Positions 1 to 64,000 of a stretch of DNA of 64,000 nucleotides are shown here, in pieces; within the stretch, counting starts at the first letter, position 1; every line of letters starts with the position of its first letter. A program made the translations under genes and the position numbers. Source of the DNA: Haliclystus octoradiatus (lineage: Eukaryota > Cnidaria > Staurozoa > Stauromedusae > Haliclystidae); assembly GCA_916610825.1 (NCBI GenBank), contig OU744448.1, positions 12,376,436 through 12,440,435 of the forward strand, given 5' to 3'. The notes beneath the pieces were generated by a model, which ran no database searches, was not told the origin of the DNA, and was given only the letters and a program-made list of their open reading frames with translations.

Positions 1-695
1 ATTTTAATTGGGTGTTCAATACCCACAAGAAAGCAAATAAATCATTCCTTCGATATGCCACACAAAAAGTGGAGCAATCATTTTTATAAATTCAAAGACT
101 GTGATATAATTATCAGTCTTGTAGATATACAAAGAATATAATTTATAAGCATATCTCTTCCTAGACGATTGTATATTATAACGTCGAAAAAATTTGGATT
201 ATTGTCTGTTATACGACACAATCTTTAAATATTAGTTTTGTATTATTCTCAGACGGCAAATTAAAACAAACAAACCGCATTTTGATATTAAAAATTGATT
301 TTTGCGGCTCATTATTTTTAACGTTAAACTTTTTGACATAAAACTTTTCAACAATATAGCCAATCACGTTACTAGACTACATCCTACATTATTCTTTATA
401 ATGAAATACAGTCAAACCTATAAGGGTCACCTGTCTATAGTGGTCACTTTTGATCTGTCTAAAATAGTGTCTTCTATTGCATCAACCTTTATAAAAAGAC
501 CGATTAAAGTTTCGCTGCATAGTCAGAAAAACGAACAATTTGATTTCATGATTTTAAAATAATATTGTCTATTGAATCAACCCTGTATATAAAGACCACC
601 TGCATATGATGGTCAATTTATCTACCTCTCATAGCTGGTTATTATATACAAGTTTCACTACAGTGACTTAACGCATCATCTCAAATCAATCTCAC
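1..695. other. Probable intron of the ubinuclein-like gene
   Basis: AT-rich sequence downstream (on the minus strand) of the ubinuclein-like exon. A short open frame at 302-562 on the plus strand has no recognisable domain and no splice context, so I see no gene. It is most likely intron sequence. Confidence 0.35.
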
Positions 696-899
696 CTGCT
701 TGGGTGTAGTTTTTTTCTTTATCAGTTCTTCATAAATAATTTCTGTACATGATGTTTCACTTGGATCTTTAAGGGTGACAGACAGCCGGACTGTTTTCCT
801 CTTATCTAATTTGCCTTTAGATACTGGTTTTTCGGGTTTCTTTGCCACTGTCTCTTCAATTGGCAAGGTTGTCAATGCAATGCGACGTGTCTCCTCCAT
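696..899 (-). CDS. UBN: Ubinuclein-like protein, first coding exon (gene continues off left edge)
   Basis: A 68-codon exon starts at ATG 897-899 and ends in CAG followed by the donor GTGAG. The protein opens METRR-type residues then IALTTLP, and later has TVRLSVTLKDPSE...CTEIIYEELIKKK. Ubinuclein-1/2 carry the same order near the N-terminus: a short RV-FTSLP-like stretch, then RLSLTLFEPD-(K/R)RCPEF-YPEL. That segment precedes the HRD domain through which ubinuclein binds the HIRA/ASF1 histone H3.3 chaperone complex in the nucleus. The HRD core itself would lie in exons beyond the left edge. Just upstream on the minus strand, TTTTGCTAG could be an acceptor, so a non-coding 5' exon is possible. 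Identification rests on one short motif block from memory and is moderately sure. Confidence 0.6.
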
Positions 900-2503
900 A
901 CTAGCAAAATAAAATATTCATCAAAATTTATCACAAGCAATTACAAGAATGTTGAGATTCAGATTCCTCAGAATTGTAACACAATTGATACTAGACTTTA
1001 GAACTGTTCCTTCCAAGCTCCAATTCTTCACAGACTGTGACTTTGCTAATGCGCAGAATAATTTTGTTAAAAATACTGTGGGAGTAAAACACTGACTCAC
1101 TGACTATAGAATTTACAGCTTATCATCGCTAATGCTTTTTGATGTTCTACAGAAAGTTGTGATCAACACATTCATAGATACTTACATTCAATCCGACAGA
1201 TATTATTGATTTTCAGCAATCATAAAGTATTGTAAATTAGCAATCAGTCCCCCGCGTTGCTGGGCTAATTTAGGTTGATTTAGTTTTACAGTTAACTATG
1301 ACATTTTATAGGTATAGATATAATTGGCTATCACAAACACACGATGTAAAGGATGATGCAAGTTGGAGAACGTTTCAGATCTGTGTTTATAGCAGCACTT
1401 GTTCAGGACAAACTAAATCAGCATCTTCTGATACTTTCGGATGAATTTATAATATCAGTTTTGTCTGCATTCAAGGCTATGTCTTCTCTCTTCAAATAGA
1501 TATAGAATAAATCAAATTCTTTCAGTTCATTTGATGATTTGAAATGATGCCGGTGTCCACATTGCATATTGTTCTCTAGTAATATTCTATTCGCCCTCTG
1601 AAATATTGCAATTGTATTTTTAATTGATTGTCTCTTTGCAAAATAGTACATTCTCACGAGACGCTCATACAGATACTTCTTTACACAAATGCAACATATC
1701 AATGGTCATACCATATACCTTGTTTTGAACATTTCCATCAATTCTTATCCGTTTTCTGCATTGAAGAGGTGCCCCAGCCCAGCTTCTTATTCAAGTGATA
1801 GTTTCAAACTCAACAATATGATTCATATTTGATCAACATGTGTCTCGATAGAAAATAATTTACATGACACTATGGCAATTTCTATCTCTTCTTTTGGTAA
1901 TGATGTTATGGTGATGTAGAGATTAGATTTTTTTGAAAAAAATTATGTAGGCCTAGACTACAGAATATTGTAGACACTTGTATAAATACTCTTGTTTCAA
2001 AATACCAATGAAGAGCTCAGAAGACTAAAAGATGAAAGACAATTCGTTCCTTGGCCAAATTGCAAGAATACCGAGGCTGTAACCATTCAAGAAGAAGAGG
2101 AGATGTGGGCTTGATGTTTGACAGGCAGAATCACTTACTAACAATGTTTTCAAAGAATGATTGTGATCACCGTCTCTCACTGAATATGTAGTGGTTTAAT
2201 ATTGTAGACCTATTTATAGGACATTGTATAATTTTTTTATTGTTAATCATTTCTTGTAAACTGTACCACCTTCAAAACACTCTCTTTCGTCTCTTGCTGT
2301 CATTGTGTACGGTTGTGTCTGTTAAGTATCAAAGTGCTCTGTCTAACGGCCATAGTAGCCTTTAGCATCTCTCACTGTGACATCAGCAGACATGGCCCAT
2401 TGGCTATCATTATAACAGAGAATCTATATTTCTATTGATTGTCTTGTTGTTTCATCCCGCACCCATGTATACCTATGCAGGGGCCCCCATATTAATATGT
2501 GCC
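900..2503. other. Non-coding stretch upstream of the ubinuclein-like exon
   Basis: No exon with convincing splice sites or domain content was found. A 94-codon minus-strand frame at 1418-1702 is lysine- and isoleucine-rich and matches nothing I know. This is either a 5' intron of the ubinuclein-like gene or intergenic DNA. Confidence 0.3.
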
Positions 2504-2792
2504 CAGGGTGTCACAAAAGTTTTGATCTTCCGGAAACTGTGTTGCTCCATTGTAAACCTTAGCTGGGATTGAATTCATAATGATTCAAAGTTTTGAACAA
2601 TTGATTAAAATTTAAGAAATTTGACTTAACTTTGAAGCAAGATCGCATCGATTTCAAAACATAAAAAATATGAAATCCAAAAATAATAAACTTTGAATAA
2701 GAAAATAATCATGATAAGATTGGAAACCTTCTGATTTTGTGCCGGGCTTTCAGAAACCGGGTTCCCAGGATCCCACACTTTGTGACAGCCTG
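2504..2792. mobile_element. hAT-type non-autonomous element with perfect 8-bp target duplication
   Basis: The left end CAGGGTGTCACAAAAGTTTT and the right end, read on the other strand as CAGGCTGTCACAAAGTGTGG, form a terminal inverted repeat of about 16 bp. The 8-mer TATGTGCC occurs directly outside both ends (2496-2503 and 2793-2800). CAGG-type termini with an 8-bp duplication are diagnostic of hAT transposons. At 289 bp there is no room for a transposase, so this is a MITE-class passenger. Confidence 0.85.
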
Positions 2793-5078
2793 TATGTGCC
2801 ACATTTTTGACCTGCATTTTGTGCTTGAAATCATGAAAAGGCATTTTCAATCCAGTCATTGCATGATCGAACGTTTCTGTGTTATAAATCCAAAAAAAAA
2901 CTAATTGAAAAAGTTTTTTAGCATGTTTGAATGAAAATCATAATGAATTTCACATTTTGGGACATCAGACTCCAAACAATTCTTCTTGGGGTGCACCCCT
3001 GACCTTAACTACATCAATTATCTCAATCCTGTTCATGCATTTTCGATCATCAATAATAGCTATTGATACTTGCAAACAAACTTTCTTCCATCGAAATTTT
3101 TCCTGAGTAGTAAAATGATACAATTTCAAAGTCGACACCTGGTAAAACTTAAATTGATCAATTTTAAGGGTTGTTGGTCGAATGCATGGAATTATAAATT
3201 TGATTGTGTGACGCATGAAATTACAAAATTGAGTGTGTGGATACATTATTGCTATAGCATATTAGGGAGGCCTCAATGTAGTTTGTGCCTCTGAAATGTA
3301 AGGGTTTGGGGTAGATGTGAAGAATATTCAACTATATAGCATCAATTAGAGGACAAAAAGACAGGGAGAACAATCCATATGAACTGTAGCCTGGTACACT
3401 TGATACTATTGAAGTCATGAATAACGACTGGAAATTCATACACCCTGTAAGATTATCTATGTTCTACGGTGTACAATGGAATCTCTCAAAGTTCGCATCT
3501 TTTAAGTCAAAATATTAGGCGTTGCATAACCACATCATCAATAATTTGTTTAGTCTGTCTATTGACATTAATTGCACACAATTCCAAGTGCCTTTCTAGT
3601 AGTTAGGTAGGCCTAGCCACCTAGATGGTAGTTGCGCTCCCACCTCTGTCGAAAACAGATCAGATTGATGAATAATAACATCCCACTGAGTAGGATTTCA
3701 AAAACTTCAGTACAGATAGAACAAAGTTAGCACAAAGCAAAAAGAAAGCTGCAAATCTTTGATATATGGGGGTTACAAAAATAACATAAATATAGTGTAT
3801 TTTAAGACCGTAATTGAGACCACTCGTGTTGCAAACAGACGACAACGTAACGGAATAAATAAGTGAAATAGTTTCAATCGTGATAGCGAGCTGTTAGAAA
3901 TTGAATTGACGCCTGCAAACAGAACAATCAGCTATTGTTACCGCCATTGTTTCCATCGATGGCACCGTTCACTTCTGCGCATGCTCGAACAAGCGCATGC
4001 GTATTCGACATCAAAGCAAAGCAGTTCTTCGCAAGTCGATTTGTTTTTTTCCCAGTGAAAAAAGCTTTCGCTTTAAGCCAAAACAGGGCGAAAATAAAAA
4101 CATGTATTTTAAGCGCTTTTAACCATTTACATAAAATTTGTTAATTGAATAAGAAATATTTTTGTAAATATCAAACATATCATACGTTTTTCGCTAACCT
4201 TCATCCAGAACTAGCCGTCTTTTAAACAACTTTGTAGCAGGGTTTTGTGATCAACTTCGCCTGCCATTGCAATTCCACCAAAAACAACGAAGGCTAAACG
4301 GGAGAAGGCTTACAATGGATGAAAGTGCGGGACGGAACGAATTGATTATGACGGAATAAAGAGAAATAATTAAGAAATCAAGAAACCGGAAAAGAAAAAT
4401 TCTGTTCTCTGATTGGTTCTTCAAATTCATTATTGACAAAAGACATCATAATTTATGTAAATGTTCACTACAATGGCGTACGAACAATACAAAAGGAAAG
4501 GCCTGTAAGCAGACCAAGCATACCAAAACGTATTTTGGTCTTGATCGTCAAGGCTTTTTTAGGGGGCGTAAATCTCGCATAATTCTAAGGGGTTACCAGA
4601 TCACAGTAAGTGTTGACTCCGTCTCAACTGAATTCTCATAGCGAATATTAGTAAAAGTCAAGTTGTATCACAATGTTTAATGTTTAGGAGAAAGGGATAT
4701 CGACGACATCTTAATGAAGTCAAGAAGTAATCATTTAATGAATCTGGCAGTAGTTCATTGATAGACGTTATATATATAATATATAGCCACTACAGCAACT
4801 CTTTGACCGATGTTTGAATATTTTACTTATTTGGCTCTGCATGAACGGGGAAAAAGTGGAATATTCAAAGGATTTCCAAAATGTTGAAAATGTCACCCAA
4901 AAGTGTCAAAAGTCCATGGAACATCTAAAAAAAATGCTTCTATTTTCTTTTTTAAATTTGAAATTCCTCAAATTCAAAATTTATTTCTCCCCAAATTCTC
5001 TAGAAATTCAAAAAGGACCCAAAAAGATCCAAGTCTGAAATTTTCAACCCAAGCAGTACGAATGCCTATATCTATGAA
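2793..5078. other. Non-coding region, possible promoter near 3.9-4.0 kb
   Basis: Several short open frames on both strands (for example 2965-3246 minus and 3935-4144 plus) lack splice context or recognisable content. Apart from the GCGCATGC pair at 3976-4001 I see nothing I can name. Confidence 0.3.
3976..4001. promoter_or_regulatory. Pair of NRF1-like GCGCATGC motifs
   Basis: TGCGCATGCT at 3976-3985 and GCGCATGCG at 3993-4001 match the palindromic NRF1 consensus GCGCATGCGC closely and lie 17 bp apart in a locally CpG-richer patch. NRF1 sites mark many housekeeping promoters. This could be the promoter of the ubinuclein-like gene (minus strand) if it has a remote 5' untranslated exon; that link is inference. 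Confidence 0.25.
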
Positions 5079-5142
5079 CAGGGTCCGACAAAAGGTTCAG
5101 CCTTCTGGAATCCTAGAGGCATTCAGTATTTTCTTCTGAATT

Positions 5143-7699
5143 GTTTTGTTGAGTTTGACCTATAAATCAGTTGGCGACTTTAATTACCCTAACATAAACT
5201 GGTCCATACCGATGAATGTTGGAGATAAATGCCATGATGAATTTTTATTTAATATCAACTCTAACAATTTTTCTCAATTTGTAATGGAAACAACAAGAGG
5301 GTCAAATACATTGGATCTACTGCTCTGTAATGATCCTCTTAAAATATTAGACACTAATATTATTAACCCGTTAGCATCATCTTGTGACCACGATGCAATT
5401 GAATTCAAAGTAAACTTTCCGAGTATTAAGAAAACAAAGTTAAATGTCAAACCAAGAAATTATAGGAAAGCCGATTACACTGGAATATCCAATTACCTCT
5501 CCACGATAAATTGGTGGTCTGTTTTACATGTGGATTGCAAAAATGACATCGAATTATTATGGACTCGCATTTGTAATGAGCTAGATTTATGTATAAAGAA
5601 ATTTGTTCCTCATTCAACATCTCACAGCAATAAACGTACATATCCAAAAAACGTAAACCGTCTCGCTGTTAAAAAACGTCACGCTTATCGGAAATATAAA
5701 ATTGGACAATTATCTCTATCCCAGTATAAAATACACTCAAGAAATTATGATGAAGCTGTAAAAGAATTTAATAACCAAAAGCAAAAGGATTTAATTGATG
5801 ATCCATCTCTGAAAAAGTTTTACTCTTTCGTTAAAAACAAGCTTAATACTACATCTAACATACCATCACTCTGATCAGAAGATTCAACTACTTTCCTTAC
5901 TAACGACGAAGACAAAGCCAATCTAATAAATGAATACTTTTCTTCTGTTTTCACAAAAGACGATGGCAAAGACGCTTCATTTCCTAACCTTGTTGAAGAA
6001 AAAGATTCTATCAATTTGTGAACTTTTCTTATGTAAAAGTCGTCAATGCATTGAAAAAGCTGCCATCTAAAACGTCGCGATCACCTGATGCCTACCCTTC
6101 ATATTTTATGAAATCAATTGCTGAAGAAATAGCTTACCCATTTTGCTTGCTTTTTGAACTCTCGTTATCTTCAGGCACTATGCCTTCCATATGGAAGACA
6201 GCTATTATTGCACCAATTTTCAAATAGAGTAAATCAAGTTTAAAAAAAAATTACCGTCCCATTTCCTTGACATGCATTGCATCCAAGGTGATGGAATCAA
6301 TTGTTTATAAAGATATTATGTCATATGTATTAAATTTAAATCTTCTGTCAAAAGATCAATTTGGTTTATTTTCCAGGCGTTCCACCTGTACCCAGTTGCT
6401 ATCGTTTTTAGCTAGATGGATTACTGATGTAAATAACAAAAAAATAATTGACACTGATTATATAGACTTTCAAAAAGCGTTTGATTCTGTCTCACACGAA
6501 AAGCTACTCTCCAAGTTGTACGCATATGGTATTCGACATGAACTACTCAATTGGGTTAGATCTTTCTTAGTAAATCGTACGCAAGTGGTTTGTGTTGGAA
6601 ATAACATATCTTCCAGTTAACCTGTGACAAGTGGCGTCCCACAAGGTTCTGTATTAGGACCACTATCATTTCTTATTTATGTCAATGATATTTCATCTTG
6701 CATTGAACCTTTCTGTGATACGAAACTTTTCGCAGATGATGCTAAATTCTCCTCGGCAATAGAGATGACAAAGATTCAAGCAAATTACATGAAACTCTCC
6801 GAAATTTTGACCAATGGAGCACCAAATGGCAAATGAAAGTTGCTACTAAAAATTGTCAAGTCTTCTCTTTTGGAAATTTAAAAGTTCCAGAAGTACATTA
6901 CTATCTTGGAAACAAGAAACTATCAAAATCGGAAAATATCCGAGATTTGGGGATTATTTTTACTGCCGATGGGAAATCATCCGTACATTGTGCAAAACTA
7001 GCAGCAATTAGGCCGCATCAAGAAGTTTTTTGCTTCTCAAAATATTTTCCTCTAAAGATCAACGTCTGCTGATTCAAGCCTATAAAACGTATATTCACCC
7101 TATTGTTGAATCAGATACTCCAGTTTGGAGTCCTCATCTGCAAAAAGACATTAAAGTTATTGAAAAAGTTAAACGGAAATTTAGCAGAATAGTGTGCAAA
7201 CGTTCTGGAATTGCATTTTCCAATTATTCCGAGCGTTTACAACATCTCCAACTTGACTGTTTAGAATATCGCCGTATATGTAACGATATCATTATTATAT
7301 ATAAAATTTTTCATGGCTTAATTGATTTAGATATTTCTGCATTTTTCAAAATCAGTAAGTCCAAATATACACTAAGATCACATGGGATGAAGGTTACCCC
7401 GTTATTTACACCAAAATATGACTTTTCCAAATATTCTTTCATGTATAGAACAGTATCCGTTTGGAATAGCTTACCTGAAGATCTAGTAGCGATTAAGTCT
7501 TTAAATAACTTCAAAAATAATCTTAATAATATATCATTAAACAAATTCTGTTGTATATATCCATATCTTTTTCGATCTAAACTAATTAATCAACATTTTA
7601 GGCTTTGTGTAAGTGTATAATATTAACAATTGTACCTATATATGCCTGTCAAATAACTATTTAAATTGACAAATATACATACATACATAAAATTATCAA
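5143..7699 (+). mobile_element. 5'-truncated non-LTR retrotransposon (CR1/Jockey-like)
   Basis: The element is bounded by a perfect 14-bp direct repeat, TTTTCTTCTGAATT, at 5129-5142 and 7700-7713, which is the target-site duplication of target-primed reverse transcription. It starts inside the endonuclease domain, so the 5' part (any ORF1 and the endonuclease N-terminus) is missing. It ends in a short (TACA)n-like tail, as expected of CR1-like elements. It is inserted in the hAT-type MITE whose ends lie at 5079 and 7746. Confidence 0.9.
5158..7620 (+). pseudogene. Broken endonuclease/reverse transcriptase ORF2
   Basis: The first part (to 5874) has GDFNYPN and SCDHDAIEF, the C-terminal signatures of an APE-type endonuclease. 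The reverse transcriptase follows with LPSKTSRSPD, a WKTAIIAPIFK stretch, [31 protein letters not shown] and the catalytic LFADDAK. The tail has YKTYIHPIVESDTPVWSP, usual for CR1/Jockey-type elements. In-frame stops sit near 5872, 6018, 6225 and 6618, and the frame shifts near 6016, 6833 and 7030-7070, so no full product can be made. Family assignment is to the broad CR1/Jockey group only. Confidence 0.85.
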
Positions 7700-7746
7700 T
7701 TTTCTTCTGAATTTGCTCTAGCCTTTCCTACTTTTGTCGGACCCTA

Positions 7747-8571
7747 CCTATGAAGCCTGATCTAACTATATAAAGCCATTGAATCAGACTGAACATTAAA
7801 ATAGCGACACACCACTTACAACATCTAATGGATGCTTCTCTCAATTTCAGTATATTTCACTCCCTTTCAGATGTTTTTTTGACTATGCAGTATATTCTAT
7901 TCAATTCGATGTGGACTTAATTATAATGAACACAGTTAATGGTAGGAAACTTCATATCAAGGGGCAAACTCTGAATTATATTAGATCGGCAAATAGACTG
8001 CCCTTTTTAATTTACTAATACAATATGTGTATATCATCTGTAAATCATAAATCACTCAAATTGAGGTGCACACTATTTATAGCCTAACGTAAGTATTTAT
8101 TTCAAATTACATAGTATTACTAAATCAGCGGCTTTTCTTGTTCATAAGTTTGTGATATAGACGTCCTTGCACCCAGCCGATCAAAACTCCCAGCCCAAAC
8201 TACATAAGGCTTGCTGCTACTGCGTCACAGTACACGGTACATAACTACGTTCATACGATTTATTATATATATGCTGCAGCCTGCAGGCTGATTGATTCTC
8301 AGAGACAATTGTGACGTATTAGCTCTATGTGGTAATCATAATTTAGCTGACTGAATTTAGCCGATGAATTATTCGATTCTAATTTTTATGAATGCCAGAA
8401 TACCTGTTGCATCATTTGTTGCGTTAGAACTGAAAGTGAAGGCATAAAATTTAGATAGAGCAATGACACGGTACCTGTTAAATAATAAAGGAAGAGAAAG
8501 CACGTGGTCATGTTGTGTAAAATGTTATATAGCAGATCAGTTGTTTTGAAAACGGTGATGCAGCAGACAAC
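7747..8571. other. Upstream region of the polycystin-like gene
   Basis: No coding exon is seen. TTATATAG at about 8525-8532 lies some 45 bp before the chosen start codon and could serve as a TATA element, although that would leave a very short leader. A second AT run, TTATATATATGC, lies near 8261. Confidence 0.3.
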
Positions 8572-11500
8572 ATGCCAAAATCTCTTGGCCATCATAAGAG
8601 CGTTGCTATCATATTAGCAGCATCATTGGTCATCATAATTAGAAGCAGTCATGCTGTATTAGAAATCAATGGGTCGCTGTTTATGCAGTACAATGGAGTA
8701 GCGAAATGTAAGCAGGATGCCACGGCAAATGTTCTTCTCACGCTGAATTTCAGAAATGATTTAGACACCACTTTTGTTGTTCATGAAAGCCTGGAGGACA
8801 GCGGAAATATCAGTCGGAGTCTAGTAGCTATAGCGTCTATCCATGAGTTACTGATAGATTTATTATGTCAGCTACGAAGACCAACTAATGACATTCGGAG
8901 TATGGCAATCAAATACCAGAACGTTAATATAAAAGATAAGTTGGTTTGTAATGGAGACCAGATCATTGAGAAATCAGTATGCAAAAGGCTTTATTCTGAT
9001 GAAATGGGACTACAACAAGAAACTAATACTAGCAACAGAAATTATGAAACTCTAGCATTAGGATTCGAAAGAGTACTAAATTTTGAAGCTAATATTACCA
9101 TGAATATAAATTCTTCAACGCTTGAAATATTAAATGTAAATTGCAGCAATTCATACGTCATTACAAATGGAGATAAACTATCTTATTCGGTAATGCCAGC
9201 AGAGTTAATGACAATTGCATTGGTTACAACAATTTGTTTGTTTATCTTCGGTATAGTTGCGATATCAATTGGCATGGACTCAACCAAAACTATTCATCAG
9301 GTATTCAATTAATTATCGTTGCAAATCGTTACTTGTATTTTTGCTTTGATGATGATTATCAAGTCCAATCAATCAAAGAATGTTCTTTGTCGACAGGGTC
9401 GGTACAATCAAAATCGGATCAAAAACCAGGCCTCTTTGAGTTTGTATCAGTTAACGCCTTGCATATATGATATCACACAGCTAGCTGTATATGAGGGGAA
9501 CTGGGGAATTGAAAACTGGATCAAGAATGCCAGTATATAGATCCCCATATATGATAAATCAAAATATAATAATCTCCCGGTTTTTGAATGAGCCCATAGA
9601 AGCTTGCAATTAGAACCTGTTCAATTGAAAGTTAGAAATCTATAGTATCCAACCCTATTTAGCGAGTACTATACATCTGTTATGTTACTAGAGGGAAAGC
9701 ATTGCTATGATTATGTGACGCGTATATATCACCCAACACCTTGCAAGGAGGACATAATAGAGTCCTCCATCCGATTCCTATTGAGATGTCCACGCCCTGG
9801 TCCACATGGGTAGGCTATTGCCATGGGCCTGACTCTGAACCTTCTCAACGGACTTATTGTGCCTAACTATTTTGCTTTCTATACTTTACTGCAGCTTGAA
9901 AACAAGGACCAAAATAAGGCTGGTGAAATTTATTCCTGTGCATGTACGATAATCATTGAGAATGCAATAGAGCAGCGGTTTTCATTGAAGTCCCAGAAAG
10001 AAGAAGAGAGAAGCTACTCCTTTGAAATAACAAACGCACCTCAATCGGCATTCAGAAGGCAGCATAACTACGCATTAACTGTCAATCATAAATATAAAAT
10101 GATACAACTAAAAACATCTTTGGTTTTTCGAATTTGGGTAGATCATCAGTTTGGCCAGCCTTATCGTTTGATAGCTAAAGGTCTACATGAAGACAATGGG
10201 CGGGTAGCATGGTTTCACATAGAAAACACTAACGAAATACATCGACTACAAGAAATAAATGTAAAAGATGAGCCGCACAGCTGTATTATTACCTTCGAAA
10301 ATAGATTGCTCTCGTTTAAATCGCGATTGAATGTCATTCGTTCCTTATTCAAATCGCAATTTTCGAAACAACATCTGCTACTTAGCTGGATGTATTTCGG
10401 ACAAAATTGGTCACATGAAAATTATCATAAATCCCGCGCATGTCTACTAATGATACTATTTCTTATCGTATTAACTTTAACGACAGTTTATTATGATTGT
10501 AACGTAAGACCGCAGAATACATTTGACGTTGACGTACCACATTATCTTGCTAGTATAGAATTATATCACGGTTGTATGATAGATGCAGTGACGATATCAG
10601 TGATATCAACTGTTCTCATAGCCATTGGCTTACTTGTTTATCAAACCAACTGGATAACACATAATCTAACCAATCGTATACGCAGGATATATAAATGGAT
10701 TAGACAGAGATTACTGAGGGACACCCTTGGAATAGGGGAAGAAAACAAACGAATATCAGTAACTCATACAGACACTATTATTGAACTGAATGATATACCA
10801 ACAATCGTATCAGACAGTAATGATGAAGCAGTACATAATTGCATTAAGGGACGTACGTTATCTTATCACTTATCTTACATAACAACAATGATATCATTGA
10901 TATTGTTTATGATGAGTTGTTTGTATTGGTACTACCTACCTAAATGGAACATAGCAGAAGAAAGGGCGTGGCAATCAATCCTTATTCTAACTCTTGTGGT
11001 AACATTCATGATTATTGAAACATTTCGTACCATCATTGTAATCTTCATTAATGCAATAAAGATAGACTTAACAGACGCAATTCCAGCAAACAAAAGCAAA
11101 AAGAATCACTGCATACAGACGCATTCAAAATTACATTTTTGGGAATTAATTGTCTACTTAGCCTATATTATATGTCTAGCTTATGTAACATCAGTAAATG
11201 TGGATAATACGTCAAACAGGTTAAACCTGTTTATTAAAAGGGAACTTAATGTCCTGCAATATGATTACCAAAGCAACCAGGTATGATCCTACCATTATAG
11301 CAGAATATTACTCAGAATAACAATGATTTATGTGTAATGCTATAATATTTAAAATTCCTTATATCCCAATTAGGTCGGTCACATTCCCTTTGAGCTCCAT
11401 TGGGCCAGTAAAATCTATAATGTACTAACAGATGAATCATTTAATGATACACTTCTTGCCTCTGAAGTAATATTGACTCAACGACGCAATGTGTATAGTA

Positions 11501-13450
11501 AGTGGACATTATATTTGTAATCGCTTCATCACATCACCTAGCCTGCACGCAGACCATATGGGTTTAAATCACACGTCTTCGTATAGAAAGCTAGATTTTC
11601 ATTAAATTGGATCTCCAACGCTATTCATCACCACGCATTTTGTCACTTCTTGAAATAATACTGCATTTGTTTCAATCTCATTAATCATTTATTAGACGAT
11701 TGCAGACAAATGTAATTGGAATCGCTGTCTTGTAGAAAGATTGTTTTAAAATTATTACTACTGTAGTAAAGTAATTCCAACAATTATAAATCCAACTTCA
11801 AAATTGTATGCTTCACGTTCAGCAGGGCTGTAGATTACTGAGATTTAAGTAATTGCTTACCGTTACAATTACTTCTGGCAAGCCATGAGTGATTACCGTT
11901 ACAGTTACTTTTGTGAAAAAGTAATTAATTACAATTACTAATTACTCTTAAAATAAAAGTAATCTCGATTATGATCATACGCAGTTGCCATTTTATAATT
12001 ATTGTCTATTCTTTCTTAAGGTGAATGCCAGGTACCATCACTAATATCTAAATCAATAAATATTACGTGTCAATCACATTTAACATCAGAAAAAGACACT
12101 ACTAATTACAGCCCCGGATGGAAACCACAGAATATGACGTCACACCTCAATCAAAATAATTACAATGATATGTGGAGATACAATGTTTGGTCTGGTGGAA
12201 AAAATGACGTCATGTTAAGTGATGTGAATGGAATGGAGAGAATCAATAGTGGATATAGAGCACATTTAAAACTGTCAACCTATGAAAAAACCATAACTAA
12301 ATTGAGGCAAGATAATTGGATAGACGAAAGAACAGAATCTATCACAGCACAGTTCAGCCTGCAGAATTCAGGCTTAGGTTATGTATCAGCCATTGAAATA
12401 ACTCTAAAACGGTTAAAGATAGGAAGCTATAAAGCAACCACTTGGATATCTGGTTATCGATTTGCGCATTGGCACTTGAATACAAAAGCACGTGAACGTT
12501 TATCAATGTTATATTTACTTTGTTTTATAATATCAGCTATGATACGATCATTAACAAAACTAGGTAGTATGAGTAACAGATCAAAGATATTATTTGGGTT
12601 GGAGGGTGTGGTGGGTGCATTAGTGATTATAGTACTATTCCTTACAACGTATAGAGATCAATTAATACATGATATACATTCATGTACTATTCAAAATGCA
12701 AGTATGACGTATCAGCAAATCGGACACTATCAAATGGCTATAGGTCACTTATTGTCATGGCTCAACGTCATTTCATTATTACTTTTATTAGATACTATAC
12801 TGATACTAAAATGTTTCCGTCCTTTAACAAAAGCTATAAACAAATCATTATCTCGTATGAAAGCTATTATTATGGAGGCTGGTGTTATATATTTTGCATT
12901 TGCAATATGGGGACATTTGGTGTTTGGTGTACTAGATAGTCATTTCCGTTCAATTAGTCGGTCGCTTGTAAGTCTTGTAGATATGTTATTTCAATCACAG
13001 GTATACCCAATCATTCTGGAACAGAACCCTATACTTGGACCAATCTATTTTGTTTGTTATATATGTTTTATGTTATTTTTGGTATTAAATATATTTACTG
13101 CAATTGTACAATGGTCATATACAGCATCTAGACCTGCTAGAAAGCGCATTAGACATCATTCTATTACTACTAATAACCAAATTATTAAAGAGGAAAATAT
13201 ATATGCAACACTTATGGATATTATATCAACACGATTAAATAATAGTAATCAAAAAACAACTTCTAAAAGCAAAAGTATTACGTCCACCTGGGCTGATGTA
13301 ATAGAAAAGAAGAGAGAATTAGAATCTACAAAACATATTGAGGAATCACTGAAAAGATTGAAAGATAATATAGACCAATGTATTAATGATGAATTACAAG
13401 AGGGAATACCTGAATTTGTATTGAATATGAAAAGTAATTATTGGCCTTAA
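8572..13450 (+). CDS. Polycystin-1-like channel protein, four exons, about 1222 aa
   Basis: Exons 8572-9300, 9895-11280, 11374-11497 and 12021-13450 join in phase with GT-AG borders. A signal peptide (about residues 10-28) leads a short extracellular part of about 185 residues with four cysteines and several N-glycosylation sites, then TM1 (about 211-232). Exon 2 encodes a PLAT-like domain (about 256-365; FRIWVD, then GRVAWFHIE) and five membrane segments, the last equivalent to channel S1. Exons 3 and 4 give the extracellular polycystin loop (TQRRNVY; ITKLRQDNWIDERT), S2-S6 and a pore stretch SRSLVSLVDMLFQ, followed by a charged, coiled-coil-prone tail. Eleven membrane segments plus PLAT define polycystin-1-type proteins. 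No PKD, REJ or canonical GPS motif is visible, so it is far shorter than human PKD1. Upstream exons cannot be excluded, but the signal peptide argues for a true start. Confidence 0.85.
11826..11975. repeat. Degenerate TE fragment rich in AGTAATTAC motifs (intron 3)
   Basis: Repeated AATTACTTTT, GTAATTAATTAC and ACCGTTACAATTAC motifs resemble the interior of the hAT-type element at 52838-53725 and the related sequence at 52480-52600. It begins with CAGGGCTGTAGA, a plausible hAT terminus, but I could not find a matching right end or target duplication. It lies in the last intron of the polycystin-like gene. Confidence 0.4.
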
Positions 13451-13998
13451 ATTACACTTCAAATTTACAAACTATACAACAATTGTCCAATCATGCTACC
13501 TCATTAGTTGAGATATACTTTAATAAGATAGGGGCCAGAGATGTATAAACTAAAAAGGTGTAATACAAACAGTAATAAATTTGTTGGGGTTATTAGCAGA
13601 GCACAAGACATCGTTTTATCGTTTTTGATGTTTGCTAATTTTCTCATCTCTTAGTATAAACCCTCAATCACAATAGCATCTATTGGAACGCCTCAATCAG
13701 CTTAAACTAACAGTTACAGTAAAAACACATATTTGTCAAACACAGAATTTCTCATTCACAGAACATAAATCCTATGCTTGTTATAAATATGGGTAACTTT
13801 TTCTATTCAGAACTAAAATAATAGGGTAAAAAATTCTCTACACATTCATAAACATTTACTAATTTTATAATTCTATATTGTCTAGATAGGTTGTTAGATA
13901 TATATATCTATTTAATATTTAATATTTTCTTATAATTATTATTATTGCACCTTGGATGCATGTTTTCATTAAACGTTCTGATCCAGCCAGAATGTAGG

Positions 13999-14004
13999 AA
14001 TAAA
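13999..14004 (+). terminator. Candidate poly(A) signal of the polycystin-like gene
   Basis: AATAAA lies about 550 bp after the stop codon, with a further AATAAA overlapping AAATAAATAAAA a few bases on. It is the first clear signal on this strand after the gene. Confidence 0.4.
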
Positions 14005-14146
14005 ATCTAAAAATAAATAAAACATTCATTCAAAGTTTTTTCTCAGACATTTTAATCAATAGTTAAATAGTTAAAACCACATTATTGAATTGCAGCTATA
14101 ACACATTTGAACAGCGGACACATTTGCAGCTGTCTGTGCATATTAC

Positions 14147-14286
14147 AGACATGAGAATTCAAAATTTGAAAATAGTCTGAAATCTATGATATCTTGATAA
14201 ATTTCAATGGGAAAGAGTGATAAATAGAGATTCACAAAGGTAAAAATAGTCTGAAATCCGCTAAAAGTCTGAAAATTCTCATGTCT
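14147..14286. repeat. Small inverted repeat (hairpin MITE remnant)
   Basis: AGACATGAGAATT at 14147-14159 is the exact reverse complement of AATTCTCATGTCT at 14274-14286. The interior repeats AATAGTCTGAAAT twice. It is probably a small foldback repeat between the two converging genes. Confidence 0.5.
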
Positions 14287-14547
14287 GATATTAAAAATCA
14301 AGAATTCCCCATTATTGTCTAATCTTATCTGGCCTACCGTCAGGAAAATCAATTGCTTGTTATACGAACTCTGAGACCTGACTACTGACACAAGCTTCTA
14401 TACTCTGCAGAGTTAATGAACGTTCTGTGATAGGCTACACAATAGTTCTCAAACTGTTCAAAAACTCATAAAATTATGTGACCTGCAATAATTTGTTGCT
14501 GTTGAAAATACAAAATTGGAAGCAAATCAAATCAAAATGAAGATATA

Positions 14548-14553
14548 TTTATT
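14548..14553 (-). terminator. Candidate poly(A) signal of the adenylyl cyclase gene
   Basis: TTTATT reads AATAAA on the minus strand and lies 46 bp downstream of the stop codon at 14599, implying a very short 3' untranslated region. Confidence 0.5.
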
Positions 14554-14598
14554 GAGAAATCTTATAAACTTACAGTATTAAGGCTGACGAACCTTGAA

Positions 14599-17500
14599 TC
14601 AATCATCTCGATAACCAATCAGTAAATACGTTGTGACATTACCCTTTCCTTTCACCATAATTGTCCCTCGTTCTTCAAAAGTGTAAAATTCTTTCAATAA
14701 TAACATTGTAGCTTCACTAACTTGTATTCTGTTAGATACCCCAGTTGTATCCATACGGCTAGCTAAGTTAACAGTATCTCCCCATATATCATACTGAGGC
14801 TTCATAGTACCAATTACACCTGCTGTAGCAGGACCAGCATTAAGACCACATCGTAAATGGAATTTAAATCCAAGCATGTTCTCGTTAAATTCATTCATCG
14901 CACTTTGCATAGCCAAGGCAAAATTAACTAAATCTTTAAGATGGTGATGTCTATACGATGTTGATGATTTATCCAATTGTTCTAACGCTGTAGCTGGGTT
15001 GAGTCCTGATGCTGCCATATAGGTTGTCCCATTAACAGATTTAATTTTTTCTACATCTTCAAATTTTAGAATTTCTTTATCAAAATCAGCAACAAGCTCA
15101 TGTAAAATACGAATGCATTCGATTCCACCTTCGAAATTCTCTTCATAAAATTCATCAAAGTTAACAACAGTAGCAAATAAAACTCCAATAGTATCATAAT
15201 TTTTTGAACAATGACTTGTGTATTTTAATTGTTCTGAAACATGACGCGGAAACATATCTTGAATAAGCCAATCAGCAACTTGTTTCTGTTCAAGTGATTT
15301 ATTCTTTTGTTCAGCTGCTTCTTTGTCCCCATAAAAATTAACACGTACGCCTTCCTCATGGATACGATTCATAACAACAACTAATAATACTTGTAAACAT
15401 ACAGTAACAATGATATCATATACATTAGTTTCTTTGAATTTAGGTACTTTTTCTTCAACGCATAAACCTTGTGGCAAGAATGCTAACACAAACACAAATA
15501 CAGCTGCCCATACAAATGCTAATCCTGTTTTCATAAATGATGATAATTGTGTGAACGAACAAAAATGTAATAAAGCAACTGTCATTAAACTACTAAAATG
15601 GGATAGCTCAGTAATGCTCCATCCATTAGTTGTACATGTTTGAAAGCCAGAGAATACCAATACCATCGGCAAACACATTAACGTAGCACCATACAAATGC
15701 GCACTAAACCAAGGAGATGAACAGAGATAACGCAGCGAACGAGATTTTGTAGAAGAACAGTTACTTCGATGTAGATACCCATTATAAGGTGATGATGGAA
15801 CTTGTTGGCTTTCAGATGCAAATATTTCCATTTGACTAGTAGATTCACTATTTTCTCTTTGGTCTGAAGTATGTTTTGAACATGAACAATGGCTAGGAGC
15901 AAATCTGCAGCATTGAAACAGCAACACCAATGCAATAATATTAATACAAATTGGCGTTATTACAATCAGTGTTACTGGAGGAGGCGAGAATAATAAATGA
16001 CTGGCCAATAAGACAATCACAAGCATGACAGCTGATGTGAGTACATCAAAGAAGAAATGAACTTTTGGTGAAGCGAATGTAGTAACCTTTGGATTAAGCT
16101 TAAATCCTTTGAAACCTTCATTTCGATATTTCCTTTCCAGCCCACGATCCAGAAACTGAAGAGTTAGACTTGACAGTGGAGGATTAAAGAAGTATTCTTT
16201 TTGGATCTTCTTCTCATGCATAAGTTTGACCAATTGTTGATCATTAGAGGCACGTAACGTATCTCGCATCAGCGCCTCATTCAAGGCTAGTCCACGGTTG
16301 AGATTCAGTTGTTCATTAAGTCTTTGGAATGGAAGTGGTGTCTTCATTAATTGCTGTGCAAGTCGACTTTGTGGCCTTGGAGATGGTGGTGATGGTGATT
16401 GTGTCAAGTATCCAACTTCAATACTGTCATCTTCTGCCAAGTCTAGTGTTTCTGTGGCCGTTGTTGACAGTGGATGTTTCGCTTCATCTGTGACTATGAC
16501 AACAACATTTGAAGCAGCTGCTCCCTCATAGTTTGATATGCTTGTTAACGATGCCATACTTGACAAATGTCCGTTAAGTGAAACTTTGCTGTGAGCTGCC
16601 ATTCCAACCTTCATAGCTTGTTTTAGGCTAGAGTTTGAATCTCTTCTCTTTCTATCAATCTGCCAAGGCTTATATGCGCTCAAGTCACACTTACGTTTGA
16701 CGATAAAGTATGTTTTTGATGGTGTACCATCCTGCGTCAATGAAACACTGTCACCAGTTTCTACTTCATATTCATGATTTAAGAAATTCAAAGTCGTTTC
16801 TGTAATGTGAACTCTCCCCGGCTTTCCAGCAGCTTCCATTTTATTTGCAAGTGTGACGTCATTCGACCACACATCAAAGCGTCTTCTTCTATCGCCAACT
16901 ATACCACATAATACACTTCCAGTATGAATCCCCACTCTCATATCAACATCTTCACCTTTCTCTTCTCTAAACTTTTGAATTTCACTAACAATGTCAAGTC
17001 CCATTTCAACACAGCATATAGCATGGTATGGTGTTTTTTCTGGACAGCCAGCAACACAATAATAACAATCACCCAACGTACTGATTTTTTCACAATAATT
17101 AATCTCGGTTAGTTCATCAAATTTACCAAAGAGACTATTTAACAGATTAACAAGTGTTTCAGCTGATTTATTAGATGACATCTTTGTGAAGCCAACTATA
17201 TCAGCAAATAGTATACTAACATTTTCCATTCTGAACATATTATATGGACGAAACGGTAACTTAGGTTCTGATGATGCTACTCTGAATTTTTTAAGTCCGT
17301 CACTGATCAGCCAATCTGCAACAGTCTTGGGCATAACAGATCTTATCATTCTGTCTTTCACCTGTTTCTCTATTTCTAAATCTCTTTTAGCAACAACACT
17401 TTGACCAACACGCCAGAATGTACTACGTTGACGTACTTGTGCCATGAAAAATATAGCCAAACCCATTAAATGAATGCACACATGCAAGAGAGAATAACAG

Positions 17501-18198
17501 AATATAGTTTTCCATTGTCGAGGGTCGTTAGTTTTCAAAGCAGCGACAGTTTCATGTACAATAGAAAATGAAATTGCAAATAATAAACAGACGTACATAG
17601 GTAGCGCAGGAAGCATGGTATAAATAAGTAGGATGATACATGTTGCTACTGTGAATCTAGCAACGTGTGGAAAATCACTTTCTTGAACAATAAAAAATGA
17701 TAAAATATCACCAATCGTGTAGAGGGCAGAGAATGCCAGTGATAACAAAAAGGCTTCTTTAGGTTTACGGTATAAATTAGCAAATTTAGTAATAATTAAA
17801 AAGATCACAGCTACAACTGCTCCACCAGATGTTCCAGTAATCAAACGAATTGATCCAGTATCACTCCGTTTACTAGCAGTAAAACCAAAGAAAACAGATA
17901 AAATAACACAGGCAAATGCCATAAATACCACGCCGGTTTGGAATCGATGTCGATCGACATTTACAGAAAAACGTTTAAATTCTTTTTCTAAAATATCAGA
18001 ATCAAATGTTGGTTCCCATAAGTTACTCGATGCTCTTTCAAAGAATAAAGGTAGAACTCCTTTCCTCTCTCTTTTATCAACAGTTGAAGAAAAAGAAGGC
18101 TTATCTTTCGATACAACACATACTTTGAGTATGCTGTTACCATTACCAGCTTGTTTGCTTGAGTTTAGTGATGGATCATCAATAGCTGAAAAATTCAT
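14599..18198 (-). CDS. ADCY9: Transmembrane adenylyl cyclase, type 9-like, intronless, 1199 aa
   Basis: This membrane enzyme makes cyclic AMP from ATP and is normally driven by G-alpha-s. Two six-helix membrane blocks alternate with C1 and C2 catalytic domains. C1a has both metal-binding aspartates, in FADIVGF (about D333) and LGDCYYC (about D377), 44 residues apart as in other cyclases. C2a has the adenine-binding lysine (K1053) and YDIWGDTVNLASRMD for adenine and transition-state contacts, so it looks active. The N-terminal LPLFFERASSNLWEPTFDS and RSTFWRVGQS stretches match ADCY9. The long serine/proline-rich C1b region lies at about 490-650. The protein stops right after C2a, so the autoinhibitory C2b tail of mammalian ADCY9 (1353 aa in human) is absent. 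One extra residue follows K1053 (K-S-V-N-G-T-T-Y where the usual spacing is KTIGSTY). An uninterrupted 3.6-kb frame is unusual for this family. Confidence 0.92.
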   Translation of the reverse strand: MNFSAIDDPSLNSSKQAGNGNSILKVCVVSKDKPSFSSTVDKRERKGVLPLFFERASSNLWEPTFDSDILEKEFKRFSVNVDRHRFQTGVVFMAFACVILSVFFGFTASKRSDTGSIRLITGTSGGAVVAVIFLIITKFANLYRKPKEAFLLSLAFSALYTIGDILSFFIVQESDFPHVARFTVATCIILLIYTMLPALPMYVCLLFAISFSIVHETVAALKTNDPRQWKTIFCYSLLHVCIHLMGLAIFFMAQVRQRSTFWRVGQSVVAKRDLEIEKQVKDRMIRSVMPKTVADWLISDGLKKFRVASSEPKLPFRPYNMFRMENVSILFADIVGFTKMSSNKSAETLVNLLNSLFGKFDELTEINYCEKISTLGDCYYCVAGCPEKTPYHAICCVEMGLDIVSEIQKFREEKGEDVDMRVGIHTGSVLCGIVGDRRRRFDVWSNDVTLANKMEAAGKPGRVHITETTLNFLNHEYEVETGDSVSLTQDGTPSKTYFIVKRKCDLSAYKPWQIDRKRRDSNSSLKQAMKVGMAAHSKVSLNGHLSSMASLTSISNYEGAAASNVVVIVTDEAKHPLSTTATETLDLAEDDSIEVGYLTQSPSPPSPRPQSRLAQQLMKTPLPFQRLNEQLNLNRGLALNEALMRDTLRASNDQQLVKLMHEKKIQKEYFFNPPLSSLTLQFLDRGLERKYRNEGFKGFKLNPKVTTFASPKVHFFFDVLTSAVMLVIVLLASHLLFSPPPVTLIVITPICINIIALVLLFQCCRFAPSHCSCSKHTSDQRENSESTSQMEIFASESQQVPSSPYNGYLHRSNCSSTKSRSLRYLCSSPWFSAHLYGATLMCLPMVLVFSGFQTCTTNGWSITELSHFSSLMTVALLHFCSFTQLSSFMKTGLAFVWAAVFVFVLAFLPQGLCVEEKVPKFKETNVYDIIVTVCLQVLLVVVMNRIHEEGVRVNFYGDKEAAEQKNKSLEQKQVADWLIQDMFPRHVSEQLKYTSHCSKNYDTIGVLFATVVNFDEFYEENFEGGIECIRILHELVADFDKEILKFEDVEKIKSVNGTTYMAASGLNPATALEQLDKSSTSYRHHHLKDLVNFALAMQSAMNEFNENMLGFKFHLRCGLNAGPATAGVIGTMKPQYDIWGDTVNLASRMDTTGVSNRIQVSEATMLLLKEFYTFEERGTIMVKGKGNVTTYLLIGYRDD

Positions 18199-20046
18199 CT
18201 TGATATATAATGATGCATAGAGTTAGCTCAAGACTTGGTCAACATTTTTTCATCGAATATGAATTCCATAGTAGTATAGCAGTAGTCATGTAAAATTGTA
18301 AATGAACGAAATAATTCTTTTCGGAAGAAATAAATTAGAAATTAAAACAATATTTTGTGAATAAATAACACTACTGAAAGTAAAAATCCAATTTAACGAT
18401 TGAAATTCTAATAGAAGATGTTCACATATAAAATGAAAATACTTTCTTTGCAGAATAACTTCTGTATTCTGTAACTATTTGACCATGATAACATCATTGG
18501 ACAAGTCACGAAGGTTTTCGTAAAAAGAAATGTGAATTGAACAAAAAGCTTTAGCAGCAGGAAATCATCTTGAGCATAAAATGGCCGCCTTTGTCTGATA
18601 AATATAAAGGAATTTAATTGGATAATATTAATAGCGCAACGGTCACAACCAATCAAATTTCATCTATCAATAACATTCGCACTTATTTTAATTCAGAATT
18701 CAGAATCAATTTTTTCAACAACTCTCATCTATTCAGAGTCCTTTCGTAAACTTAAACTACAAATACTGTAGTTAAAGAGATGTAATGACCCCTTCATTTA
18801 AAATTGAATCTTTTAAATGCTTTTATTTTCATTAATCGTGAGCGATAAGATTGCGTGAGCACTACTTTCATAGCTCTTTTATTGCAAAATAAAACCGTCG
18901 CAGTTTAAAAATAGATTTAATCATGTAATTTACATTTAAGGGGGCAATACTACGGTCGGGCGGATATTACTCGATGAACAGTACAATTGTTTTATTAATT
19001 AATCAAAACAAATATATTGGAAATGATAATCACAATTTGTTCGTGGAAATTTCGTATAAGTATTGTAATTAGGGGATCACAACTCCTACTTGGTCCACCT
19101 GTAAATCCCAATATTGACCCCTGGTTGACCCTCGTCCCTACCTTTTTAATCATGATTTAATCCTTACATAAATCTTACCAGAAACAATAGCGAGACTTAA
19201 GTATTGTAATATAATTGATTGATTTAATAAACTTCACAATGCGATGTGTACTTTATATATATTTATATATGTATAATTAATTTGAACAATTACAAAAGAT
19301 CTAAACTATAAAAGTCTGCAATAACCAGCTTGGCCAGTCACAATTGATTCAACACTGGAGTGGTTTCATAAAAATTGAAAATATTGAAAACAGATGGTAG
19401 GTATATCAGCTACTTCTCATTGGAATTAGTCATCCTATAAATGAGAGATTGAACAGCATTGAACAACACCGTCTACAAGTAGAGCTTTGTAACAATAAGC
19501 TTTCAATCAAAATTAATAATCCCTTTGTTCACTTATTTTGCTGATTTTCTTACCTGATTCATTCTGAATGATGGATTTAACAATTATTTCTAATGGATGT
19601 TGCCCCTGCTATTTCAAGGTACGGTATTGCAACGCAGTGGCGGACACTTGCTTGGATATTTGGGGTTGATGTATGATCTAATGCAGGCATGCTCCCTTAA
19701 ACATTTATTATGATTTTCAGGGAACAATATGATCTAGCATACCTGAAAGCCCTCTGATCTTACTCTCAAGAGTAAGAATGTTTCATTAATTATATTAATT
19801 TGATCGTGATCTCCACAAAAATCTTGCTTATTTTGCTATGTTGGATAAAATTACTTGGATGGGGTATGGCTGTGTATACGACTGCCGCAAATGTTGTGAG
19901 GGGTGAGTTATTATTGAACATGCAGATTTCTCAAGTATTGGGCTCTATGACGTGGCAATTGATTATGCTGCAAATGCTTTTCCTGTATAGTGTCATACAA
20001 ACAACAATCCTATATTAGCAATTGAAACATATATCATTCTACATAC
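18199..20046. other. Intergenic region between adenylyl cyclase and coronin-7
   Basis: No convincing gene. It should hold the adenylyl cyclase promoter (minus strand, near 18200-18800) and the 3' end of coronin-7. A final tiny coronin exon may lie in the right half, because the exon at 20047 ends in a strong donor, but I could not place it. Short frames at 18408-18656 and 19800-20018 have no recognisable content. Confidence 0.35.
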
Positions 20047-23000
20047 CCATTCATGGTCTTCAGCACCCTGCATTTTGTCTTGGGGTAAAGATAGATCGTC
20101 CTTATCATTGACATTTACAAGCATTGAGTCAATAAGCTATAGCAAATAAACATAGTAAATCAGAAGGGATATTAAATGAAGAGACAAGTAAGCAGGCTGG
20201 ACATTTTCACCTTGTTATTAAGTTACTGCCTGTTGACCCAGTAAACCAAATTAAAAACAAAACAAGTGACATTTTCAAATCTGCTATCCAGGTAGATAAT
20301 TGAAAACATAGATCGTCATAATGAACAACAGCAATATTCCTACTTAGTTATCTGATAATATTTAAAGTTTATTAATGGGACAGAAAGCCAATGATGATTA
20401 TAGCGCAATCTTTTATTTCATGATACAGAGCAGAAAATGTGCTTTGCTCATGAAACAACATCAATAAGTTCTAAAACATTGACCACTATAGAAAGGTGGT
20501 ATTGTCTGAAGGGACGATTTAATCAATAAAATAACGCTTTTACATATTACTGTAGTGGACACTATAAGCAGGTGGCCTTCATAGCAGGTTTGACATGATA
20601 TGAAACAGGAGATAGAGCACAGACCGTATGGGCTGCAAAATGCATTGTGTGTTTGCAACATGATTTGAGTGAGTATTTGATGAGAGCTGCAATAATAGAC
20701 TGAGCGCCATAGAACTAAAATCGCAGGTCTCTCCGGGCAACTTGAAATTCACATAAAATGTTTATAAAAATGCCATAAATACTTTCCCGTTTCTTGTTTT
20801 AGTCAAATTTTATTGTGGAGCTCACCAGAGATGAATTTATAAATCATGTCACGGTCAGACCCCTGTTAATTCATACATTTTGTGTTTTCGTCATGCTTCT
20901 ATGGATTCGCAAAATCTTGGGAGAACAAAAGAATCAAAGACCATGAAGCTCACATCCAGCATTTTCTCAGAAGGCTTTGACCGTGAATAATGAAATATAG
21001 ATTGGATTTTTGAAGGGTTTACAATAGAATTTAATTAAAACAAGAAATAGGTAATTGTTTAGCATATTTTCATGAACACTTTTATGTGGTTTTCAAGTAG
21101 CTGGGAGAAACCTGCCGTTTTAGTTCTGTGGCGCTCGGTCTATAACATGCATGTACTGTCATTTTAGCCAACAATATTGAACTGATATTCATTTTTAAAC
21201 TACCTGATTCTTTTGTTGTTCTAAAGAGATTTTGCTGTTTAATTCTTTTTGGCTTTCATATTTTTTCGTTGCAGGTGCTTTAGTGCTCATAACAGATGAC
21301 ACTAACAAAAAAAAAATGAGAATGCATGGGTAGCTCAATAACAGAGTTTCAATTATGTTCAAATCCTTGTTGGTGCACACATTATGTCCCCCAGTAAACA
21401 AGCATTTGCGCCTACAAGGTAACTGTTAGTAATTAGTAATTAGTTTCCAGACGGACAAGTTTCAAAAGTCTCCTTGAGAAGCATTTAACCGCAAACATAA
21501 GCATTGGCTCTTCATTTTGTTCTAAGATTATATTAATTGGTCTTACTCTGTATAATTTGATGTTTGTTACTGTACAATGTATAACATCTATTTTAGTTTT
21601 ATAATTAGTCCTGTGAAAAAAAGTTCTATATGAACTTATCAGGTCTTGAATAAATGATGATGATGATGACGACATAAAACATAATATGGTATTTTAATTT
21701 TTTATATAATTTCCATTTCTTAAAAGTATTATGAAGTATTAAATTTACTTTACTTCAGTTTACATTTTATTTTTCAATCTTAACAATGATCCACATCAAG
21801 TATACTAACGCCCCTCAATAGACAATACATTTAACTTATGAGGTAACTGTAACACATATATTCCTAATACATCAACATTCCACTAAATCATTAGTGTTGT
21901 GTAACTGTAAACTATATCCTATGTTCTAATCCTAAATATTCAGTGTCCCTTAGTATTTATCCTAGGTAATACACACGCAAACCCGAGCTCGTCTCTTTGT
22001 CTTGTATTGTTTATTAACTTCTACTACAGTAACATCAGCCACTGGATGAGTAGTCAATGACTTATCATTAGCCTGCACCTTTTATCATGTGGGTGACATA
22101 GCCTTTAGGAAAGTCAAGTGCTTCTGGAGTCAGGCTTGGATAAAATATTTTTCCTTCCGGGATTCTAATTTATTTAGAAGTCCATTGTCCATTTATTATC
22201 ATAAAATATGATAAAAACTGCACCTAATCATTCATCTTCCATAGAAAAGAAAGAAGTTCTTCTCCTCCTGATTGTAAAACTGGAATACATTTAATTTCTT
22301 CTCTTCCTTCTGAATTTGTGCTAGCCTTCGGGACTCTCAGTCACGGAATCCCCCATTTTATCGAACTCTGTCTGGAGTACTGCTTTACTTTGATTGCATA
22401 ATAAATAATTAATATACCTGTTTGCATTCCATCCGGTTTCATACTAACAAATGGTTGAACAGCATTGTTTCCCTCAAACCATGATTGAGATGTTAGAGCT
22501 GCTTCCCATGACATCCTTGTATCTGGGAAAACATCATCTTGAAAAAGGTGTTTCTGTAAAACAATTGGTTGATTAGTTTGAACAATTAAATTACTATTCA
22601 CAACGTAGAAAAACAACTGGTATGAAACTATGAAAGAGAGTAGGAATGTTTGAGTTCAGATCATTAAAACACATCATCAAATAAGAAACATAAATCCATC
22701 ACAGATAATTGGCTTGATTGTATTATTCTCAAAGAAGAAGAAAAAATATTTGTATCACAGCATTGTAACTGTTTGAATGTGAAACAAACAGTAAAAACGA
22801 GTGTCTCGATTTGCAGTCTTCATGAACATACCACAGAGATATCGAAATTGCCCACATTTTCATAGACTGTCCATCAGAAATGAGCAATTTCACTTTTATG
22901 AACTCCTGCAGGCTTGTTTGCAGTGGGTCACTATATTTCAGTTACAATTAGGCTGATACTTTGATTAAATTTCACATCATTTAATTTGGTCCAAATAAAT

Positions 23001-26000
23001 CATCTGGATGACTAGTGACTGTAATTGATCTGAGACAACTGGATTTCCAATTTGAATAGGAAAGTAACATTTTCTAACTGCAGGTTATTAATCTTTACTA
23101 ACCTTGACACGGGGTACACATATGGCCAATGATTCGATGTATGTTTTGCTAACTCTAACACCACGAAGAAATTCTACATTCTTCACATCACAAACATTCT
23201 TGTCCAATACTGAAAATCCCTGGTGAAATAAAAGCACAATGGAAAATATAGAACATAACACTTGAAAAACTGTGCCATAAACAAGAATAATTGGTCAATA
23301 AAAATAGGCAAATACTGCACTATGAATCTTGGATATACTGAATCGCGACTGAAAACCTACTGAAATGATATTGGGTACTGAAACCATAGGCCTACTGACA
23401 TTCACCAGACACTTGAATCTAGATTCTTCTCATTCTACAAAAAACTACTGAAACACACATTAAAATTTGAAACCTACTGAAAAGTACCTGATTCAGAAGC
23501 CCATTCAGTAAGGTTTCAGTACGTTTTCAGTAAGTTTTCAAATTTTCAAAATTTGTAGTGCTGAATGCATAGATGCACATTAGTAGTACAGAAAGCCTGA
23601 GAAGTGCATCTTAACCACTCATTACGACTTTGAGAAACAACATTAACCTTTGTTTGATTGAATTAATGGTTCAAAGTAAATCAATAACAGTTTAAATGCA
23701 GCACATTGTAATATTCAATGTTCTCTTATTACCTGTGTCAAATCGCTTGCTTTAAAATCTGACAGCGCATAAAGTGGAGCATCAGGATGGTCATCTTGCA
23801 CTTCAAAGGCACGCATCACTTGATCACCCTGGAATTGCCATACCAACACAATTACTACCATGTATCAACATGCATGAAACAGTATGTATTTATATAACGT
23901 CTATTTCAAAAATTGGCACACACTAGTACATAAGGGTGAATAATACACAGCTATTATTTATAAAAAGTTTAAATTAAACAATATATTGGTGTTAACTGAA
24001 GGAGCCTCTTCAGAGTTTAAAAGTTTCATTGTTCTGACGTGGAATAGTCAAAGTAAGTTCAATATAATTATCCCACATTTTTTTTACCTAGGGACTAGTA
24101 TTAACAATGAGAAATATGAAATCAGCAAGTAATTCCGAAGAGGCTTATTATCTAAAAATGAAGGATACTCCATTGATAAGGTGTGATCGAAAGGGAGTGT
24201 AGATATTTGTCAAAGGAGAGGTGTCCTCATTCATTTGATTGATCGGTGTTGTGATATACAGGAATAATTTTGTGATTCTTAAAAAGTAATGTAGACGGTG
24301 TCGCCCTACCGAAGGCACCCGTACCACTCCTCTATTTCTAGATAAGTGGCTTTTTTCGCTGAGAGCAATGATTTAAAACGCTCTTTGTTGATCTCAGCCG
24401 CGACACTGCAGATCAATTTCAACAGATTTCATGGCAGATAAGTCTTGATTGTTAATGCGCAACGATGCGCCGCAGCTACTCACAATGCAACTCCCTCTGG
24501 ACCATTCCATCCGCCATCCTCAGATGGTACTCATTTGATGTTTCAGATAAAGTCAAGGCTGAGTTGACCTTAGGGGGATTTGAACCACAGTCGATCAGAT
24601 GTGATCCGATCTGAAGTTCGGTTGCTCTGCCATCTGAGCTAATCCTCCTTTGTGATTCTTGAAAGCATACAAACAGTAGATATTGATGAATCGGACCAAA
24701 TGTGACTGACACGGCTTTGCCCGCCAACCCACAGCCAAACTAAAACAAGAATCAGGTAAGTATTGGGATTCTCCACTGACTTAGCAGTGTGATTGGTGCT
24801 TGTATGGTGGCGGATTAGACAATTGGGATGCTATACGAATAGAAACCATTTGAATAACACTTGAATAGTTTTCAAAAGCCAAATGCAGGTATTCAAATAA
24901 TTTGTCAATTATTCAACCTCGTTTCGAATAGTGAAAACCTGAAACGTTATTATAATAAATGGTACGAAAAACACCAAAACAAAACAGTTTAATGAAGAAA
25001 AGAAAACTGTGTCTTTTTTAATATTTTAAATACTTTTAATTACCGATACTTCAAAGTCATCATGCTATAGACTATATAATTACACATATCTTTTTTTACC
25101 CATTTCGATTTGAGCAATGAACCATTGTTTTGGTAAACAATAGGATTATTCAAATAATATTCCAATACCAAAGATCTCAAAATCCAAATATTCTTTTAGC
25201 GATCTTGGCGTGTCCATAAGTTTTTAAATAATAGAAGGATTGTTACAAATCAAATAGTATACCTTTGCAGTCAACAGAATGACATGTGTATCACAATCGT
25301 AAATCATTGTCATTATTGAAGGAGATGAATCCATTTCAATAGTTTGAATTAATGATAAGTCATTGCCATCAAAGACGCATATACCACGTCGACTCATTCT
25401 GTACAAGTAAGTAAAAAATGGTAGTCATTTTCATAAATACAACTCAGTGGCAGTGCAGTACATACATAATATAACAACGCTTCAGTTGCATTTCATTTAT
25501 TAGCTGACATTAATGGAGATGCTGTCAGTATATGCAAAACTCAAACCATGTCATAAACGTAATATTGGCTCCAAGCCTGAAACACATTGACAGCCTAGTT
25601 GATAACTCTTTCTGAGCATCATCTTTGTGATACAGTTTACTCACACACCGGAATCCGTGCCGGATTTCGTTTTCAAGACCCAAAGCATCATTCTGAAAAG
25701 GCCTGCATATAATACTTGGCTTTGTCCAATATAATGACTTAACTCAATTTAGTAGCTGTAGCATAGACAGTCACATTATAGGAATTGTGCCGTCCCTAAC
25801 TTAATTTCAAAACTCTTATTGTAGTTTGGGCATTAAGATTGCGCATGTTTTTCTCACACCTAACCCTAGCCCTGAGTTTATTCTACCTGTCAGTACAAGA
25901 AAAACATTTGGATAACAATGGAATGGTATAATTAGCCTAACGTTTAAAATTAGCTTACTTGACAAAACCAGCAACAACAATAAACTGGTAATCACTTCCC

Positions 26001-29000
26001 GCCCAACTGATACGAGCACCTCTAGTCCCTGGCAATGAAGCACCAGTCTAAAAATACAATAGAAACATAAACATTAGATGACTATGAATATGTAGGGATC
26101 AGACATATAGATAAAACTACATATTTATTGTGTGATTTATTAGGGTGTTGACCCTACAACGGTTGCAAGGAAAGAGAGAGACTACATATTACAGTTGATT
26201 ATTTACATGAAGTGATAAACGGAAGTTACAATATATATAAGACAACAAACAAACCATTACAAATACAACAAAGGAATATTAAAACATAATAGTAACAAAT
26301 AATATTACCGTCACAGCAGAAGGATTGCTACGAGGATCAAAAATTCGCAATTGCTTATCCTTGCAAGCAGTAACGAGGAATTGTCCATTAGGATGCCATG
26401 CCATAGCTATTATCTGAAGAAAAAAGAGTGACAAATGATTGAATTGGCAAAAAATTGAGGTGTTAATTGATATTTTTGAATAACATTTATAAAGAAACTG
26501 TAAATGACATACTGATTCAGGATGTTCTTCTAATGTAATGACATCATCTTCATTTTCAACATTCCAAATTTTAACCATTAAATCATGTGATGCACTTGCC
26601 AAAACACCAGAAGCATTAGGGTGGTAGCGCACCAAATTGATTTTGTTTTGATGACCTAGAGAATACAGAAGCATTAGGGTGGTAGCGCACCAAGTTGACT
26701 ATGTTTTGATGACCTAGAGAATACAGAAGCATTAGGGTGGTAGCGCACCAAGTTGACTATGTTTTGATGAATACAGAAGCATTAGGGTGGTAACGCAACA
26801 AGTTGATTATGTTTTGATGACCTAGAGAATACAGAAGCATTAGGGTGGTAACGCAACAAGTTGATTCTGTTTTGATGACCTAGAGAATACAGAAGCATTA
26901 GGGTGGTAACGCAACAAGTTGATTCTGTTTTGATGACCTAGAGAATACAGAAGCATTAGGGTTGTAGCGCAACAAGTTGATTCTATTTTGATGACCTAGA
27001 GAATACAGAATCATTAGGGTGGTAACGCAACAAGTTGATTCTGTTTTGATGACCTAGAGAATACAGAAGCATTAGGGTGGTAGCGCAACAAGTTGATTCT
27101 ATTTTGATGACCTAGAGAATACAGAATCATTAGGGTGGTAACGCAACAAGTTGATTCTGTTTTGATGACCTAGAGAATACAGAAGCTTTCTATAATGTAT
27201 AAAGAAAAGATACAGCTGAAAATTCTCAATAAAAAGTCTACATGAAAGTATTGTTGTGATTTTAAACCTAATGCAGTACTAAAACATTATCTTTAAGGAT
27301 GATGAATGAGAATAACTTTGCACAAGTTTTCAATATGACAATGAGGTAAATTGCATTATTTATAAGTCAAAATCTTGTTTCTGAAATTCCGAGTTAAAAA
27401 GTATGACAACGCATTGGTCGACAAGCTTCATTTTAAGAGCCAAGCAATCGAGATGTTGGAAGATATACTCAAAGAGCTAGATATATTTGTTTATGGCTTG
27501 TTTACTCAATGCCCTACTGTAGTATTCTTATATAATTAGACCTAGACTAGACTTGTTACAATTACCAGACCTCTTACACATAAATCACCAGACACACTAA
27601 GATGGCTAACTAACAACACGTGTCTCGTGGCTCTGTCTTTTATTTTGTCAAATTATAACTTAAGAACATTACACCTACCAGTATCAGTAGTGTCTACATT
27701 TTGAAATAAAACGCGTCAACCACTTGTTCACAAGAACTACACTCACCTTGAAGATCATAAGTTGGGTCTGAAAGAGTAGCCTCAAGTCCATTTTCTGGTA
27801 CTTTCCATACTCTGATGTGGCCATCATCACATGCTACAAATAAAAGGTGTTGATGTATCACAAGGACATAGAAATAACTATACAAACATTGACATCTCAT
27901 ATCACATCTCCTACTCACCAACAGCAATGTTATGCTCATTAAATGGGTCCATGGTAAAGTCAAGAACAGTGGATGAATTTTGAATGACAGGTAAAGCTCC
28001 ATCAGCTAATCTGCCAGGCTGAGATAGCTGAACAACAAGAAGAAATTATTATTCACAAACATACTAAAAGAAGTGTATAGAAATATGTTTACAATAATTT
28101 CATTGCGAACCATAAGCAGGGCAAGATTTAGTTGTAAGAAGAATAAGTAAATGCTTTAGTCCCAGAGAAAAAATAGGTCTTTCAAAATGAAAAACATTCT
28201 AAACTGCATTTTAGCCTGTTACACTGTATTTTGACTATTTTCTATTCTATATGTTGGATAAATGCAGGGCAGTTTGATCTCTAGGCAATATAAGCTTGTC
28301 CTTTGGTCCAAAGATTTTGAATGAGCCCATTTTAAACAATTAGAGCAAAAAAAATTTCAAAAGAAAGTTACAATAACTAAAATATTAAATATTAAATTAC
28401 TGGAATACTGTACTAGGAAAGTCAAAACAAGCTTAGAGAGATCTTCTGAGAGAAGCATATTTTCAACAAATGCTGCGGGTGCATACCCCATACCCCTTTC
28501 ATCCACTAGAGAAGCAGGTCCAAAGCCTGAGAAATACCACAATAGACTCAATAGTGCTTTAGGTCCCAAAAATCTAGAAACGCTTTGAAGGATTATTCAC
28601 TTAACTTTTACCGGTAATTAAGTTTAGTAACTTTGAAGTTGCATTTATCAGAACCTCTTGAAATTGGTTTATAACTATTTGGCCAAAAAATGGTTTTAGA
28701 AGATTCAACTAAGGACGTTGATGGTACAATGCATAAGGCTAAAAATAAACAAGTGCATTGCATTTGATGTTAAAGTGTATATCTTGGCCATTTTTTAAAA
28801 ACTGTGTGAAAAGTAAGAAAAGTAGCTAGCAGTATCGGGATGAACAGTTAAATTTTCAATAAAAAAAGCAAAAATATTCCAACATTTTTGTTGCCTATAG
28901 CAATTAAAACATAGAATGTGGGCAAAAAATCACGGTCAAACCCTCTTGTGGATAATAAAATTGTTCCTTTTTTGGTTTCAAATAGTCGGACACGAGAATC

Positions 29001-32000
29001 TCCAAAATGCCATGTTTGGGGTCAATTTTGACGGGGAAAGAGTCGTGCTGTGTAAAAACTCAACAACAACATGTACGAATAAAAATAAAAGTTCTATCCA
29101 AATCCGTTTTTTAAAAAAGACGAGATATACACTTTAATCGACGAGAGAGTGGCATTATACAATGTCACGCACCTTGAATACAGCAATCTGTCCACCAGGT
29201 CCAGCAAGTGGCAATGCAACAAGATCATTCTGTGCTTGTATACCATCACATTCACCAGGAACTGATGTACTTAAATTTTTAAAATTATCTATGCGTAATG
29301 TTTTGTGACATGGCGTTCCTGTAAAGTAGCGGTACTTTGAAGTTCGGGCTGCACTAAATTTTCCAATTTTGACAGGTTTACTTATTGCTTGACCTGAAAT
29401 GATGATTACGATAACATTAGACAGATATTGGAACATCAAATCCAAATTAGTAGGAAAACAAGGATTCTGATAATTTCCCTCATAAATAAAGGGCAGAAAA
29501 AGGGCAAATATTGGAGTTTGGAAGGTGATAATATAGTCGAAATCCGTCAAATAAAATTCTGAGTTGAAAGAAAGGAATAAAAAATATATGCCTATTTGAC
29601 CAGCAGTCGCAGCCATTATGGATTCAACTGCGCGTGCGCAGACAGTCGAATATGCCATTCACTCCATCACGTGTTTCACTCGTCCCAGGGTTAGGGTTAG
29701 GTTTAGGGTTCGATCACGTGATAACCACCCGGTTAGGGTTAGGGTCTGATCAAGTGATAACCACCCGGTTAGGGTCCATCACGTGATAAACACCCGGTCG
29801 TGGTCAAATTCATTTCTGTCTCATGGGCTTTCGTTGGTTGGCGTAGGCCTAGCTCATTCGGAGTGCGTCTGACTAGCATGCAGGTCATGCTGGTTTGAGT
29901 CCAGGTCGTTCCAGATGTTTAATTTATTTTCATTGTTTATATTCCAAAATGTTTGGAAGTTACTGTTCGTTCATGATACGCATGCGTTGGTATCCATAAT
30001 GGCTGCGACTGCCGGTCAAATAGTCACAGCGTAACAAATAATTAGATCTGATTAGAAAGAAAGTCAGAATAATCATGTGCAAATAGAATGGATACTGTGA
30101 AATCTATGTAAAAGTCAGCTAATAATGAAATATATATGAAGTTCTGACTAAAAACAGGATGAACCCAATAGAATATCCACGGAGATGAAGTATTTTGAAA
30201 CCATATTACATGCTTACTTCTTGTTGATTTGATTCGCAAAATGTAGGTTGGAAAAATGAGAAATCATATGTTGCTAGTTTTTGCACTTTGGTTCATCATT
30301 AGACCTTAAATGCCACCGGTTCTTGGTTACCTTTCACGACGTTATCATTCTGAAAGTAATTTTTTACTATATATGGCCAAGAATATGGTATAGAGTAGAA
30401 TATTGGCTTACTTTTCAAACGGAAATCTTCAGGTGGTGCCTCCATAGATGCTTTTGATGGTCCAGATGGTTTATGAACTGGTGCAGCCTGTAAGGTTACA
30501 AAACGTAGCGATGTAGACCATGTCAAATAGTATTTACAATGTTATCTATAAAAAATGCGAAACAAACCTTGGCAGCAGTACCCTCAGTCGTTGATGCAGT
30601 TGTAGAACTAGAACTAGCTACGCTTGCAACTGGTTTTGGTTTTGACTTTCCTCTTAATTGATCACTTGATGGCTGTAGCTGGATAAATGTTAGCTGAAAC
30701 AATTTGTGGATTAGATGAAATTAGGTCCAGGGTTAGGTATTGATTGTAGAATATATATATTTTTTTTTAACACTTACGGGTTCATTTGCTCCTGTCAACC
30801 ATTGTGCTGCTGTCATTGAGGCCTTACCAGACAATGTTTCAGGATAGACATCAGCATGAAAATCAATGTAAGACTAGAAAGGGAATAAAATTAAAAGCAA
30901 ATCAAAGTACAGGCAGGTTACTGTTCAACATTTGTTGCTACATCTGACGAAATACGTAACAAACAACAAATACAACTGTCAATCAAATATATGCATGACG
31001 ACTGCAGTGTCATGATTTAAAGGATGAATTTTAATTCGACTTGATGCAGATTTAATTTTTAAAATAAAACAGTTGGATATCAATACTGGCTACAAAATTA
31101 CAGCCCCGCGAAATAGCATATTTGAACAAGGTAACTATCGAGTATCTAGAAATAAATAAGTGTTTGTTGTTTATAAATTTCATGGAATTAAATTTTTAAG
31201 ACTCTCATATAAAATTGATTCAAAAACATTTGTGAATCGCTTGTTTACTTTTTGAAATTAGCAAGGGAACTTTCCAGCGTTCACTATGAGAAAATAGTGA
31301 ACGATTGAGCAACCAATCAGAATGCAGATCATCAAATAGTACCCTAGCCGGTTTCGACTAAACAATAATATGTAGCACATCTGAAAGAAATTGAATATAT
31401 ACAATTAGACATGTTTGAACATTTACCTTTCTTGGAACAATGTAGCTGATAGGAATGACAGCGTTTTTAGTAAGCTGCATCAACCGGTTGACTTCACAGT
31501 CCATTAAATTCACTGCTCGTTTAGGGATAGTTGTCATACCAACAGTCTGTGTATCGATATTTTCTTTATTAACTGAAATGTAAGTCAATCAAAAGCAGGT
31601 TGAAACTGTTTCAAGTCAATCAGTCCGTTGAAAAAGGTTTTTTGAATACATGATAATTATGACGAATGATGGTAAAGAATAATTAAACATTCCACTAAAT
31701 TGAAGTTTCATTAACCACAATTTCTTTTCTTTTCTTTGCAAGTTTACTAAGATCAAGATTTATTAAATCTGCTGGAATGGACCTGCACTGTAGCGGCTGA
31801 GAACAGTAACATGAGCATTTACAATCATTGCTTTAAGGGAAAAGAGGAGTGGTCCTCTGGAAATGAAAGAGTGGTACGGGTGCATTCGGAACGGCGATGC
31901 CGACTCAATTACTTACAATCTCGCCAAATAGTATTGTACTATAAGGAAAACGATTAGATCACGCTGATTGGCTTAGAGCTATGACGCCAAATCACCATAT

Positions 32001-35000
32001 CAATATAGAACACTACAAGGTCTGAAAATGCAATCGATCTTACAATTTGAACTTGATATCACAAATCAATTGGCACAAATTTTCCTATGTGCTATTGATA
32101 TTTGACGCACTCGAGTCACATTAGGAGAAAACTCAAAGGCAAAAATCACTTGCTGTGGTGAGTCGTGAATTTATTCTGCCTTCTACTTTTCTTCTTATGT
32201 GCCCTTTTGTGCGGCAAATATCAATAGCTCATAAGAAACTGGATGACAATCGCTTAATATGTTATTGTATTATACATTGCATTTTAGTAATACGTTATTG
32301 CATAGTGCAATTCATGCATTCCAGATATGCTGTCCCAAGATGGATTTTTATCCTTTGCATGTATTTTGGTCAAAGTTCTATATTGATTGGCCAATTACTA
32401 CAAGATATCCAGAGCCATCGCAACTTTTCTATTGTCCTTTTCAAATTGTATAATACCGGTACGCTAATTAGCCCAGCAGCAAAGATAACACTCTTAATAT
32501 CTCAAGCAGAGATTGATGCAAGCACTACTGCACTAGACCAATTCCATACAAACCTTTACTATTTCTGATATATTGTACTGTTATAAAAAAGTTCAATACC
32601 GGATTTGGTTCAATTTTGGAAAGCTTATAATGAACTTAAACATCTCAAATTTTATAATTGCCCCTCATCGTTTCAATACGCTAACAAATTATAATTTTGC
32701 TTGACTTGTATGCGTTTCAAGTAAAAGAGCTTGACCACAAATATCAAAGCTTTGATGTGGACTTGTGCTCGCATATTCCACGTAACTTCAAGTAAAAGAG
32801 CTTGACCACAAATATCAAAGCGTTAAGGTGGACTTGTGCTCGCATATTCCATGTAATAATAAATCTGGGCAAACAATGACTAGCTACACTTGGTAAATTG
32901 CGTAATGCGTTTCTCTTTGAGTACCATCCCAAAAATTATGCATTATGAGATACACTTACCTACTTTAATGTAAGGAGCTTCAGATGAAATTTCATAAAAC
33001 ATTAAAAAGCAATCACCCTAAAATCAAATGAAAATTAACCTATCTTGACAAAAACAGATTAACATCAACATAATGATGTGTGATCAAATAACATATTTAT
33101 AGAATGATGACGATGGCATCATCAAAGACAAACATTTACCTTTCCGCAAATAAACAACATATTGGTATCAGGATCGTAAAATGGCATTAAAGACCTACGA
33201 GAAAATACACCACATTAAATAAATTATGCTCAAATATTTCAGTATTGAGTTATCGGACGTTAAGATATGGTATAGATTACCAGGGAGAGTTAGTTAGCAT
33301 ATCAGCCCCAATGCCTTATTTGGAAAACATCAGATCTATGAAACGTCAGGTGATTTTATGTTCAGCAAAATGTTAAAAGTAAATAGTTTAGTCATTGTAA
33401 TGCTTATTTAATACACATCCTAAATATATTATTTATGTTAATTGTAAGAACATTATTCAAGGCACAATCAAGTATATACTGTATCTACTTTAGAGGCATA
33501 AAGCCAAGGTAATGGTATTAACTAGTTATGATATTCTAGAAGTTTGAGTTGTTTTAACACGAAAATGATGGTTAGCTGAGAACATTTGAGCAGATTCAGA
33601 TATTTAATCGATAACAACTGAACCTAGATATATCACAAGATTGCGTAGAATAAGAGTAATGTGATGTGATGTTAAGACAATGAAGATATAGACAGTAAGT
33701 CAAGATATCATGTGGGGAGCGTAAGGGTATGATCTTATTTTCACTCTGGAGAGTTGCCTCATATTATTTGATGTACAGTAGTACTGTATTTGTAAGGTCC
33801 ATCTTAAATCGCTTTTCTTCTGTCAAATAATTTTAAATGGATCAAACATTCAATAATCAAATAAAATATATCATAATTGAATTGGGATATCTTCATTGAT
33901 AAATTCTCACCCATGGCCTTTGTCTTGTTTGTGATTAGCCAATTGCTCTGTACAGTTTCTAATGTCCCATATTGCAACAGTTCTGTCTCTGCTTGTCTGT
34001 TGAAAAAATCAATCAGAATATACATTTCAAGAGCAGAGCACGTACAATTTTATGTAAACTATCAATTTTCACAATCAAATGTGATTTGATGAACAGAATA
34101 CTGTAATTATGTTAGTCATGTGTATCCACAAACTAATCTCTACGGTTAAATATTATACCAAATGCTGGATGCAATTGTAAGCTTGACTCAGCCCAATATA
34201 GGTCAATCGGTTGGTTAGTAAACATACAGGGTTACAGGTATAATTGGTATTCTAGCCTCAAATTGTAGATTGTACAACGAAAGTAACTCATACCGCATTG
34301 AATCCTGCGCTTAAGACATTGTGTGTGTTACCAAGCCATAAGCAACGTGACTCTCTGTTGGCATCTAGTCCTTCCCATTCCTGTTGGAAATTATCATAAG
34401 AGAATGTTGAATTACACAAAAAATAGCAAAGAAAAATATTTACAGGATTAGTATGTGAACGATAATTGGCCCTATTTCCAAAAACAGTTATGAAATTTCC
34501 ATTGACCATTTATTACCATCATCATCATTTATTCTGTAAACCTGTGTATGTTATCAGACAACTTATTCACAAGAGAGCTGATACATAGGCCTACCATGAT
34601 TAGAATACTAAATTATAGGATATCAACAGATCATGAACTACATGTGTACTGTTTAGGAACTCATGAACTAATTTTTGTATAAGTCAACTTACTGCAGCTA
34701 TGGTATTACTCCTGTGATCAAATACTCTCATTTGACCATCCTATAACAGAGTATAATATGAAGATATAATAAATAATAAATCTGTATATTCTATTGAAAC
34801 AGATTTAGCAAAACTGATTAATGGATGGTAATTCTACCTTGCAAGTTGTAACAAGAAGCGATCCATCTTGTTTCCATTTCATACTTTGCATTTGTTTGTC
34901 ATTGTTGGAGCTAACACCTAATCAACATGATAAGTTTACAAATATGCTACAGTAAATAACGGCCATATTAGAAATTTAGATTAAGTAGCAACGGCACATA

Positions 35001-38000
35001 CTATACTTGATCTGTGACGATGTGATATCAGCAATTTCAACAGTATCATGACATGCAATGGCCAAAATCTACAATGAAGATGGCATCAAAAGGTAGAGAC
35101 TAGCTACCTTCTTAGCTCGAGTATAGGTAAATCAACCTCTTTTTCCAAAATAGTATTGTCTAAAAAACAATTTCGACTTATATTCGAGATCTCAATTTTT
35201 ACATCATTTTTTACCTAGCAGCATGTGCGATAACAATGTAACAAATTGTATTACTTTCAAAGAAATACACAGAAATACATAAAAGTGGTGGTTGTATGAG
35301 TTGTTGAACCATCCCTCATTTTGACAGGTATTTTGGATTGACTTATCCTTGCATGTTACATTTTCTAGATTATTGGATCTCAAAATTAAGGGCAAATTCA
35401 CGCTAATACGGTAATACGTCTTAGTTGTGTGTTCAAGTGCACACAAAAAACAAACTGAGTAGACCAAATTGTTTATCTAAGCCAAATTGAGTCTATTGTA
35501 ATAAGCATATGTTATATTATTTTTATAATAATCCAAACTCACATCATCTGCAGCTGTATTGAAGGCAATATTCTCAATCCGACACTAAATTGGAAAAAAA
35601 ACGTCCCATCAATTGAAAATTTTAACAAGAGCTGTATTAAAAGTGCATATTTCTCTCTATATAAGATGAAATACAGTTATATTCACATATGTACAATAGA
35701 GTTGAAGTTTACTTGAGTAATTGTTGGAACTATAGTGGTCAAAGGTGTGGTGATATTTTCAGTAAGTCCACCATCAGGTATTCTCCAAATGCTGACCTTG
35801 GAAAAAAAGGAAAGGAAAATTATACCAGGAAAATCAAGTACTTTAGGCATAGAATTCAAATTCCTTGATGTTAAAATATTTTAGCGGAGATTCTCATCAT
35901 TCTTATAGCATTTTGGGAGATTTACAAATTATTGCAGATTGTCTTATATTAACTTTCCTGACCCATTCGCATTTACATAATCTTGAAGGATTTGCAATTA
36001 TGTGAACTGGAATATGTTTGATTACTGATAATAGGTGGATAAATGTGTAAACAAATATTTAGTTCTGAAGTACCAACTGTGTAGGCCTAATGTATTCGAT
36101 TCCCGCTGAGAGCAGCGAAATACCGCGTTAACATTATTGTTATTACAACATCAAAGTTTTCAATTCATGATCGATTTGCAATTTTTTCTGAATTATAAAA
36201 TTATAAATATGATATGATAACTTTAAGAACTAGCAAGGAGCTTAATAATCTAAGTAAATAGTTGACACCTGCTAATAAGTAGGAATATACCAATGTCAGA
36301 TAAACCTTACCTCTCCACAGTAAGACCCTGTTGCGAGAACATCATCATGGAATGGGCTGAAATCCATATCTGATACAAACTCTAAAATAAATCAGTTGAA
36401 GATGAAATAAGTATAATCACACATGGGTTAATACCCCAGAATGGAAAAAAAAGAAACAGGTCATTTGGAAGCGAGTGTAAGACCAGGCCTGGAACATACC
36501 AGCATTCACTTCTTTTTTTCTCGTAAATTGTAAATTGCAAATAAGAAAATGGAAAATTGCTTACCCTTGTGAGCATATATATAAGGCATTGTCCGATCTT
36601 TTCTCCCTATATCACCAAGGCAACAGACACCCACACCACCTCCCCCTATAATAAATTCAAATGAAATTCAATAGTTAGATTTGATGATGATGTTGATGCA
36701 GCAATGGAGGCATCAAATGTAATAGTCTTACCACCAAGGTTAGTGTTGAAAGCAGCATATTTACAGCTAGATGCAATGTAGTTACCATTGGATGTCATTA
36801 ACGACCCAATAGGTACATCAAACAAAGTTTGCTGCAATTGGAAAATAAAATAAAGATGATTGCTATGCTAGGTTGTATATATAGCCTACCATTATACAAG
36901 TACTACAGCTGCCAAGCAGCAGTAAAATGCCTTAAGATATGATATCACCCTGTAGTTTTCCTTGGTCAGAGCAAGGAATGACAAATGGCATTATACTTAA
37001 TTGAGATTTCGAATTCCAATATGATATTAACTAATAGAATGTAGATAATTCCTAATGTTCAATGCTGTGAAGCAGTAACTCGGGATGACATCACAATGGG
37101 ATAATAGCTTCAACAAGACCTTCTGTCCTTCCTTACCTATTACGTCACATCAACGTAAATCATCATATTGGTTTCCTGACGTGGACAATTGCTTACAATT
37201 TTTGGATTTGCTACCAATATGAAAATAGCAGTACAATCCGATACATGAAAGATTTGTTACTTGATCTGGAGTAGAATTGGAGAATTTGTAGGATAGAAAG
37301 GAACACAAAAATCACAACATGGATAATAGGGTGGTCCAAAAAAAGCCAAGTATCTCCGAAAAAAAATTTCGTAAGCTTTTCTGATCCATGCATAGCTTTA
37401 TTTCAATAGAATAACGTTTAGGGGTGGCGCATCTCAGTTTAAATTTATATCGTTTCGTGTTACTTCCCTTTCCTTCTTCACAATCTAGCGGCGTTAAATC
37501 AGTTTGCCTCTATAAGCGATTAATTTCGTTCATGTCAAAGGGTTTGTGTGGTTAAATTTGACACAAACAGGAAGTATCAAGTACATGAAAAAAGTAAAAT
37601 ATCTTTGCAATAGGAAAAATTTGTTCATTTATGATTTATATTTCAATAAATCTACAGCATCAATAATTACTTTGCATTCTCAAGTTTTCAAGTTGATTAA
37701 TAATACAGTATATAATCTTTTCACCACATTGATAACTCATCTTGACCTAGGTATATAACAAAGTCAGTTCCTTGTTCGCTCACTGAGCAGTACTGATGAA
37801 GGCTAATGGCCAGAAACATTTAATTGTCTGCTGCTATGCATGTCTCAATTGCTCATGCGCAATTTTAAGCACTATCGACTTGGGATGTACCTATACTATT
37901 TGCGATATGCATTGCACACTACTTCGGTAGTTTGAGCACTCTGGTATGACACAGATGTTTTTTTTGATGTGGTGGATTTTTCACCACATTTACTAACTCA

Positions 38001-41000
38001 TCTTGACCTAGGTGTATACCGAAGTCAGTTCCTTGTTCGCTCACTGAGCAGCACTGATGAAGGCTAATGGCCAGAAATATGTACTTGTCTGCTGCTATAT
38101 TATATATATATAGTAAACAAATTGTTGTAGCATTTTCTTCGTTTTTTTATCCCAGAGCGCTTTACAATTATCATGTAAATTAAATTGAATATAGTAAAGC
38201 AGAGAAAGTAGCTATAAATGAGCAACTTGGCATTTTCTACAATCAGAATAATATGATTCAACAACAACAAACAATTTTACAATTAAACATACCAAATGAT
38301 CAATGTTCTGATTTTCATTGTATAGCGAACGATTTCGGTTAACAAATGATCATAAATTCATAGTCATCAATTGAACAGTGTTGATGTTAATCTAGTCCTG
38401 ATTCTTTCGTAAAATTGTAAACGAGTAGGCTACGCCGTCAAATATTTTTTTTCACAACTGTAAAGTTTTCAAGTTGTGATTGAGTTGTGATTATTTATGA
38501 ATTATGAATAAGTGGAAAAATTCCAATTTCCAGTGGCGGCTCGTGGTATAAATAGTTGGTGGGGCAGGAGGGTTGGTGAGGGTGCCGAAGGCCCCCAAAT
38601 TTACTAGGGGGTCCCGGGGCATGCTCCCCCTGAAAAATTTCAAATTTGAGGTGTCGTAACCCTATCTGTGGCGTGATATAAGCTTGAAATGTTCACAAAA
38701 ATAAACTGTATGATGCTCTGCAAAAATTCAGATTTAAAAAAGAACTCCTAAACTGTCTACTTAAATATTACTGTAGTAGGCTACTATCTTTATTGTATTT
38801 AATTTAGCTTATAATTATTTTCGAATCAATTTTGTAAATGGCTGTATGTAAGTGGAATTACTGTTGTGGTAATTCCCTGTATTTTCCTGTCGTATACAAT
38901 TGATTTGATGCAAATGGATATTTGTAAAATTCTCACTTCAGTGAATAGGGCAAACTGTTTTCTGCCCCAAAACGCTATTGTTTCGCGATAGTCGATCATG
39001 CGCACTAAGTGCCAAAGCCTCAAAAATAAAGCATATTTGGGGCATAGAGAATTTTGACCTGAGAATGCCAGACCATTGTCAGAAATAGAAACGATATTGT
39101 AAACATTTTGAATGAACCGCAATATGGTTATATAATAGGTGTCTAATGTCTATTCATTCGGTGGAGGGCTTTGTCTGCAGAGTCTGGCACGCGTCCTCGC
39201 AAAATAAAAAAGTTTGGCTGAAAATATTAGCTGTATACTATTATTTTAATTATAACAAAATTGGAGATTTTATTTTTGTTTTACAAGCTAAATAATGACA
39301 AAGTTGAAAAGGAGTGATTTACGAAATTTATTTGTGGGTCGTTGCCCCGGTTGCCCCACTGTTAGAGCTGCCACTGCCAATTTCAGTCGAAGATATGCAA
39401 CATATTAATATTATTTGTCCAAAGAAGAAAATCAGAAATTATCATTATCACGAGTTTTAAAAGTAGCATTTTCAAAAATTTGTTAAAACTCGAAAGGTAA
39501 ACGGATTTTCACTATTTGTGCTGTATGATTGTGATAAGCATACAAAGTTTTGATTTCACATAGTTTTTTTATGATAAATTGTTTTGAGTAAGTGGTAAAG
39601 AGCTCAGAATGTTTAGACTTGGATTGAGCCAATTCCATAACCCACATCTTCCACAAAGCGGTCCATCAGACGAACAAGTTTGTCTACATTAAAATGGTAT
39701 ATATATATATATAAAAGGTTCGAGGAGAAACTTTATTCATCTAATGTTATCTACAAACTAAATACTGATTATAGTAATTATATGAATTCAAAAATATCTG
39801 TAATACTTATTTTAATTGTAATGGGTGATACTGAAATATGGCCTTTTGCATTTAGTCGTTAGGAAAAGGGCAAAGTCAGAATGATAACTCGTAAATATAA
39901 ACATGCGCAGTTTATATATTTTCAGAACGAAAAAATAAAAATACATTTCTATTAGAAATATGTTCCAATTTACACCAATAGCTTTTGTTTCAAAAAAACT
40001 TGCAGTATCTTGCGAATCCGTGAAAATCGTAAGTAACACATTTTACGGCCCCAAATTCCTGCGGTTAAACAAAGACTGGTACTGACGTACAAAATCGTAA
40101 TGAATCGTACAGAATCAGCGATCGCTGCTCCACCCCTAAACATTGTCCTATGAGAATGAATCTTTACATGGAATGTTTTTAGACCCTTTGACATGAAAAA
40201 AGTTTACAAAAAAATTTTCAGAGAAACTTCACTTTTTTTTGAACACCCTAATGGGTAACTAAACAATCTACATTGCAGCGTTTAATTCATAGCTTTATTT
40301 AAACAACGTGTCAGGAAAAAAATTAACCAGATATGAAAGACAAACTTTTAAACGAGTTTTCCTACATTTCAGCTATTGTTTCTTTGCTTGATTAATGGGA
40401 TGAATAATAGAACAATTATCAAACTCGTTATTTTGGGTGACATTACATTGATAATTATCCAGCCAGCCTACAACCAGCTCTTTTTTCACTCTCCACCAAT
40501 GTTGCCTGCTGTTTGTTCAAGAAGCACGCAGCCGAGCTATTATCAAATTATAGAACCAATTTCACTCACGTTGGTCTTCTGTCATTTGATAGAGTCCATC
40601 ATTATAACAACTACAGTATGCTTGACTTTTACTTTGATAAAACGGATCCAGAGATTCTGAGATCTGGCATTGAGCAAACACATGATTCTCAAGCGTTTGA
40701 ATACAATGAGGAGACATTAATATTTGCTGTGGGCCTCATCTGTGTGACAACAAACCCGATGAAATTAATTTTGTTGTTGTCAACATCAAATGATTATCAT
40801 GACTGTTTTGATTGAATCTTTAAATGGTTAAATGTTGACTTGATTATACCTATCATCACTGGTCAATAATCCTTCAGGTTGATGGTGGGTGAGTGCTATC
40901 TAAAAGGCCTTATCTCATTCATAGACTACTCATTAAGAGATTAATCGTGAACCTTTTAAACAACAATAGGACTTTATTAAAAGTATTTTAAAAACAGATT

Positions 41001-41695
41001 GTTATCCAAAATCTGGTCTCTTCGTTCTGCTTTGATCTATTGTGAAGAGTTTATCGTGTACAGTATGTTGGATGTAGATCTTCTTTTAAATTTATCAGTT
41101 GAACTATGATGTCCACATCAAAACAAACCGTTGGACACACATCACACATAGGGTTAAGGCTACCTGTTGAACAACTGTAGACCTATGTTGTTTACATCAT
41201 GTCGACAACAGTGAGGAGTTTCCGTTCATTGTGAATTGTGAACATTGTTTAAGTTCAAAATAAATCGCAAACAAGTAGGCCTAGATACGGAAATTCTTCC
41301 CTATAACTATGATTCGATATTATATTGTCTAGATGTATGCAAGATCTGAAGGCATTTGGTGGCCTACTACGCTGACTTGAAATCGACGAAAGGATAGATC
41401 TTGTTAGTCATGTGCAAGGAGATGTAAAATCACATGCAATAAAAATCTTCCGTCTTTTCAAATAACCAACAGTTACCTTCTCACACACACACTTATTTTT
41501 TATACATGGAATATCATTATCATATGTATCGTTGACGCTTCATTGAACAACATGAGCAAAACTCACATTTGACATGCCACGCTAAAAGTACTAGGGGCTA
41601 GGGTTACAAATTACAAACATAAAAATCAAACACACCTCTTTCTTGGGCAACTTGGGAGCTGAATTCTTGTATTTCCATAGTTTTTGACGAAACAT
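20047..41695 (-). CDS. CORO7: Coronin-7 (POD1-type tandem-propeller coronin), at least 29 exons
   Basis: Exons in gene order: 41636-41695, 36732-36831, 36565-36645, 36311-36381, 35713-35796, 35543-35584, 35007-35068, 34838-34910, 34693-34740, 34294-34380, 33911-33996, 33140-33194, 32960-33017, 31427-31572, 30778-30873, 30568-30693, 30412-30487, 29173-29393, 27919-28027, 27747-27833, 26513-26655, 26309-26413, 25959-26047, 25263-25398, 23733-23828, 23103-23219, 22418-22553, 21204-21301, 20047-20136. All are GT-AG and phase-consistent, totalling 926 codons; human coronin-7 has 925. Two WD40 propellers are joined by a low-complexity linker (exons 16-17). Landmarks are FSPFHDDVLATGS, IDFHADVYPET, PGRLADGALP, CKDKQLRIFDPR and FQDDVFPDT, and the acidic tail ends near EDHEW. 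Coronin-7 acts at the trans-Golgi in cargo export and actin/Cul3 regulation. The last exon ends in donor GTATGT, so one or a few more residues may come from an unplaced exon. Intron 1 (4.8 kb) is packed with transposons. Confidence 0.93.
20696..21142. mobile_element. Foldback MITE in a coronin-7 intron
   Basis: The left end TAGACTGAGCGCCATAGAAC and the right end read on the other strand (TAGACCGAGCGCCACAGAAC) match, and similarity between the arms continues for roughly 150 bases, through the CTTGTTTTA(G/A)T-A-ATT segments. TA dinucleotides sit at both tips, so a TA target duplication is possible. No coding capacity is visible. Confidence 0.7.
22130..22335. repeat. Possible degenerate relative of the CAGGG-type hAT family
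   Basis: TTCCTTCTGAATTTGTGCTAGCC here closely resembles the right half of the element at 5079-7746 (TTTCTTCTGAATTTGCTCTAGCC). TTCCGGGATTC further left resembles the right end of the element at 60370. Ends and target duplication are not clear. It lies in a coronin-7 intron. Confidence 0.3.
23310..23530 (-). repeat. Dispersed repeat, related inverted copy at 59205-59365
   Basis: Read on the minus strand this stretch contains TTTTCAGT(C/A)GCGATTCAGTATATCCAAGATTCATAGTG in the same order as bases near 59320-59355 on the plus strand, together with TTTCAGTAGGCC/ACTGAGAAGAATCTA-type segments. It is rich in TTTTCAGTA motifs. Nature unknown; probably a transposon fragment in a coronin-7 intron. Confidence 0.5.
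24281..24648 (-). mobile_element. tRNA-headed SINE with 12-bp target duplication
   Basis: On the minus strand the element begins GGAGGATTAGCTCAGATGGC, a near-perfect RNA polymerase III A box, followed about 45 bases later by GGTTCAAATCC, a B box. A body of about 270 bp follows, ending in a T-rich tract. The 12-mer TTTGTGATTCTT lies at 24269-24280 and again at 24649-24660, a perfect target-site duplication. The tRNA part lacks a pairing 3' acceptor strand, so it is a SINE head rather than a tRNA gene. A truncated relative lies at about 31782-31915. Confidence 0.85.
26656..27187 (-). repeat. 58-bp minisatellite made of an exon edge plus its splice acceptor
   Basis: About nine tandem copies of a 58-bp unit (one shortened to about 50 bp) directly abut the 5' edge of the coronin-7 exon at 26513-26655. 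Each unit copies the first 45 or so bases of that exon (the segment encoding GHQNKINLVRYHPNAS) and the acceptor sequence TATTCTCTAG in front of it. All but one shortened unit therefore present a complete acceptor. The unit is not a multiple of three, so use of an upstream copy would shift the frame. Confidence 0.9.
29593..30022. mobile_element. TA-flanked foldback element with telomere-like and tRNA-like interior
   Basis: TATTTGACC(A/G)GCAGTCGCAGCC begins both ends in inverted orientation and the match continues through ATTATGGAT (about 35 bp). TA at each tip suggests a mariner-type TA duplication. Inside, 29689-29800 holds about three units of TTAGGGT-(G)ATCACGTGATAACCACCCGG. 29845-29915 resembles a tRNA (TAGCTCATTCGGAGTGC, then GGTTTGAGTCC), though without a pairing acceptor stem. 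No transposase is present. It lies in a coronin-7 intron. Confidence 0.75.
29689..29800 (+). repeat. TTAGGG-bearing short tandem repeat
   Basis: GGTTAGGGTTAGG occurs twice and single TTAGGGT blocks recur, alternating with ATCACGTGATAA and CACCCGG in a roughly 40-bp period. The hexamer equals the metazoan telomere repeat, but the array is short and interspersed, so it is an interstitial telomere-like block within a foldback element rather than telomeric DNA. Confidence 0.6.
31782..31915 (+). mobile_element. 5'-truncated second copy of the SINE family
   Basis: CTGCACTGTAGCGGCTGAGA, ATCATTGCT and AGTGGTACGGGTGC-TTCGG occur in the same order as in the 3' half of the SINE at 24281-24648, here on the opposite strand. 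The tRNA-like head is missing. It lies in a coronin-7 intron. Confidence 0.6.
32718..32859. repeat. Two-copy tandem duplication, 71-bp period
   Basis: CAAGTAAAAGAGCTTGACC...GTGGACTTGTGCTCGCATATTCC occurs at 32718 and again at 32789 with few differences. It lies in a coronin-7 intron; no function is apparent. Confidence 0.8.
36990..37260 (+). repeat. Dispersed repeat shared with the EXOSC9 gene
   Basis: TAGATAATTCC(T/C)AATGTTC, GGGATAATA, TATTACGTCACATCAAC and TTTCCTGACGTGGACAATT here recur in the same order and strand at about 62480-62650 in an EXOSC9 intron. The copies are clearly diverged. Ends are not defined; it is probably an old MITE or SINE. Confidence 0.5.
37786..37835 (+). ncRNA. 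Type I hammerhead ribozyme, upstream copy
   Basis: Core CTGATGA (37793-37799) and GAAA (37813-37816) are intact. Stem I pairs AGCAGTA (37786-37792) with TGCTGCT (37829-37835), seven pairs with one G-U. Stem II is GGC/GCC closed over TAATG. Stem III pairs ACA (37816-37818) with TGT (37825-37827). The expected cut is after C37828. The base pair next to the core in stem II is replaced by A-A, which may weaken activity. Confidence 0.7.
38047..38096 (+). ncRNA. Type I hammerhead ribozyme, downstream copy
   Basis: CTGATGA (38054-38060) and GAAA (38074-38077) are kept. Stem I AGCAGCA/TGCTGCT is a perfect seven-pair helix, better than in the upstream copy. Stem II is the same GGC-TAATG-GCC with the A-A neighbour. 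Stem III has A-T, T-G and A-T. The cut is expected after C38089, giving a 261-nt monomer with the upstream site. Confidence 0.7.
38531..39376. mobile_element. hAT-type non-autonomous element, perfect 8-bp target duplication
   Basis: CAGTGGCGGCTCGTGG at the left and CAGTGGCAGCTCTAACAG (right end reversed) form the termini, with GTGGGGCA shared further in. CCAATTTC lies at 38523-38530 and 39377-39384. The 846-bp body has no convincing transposase; the 98-codon minus-strand frame at 38826-39122 is not recognisable. It is nested in the larger element 37329-40248. Confidence 0.85.
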
Positions 41696-42111
41696 GTCGA
41701 CCAGAAGCTGTAACTGGACAGCTCTTTAACTATAAGAGGATCGTTCTTCAATCCCAAATCAAAAAACTAATAAACAAACCGACTCAAAAACGGTTCTCCC
41801 TTCTTCCGTTGCCAAACACAAAGACTAGGGATTATAAGGACGGCACGGCGGGACGGCTCAAAGCTTAGTAGTCACGTGATTCTCATAAAGGGGCAACAGA
41901 ATCCTCATCTGAATCCGAAACAGCAGTCAAATTACAATTAATTAGAAAATATAGAATATTTATTGCTTCTAGTGATGTATATGTTATAAAATCCAATGCC
42001 AATGAAGGTAGTAAATCACAGCGGATGCTAAATATCTCAATATTTGATCACTAAACGGATTGTAGTTTCAGATCGGATTCACTTCTTCAGATACAGCGAT
42101 TTGCATTCTCC
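41696..42111. promoter_or_regulatory. Presumed coronin-7 promoter region, possibly bidirectional
   Basis: This is the stretch immediately upstream of the coronin-7 start codon (minus). It is CpG-richer than its surroundings around 41830-41870 (GGACGGCACGGCGGGACGG). If the EF-hand gene on the plus strand has its 5' exon near 42112-42336, the region could drive both genes. No TATA box is obvious. Confidence 0.3.
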
Positions 42112-42533
42112 TTGTCACAGGCCACCTCAGGAGGAGCATATAGAAAAGGCAGGCAGGTAGAAAGTAATTGTTGTGGTGAACGGAAATACGGAATTATGAA
42201 TTTAGAAAGTTCAAACATGCTACTAAGAACGCAGCAATTAATTAGCATCATTACCAAGGAGTTTGAAATAGCTGCACCTGATCAGACCTTGTCTTGCGTC
42301 CGTCCGTGTACGCTATACACCGTACGTACACTATAAAGTATTAAATGTTACACATGCATTTGTTCAGGGAGTTGGCTAACTATTTTTAAGAATCATATTT
42401 TCTCTTAAAAAACGGAATAAATATCATATACAGTAATTACTTAAGTTGAATAAGTATATTTAAATTTAATTTCAGCGATAAGAACAAGACACAATACTTT
42501 GCTACAGTTTCGATTACTTTCAAAATCATCTTT

Positions 42534-45500
42534 ATAGTCCAGTCAATCTAGATCGAAAAAACACGGAACCCAGGACAAATTGCAACACAAGCTTTTTTTA
42601 CAGATTCTAGAACAGAATTTAACGCTTAACAACATACTGAAAATCGAGAAAAATCGAGGTGGCGGAACATTATTTGCATTTAAAGTCACAAATTATTAAC
42701 CCTTTCTAAAACGCCATTATGCCTCCATCTAAACGTCTGCGCACAGGCTGAGCGCGACATGTTTTCGGAAAACTGTCAAATTTTGATCGAAAGACAATAC
42801 AACAAGATGGTAGACATCGTTCGCGTATCGTTCAGGTTTGCGTATGATTTTTTATGGTTTAATGGTGAAATGGTACACTTTCCTCCTAATTTTGGTACTC
42901 AAAGATATTTGATTCGAAGAAACTCTCTCACGAATTAATTCATAATGGAATGTTATCAGTTCGAAAAGTCTCCCAGTGTTATGTTGCAGAGGAAAACAAA
43001 GGATGACAGGCATTATCAAGGACAAGGTTCAAAGCAAAATCTGTAGATATTCAATAGGGCCTAACACTTATTGTATTGGCTTTCTATTTTCCAAAATCAA
43101 GGTCAGTATTTTAATTAAAAGTAAGTGAAACATATTTTTAATGAATTATATTCAATTATTCTAATGTTTGTTCGATATGACGATATGTAGCATGATCATG
43201 AATTCATGATGTGAAAATAAAAATGATCATAAGGATTCAGTTCTCAGTTGTTTGTTAAGACATAGTGGTTTAGACAGGGTGCAAGACTCCCAGATATTTG
43301 GATGTAAATGCATGTACAATTGCCAATTCCTATGGGCTCTGCTGTAACAGTATTACACATGATAGCATCAATTCTGCTGAGTGATCCAAATCAGGACCAA
43401 TAACATTTGTTGGCCTATTATCTTTATTTCTGACATAGTTTGGCAGCATATTAATGCACCCCGTATAACAGTGCACACAACTGTTGGCCCCCTATATGCC
43501 ATGGCAATAACGTATTTACGTACTCAATCTGTACAATTTCACGCATAGCATAATGAAAGTTTCAAATTTCATGCATTCAAACGAAAGAGCTTTCTTGAAA
43601 TTGATTCAATTCAGACCTATCTGCTTTTAAATCGTATTATTAATATTTAGCTGAACATGCAAAGTTTGAATGGTGAACAAGGTGTTTGCAAATAATAAAA
43701 ATTTTGCATGATAAAAATAGGAAAACAGGGTTGAAGTCTTAAAATGGGGTCTGGAGATTCACCCCCTTGAGAACTTTTTGAATTCTGGCGTCCCAAATAG
43801 GGAATTTTGCTATGATTTTATCTGAAATATTCTGTAAAACTTCATGTTTTTGTTTTTATATAATGCAAAAATCATCGATAACGCAATAACGTAGATAAGA
43901 ATGCCTATTCACGATTTCACAGACAAAATTTAGGGCAATAACACGTCCTGATGAGCCGTAAAAGGCCCCAACTGTTGCTCAACCCCTAATTTACAAACAT
44001 TGCATGTCTGGTATTGTACTACCTAGATATCTTTTGAGCAATTGAGGATGTTCTTGCTATCTTCTGTGGACCCCTAGACCACACATGTTAATTATCACAA
44101 CAATGGTTGAATGTCTCTTCAATCTATTTTGAATGGTTTTATTAGAAATATACATCCATTGTATTCAACATCTATATTATTTTATAATCATAGATAAAGT
44201 TTATGATGGTGAAAGTTATGGACTCTTGGACCACACCTATTATACTACTGAGGGTGATGAGATGTAACTATAATGCCTATGAGATGGTCTACTTGATTTA
44301 TATATATATATATATAAAATGTACCTGTAATGCCTATGGGATGGTTTACTTGAATTATATATACATTCTATGTAACGTAGATATCATTTTATGATGTCAG
44401 CAGAAATGTTCCTGTTCTTGATATTGGAATCTTGGACCACATCTATTATACTACTGAGGGTGATAAGATGTGTCTAATATGCATATGGGATTGTCTACTC
44501 GATTTATATTTATATTCTATACAACCTAGATAGGATTTTATGATGTCAGAAGTGTTCCTGTTCTTGATATTGGACTCTTGGACAACACCTATTATACTAC
44601 TGAGGGTGATTAGATGTATCTATAATGCATATGGGATGGTCTACTCGATTTATATATATATATTCTATGCAACCTAGATATGATTTTATGATGTCAGAAA
44701 TGTTCCTGTTATTTGTATTGGACTCTTGGACCTCACCTATTATACTACTGAGGGTGATTAGATGTACCTGTCATGCCTATGGGATGATCTGCTCGATTTA
44801 TATTTATATTCTATACAACCTAGATAGGATTTTATGATGTCAGAAATGTTCCTGTTCTTGATATTGGACTCTTGGACCACACCTATTATACTACTGAGGG
44901 TGATTAGATGTACCTGTCATGCCTATGGGATGGTCTACTCGATTTATATTTATATTCTATACAACCTAGATAGGATTTTATGATGTCAGAAATGTTCCTG
45001 TTCTTGATATTGGACGCTTGGACCTCACCTATTATACTACTGAGGGTGATTAGATGTACCTGTCATGCCTATGGGATGGTCTACTCGATTTATATTTATA
45101 TTCTATACAACCTAGATAGGATTTTATGATGTCAGAAATGTTCCTGTTCTTGATATTGGACTCTTGGACTACACCTATTATACTACTGAGGGTGATTAGA
45201 TGTATCTATAATGCATATGGGATGGTCTACTCGATTTATATTTATATTCTATACAACCTAGATGATTTTATGATGTCCGAAATGTTCCTGTTCTTGGTAT
45301 TGGACTCTTTGACCACACCTATTATTCCATTGAGGGTGATAAGATGTATCTAATATGCATATGGGATAGTCTACTCGATTTATATTTATATTCTATACAA
45401 CCTAGATAGGATTTTATGATGTCAGAAAGGTTCCTGTTCTTGATATTGGACTCTTGGACCACACCTATTATACTATTGAGGGGGTTAGATGTATCTGTGA

Positions 45501-46456
45501 TTCCTATGGGATGGTCTACTTAATTTATATATACGTTCTATCTAACCTAGATATGATTTTATGATGTCAGGAATGTTCCTGTTATTGGTATTGGACTCTT
45601 GAAACACACCTATTATACTACTCAGGGTGATAAGATGTATCTAATATGCATATGTAATGGTCTACTTGATTTATATATATATTCTATGCAACCTATATAG
45701 GATTTTATGATGTCAGAAAGGTTCCTGTTCTTGATATTGGACTCTTGGACCACACCTATTATACTATTGAGGGGGTTAGATGTATCTGTGATTCCTATGG
45801 GATGGTCTACTTAATTTATATATACGTTCTATCTAACCTAGATATGATTTTATGATGTCAGGAATGTTCCTATTATTGGTATTGGACTCTTGGACCATAC
45901 ACATTTCACTACTGAGGGTGATTAGACGCATCCTTATTTTGTACGGGATGGTCTACTTGATTTATATATGATTTATTTTGATTTTGCCTGGTAGTTAATT
46001 AATATAATCGTTAGGTACATCGATTTGCCTCTATTTGCAAGGAGCTAATGCGTGTTCTTATGCCAAGCCTCTTTTAATGCGCATTTGTTATTAGTGATAG
46101 TACAGTAAAAGTTCAGTAAATTCCCTAATATAATTTTTAGCCTCGTTATGGTTTTTTCTGTTATAATGATCAACTTATGATTTTTTTTCTGTAATTACAT
46201 TGTGTCACTGAGTGTGTTCTTCTTGATTGCGTACATTCTCTTATTTTTTGAAATATCGCTCAGTTTTTAGCCCTAAATGACACAGCCTCGCTTTCATGCC
46301 GACCATAACTAATTTCTATAAAATTGAGCACCTTCCGCCACTTCGATTTTTCTCGATTTTTGATATGTTGTTCAGCATAAAATTCTACCCTATAGTCCAT
46401 AAAAAAAGCTTGTGTTGCAATTTGTCCTTGGTCAAATTTTAGATTGACTGGACTAT
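42534..46456. mobile_element. 3.9-kb inverted-repeat element carrying a minisatellite
   Basis: ATAGTCCAGTCAATCTA begins the left end and, reversed, the right end. The arms stay alignable for about 130 bp, sharing GGACAAATTGCAACACAAGC and AATCGAGAAAAATCGA. The target duplication is unclear. Nothing in the interior reads as a transposase; nearly half of it is the 146-bp tandem array at 44196-45965. It sits upstream of, or within intron 1 of, the EF-hand gene. Confidence 0.7.
44196..45965 (+). repeat. Minisatellite, about 12 copies of a roughly 146-bp unit
   Basis: Units carry GATTTTATGATGTCAGAAAT, GTTCCTGTTCTTGATATTGG, ACACCTATTATACTACTGAG and CGATTTATATTTATATTCTA. The marker GGACTCTTGG or a close variant occurs about every 146 bp from 44219 to 45885 (12 times). 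The first interval is longer because of a local duplication around a (TA)n run. Several units are nearly identical, indicating recent expansion or homogenisation. The open frames within it are fortuitous. Confidence 0.92.
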
Positions 46457-46681
46457 TAGGCAGTAAGGGAGAGAATGAACAAAAAAACAGTAACTATAAT
46501 TTCTATATTTCAGTACTTCTTGCTTCCCAGATATCCGACTTGTAAATGTATATTTACTGGTCGATTAAATATATTTACTTAAAGTTATCCATTCCATATA
46601 GATGTTTAATTTTATAATCCAATAGATAACAGCAAGCGAAAACATTACTTATTTATTAAAACAAATATTCCAGAGGAAGCG

Positions 46682-47281
46682 ATGAATAGTATGTTTCTAT
46701 TCGGCAGTAGCAGTGATGCCAAATTACTTGCTGCAGGAAGGAGACCGCATGTGCTTTCAGCTACGTCCTGTCGCTTCACTCTACCGATGGACGTCAAAGC
46801 TTTGGAACATCTAACAACCGCGGGCTATCTAGAAAAGTATTGCGTTATTCAAACGCGGAGAAAAGCAATATTTCGAAAATCTTTCCTAATAGCCGACAAG
46901 GACCATGATGGTTTTTTAACATTGAATGAGCTCAAAACAAGTTTGCTCCAAACATTTCAAATACATCATGATAAATCAACACCACTCAAGCAAACAGTTG
47001 AATTTGTAATAGGTTTATTAAAGACTTCGCCATTAAAGTTTAATATGGTAACATATCAAGCAATCGCCGGGTTCACTGAAAGGGTGCTTTATACCGAAAG
47101 ATTCAAAATAGATGGAAAAAGTTCAGAAAAAACTGATGATGATTGTGTAAGGTTGGAGTCCATCGATTTTCTTCATTTTGATGAACAAATCAAAGGAATG
47201 AATATTAACAAGGAATTGCTAGCAGTGTTGAGTTATAATATGAATAGGCTTACAATGCAAGCCGATATCTTAGAGAGATGA
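46682..47281 (+). CDS. Single EF-hand protein, 199 aa (possibly the last exon of a longer gene)
   Basis: The frame contains one canonical EF-hand loop, DKDHDGFLTLNE (about residues 72-83), with acidic ligands at positions 1, 3, 5 and 12, flanked by helix-forming sequence. A second degenerate EF-hand may follow, but none is clear. The rest is mixed helical, basic near residues 55-65, and I do not recognise the family. AAACAAATATTCCAG directly upstream of AGGAAGCGATG is a good splice acceptor, and the frame stays open to it, so this is probably the 3' exon of a gene whose first exon lies upstream, perhaps near 42112-42336. The Met used here is the first in the exon. It converges with PRORP; AATAAA at 47518-47523 is a candidate poly(A) signal. 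Confidence 0.65.
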   Translation: MNSMFLFGSSSDAKLLAAGRRPHVLSATSCRFTLPMDVKALEHLTTAGYLEKYCVIQTRRKAIFRKSFLIADKDHDGFLTLNELKTSLLQTFQIHHDKSTPLKQTVEFVIGLLKTSPLKFNMVTYQAIAGFTERVLYTERFKIDGKSSEKTDDDCVRLESIDFLHFDEQIKGMNINKELLAVLSYNMNRLTMQADILER

Positions 47282-47724
47282 ATCAGATTATCCGAATATT
47301 GATCAATCCGGTTATTCAGGATTAAAATCTGAGGGGAGAATATGGAAGTGACTATTCACAATTTCACACACTGGGGCGAGTATCGATTCTGCAGATTCCA
47401 ATTTTTTTTATAGGGTAATATCATCTAATATCATCAGTATGTAAGCTATAAATACAATTATACGTTGCTCAATAGTCAATATACAGAAATCAAAGAGGCA
47501 GGTATAGGGAATATGATAATAAAAATGAATCTCCGAAAATTTTTCAAACAATTCTCCAACCTACAGAAATTGAGATTGGTTAAATTCAACAATATTAAAA
47601 ATTCAACATAATGGTAAGATGTTTTGGTATTTACTGCCAATTTTAATAAAAAAACCTAATAAATTGTAAACTATATATTTTAATATCTACGGTATTTAAA
47701 TAACACTATATATAAAGTTTCAAA
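47282..47724. other. Short convergent spacer between the EF-hand gene and PRORP
   Basis: AATAAA at 47518-47523 (plus) and TTTAAT at 47642-47647 (ATTAAA on the minus strand) are candidate poly(A) signals for the two converging genes, whose 3' ends must overlap or nearly touch. No exon is seen. Confidence 0.45.
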
Positions 47725-50700
47725 TTAATCTTGAGTAATTCTGTTAGCACACATCCAAGTTCCATTTTTATGTGGAAAATGAAAAGATTTTGTATTGCCA
47801 TCATTGTTTTGATTCCATTGTGTTACAGGATCGACAAGACGATGAATAAATCTAAGACCACTAGTAGCACCATAAACATCATTTTCGTCTTTAACTTGAA
47901 CAAGACGATGACGTATCCATCGTAATAGATCCCATTGTTGTTTATCGTTAAATAAAAAACGATGATTACGCATCAAATCATTTGTCACAATAGAAACATT
48001 ATCATTTCTATTCAACATTAATTTTTGTTTTTGTAATTTTAATTCACTAATAACAGATGAATAAAGAACACATAGATCATCATCAACTGTATTACAAACA
48101 AAATAAGATAAATTATCATATTTTGATTGTAAAGTATGAAATAAATTACTATAAATATTTCTCATTTTACCATTAATTGGTCTTACTAAAATTAAAAGTA
48201 AATTAGCATCAGGTAGTAAGCCTTTAGCATGTGCTACAGATTCTTTTAAAACGTTTTCATTAAAAACAGGATTTTTATTAGAACGATTCCGTACACTACT
48301 AGCAATATTACTACCATCTACAACAATATGAAATGGTCCATATGTTGTAAGAATTCGTCTTAATCTCATGTAATCATTACGTGTTTCTTCTTTTAATTTA
48401 TATGAATCAAAATGAGACATTACTGTTTCAAATAGAGTATGGTCATAAAATGAAGATGGCTGACCAGTCAGTTCAAGCTGGGTCTTACAAATTGAGCATA
48501 ACCCTAAATTCATACCATATGATAGGGTGTTAACATTCCAATCTTTACTGCCAAATGATAAAAACCAATTTCGGATAGCATCACTTAGCTCTGGTGATAA
48601 CGTAATCCCAGCATCCCGCATGTATTCAAAAGCAGACTTCTTCATATCTGCAGCAAGTTCCTGTGTTGAAATGTGTTTATTAAGTTGAGCAGCACATTCA
48701 ATAACATTGCAGACAACATTCAAGTCAACAGAGTTATATTTAAATGTTGGTAGTGTCTTTTCAACAACCAACAGCTCATTAAATAGTTCCAATGCTTTCT
48801 CAAATTGATTGTCTTTTAACAGACCAGATATTAACGGTGAATACATGCGAGTATGTTTCAACAGACCTTGGTCCTGTAGAGACTGCAATAAACAAATATG
48901 AAAAATATTATTTGAAAATTTTAATCATGTAGGACCTATTCACAGCTAGTAATGTAAGGCTATGTGGAAAATGGAGCCTAACGTCACATGATCTACATGT
49001 TCAAGATGTAGATTCAATAAAACGCAACAATTATAATGTAATTTCTCAAATATAGGCTAAGCTACTTTTTGAAGTTTTTGAGTAACTTGTAGATTTGGTA
49101 ACTAGATCCTATCACATAGACCTTCATATAAATTTAAAATACTAAATATATGATGATGAACGAAGATGAGGACAAAGCTCTTAAATCTTAGCATTGATAT
49201 GTATTTGTTTGTAGATCATTGATTAGATAAAAATAGCCAAGGTAAATAATGAATTAATATTTGAATACAATTGTGATGTAGGCTAGGCTACATTTAATAT
49301 GTGATGCGAGAATGAAATTTTAGCCCTTCTCAATGTTCATTGTTTTGTTACTCGATAAATGGAGGTTCTAGGATGGAATATTGCGTTCAAATAAAGTAGG
49401 CATATTGTTTTAGATGCTAATCTAGAACACATAAAATTATTGATCAAATCAAGTTCGAAACTATAGGCTAGCCTATGTCCTTGACCGAGAAATGACATCA
49501 TAGATATCCATATTTTGATCCAATTTATTATTCCTCAGTCCTTCCCCTGTGAAATACAATTCCGGAGTCCACAAACAGTTCATGAACGTTAAAAGGCCAA
49601 AAAACTAATTAGGTCTGTTCATTACTCAAGATTTTGTTTTAATAAAGTATCAGCCTCATTCCATCACGGCCCTCATTTCCGCGCGGCGCTCCAGTGAGGG
49701 CCTAATAAAATTTAAGGTTAAAAGTGTGCCAGAAACCAAAAATATGGTGTGCCCAATCACAGAGCACCTTGATGTCATGTGAGTTACAGCAAGGTATTGG
49801 TTGGTCGGCCCATCGAAAAACAATACAACGAGGTGTAAATAAAAATTGAAATTTGCTGAATTCAGCTATTTTGAATTTCAACATTTTGTAAACAAACTGC
49901 TGAAGAAAACTTGAAACATCAAGTTTACGGTATTATTTTGGATCAAATTGGAGTAACAAAAATAGAAATAAAATATTACATTTACCTCGAAGAATTGTAT
50001 GAACATTATGAAGGTTTTTTGTGGGCATAGAATACAAAATAAAAGGAGAAAACATCTTGTTTTGACGGAGCGATTGTCATTGTTGGAAAATTGTAAGCAC
50101 TTGATGTTACTTGCGTGTTTTTCTGTTTCCTCCATGCCGACCCCGTAAGAATCTTACAAGCTAGCGGGCCAATCTGCCAAAGGGAAGGCGTGGAGGAGAC
50201 TAGACTGATAACGAAATGAAGAAGAACACACAGAAAACACGGAGGTTTTATATTGAAGAATAAACTTGGAAAATATTCAGATGAAGTTCTGAAGGAGAGA
50301 GAAAGTGATGAAGTTAAATGTGAACAATTAGAAAAGAAAGCGAGAAGATGATTATAGATGACACAAAGATTATGAATATGGTTTATGAATGTGGTTGTTT
50401 ATGGTTTAATATTGGTTATGGATTGTCGTTCTGGATTGTCATGAAGCTCTGAAGGAGAGAGAAAGTGATGAAGTTAAATGTGAACAATTAGAAAAGACAG
50501 CGAGAAGATGATAAGAAGATTATAGATGACATGAAGATTATGAATTGACACGAAGATTATGAATGTGGTTGTTTATGATTATATGGTTATGGATATTGGT
50601 AATGGATTGTCGAAGTATATTGTCGAAGTAAAGTTAACAATTTGTGTAATTGTGTTTAAATATTTTGTATGTTATGTTGATGTTGACAATTGATTTATGA

Positions 50701-53700
50701 TAGTTTGCTGGCTGGTTTCTGTCCCAAAAGGCTCGTGCAGCTAGGTACATTAATACGCATTAAGCCGGCCATGAGTGCCCACGAGGGACCTACATGTTTT
50801 TTGTTAATGGTGAAGTGCCAATTGGAAGGGGTGAGGGATGCATGTGAGACGCTGCACGAGATGAGGCAGGCAGAGCCAGTCAGAAATGTATTTAAGTTAA
50901 TTGTCATTATCAACTAACTGTTTTTTAGTAAATTTGTTTATTGTTTAGAGAAATTTTTTGCTGGGTGGAATGTGTGATATATTGATATGTAGTAATATGT
51001 GATCTTGAGATCAGGGGGGCGTGTAGGATTTCGTTATGATGTTGTTTATGGTAACACGTCTTCCTGGTCTCAGTTGTATATCTGTGTGAAGTGTTGTAGT
51101 GACGATGTTTTGAATATGTGATGTCATATGTAGTATTATAGGTATTGTGCATGTTGTTCACGTGATTGTATTGTTTGAGTGCATGTGATGCCATGTGATA
51201 ATTAGTAATGTGTTGTGATTGGTGCTTCGTATTGTCATGTGATTAGGAACTGTTATATGTGTTTTGAATGCCTGTTGTTTCCCCCTCTCGCAAGTAACTT
51301 CAAAATATAAACACGTCTTTATTCGACGACGATCAACAAGCGAGAGAACGAAACAACAGGCATTCAAAACACATATAACAGTTCCTAATCACATGACAAT
51401 ACGAAGCACCAATCACAACACATTACTAATTATCACATGGCATCACATGCACTCAAACAATACAATCATGTGAACAACATGCACAATACCTAAAATACTA
51501 CATGACATCACATATTCAAAACATCGTCACTATAACACTTCACACAGATATACAACTGAGACCAGGAAGACGTGTTACCATAAACAATATCATAACTAAA
51601 TCCTACACCCTGATCTCAAGATCACATATTACTACATATCAATATATCACACACGTTGGAAAATTGTAAGCACTTCCGTCGTTTGAATCTTGATTTAAAT
51701 AATCAAAATCAAAGAAATATTTAAAATTTAAGATCGATTCACCAATATACAGCATTGCTCTAATTCCGACTTCCACTTTTTCGTAAATATATAATTCAAA
51801 ATTGACTATATGATAGAATAAACGATCGAAATATAACCTTTGAGAATGATTCAAGCAAGTTTGTTTACAATTTTAGTACTGTATTATATTCACCAACAAG
51901 CGCTAGATAAAACTTCACGTGATACCAAGGTGCGCTGTGATTGGGCACACCATATTTTTGGTTTCTGGCACACTTTTAACCTTAAATTTTATTAGGCCCT
52001 CACTGGAGCGCCGCGCGGAAATGAGGGCTGTGATGGAATGAGGCTAATAAAGCATTTATTCAAAATTCAAAAGAGTGAAAAGATTCCTGTGAAAACAGTT
52101 CATGAATGTTAAATGTCCTAATCACAATGAACAATTCATGCAGGGTTTATAAAAAACGCCATTTAACGTTCGTCAACTTTGAAGAGCTGTTAAACACGTG
52201 TTGATGAACAGAACAGTTAAGGATTAAGGTTCATGAACTCATAACTTTTTCTCAGATGGAGGCTGGGGTAACAAACGTGGGATCCATTTTATGATGCAAA
52301 ATAAAATCTCAATAAATTAAATGGATAGCCTAGTTTAATAATGAACTCAGACTTCAATATAGAGAATACTCTAACATTATTCCTTGGAACACTTAAACAT
52401 TATGATACCAGAATTGCAAGTTACCATAATGAGTTTTGCTTTATTTTGAAAATTAGCAGCATACAGAAAGTAACAACCAGTACTGTGAGTATTCGTTACA
52501 AAAATAACGCTATACTTGGTACTCATTACTTTTAAGGTAATTTTAGGGTAATCAATTAGTTTTTTGAAAAGTAATAACTAATGAATTACTTCAATACCAA
52601 GTAACAAGCATTGAGACTTGCCTTTGGTGGAGCCATATTGTTCAGTCTGCTAAATTTGTGAAGTACCAAAAGATTTAAAATAATTTTTTTTTGTGTGAGT
52701 TGGTTTTTTCTTGTTTTGATTATGAAAATATATTAGCGGAAAGTATTTGTCCCACCATTTGATACTATTGTTCAAATGTGAAAAGGTCAACATATTTGGG
52801 GTGGTGAGAAGAACACGCAAGTATAATTAATAATTTCCAGTGTTGTGAGTACTCGTTACGAAAGTATTACTTTTGAAGTAATTTTAGGGGTAATTAATTA
52901 CTTATTTGAGGAAAGTAACAGGTAAGTAATTAATTACTTTTTCTAGTAACGAGTATTTGCAGCGATAAAGTAATTGACGTTACTTCCCAATTACTTTACG
53001 AAATAATTTATTCCCGAATTATCTACAAATGATTTATTGTTTTGTTATTATGAAGCAGGCATAAATGTTTTCAGTTCGATATTGTTAAGCCTGTCATTGT
53101 GAAGTCCCAAATGATTTGAAATGATTGTTGTTTGTGTTAGTTGGTTTTCTAAATGTTTTGATTTTAAAATTATATTAGCAGCGGCAAGATTTTCATTTAA
53201 ACTGTTTCATTGTTTACATAGAATTTATTCGTCACGCCTTTTGACACTTCTATTATTCAAAGATGAAAATGTCAACACATTTAGCCTAGAGTTGATAAAA
53301 AAACACGCAAATATTTTTGACTTATGAATGAATAATTTGATATTTTATCGATGAAAAATTCATAATCTTTGCAACAATTTTTCGCCAGAAAAAACCATGG
53401 TCAAACACAAAAATTGACACTGAGATTAATCACATTAATTTGACCAAACCATTCGGAAAAAGTTCATTTATTTTGTAATTTCATTTTTACCTGTGTAGGC
53501 TATATTTATTGTTTGGTCATTCAAAGTTTGATTATTTCGATGTTGTTTGACTATGGTTCAGCTACAGACAGTAAACATATTATAATAAACGCTTCCTGTC
53601 TAGGCATGCGCAATGGACGCACGGAACATTATCTTTTGAGAACAACTTTCCGACAGCCGGAACAATATTCACCGCGTAAATTGTAATCTAATTAATTATT

Positions 53701-54419
53701 TTTTCAAGTAATTCTGACAACACTGATAATTTCCAAAACAAACTTTTATCCGTCTGTTTGAACAACAACGTATTGTGTTTCTTGCAAAACAATTAACCCT
53801 TTCATTAAATTGGGACTATGTCCACTATGAATAATTAATCAATGTTTTATTACTCTTGGATAAATTAGTTACTTTTATATAAAGTACATACACTTACTTT
53901 TAACGCAGAACAAGCTTTATCCCATAATTTGATGTTGCAGTAATGCAATATTAAAGTGGATAGTATACCCTGTCCAATTTGAAATTGCGCTTTTCTTAGA
54001 TCACAGTGAAAGCGATCAATCTCATCATTGAGACCATGTTGATTGAATAGATGCAGAACGCCAGCAGGGATACGCTGCTGCTGATTCAATAAATTTGGCC
54101 AATGAGGATCAACATTCCGCAAACGATTGAATGAATCAGTAATTTGCTTCAAGGACTTGTTTTCTACACCCTGGACAATTAAACTCAGCAAAGTTCTTTT
54201 CGCTGCATCAGCATCTTCATTGGATTTGGATGAACAAGCATCTGAAGTTAACAGGCAACGGGGTGTTAGGTTATCTCTAACTTGATTTCGGGATGTAAAA
54301 CGACCAAGATGGCCAACAAACGAGCTACCAGGTAGATTAGAGAACTGTCTTCTGTCTTGTGAAGTAGATCTTAATAATAACACATGAAGTTTGCTGGATG
54401 GACCAGTAAAATGACCCAT
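47725..54419 (-). CDS. PRORP: PRORP, protein-only mitochondrial RNase P catalytic subunit, two exons, 559 aa
   Basis: Exons 53898-54419 (174 codons) and 47725-48882 (385 codons plus stop) join in phase with GT-AG borders. The enzyme removes 5' leaders from mitochondrial pre-tRNAs, with TRMT10C and HSD17B10 as partners in animals. The N-terminus is basic and hydroxylated, as in a mitochondrial targeting peptide. PPR-like helical repeats span the exon junction (ALK-SLQDQGLLKHTRMYSPLISGLLK). CSIC (about 303-306) and HKNGTWMC near the C-terminus make the structural zinc site. The NYN metallonuclease core has VVDGSN (about D363), TVDDDL (about 441-443) and VTNDLMRNHRF (about D476), so all catalytic aspartates are present. 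Human PRORP is 583 aa, so the length fits. The single intron is 5.0 kb and full of transposons. Confidence 0.93.
50278..50620 (+). repeat. Two-copy direct repeat, about 163-bp period
   Basis: CTGAAGGAGAGAGAAAGTGA and GTTAAATGTGAACAATTAGA recur at about 50289 and 50453, each followed by GCGAGAAGATGA and a run of GATTATGAAT motifs. It is part of the interior of the MULE-like element. Confidence 0.75.
50971..51654. repeat. Near-perfect 684-bp palindrome (two ~305-bp arms, 70-bp spacer)
   Basis: The left arm 50971-51280 and right arm 51351-51654 are reverse complements with only scattered differences. Pairing resumes inside the spacer with CTCTCGC/GCGAGAG. Both arms therefore encode nearly the same short peptide frames on opposite strands, which is an artefact of symmetry. 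As RNA or single-stranded DNA it would form a very long hairpin. Confidence 0.9.
52480..52625. repeat. Fragment related to the neighbouring hAT-type element
   Basis: CAGTACTGTGAGTATTCGTTAC and the following TACTTTTAAGGTAATTTTAGGG closely match the left end of the element starting at 52838 (CAGTGTTGTGAGTACTCGTTAC; TACTTTTGAAGTAATTTTAG). No right end is evident, so it seems to be a truncated or rearranged copy in the PRORP intron. Confidence 0.55.
52838..53725. mobile_element. hAT-type non-autonomous element, perfect 8-bp target duplication
   Basis: Ends CAGTGTTGTGAG and, reversed, CAGTGTTGTCAG are terminal inverted repeats. ATAATTTC flanks both sides (52830-52837 and 53726-53733). The 888-bp body is AT-rich with AATTAATTACTT motifs and has no recognisable transposase. 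It lies in the PRORP intron. Confidence 0.88.
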
Positions 54420-55930
54420 AACTTAGAAATCGAATTGGTAATTTTTTGATGAAAGGGAAGCCCTATTGAAAGTGACTCGTTTCTTCGATGGGGACTTCAC
54501 GAGGCAAGCAGAACATGACAGTCGCGGCACTGAAAAACGAAAGTAAATCAGTCAGAAAATTTGTACGTTGAAATGAAGTCTGCGGCATGTAACCAATCAA
54601 TTAGTGAATCGAAGTTTTTACAAAGATGCTTGTCCCTGCGGAAGGTAAATTGTTAACTTGTCAGTACTTCTGTCATTTGCATGTCGATAATACTCGTGAC
54701 TCGAGTGTCTATAATATTAATATATCGTAGTAGCTTAAGCGCATTCGACGTGAGTTTAGCTAAAATCAATTTCTGTCTGTGAATAATAATATATTTGGCT
54801 TGGCATTTGGTGCTTGATTGATGCCTTGATGGCTGTCAATAAAGACAATAATAGGAGAGAAGTTAGAGGTTAGGATACCGCAGAAAGTGGACCTGTCACC
54901 ATCAAAAATTCAAAATCAAGCACCATCGGCATCGCACTACTAATTCCTGCTATGTCAGTGGAATAATTAAAGGGTCAAAACAGACCGGGAAACCTTGCGC
55001 GCGCACACTTTGAATAGTGCACGTAAAATTTAAACACTCGTTTCCAAACATGGCTTTGCCTCGTCTAGAATGCGTTTGTCGTAAAATATTTTTGAACCAT
55101 TCTTGAACAAGAGCTTTACTTACTAGCGTACTCTTTATTTCTAATCTTCGATAATTTTAATAACACGAATGCCAAGTTTCCTGAAGAACCAGAACATGGT
55201 GGTAAAAGGAAAGGAGCAGGTAGAAGGCTACCGATAACTCAAGAGCTTTCACTTATACATCAGGATATCTGTTCATATGCTGTGGCGATAAACCATAACA
55301 AAGTTTTACCTAAATTTCGTGATTTGCAAAGACTGGTATAAGGACTTTTGTCTAAAAGAACACCTGAGTGAAGATTTGACAATGTTTTCCTGTTTACAAA
55401 CCAATCAATGCGAGATCCCTTCAAAGAACAAAAAGCGAAGCTCCATTTTCACAACCTCAAATCAACAGCTTATTTTGTATTTCTATTTTCAAATTTCAAT
55501 CACACTTGATATTTATGGAACTTCGATCGAGATGAAATAAACATCATATGTAGTTTCTGGACCCATGAAATATATGAATTTCTACAGAAAAATTAATTAA
55601 AATAGTATTTTATTATTGATCAGTTTTGCCATTCCTTCGTGTATTTCTCTCTGTGGTTTGAGTATGTTTTGATAAAAATTTCAGACTGTTCCGCATGGTT
55701 TGATGTTAATGTTTCAAGGTGGTACATAATTACCATAGTTTTCATTATTCTTATTCAATTTGCATTGTTTCTCTCCTGTTTTCATGTTGTTTTTCAGAAA
55801 TATCCATACAAAATTAAAAGGTTGCTACGGCTCAAATGAAATTATGAGGAATGCTATGACGTTGATAAAAAGGCTGCGAGACTCCATTTTGAAAAAAGTT
55901 GAATGCCGGTCTGGTTTGACCCTTTAAGTC
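54420..55930. other. Region upstream of PRORP, no gene assigned
   Basis: It should contain the PRORP promoter (minus). A frame around 55165-55345 (plus) reads KRKGAGRRLPITQELS and is vaguely transposase-like, but it is short and unsupported. No splice-consistent exon was found. Confidence 0.3.
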
Positions 55931-56808
55931 TAGTGATGGATCCGATTCATCGATTAATCGATTATTTTTTCGTGAATCAATTATGAAATTGTGAATCGAT
56001 AAATCGTAATAAAAACTCATTGTTTCTTCAGGGTCTTTTTGTTACAATAAGATAGTTTATTATTTATATTCTGTTCTGTTCTTTCTAAATGTAGATCTTA
56101 TTTGTTGAAAATAAAGCTTCTTTGAAATATTTCTTCGCAATAAAGTGTTATTTAAATAGGTCGTTTAATGTTTGTTTACATCGCGAATCATTGTAGATCA
56201 ACTCCGTTAATTATTTTCCACGCCATTTGACACCATTTTTGATATTGTCTGTTGTTATCATGAAGAGGTCATCACCTTTCCCGCGTTATGATAAAAACAT
56301 GTCCAAAAACACTTGGGGATAGGAAAAGTTTATTTTAATTCAAACCATTCAAAGTTATGCTCTTAATTCTAAACATAAACGCAGTTTATGTTGGAATAAT
56401 TATTTTGATCCAATATTTGCATGTGATTCTATTTTTTTCAATGAAGAAAATGGCATCGAAATCGAAATATACTAGCGCTTTATTATACAAAAAACAAAAA
56501 CACGTGACTGAAAAAATACATATTGAAATACAAAATAACATAATAAAATTCTCACAAACATATTTGAAATGAGTTCATTTTATTGATATGATAGTGAAAA
56601 CGCCAATGATGCAAACCTTATGATGAATATTAAATTTCCGAAGAAAGGAAATACAAAAGCCGTAAAACTTTTTTCAAACTTTCAGTCGCTGATGACGTAA
56701 AAACTCGGAAAACATCAGAACTATTGTTTTATTACGATTAATCAATTCTGGATCGATTCTTCTCTTCGATTCATCGATCCCCCCAAAAACTGGATCGACC
56801 CATCACTA
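55931..56808. mobile_element. hAT-like MITE with TAGTGATGG ends
   Basis: TAGTGATGGATCCGATTCAT at the left and TAGTGATGGGTCGATCCAG (right end reversed) are inverted repeats, and both arms continue with CGATTAATCGATT-like sequence over about 80 bp. TAGTGATGG termini are common among animal hAT elements. The 8-bp flanks do not match, so the target duplication has decayed or the ends are slightly misplaced. Confidence 0.65.
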
Positions 56809-57236
56809 TAATTAACATACTTATTTTACTAATTGAAGTGGAGGGAGTGAGTGGAAATAACACATAGAGTACAATATAGCACTAATATATCAATAGAATG
56901 CAGTATGGCACCATGTACGCAGTATCCAGTCTGCATTCCAAAGTTGTTGTTTTTTATCCTGATCTTTTTCACAGTTAAGTGTGGTGATGATTCTGATATT
57001 AAAAATTGTAATCTCATTTCAAATTGCTTTTTTATTTTGTTATTATTTATTATTCAATGAACTTATCTAGTATTATAATGATTCTAATTTAACCTGCTGG
57101 ACAATTTTTTGAATGGAGAGGCATGCTTCATTCCCTCAAGTTAGGATTTACCAGCAAATGTGATTTTCAAAATAATAAATATGTGTTGCCATGGCAACTG
57201 ATAATCATGACAACAATCATCTGCTGGTGTGCGATA

Positions 57237-57262
57237 GCACGCCTAGATCATTCTAGGCGTGC
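57237..57262. repeat. Perfect 11-bp hairpin with TCAT loop
   Basis: GCACGCCTAGA, loop TCAT, TCTAGGCGTGC. It is GC-rich against an AT-rich background. No terminator context is apparent. It could be fused transposon termini or a protein-binding site. Confidence 0.7.
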
Positions 57263-57714
57263 GTTTTATAGCACCCATTTTTCATCTCTATAATACTTTT
57301 CTATAGTTGTCTTATAATTTTGGCGAGAAAATCAGGGTTATAAAAATTGGTGAAAAATATTGGTTGGAGAAAATTTTTCGAAAGTAGACTGGTGCAGTAT
57401 AGTAGTATAGCATACATAGTGCAGCATATATAGCACATAGGTAAAGCAATCAAGTCAAATATTGATACTCAGAGCAATTTAACCCTCACCATTCAAGACA
57501 GCCATATAATTAAATGTGCACTCAGTGAGAACTAAGAAATCAGTGAAAACCATAGAAACAAGATAAATCAAGATATTAAATTGGTAGAAACCAAATTTGG
57601 ATAGAACAATAACTCAAATGCGACTAGCACACTAGATCACAATGGTAATAGTGATTACCACACCCTGACATCTCAGACATGCGCAAACAAGGAATTACAC
57701 TTGCCAGAAAGATT

Positions 57715-57765
57715 TGCACCCATATGATAGCGCATGCTCTCCACTAAGGTGCTTGAACCACTGAC
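57715..57765 (-). other. tRNA-like remnant
   Basis: On the minus strand CACCTTAGTGGAGAGCATGC resembles a tRNA D-arm/A box, and GCTATCATATGGGTGC could form an anticodon-arm-like hairpin. There is no T-arm or acceptor pairing. Probably a decayed tRNA-derived repeat. Confidence 0.25.
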
Positions 57766-58150
57766 TCTACCCGGATATCATGATTGTATATGCTGATAGC
57801 CTCTACTAATAATTAATGTATTCTATATTGACTAACGTTGTATTGACATCATGATTCTAACTGAACACTTGAATATTCATTTAAGAACAATAAAATAAAA
57901 TAAATTATAATCTTCTTCTGTTTAACAGCATGTATCATACTATATTTACTATCATACTATCGTACTGTATTTAAATAAGACAAAGAGAAGGTAGGCTACT
58001 TCCCTTCACTCTAAAAGCACACAATTAGAAATCCAGGAAAATTCCAAAGCATGAATTATTCAGTAGGCCTATTAGTAAACATAGTATTGGGGTCTATTTG
58101 TTCTGAACAAACATTTTGCTTTCATGTTAATATACAATTCAATATCATTA

Positions 58151-58332
58151 AATTCTAGCCTAAATAAGGAAGACATTTAAACTTAAATCTAACATTTATT
58201 TTAAATAAAAAATTAAGTGAATGCTACAATCTGTGATTATCAATTATTATCGCTTTTACAACCTTAATTCACTTTTTTTATGTAAATAAATATGAGATAA
58301 ATTTAAGTGTCTTCCTTATTTAGCCTAGAATT
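58151..58332. mobile_element. 182-bp palindromic MITE
   Basis: AATTCTAGCCTAAATAAGGA at the left is matched by AATTCTAGGCTAAATAAGGA at the right end reversed. The arms continue through AAGACA(T/C)TT and AATTAAGTGAAT for about 75 bp each. No coding capacity. Confidence 0.75.
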
Positions 58333-58439
58333 GATACACAGATTTTGAATTCAAGTGACATGGTATTTCGATTCAACAATGGGTTGAAAGGAGACTGATA
58401 ATTATGAAAATGTATGTGCACTCACAAAGAATAAAACGG

Positions 58440-58502
58440 CAGTCTCTTGCACGTATGATGCAAGCACTCTACCACTGAGTTACGAGTGAATTGCTTTTGC
58501 TT
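58440..58502 (-). pseudogene. tRNA-like pseudogene or SINE head
   Basis: The minus strand reads GTAACTCAGTGGTAGAGTGC (a good A box and D-arm), then CTTGCATCATACGTGCAAG, a perfect stem with a 7-base loop in the anticodon-arm position. The place expected for the B box reads CCGTTTTATTC rather than GGTTCRANTCC, the loop lacks U33, and acceptor pairing is only partial. It is unlikely to be a working tRNA. Confidence 0.4.
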
Positions 58503-58566
58503 TTAGTTTTTAGTTTTATATGTACCTTTACAACACAGTTAAAACAATATATAATTTGTTTTGTAG

Positions 58567-61500
58567 CGATTAGATGGAAGACAATTTCATGATTATCGCT
58601 CACTCAAGGTATCATTTGGTACAGACTTTGGTCATTGTGAGGCAACAATTGGACGCACACGGTAAGGCGGTAGTATGACACAAGTCAATCAATGCTTGAT
58701 TCTGATTTTAAATGGAGTTAATAGGAAAAATGGGTAACGCTGGTTATCACAGTGCCGTGTGATTCATTGCTTTATTGCTTAGCCAGACCGTGGACTATTG
58801 CTCATTTTGTTATGTATGGCTTATCTTTTAAGGGTATTGGCTCAAACGTCATGTGAAATAATTAAGCCAATGGGTTCTCATCCTACAGAAGGACAACTCC
58901 ATTTTAATGTGGAGCTATCATCTATGGCATCACAAGAATATGATTCTACAAGGTAAACACATACATACTTGCTCATCAGACTAACAATATGATATCTCCT
59001 AAAAGTTGACCTACTTTCTGCCAATTGATTTGGCATGATGGTTTTGTACTGGCCAAATGGCAAATACTTACGTTGATTATCTAGTGTTTTCAAATGTTGC
59101 GTTCAATTTCAAGGATGTTGTGAACATTTACAATCCTTAAATCGTCTATAAATGCACACATCAGCATTGTACTTTTAACACTTCGGATTTTGAAAATAAG
59201 ATGCATTTCAATAGTTTTCAGTAGACTGAGAAGAATCTAAATTCAAGTGTTTGGTGGATTTCAGTATGGCTCCAGTAGGTTACCCAATCCCATTCCATTA
59301 TGTTTTCAATAGGTTTTCAGTAGCGATTCAGTATATCCAAGATTCATAGTGTAATCCTATGTAGGATATGTTTAAAGTTGTTCCTTATTCTGAATGAAGA
59401 TTAGGGTATGTTCTCTAATTAGATAGACATTCCACATTTCATTTGATAATCATAATAATTTGATAATTTTGATAATCATTTTTCTCCTTATGTTTGTTTT
59501 TTAGTATCACAACTTCTAGTCTTGGCTTTATATATGTTGTCTTGAATCTTGATGTGTTGTTTTAGGTCATCTAAGGTTGCTGTTGAAACCAGTCGATTTC
59601 TAGAACGCTGCTTAAAAGAGTCTAAGCCAGTGGATTTGGAATCACTTTGTATTGTAGCTGATGAACAGGTAGCCATTGGTGATTCAATTCAAATGTAACT
59701 TAACAATCACAGTGTGTTAGCAATATAATGAAATTTTACTTATCCGCTCAGGTTTGGTCACTACGTGTAGACATCCACATACTTGATGATAATGGTAACA
59801 TTCTTGACTGTGCTTGTATAGCTGGCATTGCGGCACTTGCGCATTTCAGGTATCATCATGCCTCATTGTCCACCAATTCTCACTTTATTACCGGACATTA
59901 TTGATGTACTGATCTAATCCTTGATTTGGCATTGTTTATTATTTTTTCAATAGGCGTCCTTGTGTCACTGTGAATGGAAGTGAAGTCATCATTGTAAGTT
60001 TATAAATTCCATCTACTAAGTGTAGGATAAAAGTATGTACAAATCATGGATAACTCTTTAAATTGTGCAAACTTGATGGCACACTTCCCATATGATGTCA
60101 TTTTCCAAACATACAATGATGTCAGTACAGGCAAACGTTAAACTTATGGGAAACCCGTATCAAGGTCGTGTAATAAGAAGCAAGAACTCATCCTTCTTTG
60201 TTGTTACATAATCAAATTTATCATGTTCAAATAATTTCTCTTAATCGGCCATTTCAAAATTTTGTTTGCTCTTACTTTGCTCATACTTTAATTTAATTTA
60301 GAAGTGTGCCATTTGAAGAACAAGACATGTTGCTGTCCCTTCATTTATTTTTATTTTTAATAGCATACGCAGGGCCCGAGAAAAGGTTTTGCCTACCGGA
60401 ATCCCAAGTTTATCCAAACATTTTCTTCAGAATTTTGCCCACCACAAACCAACGAAGCAATGAAGATCTTCAGCATTAATGACAATATTAAATATGGAAT
60501 TACCATGGAACTGTCTTGTTCAGTTCCAATTCTGAACTCTCAAAATTGAGAATGCCACAAAGGAAGTAATTTAACCCAATTTAGATTACTAACAAAATAT
60601 TGGGATTTGGCTTCTGAATCAGAAGAGGTTTTTCGAAGTCAGAATATCAATAGAAATCCTACTAAATTTGTTTTACAACAATTACAAATTTCTGATTTTT
60701 GTCAATTTAGCTCAGACTTCCGGGATCCCTACTTTTCCCATAACCCTGAGCATACACATTAAATCAGACTCCTCCACTATCTGCAGATTGGATAGACGGT
60801 CCAATTGCATACATTTGTGTTGTTATTAGGCCTAATGAGTTGTTTCCAATGTATAGGCTATTATTATATCTTTGTGCATTTTTATTAATCCATAGCATCC
60901 AATGGAAGAAAAGCCTCCTGTTCCACTGAACGTTTATCATATTCCACTTTGTGTCTCTTTTGGTCTATCAAAAGACAAGTAAACATTTTGAAACATTAGC
61001 ACAGATATATATCCATATCATACTATGTAGGCTATTACTTCTTTCGTGATCAAGCATATGTGCTTTTTCTATAGTGATGCTGTGTTTGTGGATCCCAGTA
61101 AAGAAGAAGAGCTCAGTATCAGTGGGCGATTGGTCGTTGCTGCTAATTCATATGCAGAATTGTGCTTCATAGATATCCGTGGTGTTGAATTAGAATTGCA
61201 TCAAGTATGTAATAGAATGTATCATAGCTGGTATTTGTTGTAGTCTAACCTGTTTGTAGTGGCACGATCTGTTTTTTCACCATCTGAATGCCACATTGCT
61301 TTTGATGTTTTCTTGGAAACACTAATTCTCTCCACTGTGCTCTACAGTGTAACCCGCTTAAATGCAAAAATTGCCAACAATTCCAGTTGCATTTATCCAA
61401 ATTTGCACTTATCCGAAATTGTGTAGGAAACATTTGCCCAGAAAATAATTTCTAGGGTTTCAGATTCAGGTTGCAATTAAGCGGAAATTTCACTTATCCA

Positions 61501-63283
61501 AATTGCACGGGTTGCACTGTATCAGTCTTATGCTTAATTAGAATAATTGTGCAAGGTATAATTGAAAAGATTGTCAGGGATATTAAGTAAATAGTGTACT
61601 GTACATACATTATACTGCATTGGTTGAACATGTTTTTCTTGCTCTATGTGTGGGAGTAGGTATTCAAAAACAAAACAATATTTGAATCAGGACCATAATT
61701 CAAAGTTACTCTTACAGCTAACACACTTGCTTACTAACTCTTCATCGTGGGCCTACACTGATTATCCGCATGTAGTGATCTAGGGAATAGTTTGGTTAAT
61801 GAATTCCATTTTGATTCTTTTTTATCTTGCGTTAGATATTACAATGCTCAAAAATTGCCGCTGTGAAAGCTGTTGAGATTAATTCCGTTATCAAAAAAGC
61901 ATTGTCACATGACTCAACAGTAAGGTAGGGTTAGAGCCATTAAGTTCATTGTATTCTCCATAGTTTTAACTTGTGTTCTGTGATTCTAATGATCTGTATA
62001 TTTTCAGATGCCCAGCCAAAGTTACCAAAGTTACTGTTGGTTCTCTTCCTGAAAATTCCTCCCGGCAGCCTCTTATAACACAAACTGAAAGAAATCGACC
62101 ATCAAGATCACGAAAGAGTCAACCCGCAAGTAAGATGATTATGTACTATCTGCTAAATGGAAATACAGTATACAACACATATTGTAGGATAATCGTTAGA
62201 CGATGACTCAAGATAACCACAGTGTAGTTATCAACAGAATCAATCTCTTAGTATCACTACATTTACATATATGACATATAAATGAGGCTACATAACAGAG
62301 AGGCTGGACTATATATTGATTATCAGACACATATGATGTTTTATATGTATAATGCATTGTAGGTGTCCTACCTCAGTTTCAGCTTATTCATCTTGAATGG
62401 AGTATGCAACAAACAATATTATTATTGATCGAAATTTCGAACACCATTATGAATTTATGATCTTTACTAATCGAATCCAGATAATTCCCAATGTTCTATG
62501 TTGTGATGGACTAATTTGGGATAATAACTTCCACCAGGCCTATATCATCCCTACTTATTACATCACACCAACTTCATTCATCACATTGTTTTCCTGACCT
62601 GCACAATTTGTTTTGAATTTTTTTGGATTTGTTTACTAATATTGATTTCAGCATATAATCCATTACATAAATGCTTACTACTGAAAATACATTTTCTAGA
62701 CAGAGAGAATACAAAAACACAAAATAAATAATTAAAATCATCTTACTGTAATTATAAAAAAAGACACAGATACAAAAGACAAACAAATTTTGCCAAGTTT
62801 AAATTTATATCACCCTGTTAATGCAATGAATAATGAAGCAGTTCTCAAACTCGTTTTTTCGTATGACATTGAGAATTAATCAGACCTCGAGGCTCTATTT
62901 TCAACCTCAGCCTATGACTTCGGTATAGATGCTTATCTATCTCACTCATGCGAAACAAATTCATGAAAATTGAATGGCCCAATTTACTTTGCATTGCAGA
63001 TACAGACGCAATAGAAGAGATGGAAGTAGATGAAGAACCAATTATAATAAAACCACAATCTGACCAACCATCTCTTTCGCATCCTAAAACAGTTATTCAA
63101 ATTGCTTCTGGTGAGTTCATTATGCTGTACACAGTGCACAACGCATGTTTCGTTCTTCCATTTATTTGCTAGATTTAAAATGATTTTTCTTTATTAACAA
63201 GATGATGACAGTAATCATGATGATTCCGGAAGTGAAGAAGATGAAGTCAGTACATTGGCTGCCTCCGATTTGAACGGATCACA
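58567..63283 (+). CDS. EXOSC9: EXOSC9 (Rrp45), RNase PH-like core subunit of the RNA exosome, 11 exons seen, both ends incomplete
   Basis: Exons 58567-58661, 58833-58952, 59566-59668, 59752-59849, 59954-59993, 60896-60978, 61075-61204, 61836-61924, 62008-62129, 63000-63110 and 63202-63283 are GT-AG and phase-consistent. The protein is a structural member of the six-subunit RNase PH ring of the nuclear and cytoplasmic exosome. Matches to the family in order: RLDGRQFHDYRSLKVSFGTD, TEGQLHFNVELS, ERCLKES, ESLCIVADEQVWSLRVDIH, FVDPSKEEE and ILQCSKIA. The C-terminal exons are acidic (EEMEVDEEP; DDSGSEEDE), as in animal EXOSC9 tails. The first exon with the initiator Met was not found, and the last exon seen ends in the donor GTGAGT, so the C-terminus probably continues past it. 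Animal EXOSC9 is regarded as lacking catalytic residues. Confidence 0.93.
59205..59365 (+). repeat. Dispersed repeat, related to 23310-23530
   Basis: AGACTGAGAAGAATCTAAAT, TTTTCAGTAGCGATTCAG and TATCCAAGATTCATAGTG match the inverted copy in a coronin-7 intron. Here it lies in an EXOSC9 intron. Ends are undefined. Confidence 0.5.
60370..60748. mobile_element. hAT-type MITE, 7/8 target duplication, in an EXOSC9 intron
   Basis: CAGGGCCCGAGAAAAGG starts the left end; the right end reversed reads CAGGGTTATGGGAAAAG. CCGGAA follows in both arms. AGCATACG (60362-60369) and AGCATACA (60749-60756) flank the element. Its left terminus resembles that of the element at 5079. Confidence 0.75.
62440..62680 (+). 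repeat. Dispersed repeat shared with coronin-7 intron 1
   Basis: CAGATAATTCCCAATGTTC, GGGATAATAACTTCCACC, TTATTACATCACACCAAC and TTTTCCTGACCTGCACAATT parallel the sequence at 36990-37260 on the same strand. It lies in an EXOSC9 intron. Confidence 0.5.
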
Positions 63284-64000
63284 GTGAGTTGTTGTTTTTA
63301 TGCTTCTCTAAAAATCAACAATTAATACATAAATGATATATACAACAAAATTAACAATAAAGTGACAGGGACAGACATAGATTAAGCAGTAAATAATTAG
63401 CAGAGTATAAAGATATATATTATAGGTTGTGGCTATTGATGTAAATAATCAAATGTAGTGCATATCCTCCACTGGGCGTTCGAAGAGGTCTATAATAAAT
63501 AAAAAAGTAAAAAATAATAATTGACCTGAAATTTCCAATTTGTGCTTTTCAAGTTGTTAATAGAGCACCAATCAAGTTCAAAGTAAGATGTTTTGAATGT
63601 ATCCTCTTACATCTCAGTAGGTTCTCGTAAAAGGTAGCCCTTAATTAATGGCACGTCCTGTATATCATATGTAATGATGAAGCGACCCCTGGATGACTTT
63701 ATAAAGGGCCTACGGAACCTAATTGAACTTCAGACCGCAATAGACAGGTTCAATACAATAAAGATGATAATTACTGTAGGCATGCAGTTGGCTGATTGGC
63801 CGATACGTCATGACGGACTTTTTGATAACCATGCGCTAGTATTCAGTATAGGATGTTATTGTTATCTTAGTAGAGCAACCGCTACATTTTTATTGCCGAT
63901 ATGTTATGTAGAGAATCCGGAAAGGATGCGAAAAACTTTCAATAGAATTTCTCTTTATAACATTATAATTAAGAGAAGCGGTACAAGGTTATTATGTTAT
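63284..64000. other. Downstream EXOSC9 intron or 3' flank
   Basis: The exon ending at 63283 has a good donor, so this is probably intron. I see no further exon before the window ends; the remaining tail of EXOSC9 is expected to the right. Confidence 0.4.

Follow-up and report, generated by a model that had tools for sequence, protein, structure and literature searches.

The window studied here is the whole 64-kb stretch of DNA from Haliclystus octoradiatus. It contains a coronin-type gene on the minus strand, an insertion with two hammerhead motifs on the plus strand (Table 1), and LINE-type remnants in the form of an RVT_1 match at 6228-6617. The gene is marked by an open frame with a coronin-type DUF1899 domain and, also on the minus strand, by WD40 repeats at 26282-26698 (Pfam). 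The motifs had been assigned in the preliminary description to intron 1 of coronin-7. This placement was not confirmed, as exon 1 of the gene was not located. An open reading frame piece at 36649-36867 had no Pfam match.

Table 1. Features of the window, with positions counted from its first letter
Feature	Positions	Strand	Details
Open frame with coronin-type DUF1899 domain	29158..29658	-	Pfam PF08953, E 8.2e-9
Retrozyme insertion	37718..38096	+	379 nt = 1.45 units; ends set against genomic copies
Upstream direct-repeat copy	37718..37835	+	118 nt; no LTR, but a result of the insert being 1.45 units long
Type I hammerhead, copy 1	37786..37835	+	Predicted cut after C37828; one U-G in stem I; UUUAAU as stem III loop; descriptor scan
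Stem III segment, copy 1	37816..37827	+	Near-palindromic; predicted self-duplex -4.2 kcal/mol; alone no stable hairpin
One complete unit, predicted cut to predicted cut	37829..38089	+	261 nt; monomer expected from two cleavages
Palindromic hairpin	37846..37864	+	Some 10 nt downstream from where reverse transcription is inferred to start
Downstream direct-repeat copy	37979..38096	+	118 nt; aligned to the upstream copy
Type I hammerhead, copy 2	38047..38096	+	Predicted cut after C38089; stem I perfect; stem III loop UGUACU; descriptor scan
Stem III segment, copy 2	38077..38088	+	Predicted self-duplex -4.0 kcal/mol; common family form -7.6
A/T-only target DNA	38097..38112	+	Adjoins the 3' end of the insert directly

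Two hammerheads on the same strand, 261 nt apart, had been described previously, and a purpose-written descriptor confirmed both at the same positions. It returned exactly these two matches on both strands of the 64-kb window and none in 200 Markov-simulated windows. The core letters CTGATGA, GAA, A15.1-U16.1 and C17 are complete in both copies, which also share a GGC/GCC stem II with A-A in place of the usual base pair at its base. There are 7 pairs in stem I and 3 in stem III (A-U, C-G and A-U in copy 1; A-U, U-G and A-U in copy 2). By our own descriptor both copies have a type I core with an open stem I. Scoring with the Rfam covariance model, which the preliminary description had named as able to overturn the reading, was negative. 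No hammerhead was matched among the window motifs at the gathering threshold, that of Hammerhead_1 (RF00163) was reached by neither the window motif nor a family-type motif, and at E-values up to 10 no hammerhead was reported for window copy 2 or a family-type copy. A genome-wide RF00163 search also gave no match but is uninformative, since its controls were silent too. A scan of the 24-nt core against viral_contigs gave 0 matches. Circular folds of three units were not clearly more stable than shuffles (z of -1.18, -0.45 and -1.88); stem I was kept in two of the three and lost in the window unit, and the whole hammerhead was kept in none. The Rfam negative has been weighed below the peak of insert 5' ends at the predicted cleavage nucleotide, described below.

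Compared with the genomic copies, the window insert is 5'-truncated at unit position 150 and has its 3' end at unit position 7, position 1 being the first nucleotide after the cut. Of the direct-repeat layout proposed earlier, the tandem hammerheads and the 261-nt unit stand, but the insert is a truncated copy rather than a complete element bounded by terminal repeats. Its two direct repeats are identical at 109 of 117 aligned positions. Because they differ at 8 of 117, compared with at most 1.5% between units within 25 other compared arrays, the window copy is, on sequence divergence, an old insertion. The hairpin within the unit is perfect in a folded family unit (-8.3 kcal/mol) and carries one change in the window copy. 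GC content is below 50% both in the window unit (0.418) and in one unit of another array, L032 (0.410). Taken alone, the window copy resembles two repeats around a 143-nt body, as in a plant-type LTR retrozyme whose terminal repeats are 118 nt long. Plant LTR retrozymes are likewise self-cleaving non-autonomous retroelements, but they carry type III hammerheads, LTRs, PBS/PPT and 4-bp site duplications (PMC7229834, PMC7761336). The hammerheads here are of type I, and the repeats are not LTRs because other copies begin at many different positions within the unit and range in length from 0.07 to about 8.6 units. Judged by these scattered 5' ends the family has no LTR arrangement, and the plant-type reading, which we consider extremely improbable, was dropped.

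Other genomic copies, whose search had been proposed in the preliminary description, are abundant. The word spanning the cleavage junction occurs in 608 exact copies in the assembly, and its reversed control in 0. Retrozyme sites are dispersed over many contigs; on one of them (C1) there are 73, of which 13 have 2-8 junctions and 60 a single junction. Cut-to-cut units measure 260-262 nt in 90 of 93 cases, and many inserts carry less than one unit. With arrays of up to about 8.6 units, the family fits the pattern of short tandem repeats within the 150-450 bp range, from dimers to multimers and in many copies. The tandem type I hammerheads, the 261-nt unit and the dispersed family in the assembly together support the earlier suggestion of an animal retrozyme. 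A first set of 45 arrays is biased to long copies and to (AT) ends because the query was 384 nt, and 60 later sites were selected because their 3' end adjoins (AT)n.

Units within an array are nearly uniform in 25 arrays other than that of the window, while a 26th, the irregular L063m, differs by 39%. Among 24 variable cases (array and column) in 25 arrays, 18 were private, 5 recurred in 1-2 other arrays and 1 recurred in at least 3; in 10 columns the arrays differ from one another systematically. This within-array uniformity suggests a single template for each insertion. A first count of changes in the hammerhead (3/1950 vs 115/8229, P 9e-8) was inflated by shared ancestry. Both this count and that of variable columns were made without L063m (2 units) and L033p (1 unit). 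When distinct between-array changes were counted, with the window unit also left out, 3 of 43 fell in the hammerhead against 19% expected (P 0.05), a weak depletion. Within arrays, 5 of 21 changes fell in the hammerhead, about as expected.

The 3' end of the inserts examined is fixed 7 nt past the predicted cut, which is the end of stem I. Genome-wide, 140 sites end TGCTGCTATATATATA, that is, in the fixed 3' end followed by (AT)n, and the control gave 0. On contig C1, 48 sites lack ATATATATA. Twenty of these, picked as not ending in (AT)n, were read (L026 was passed over). In 18 of them the match to the unit stops at TGCTGCT or within 0-2 further matching letters, and the other 2 continue into the unit. 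An exact word with the 3' end at the cut itself, followed by 8 A/T letters, had 0 matches. As in the window, the DNA 3' of many other copies is A/T-rich. Targets are often simple A/T repeats, in which duplications are indistinguishable from the repeat. An inverted retrozyme end was found in 6 of the 45 rows with enough flank, at 3 loci; in L048 and L061 tail-to-tail retrozyme ends flank a short A/T run.

The 5' ends, in contrast to the fixed 3' end, are scattered over the unit, with one peak at position 1, directly after the predicted cut (7/102, binomial P 1.6e-7); the next most frequent position accounts for 3/102. The map covers all 60 later loci, 56 of which were placed by the initial alignment, and the 45 earlier arrays. 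Dropped from the 102-row count were two bridged duplicates (L041p_2158 and L061p_2698) and the irregular L063m, whose 5' end is also at position 1; five of the 102 rows (L112, L115, L090, L110 and L088) are poorly aligned (score <0.75). Any single start is uncertain by one letter because an A/T flank can mimic the first T of the unit. L085 and L034m, with 5' ends one matching letter before position 1, were kept outside the 7. Genome-wide, TATATA followed by the unit start gave 10 matches at position 1 and 0 at position 2, the last position or position 27; the test and its controls count one phase of the A/T run, and 4 of the 10 were already among the 102. Two of the 102 do start at position 27 (L069 and L076), not after TATATA in the counted phase. 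In other genomes, a peak of this kind could allow hammerhead activity in vivo to be tested from sequence alone, including that of motifs missed by Rfam.

A fixed 3' end, variable 5' ends and dispersed sites together form a signature of retrotransposition. They also bear on whether the family is an ordinary satellite with an incidental hammerhead, propagated through unequal crossing-over or as extrachromosomal circular DNA. Head-to-tail arrays of near-identical units would suit a satellite. The dispersal of the sites over many contigs, the single junction at 60 of the 73 C1 sites and the many inserts of less than one unit would not, nor would one fixed and one scattered end, and a sharp 5' peak at the ribozyme cut would be unexpected. 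The satellite explanation is accordingly very unlikely in our judgment.

For a retrotransposing family the following cycle is proposed. We infer transcription from tandem copies at other loci; the window copy itself need not be transcribed for the family to be active. The RNA would cleave itself after C17, two hammerheads probably pairing through their near-palindromic stem III. A host ligase would then close the 261-nt RNA into a circle, as work on animal retrozymes suggests. A/T-rich DNA, often an (AT)n run, would be opened by a non-LTR reverse transcriptase, with a Penelope-like element as its most likely source. This enzyme would begin to copy at one internal position, always 7 nt downstream from an intact cleavage junction. 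From one template it would make copies that range from part of a unit to several units, and copying would end either at random or on reaching an RNA 5' end produced by ribozyme cleavage. The sequences themselves show the family, the fixed 3' end, the A/T-rich targets, the 5' peak at the cleavage nucleotide and the uniformity of the arrays; the transcripts, the RNA circles and the source of the enzyme are proposed. We consider it likely that the window insert is an old, 5'-truncated copy of a metazoan non-LTR retrozyme with a cycle of this kind.

The nature of the template bears on the inserts that run from position 1 to position 7 with 1, 2 or 3 units between. Their length of whole units plus 7 nt follows from the two ends and is not separate evidence. 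Such inserts need a cleaved 5' end together with at least one uncleaved junction. This would be provided by a multimeric linear RNA transcribed from a genomic array, in which partial cleavage gives the position-1 ends and internal initiation the 3' end. Genomic tandem arrays could yield such multimers, and in vitro a Penelope-like enzyme worked on unprocessed RNA (PMC11167929). Uniform units, on the other hand, would require source arrays that are already uniform, whereas a circle would account for array uniformity in one step. We hold the linear template to be possible, though on the improbable side. As a tentative elaboration of the circular template, and one that we would not expect to hold, a Penelope-like reverse transcriptase may start at a single nucleotide 7 nt past the sealed junction, travel round the circle at least once and be halted when the same hammerhead cuts again ahead of it, giving the inserts from position 1 through whole units to position 7. 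If this were true, the ribozyme would be the terminator of rolling-circle reverse transcription.

Metazoan non-LTR retrozymes have been described as multicopy elements that lack an LTR arrangement, carry type I hammerheads in tandem repeats of about 150-450 bp, have a GC content below 50% and coexist with Penelope-like elements (PMC7229834). The present family resembles them in all these traits. Target site duplications, when present, are longer than 4 bp in those elements (PMC7229834). The family differs from them in escaping detection by Rfam and, at the base of stem II, in having A-A where the axolotl Amex2 motif has U-U (PMC7229834). A weak stem III with a near-palindromic loop is shared with amphibian satellite-2 and axolotl retrozymes (PMC7229834), and by analogy with these the hammerheads here are expected to act as dimers. 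Stem III here, with 3 pairs and a 6-nt loop, differs from theirs, and the unit is 261 nt vs about 330-350 nt. The sections of PMC7229834 consulted describe no fixed 3' end within stem I, no targets in A/T repeats and no 5' ends at the cut site, and 'microsatellite', 'AT-rich', 'truncated' and 'initiation' have 0 occurrences in its main text. A literature search on retrozymes and microsatellites gave no animal-retrozyme title among the matches listed. Return of animal retrozymes to the genome from a circular template, by a LINE or Penelope-like enzyme, is proposed rather than demonstrated in the Discussion of PMC7229834. Hundreds of mappable insertions here give sharp predictions for that route: reverse transcription should begin at position 7 and run off at position 1, and the targets should be A/T-rich.

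The insert is not itself a Penelope-like element, since 379 nt, with a 261-nt unit, is too short to encode a reverse transcriptase and GIY-YIG. The reverse transcriptase probably comes from such an element, on circumstantial grounds. Penelope-like reverse transcriptases are abundant in this genome: among 842 first-look reverse transcriptase candidates, 150 were scored and 150 gave matches. One open frame of 792 aa holds both a reverse transcriptase piece and a GIY-YIG match, the only one of 16 GIY-YIG matches in the same frame as one of the 150. In the spacer of one Penelope-like locus (L149), Rfam found no hammerhead, and comparison with the retrozyme unit gave no real similarity (9-nt matches only, E 0.92).

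LINEs typically copy by target priming with 5' truncation, and the LINE-type remnant in the window could likewise point to a LINE as the source of the enzyme. Initiation at an internal site distant from the RNA 3' end, A/T-rich targets and priming on both strands fit a Penelope-like enzyme instead, since one has been shown in vitro to start internally on its RNA and to use A/T-rich DNA targets (PMC11167929). The tail-to-tail ends in L048 and L061 also argue against a LINE, as does L051, and a LINE source is rather unlikely in our view. Penelope-like elements share with the family a reverse-transcription start downstream of the hammerhead and a tandem arrangement (PMC11167929). In the lizard element studied, however, the cut lies 26 nt into the ORF and the start 111-118 nt into it (PMC11167929), whereas the retrozyme has no protein-coding capacity and its start is only 7 nt beyond the cut. 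L043 had been considered as a case of both kinds of end in one microsatellite and was rejected; its Penelope-like piece lies about 1 kb upstream. A Penelope-like end was found at 3 loci, 2 of which end at an A/T repeat. Only L051 shares its repeat with a retrozyme end, the retrozyme and Penelope-like 3' ends meeting there across one (AT)n.

The hammerhead-bearing element of the window belongs to a real retrozyme family of the known kind, as the preliminary description had proposed in naming it a candidate animal retrozyme; copies are dispersed over many sites in the assembly, and the ends of these insertions make the proposed retrozyme life cycle directly testable. Other genomic copies, looked for as a check on that proposal, were found in number. 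A 384-nt query matched at least 106 places in at least 43 clusters of the assembly (261.9 Mb, 33 contigs). The exact word GTACTTGTCTGCTGCT, which marks a junction, that is, an intact hammerhead cleavage site, occurred 608 times and its reversed control 0 times. On contig C1, 95 junctions fell into 73 insertion sites, with one junction in 60 sites, two in 10, and three, four and eight in one site each; extrapolated at this ratio, the whole assembly should hold about 470 sites. The unit, counted from one predicted cut to the next with position 1 as the first nucleotide after the cut, measured 260–262 nt in 90 of 93 cases, and 110 of the 136 hammerhead stretches extracted were letter-identical (truncated ones counted in).

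Two same-strand hammerheads with predicted cuts 261 nt apart are present in the window, as described earlier. A descriptor demanding the full core, a stem II with at most one mismatch, three stem III pairs and at least six of seven stem I pairs matched these two and no others on either strand of the 64 kb; in 200 Markov-simulated windows it gave 0 matches. The suggested check against the Rfam hammerhead model returned no match at gathering scores in the whole window, nor any to E 10 around the element, in copy 2 alone or in a family-type copy. Both copies share an A-A opposition at the base of stem II, where the axolotl Amex2 motif has a U-U mismatch (PMC7229834). Folded alone, the 12-nt stem III segment forms no stable hairpin, whereas two such segments pair with each other, at -7.6 kcal/mol for the common family form, -4.2 for hammerhead copy 1 of the window and -4.0 for copy 2, which suggests that the hammerhead would work as a dimer; a dimeric hammerhead has been reported for amphibian retrozymes (same source, PMC7229834). 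Changes in the 50-nt hammerhead numbered 3 of 43 between arrays, below expectation (P 0.05), and 5 of 21 within arrays, not below expectation; such counts lend weak support to selection acting on the motif.

Features of the window, with coordinates on the + strand
Feature	Position	Strand	Remarks
Hammerhead copy 1	37786-37835	+	predicted cut after 37828
Hammerhead copy 2	38047-38096	+	predicted cut after 38089
Window copy of the retrozyme	37718-38096	+	unit position 150 (5') to position 7 (3'); A/T-only DNA adjoins
Element pieces, presumably LINE-type	5140-7617	+	RVT_1 at 6228-6617, E 9.3e-15
Adenylyl cyclase	14602-18222	-	1,207 aa in a single uninterrupted frame
Tandem array	26608-27186		58-nt unit, ~10 copies; adjoins WD40-coding sequence of the coronin-type gene
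Tandem array	44319-45967		146/291-nt unit, 11.3 copies; no hammerhead found by the descriptor
Protein-only RNase P (PRORP), part	47728-48924	-	

Nearly all arrays of the first set, those found by the 384-nt query, end at TGCTGCTAT followed by (AT)n, (TTA)n or (ATA)n, the exceptions being L026, L002 and one of the two L041 arrays. Because this set is biased by its query, 20 of the 48 C1 sites without a following ATATATATA were read as well (L026, one of the 48, was passed over in picking them). The unit match ended after TGCTGCT plus 0–2 letters in 18, and continued into the unit in the remaining two. The 3' flanks of the 18 were mostly A/T-rich; some were plainly an A/T microsatellite, and others (L137, L143) were of mixed composition. 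The ATATATATA ending was present at 25 of the 73 C1 sites, and the TGCTGCTATATATATA ending at 140 sites genome-wide (control, 0). An exact word joining the cleaved-terminus 3' end to eight A/T letters was found nowhere in the assembly. Unit position 7, where stem I ends, thus seems to be the point at which copying begins, on RNA with an intact junction. A palindromic hairpin begins about 10 nt downstream of this position. At all five of the loci L046, L055, L059, L062 and L107, similar sequence (AGCAACGAG or AGCAATGAG) lies beyond the A/T run in the 3' flank, which suggests that A/T runs within other repeats serve as some of the targets.

Of 102 inserts in all, the first set supplied 42 and a list chosen by (AT)n 3' junction 60; their 5' ends scatter over the unit, but seven fall exactly at position 1 (binomial P 1.6e-7; next commonest positions, 3 each). 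Two of these were among the 42 (P 0.011) and five among the 60 (P 4e-6), and the seven inserts hold 1, 2 or 3 whole units from position 1 to position 7. An alignment-free genome-wide count of TATATA followed by the unit start, covering one phase of the A/T run only, gave 10 cases at position 1, four of them already among the 102, against 0 at position 2, 0 at position 27 and 0 at the last position. The first T of the unit can come from an A/T flank; against this, the zero count at position 2 favours position 1 as the real start. Ends of this kind may represent a stop at a modified junction; the simplest reading is that they would arise by run-off at the ribozyme-made 5' end of the RNA. Run-off, if true, would be genomic evidence of hammerhead cleavage in cells. 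A second, weaker excess just past the cut, at positions 4–9 (7/102, P 0.009), may reflect matching A/T letters there.

Units differ by a median of 0 within arrays vs 1.9% between arrays (the mean differences take in one irregular array, L063m), and the seven complete units of L032 show no differences at all. Among the 25 arrays with at least two complete units, 24 variable cases comprised 18 that were private, 5 shared with one or two further arrays and 1 with at least three; one alone of ten subfamily-separating columns varies within an array, in L061. This uniformity fits copying round one RNA circle, the main rival being a linear multimer, templated by an array that was already uniform.

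The genome holds 16 GIY-YIG matches, one of them in an open frame of 792 aa that also contains, upstream, a reverse transcriptase (RVT_1, E 4.9e-11) with motifs that we take to resemble those of Penelope-like enzymes. A search with this reverse transcriptase piece, in which 150 of 842 first-look candidates were scored, gave at least 150 matches; among the matches listed, many lie in frames of 815–829 aa, and of the 16 GIY-YIG matches only the one in the 792-aa frame shares a frame with any of them. The remaining reverse transcriptase matches would be Penelope-like on the basis of at least 49% reverse transcriptase similarity. At L051, a single (AT)n lies between the 3' end of a Penelope-like element and that of a retrozyme; in L043 the Penelope-like end has a separate A/T repeat, and in L125 it has none. 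Retrozyme ends stand tail-to-tail in L048 and L061. A Penelope-like enzyme has been reported to start internally, prefer A/T-rich DNA and extend both strands in vitro (PMC11167929). Circumstantial evidence thus points to copying by a Penelope-like element enzyme rather than a LINE enzyme. Outside the window, C8:5690590-5722734 contains 13 Penelope-like reverse transcriptase copies, each within an 829-aa frame, arranged head-to-tail at a constant interval of exactly 2,629 nt, and inverted pairs of reverse transcriptase copies also occur, e.g., C2:28183636(-)/28186352(+).

In the window copy (379 nt, 1.45 units), there are 8 differences between the two repeats over 117 aligned positions, and 243 of 259 positions of the full unit are identical to a family unit. 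The copy therefore appears to be of greater age than the multi-unit arrays used for comparison, L063m apart; some single-unit family copies align worse. The ribozymes lie opposite in strand to the coronin gene, as had been stated, the gene being identified here as coronin-type (DUF1899).
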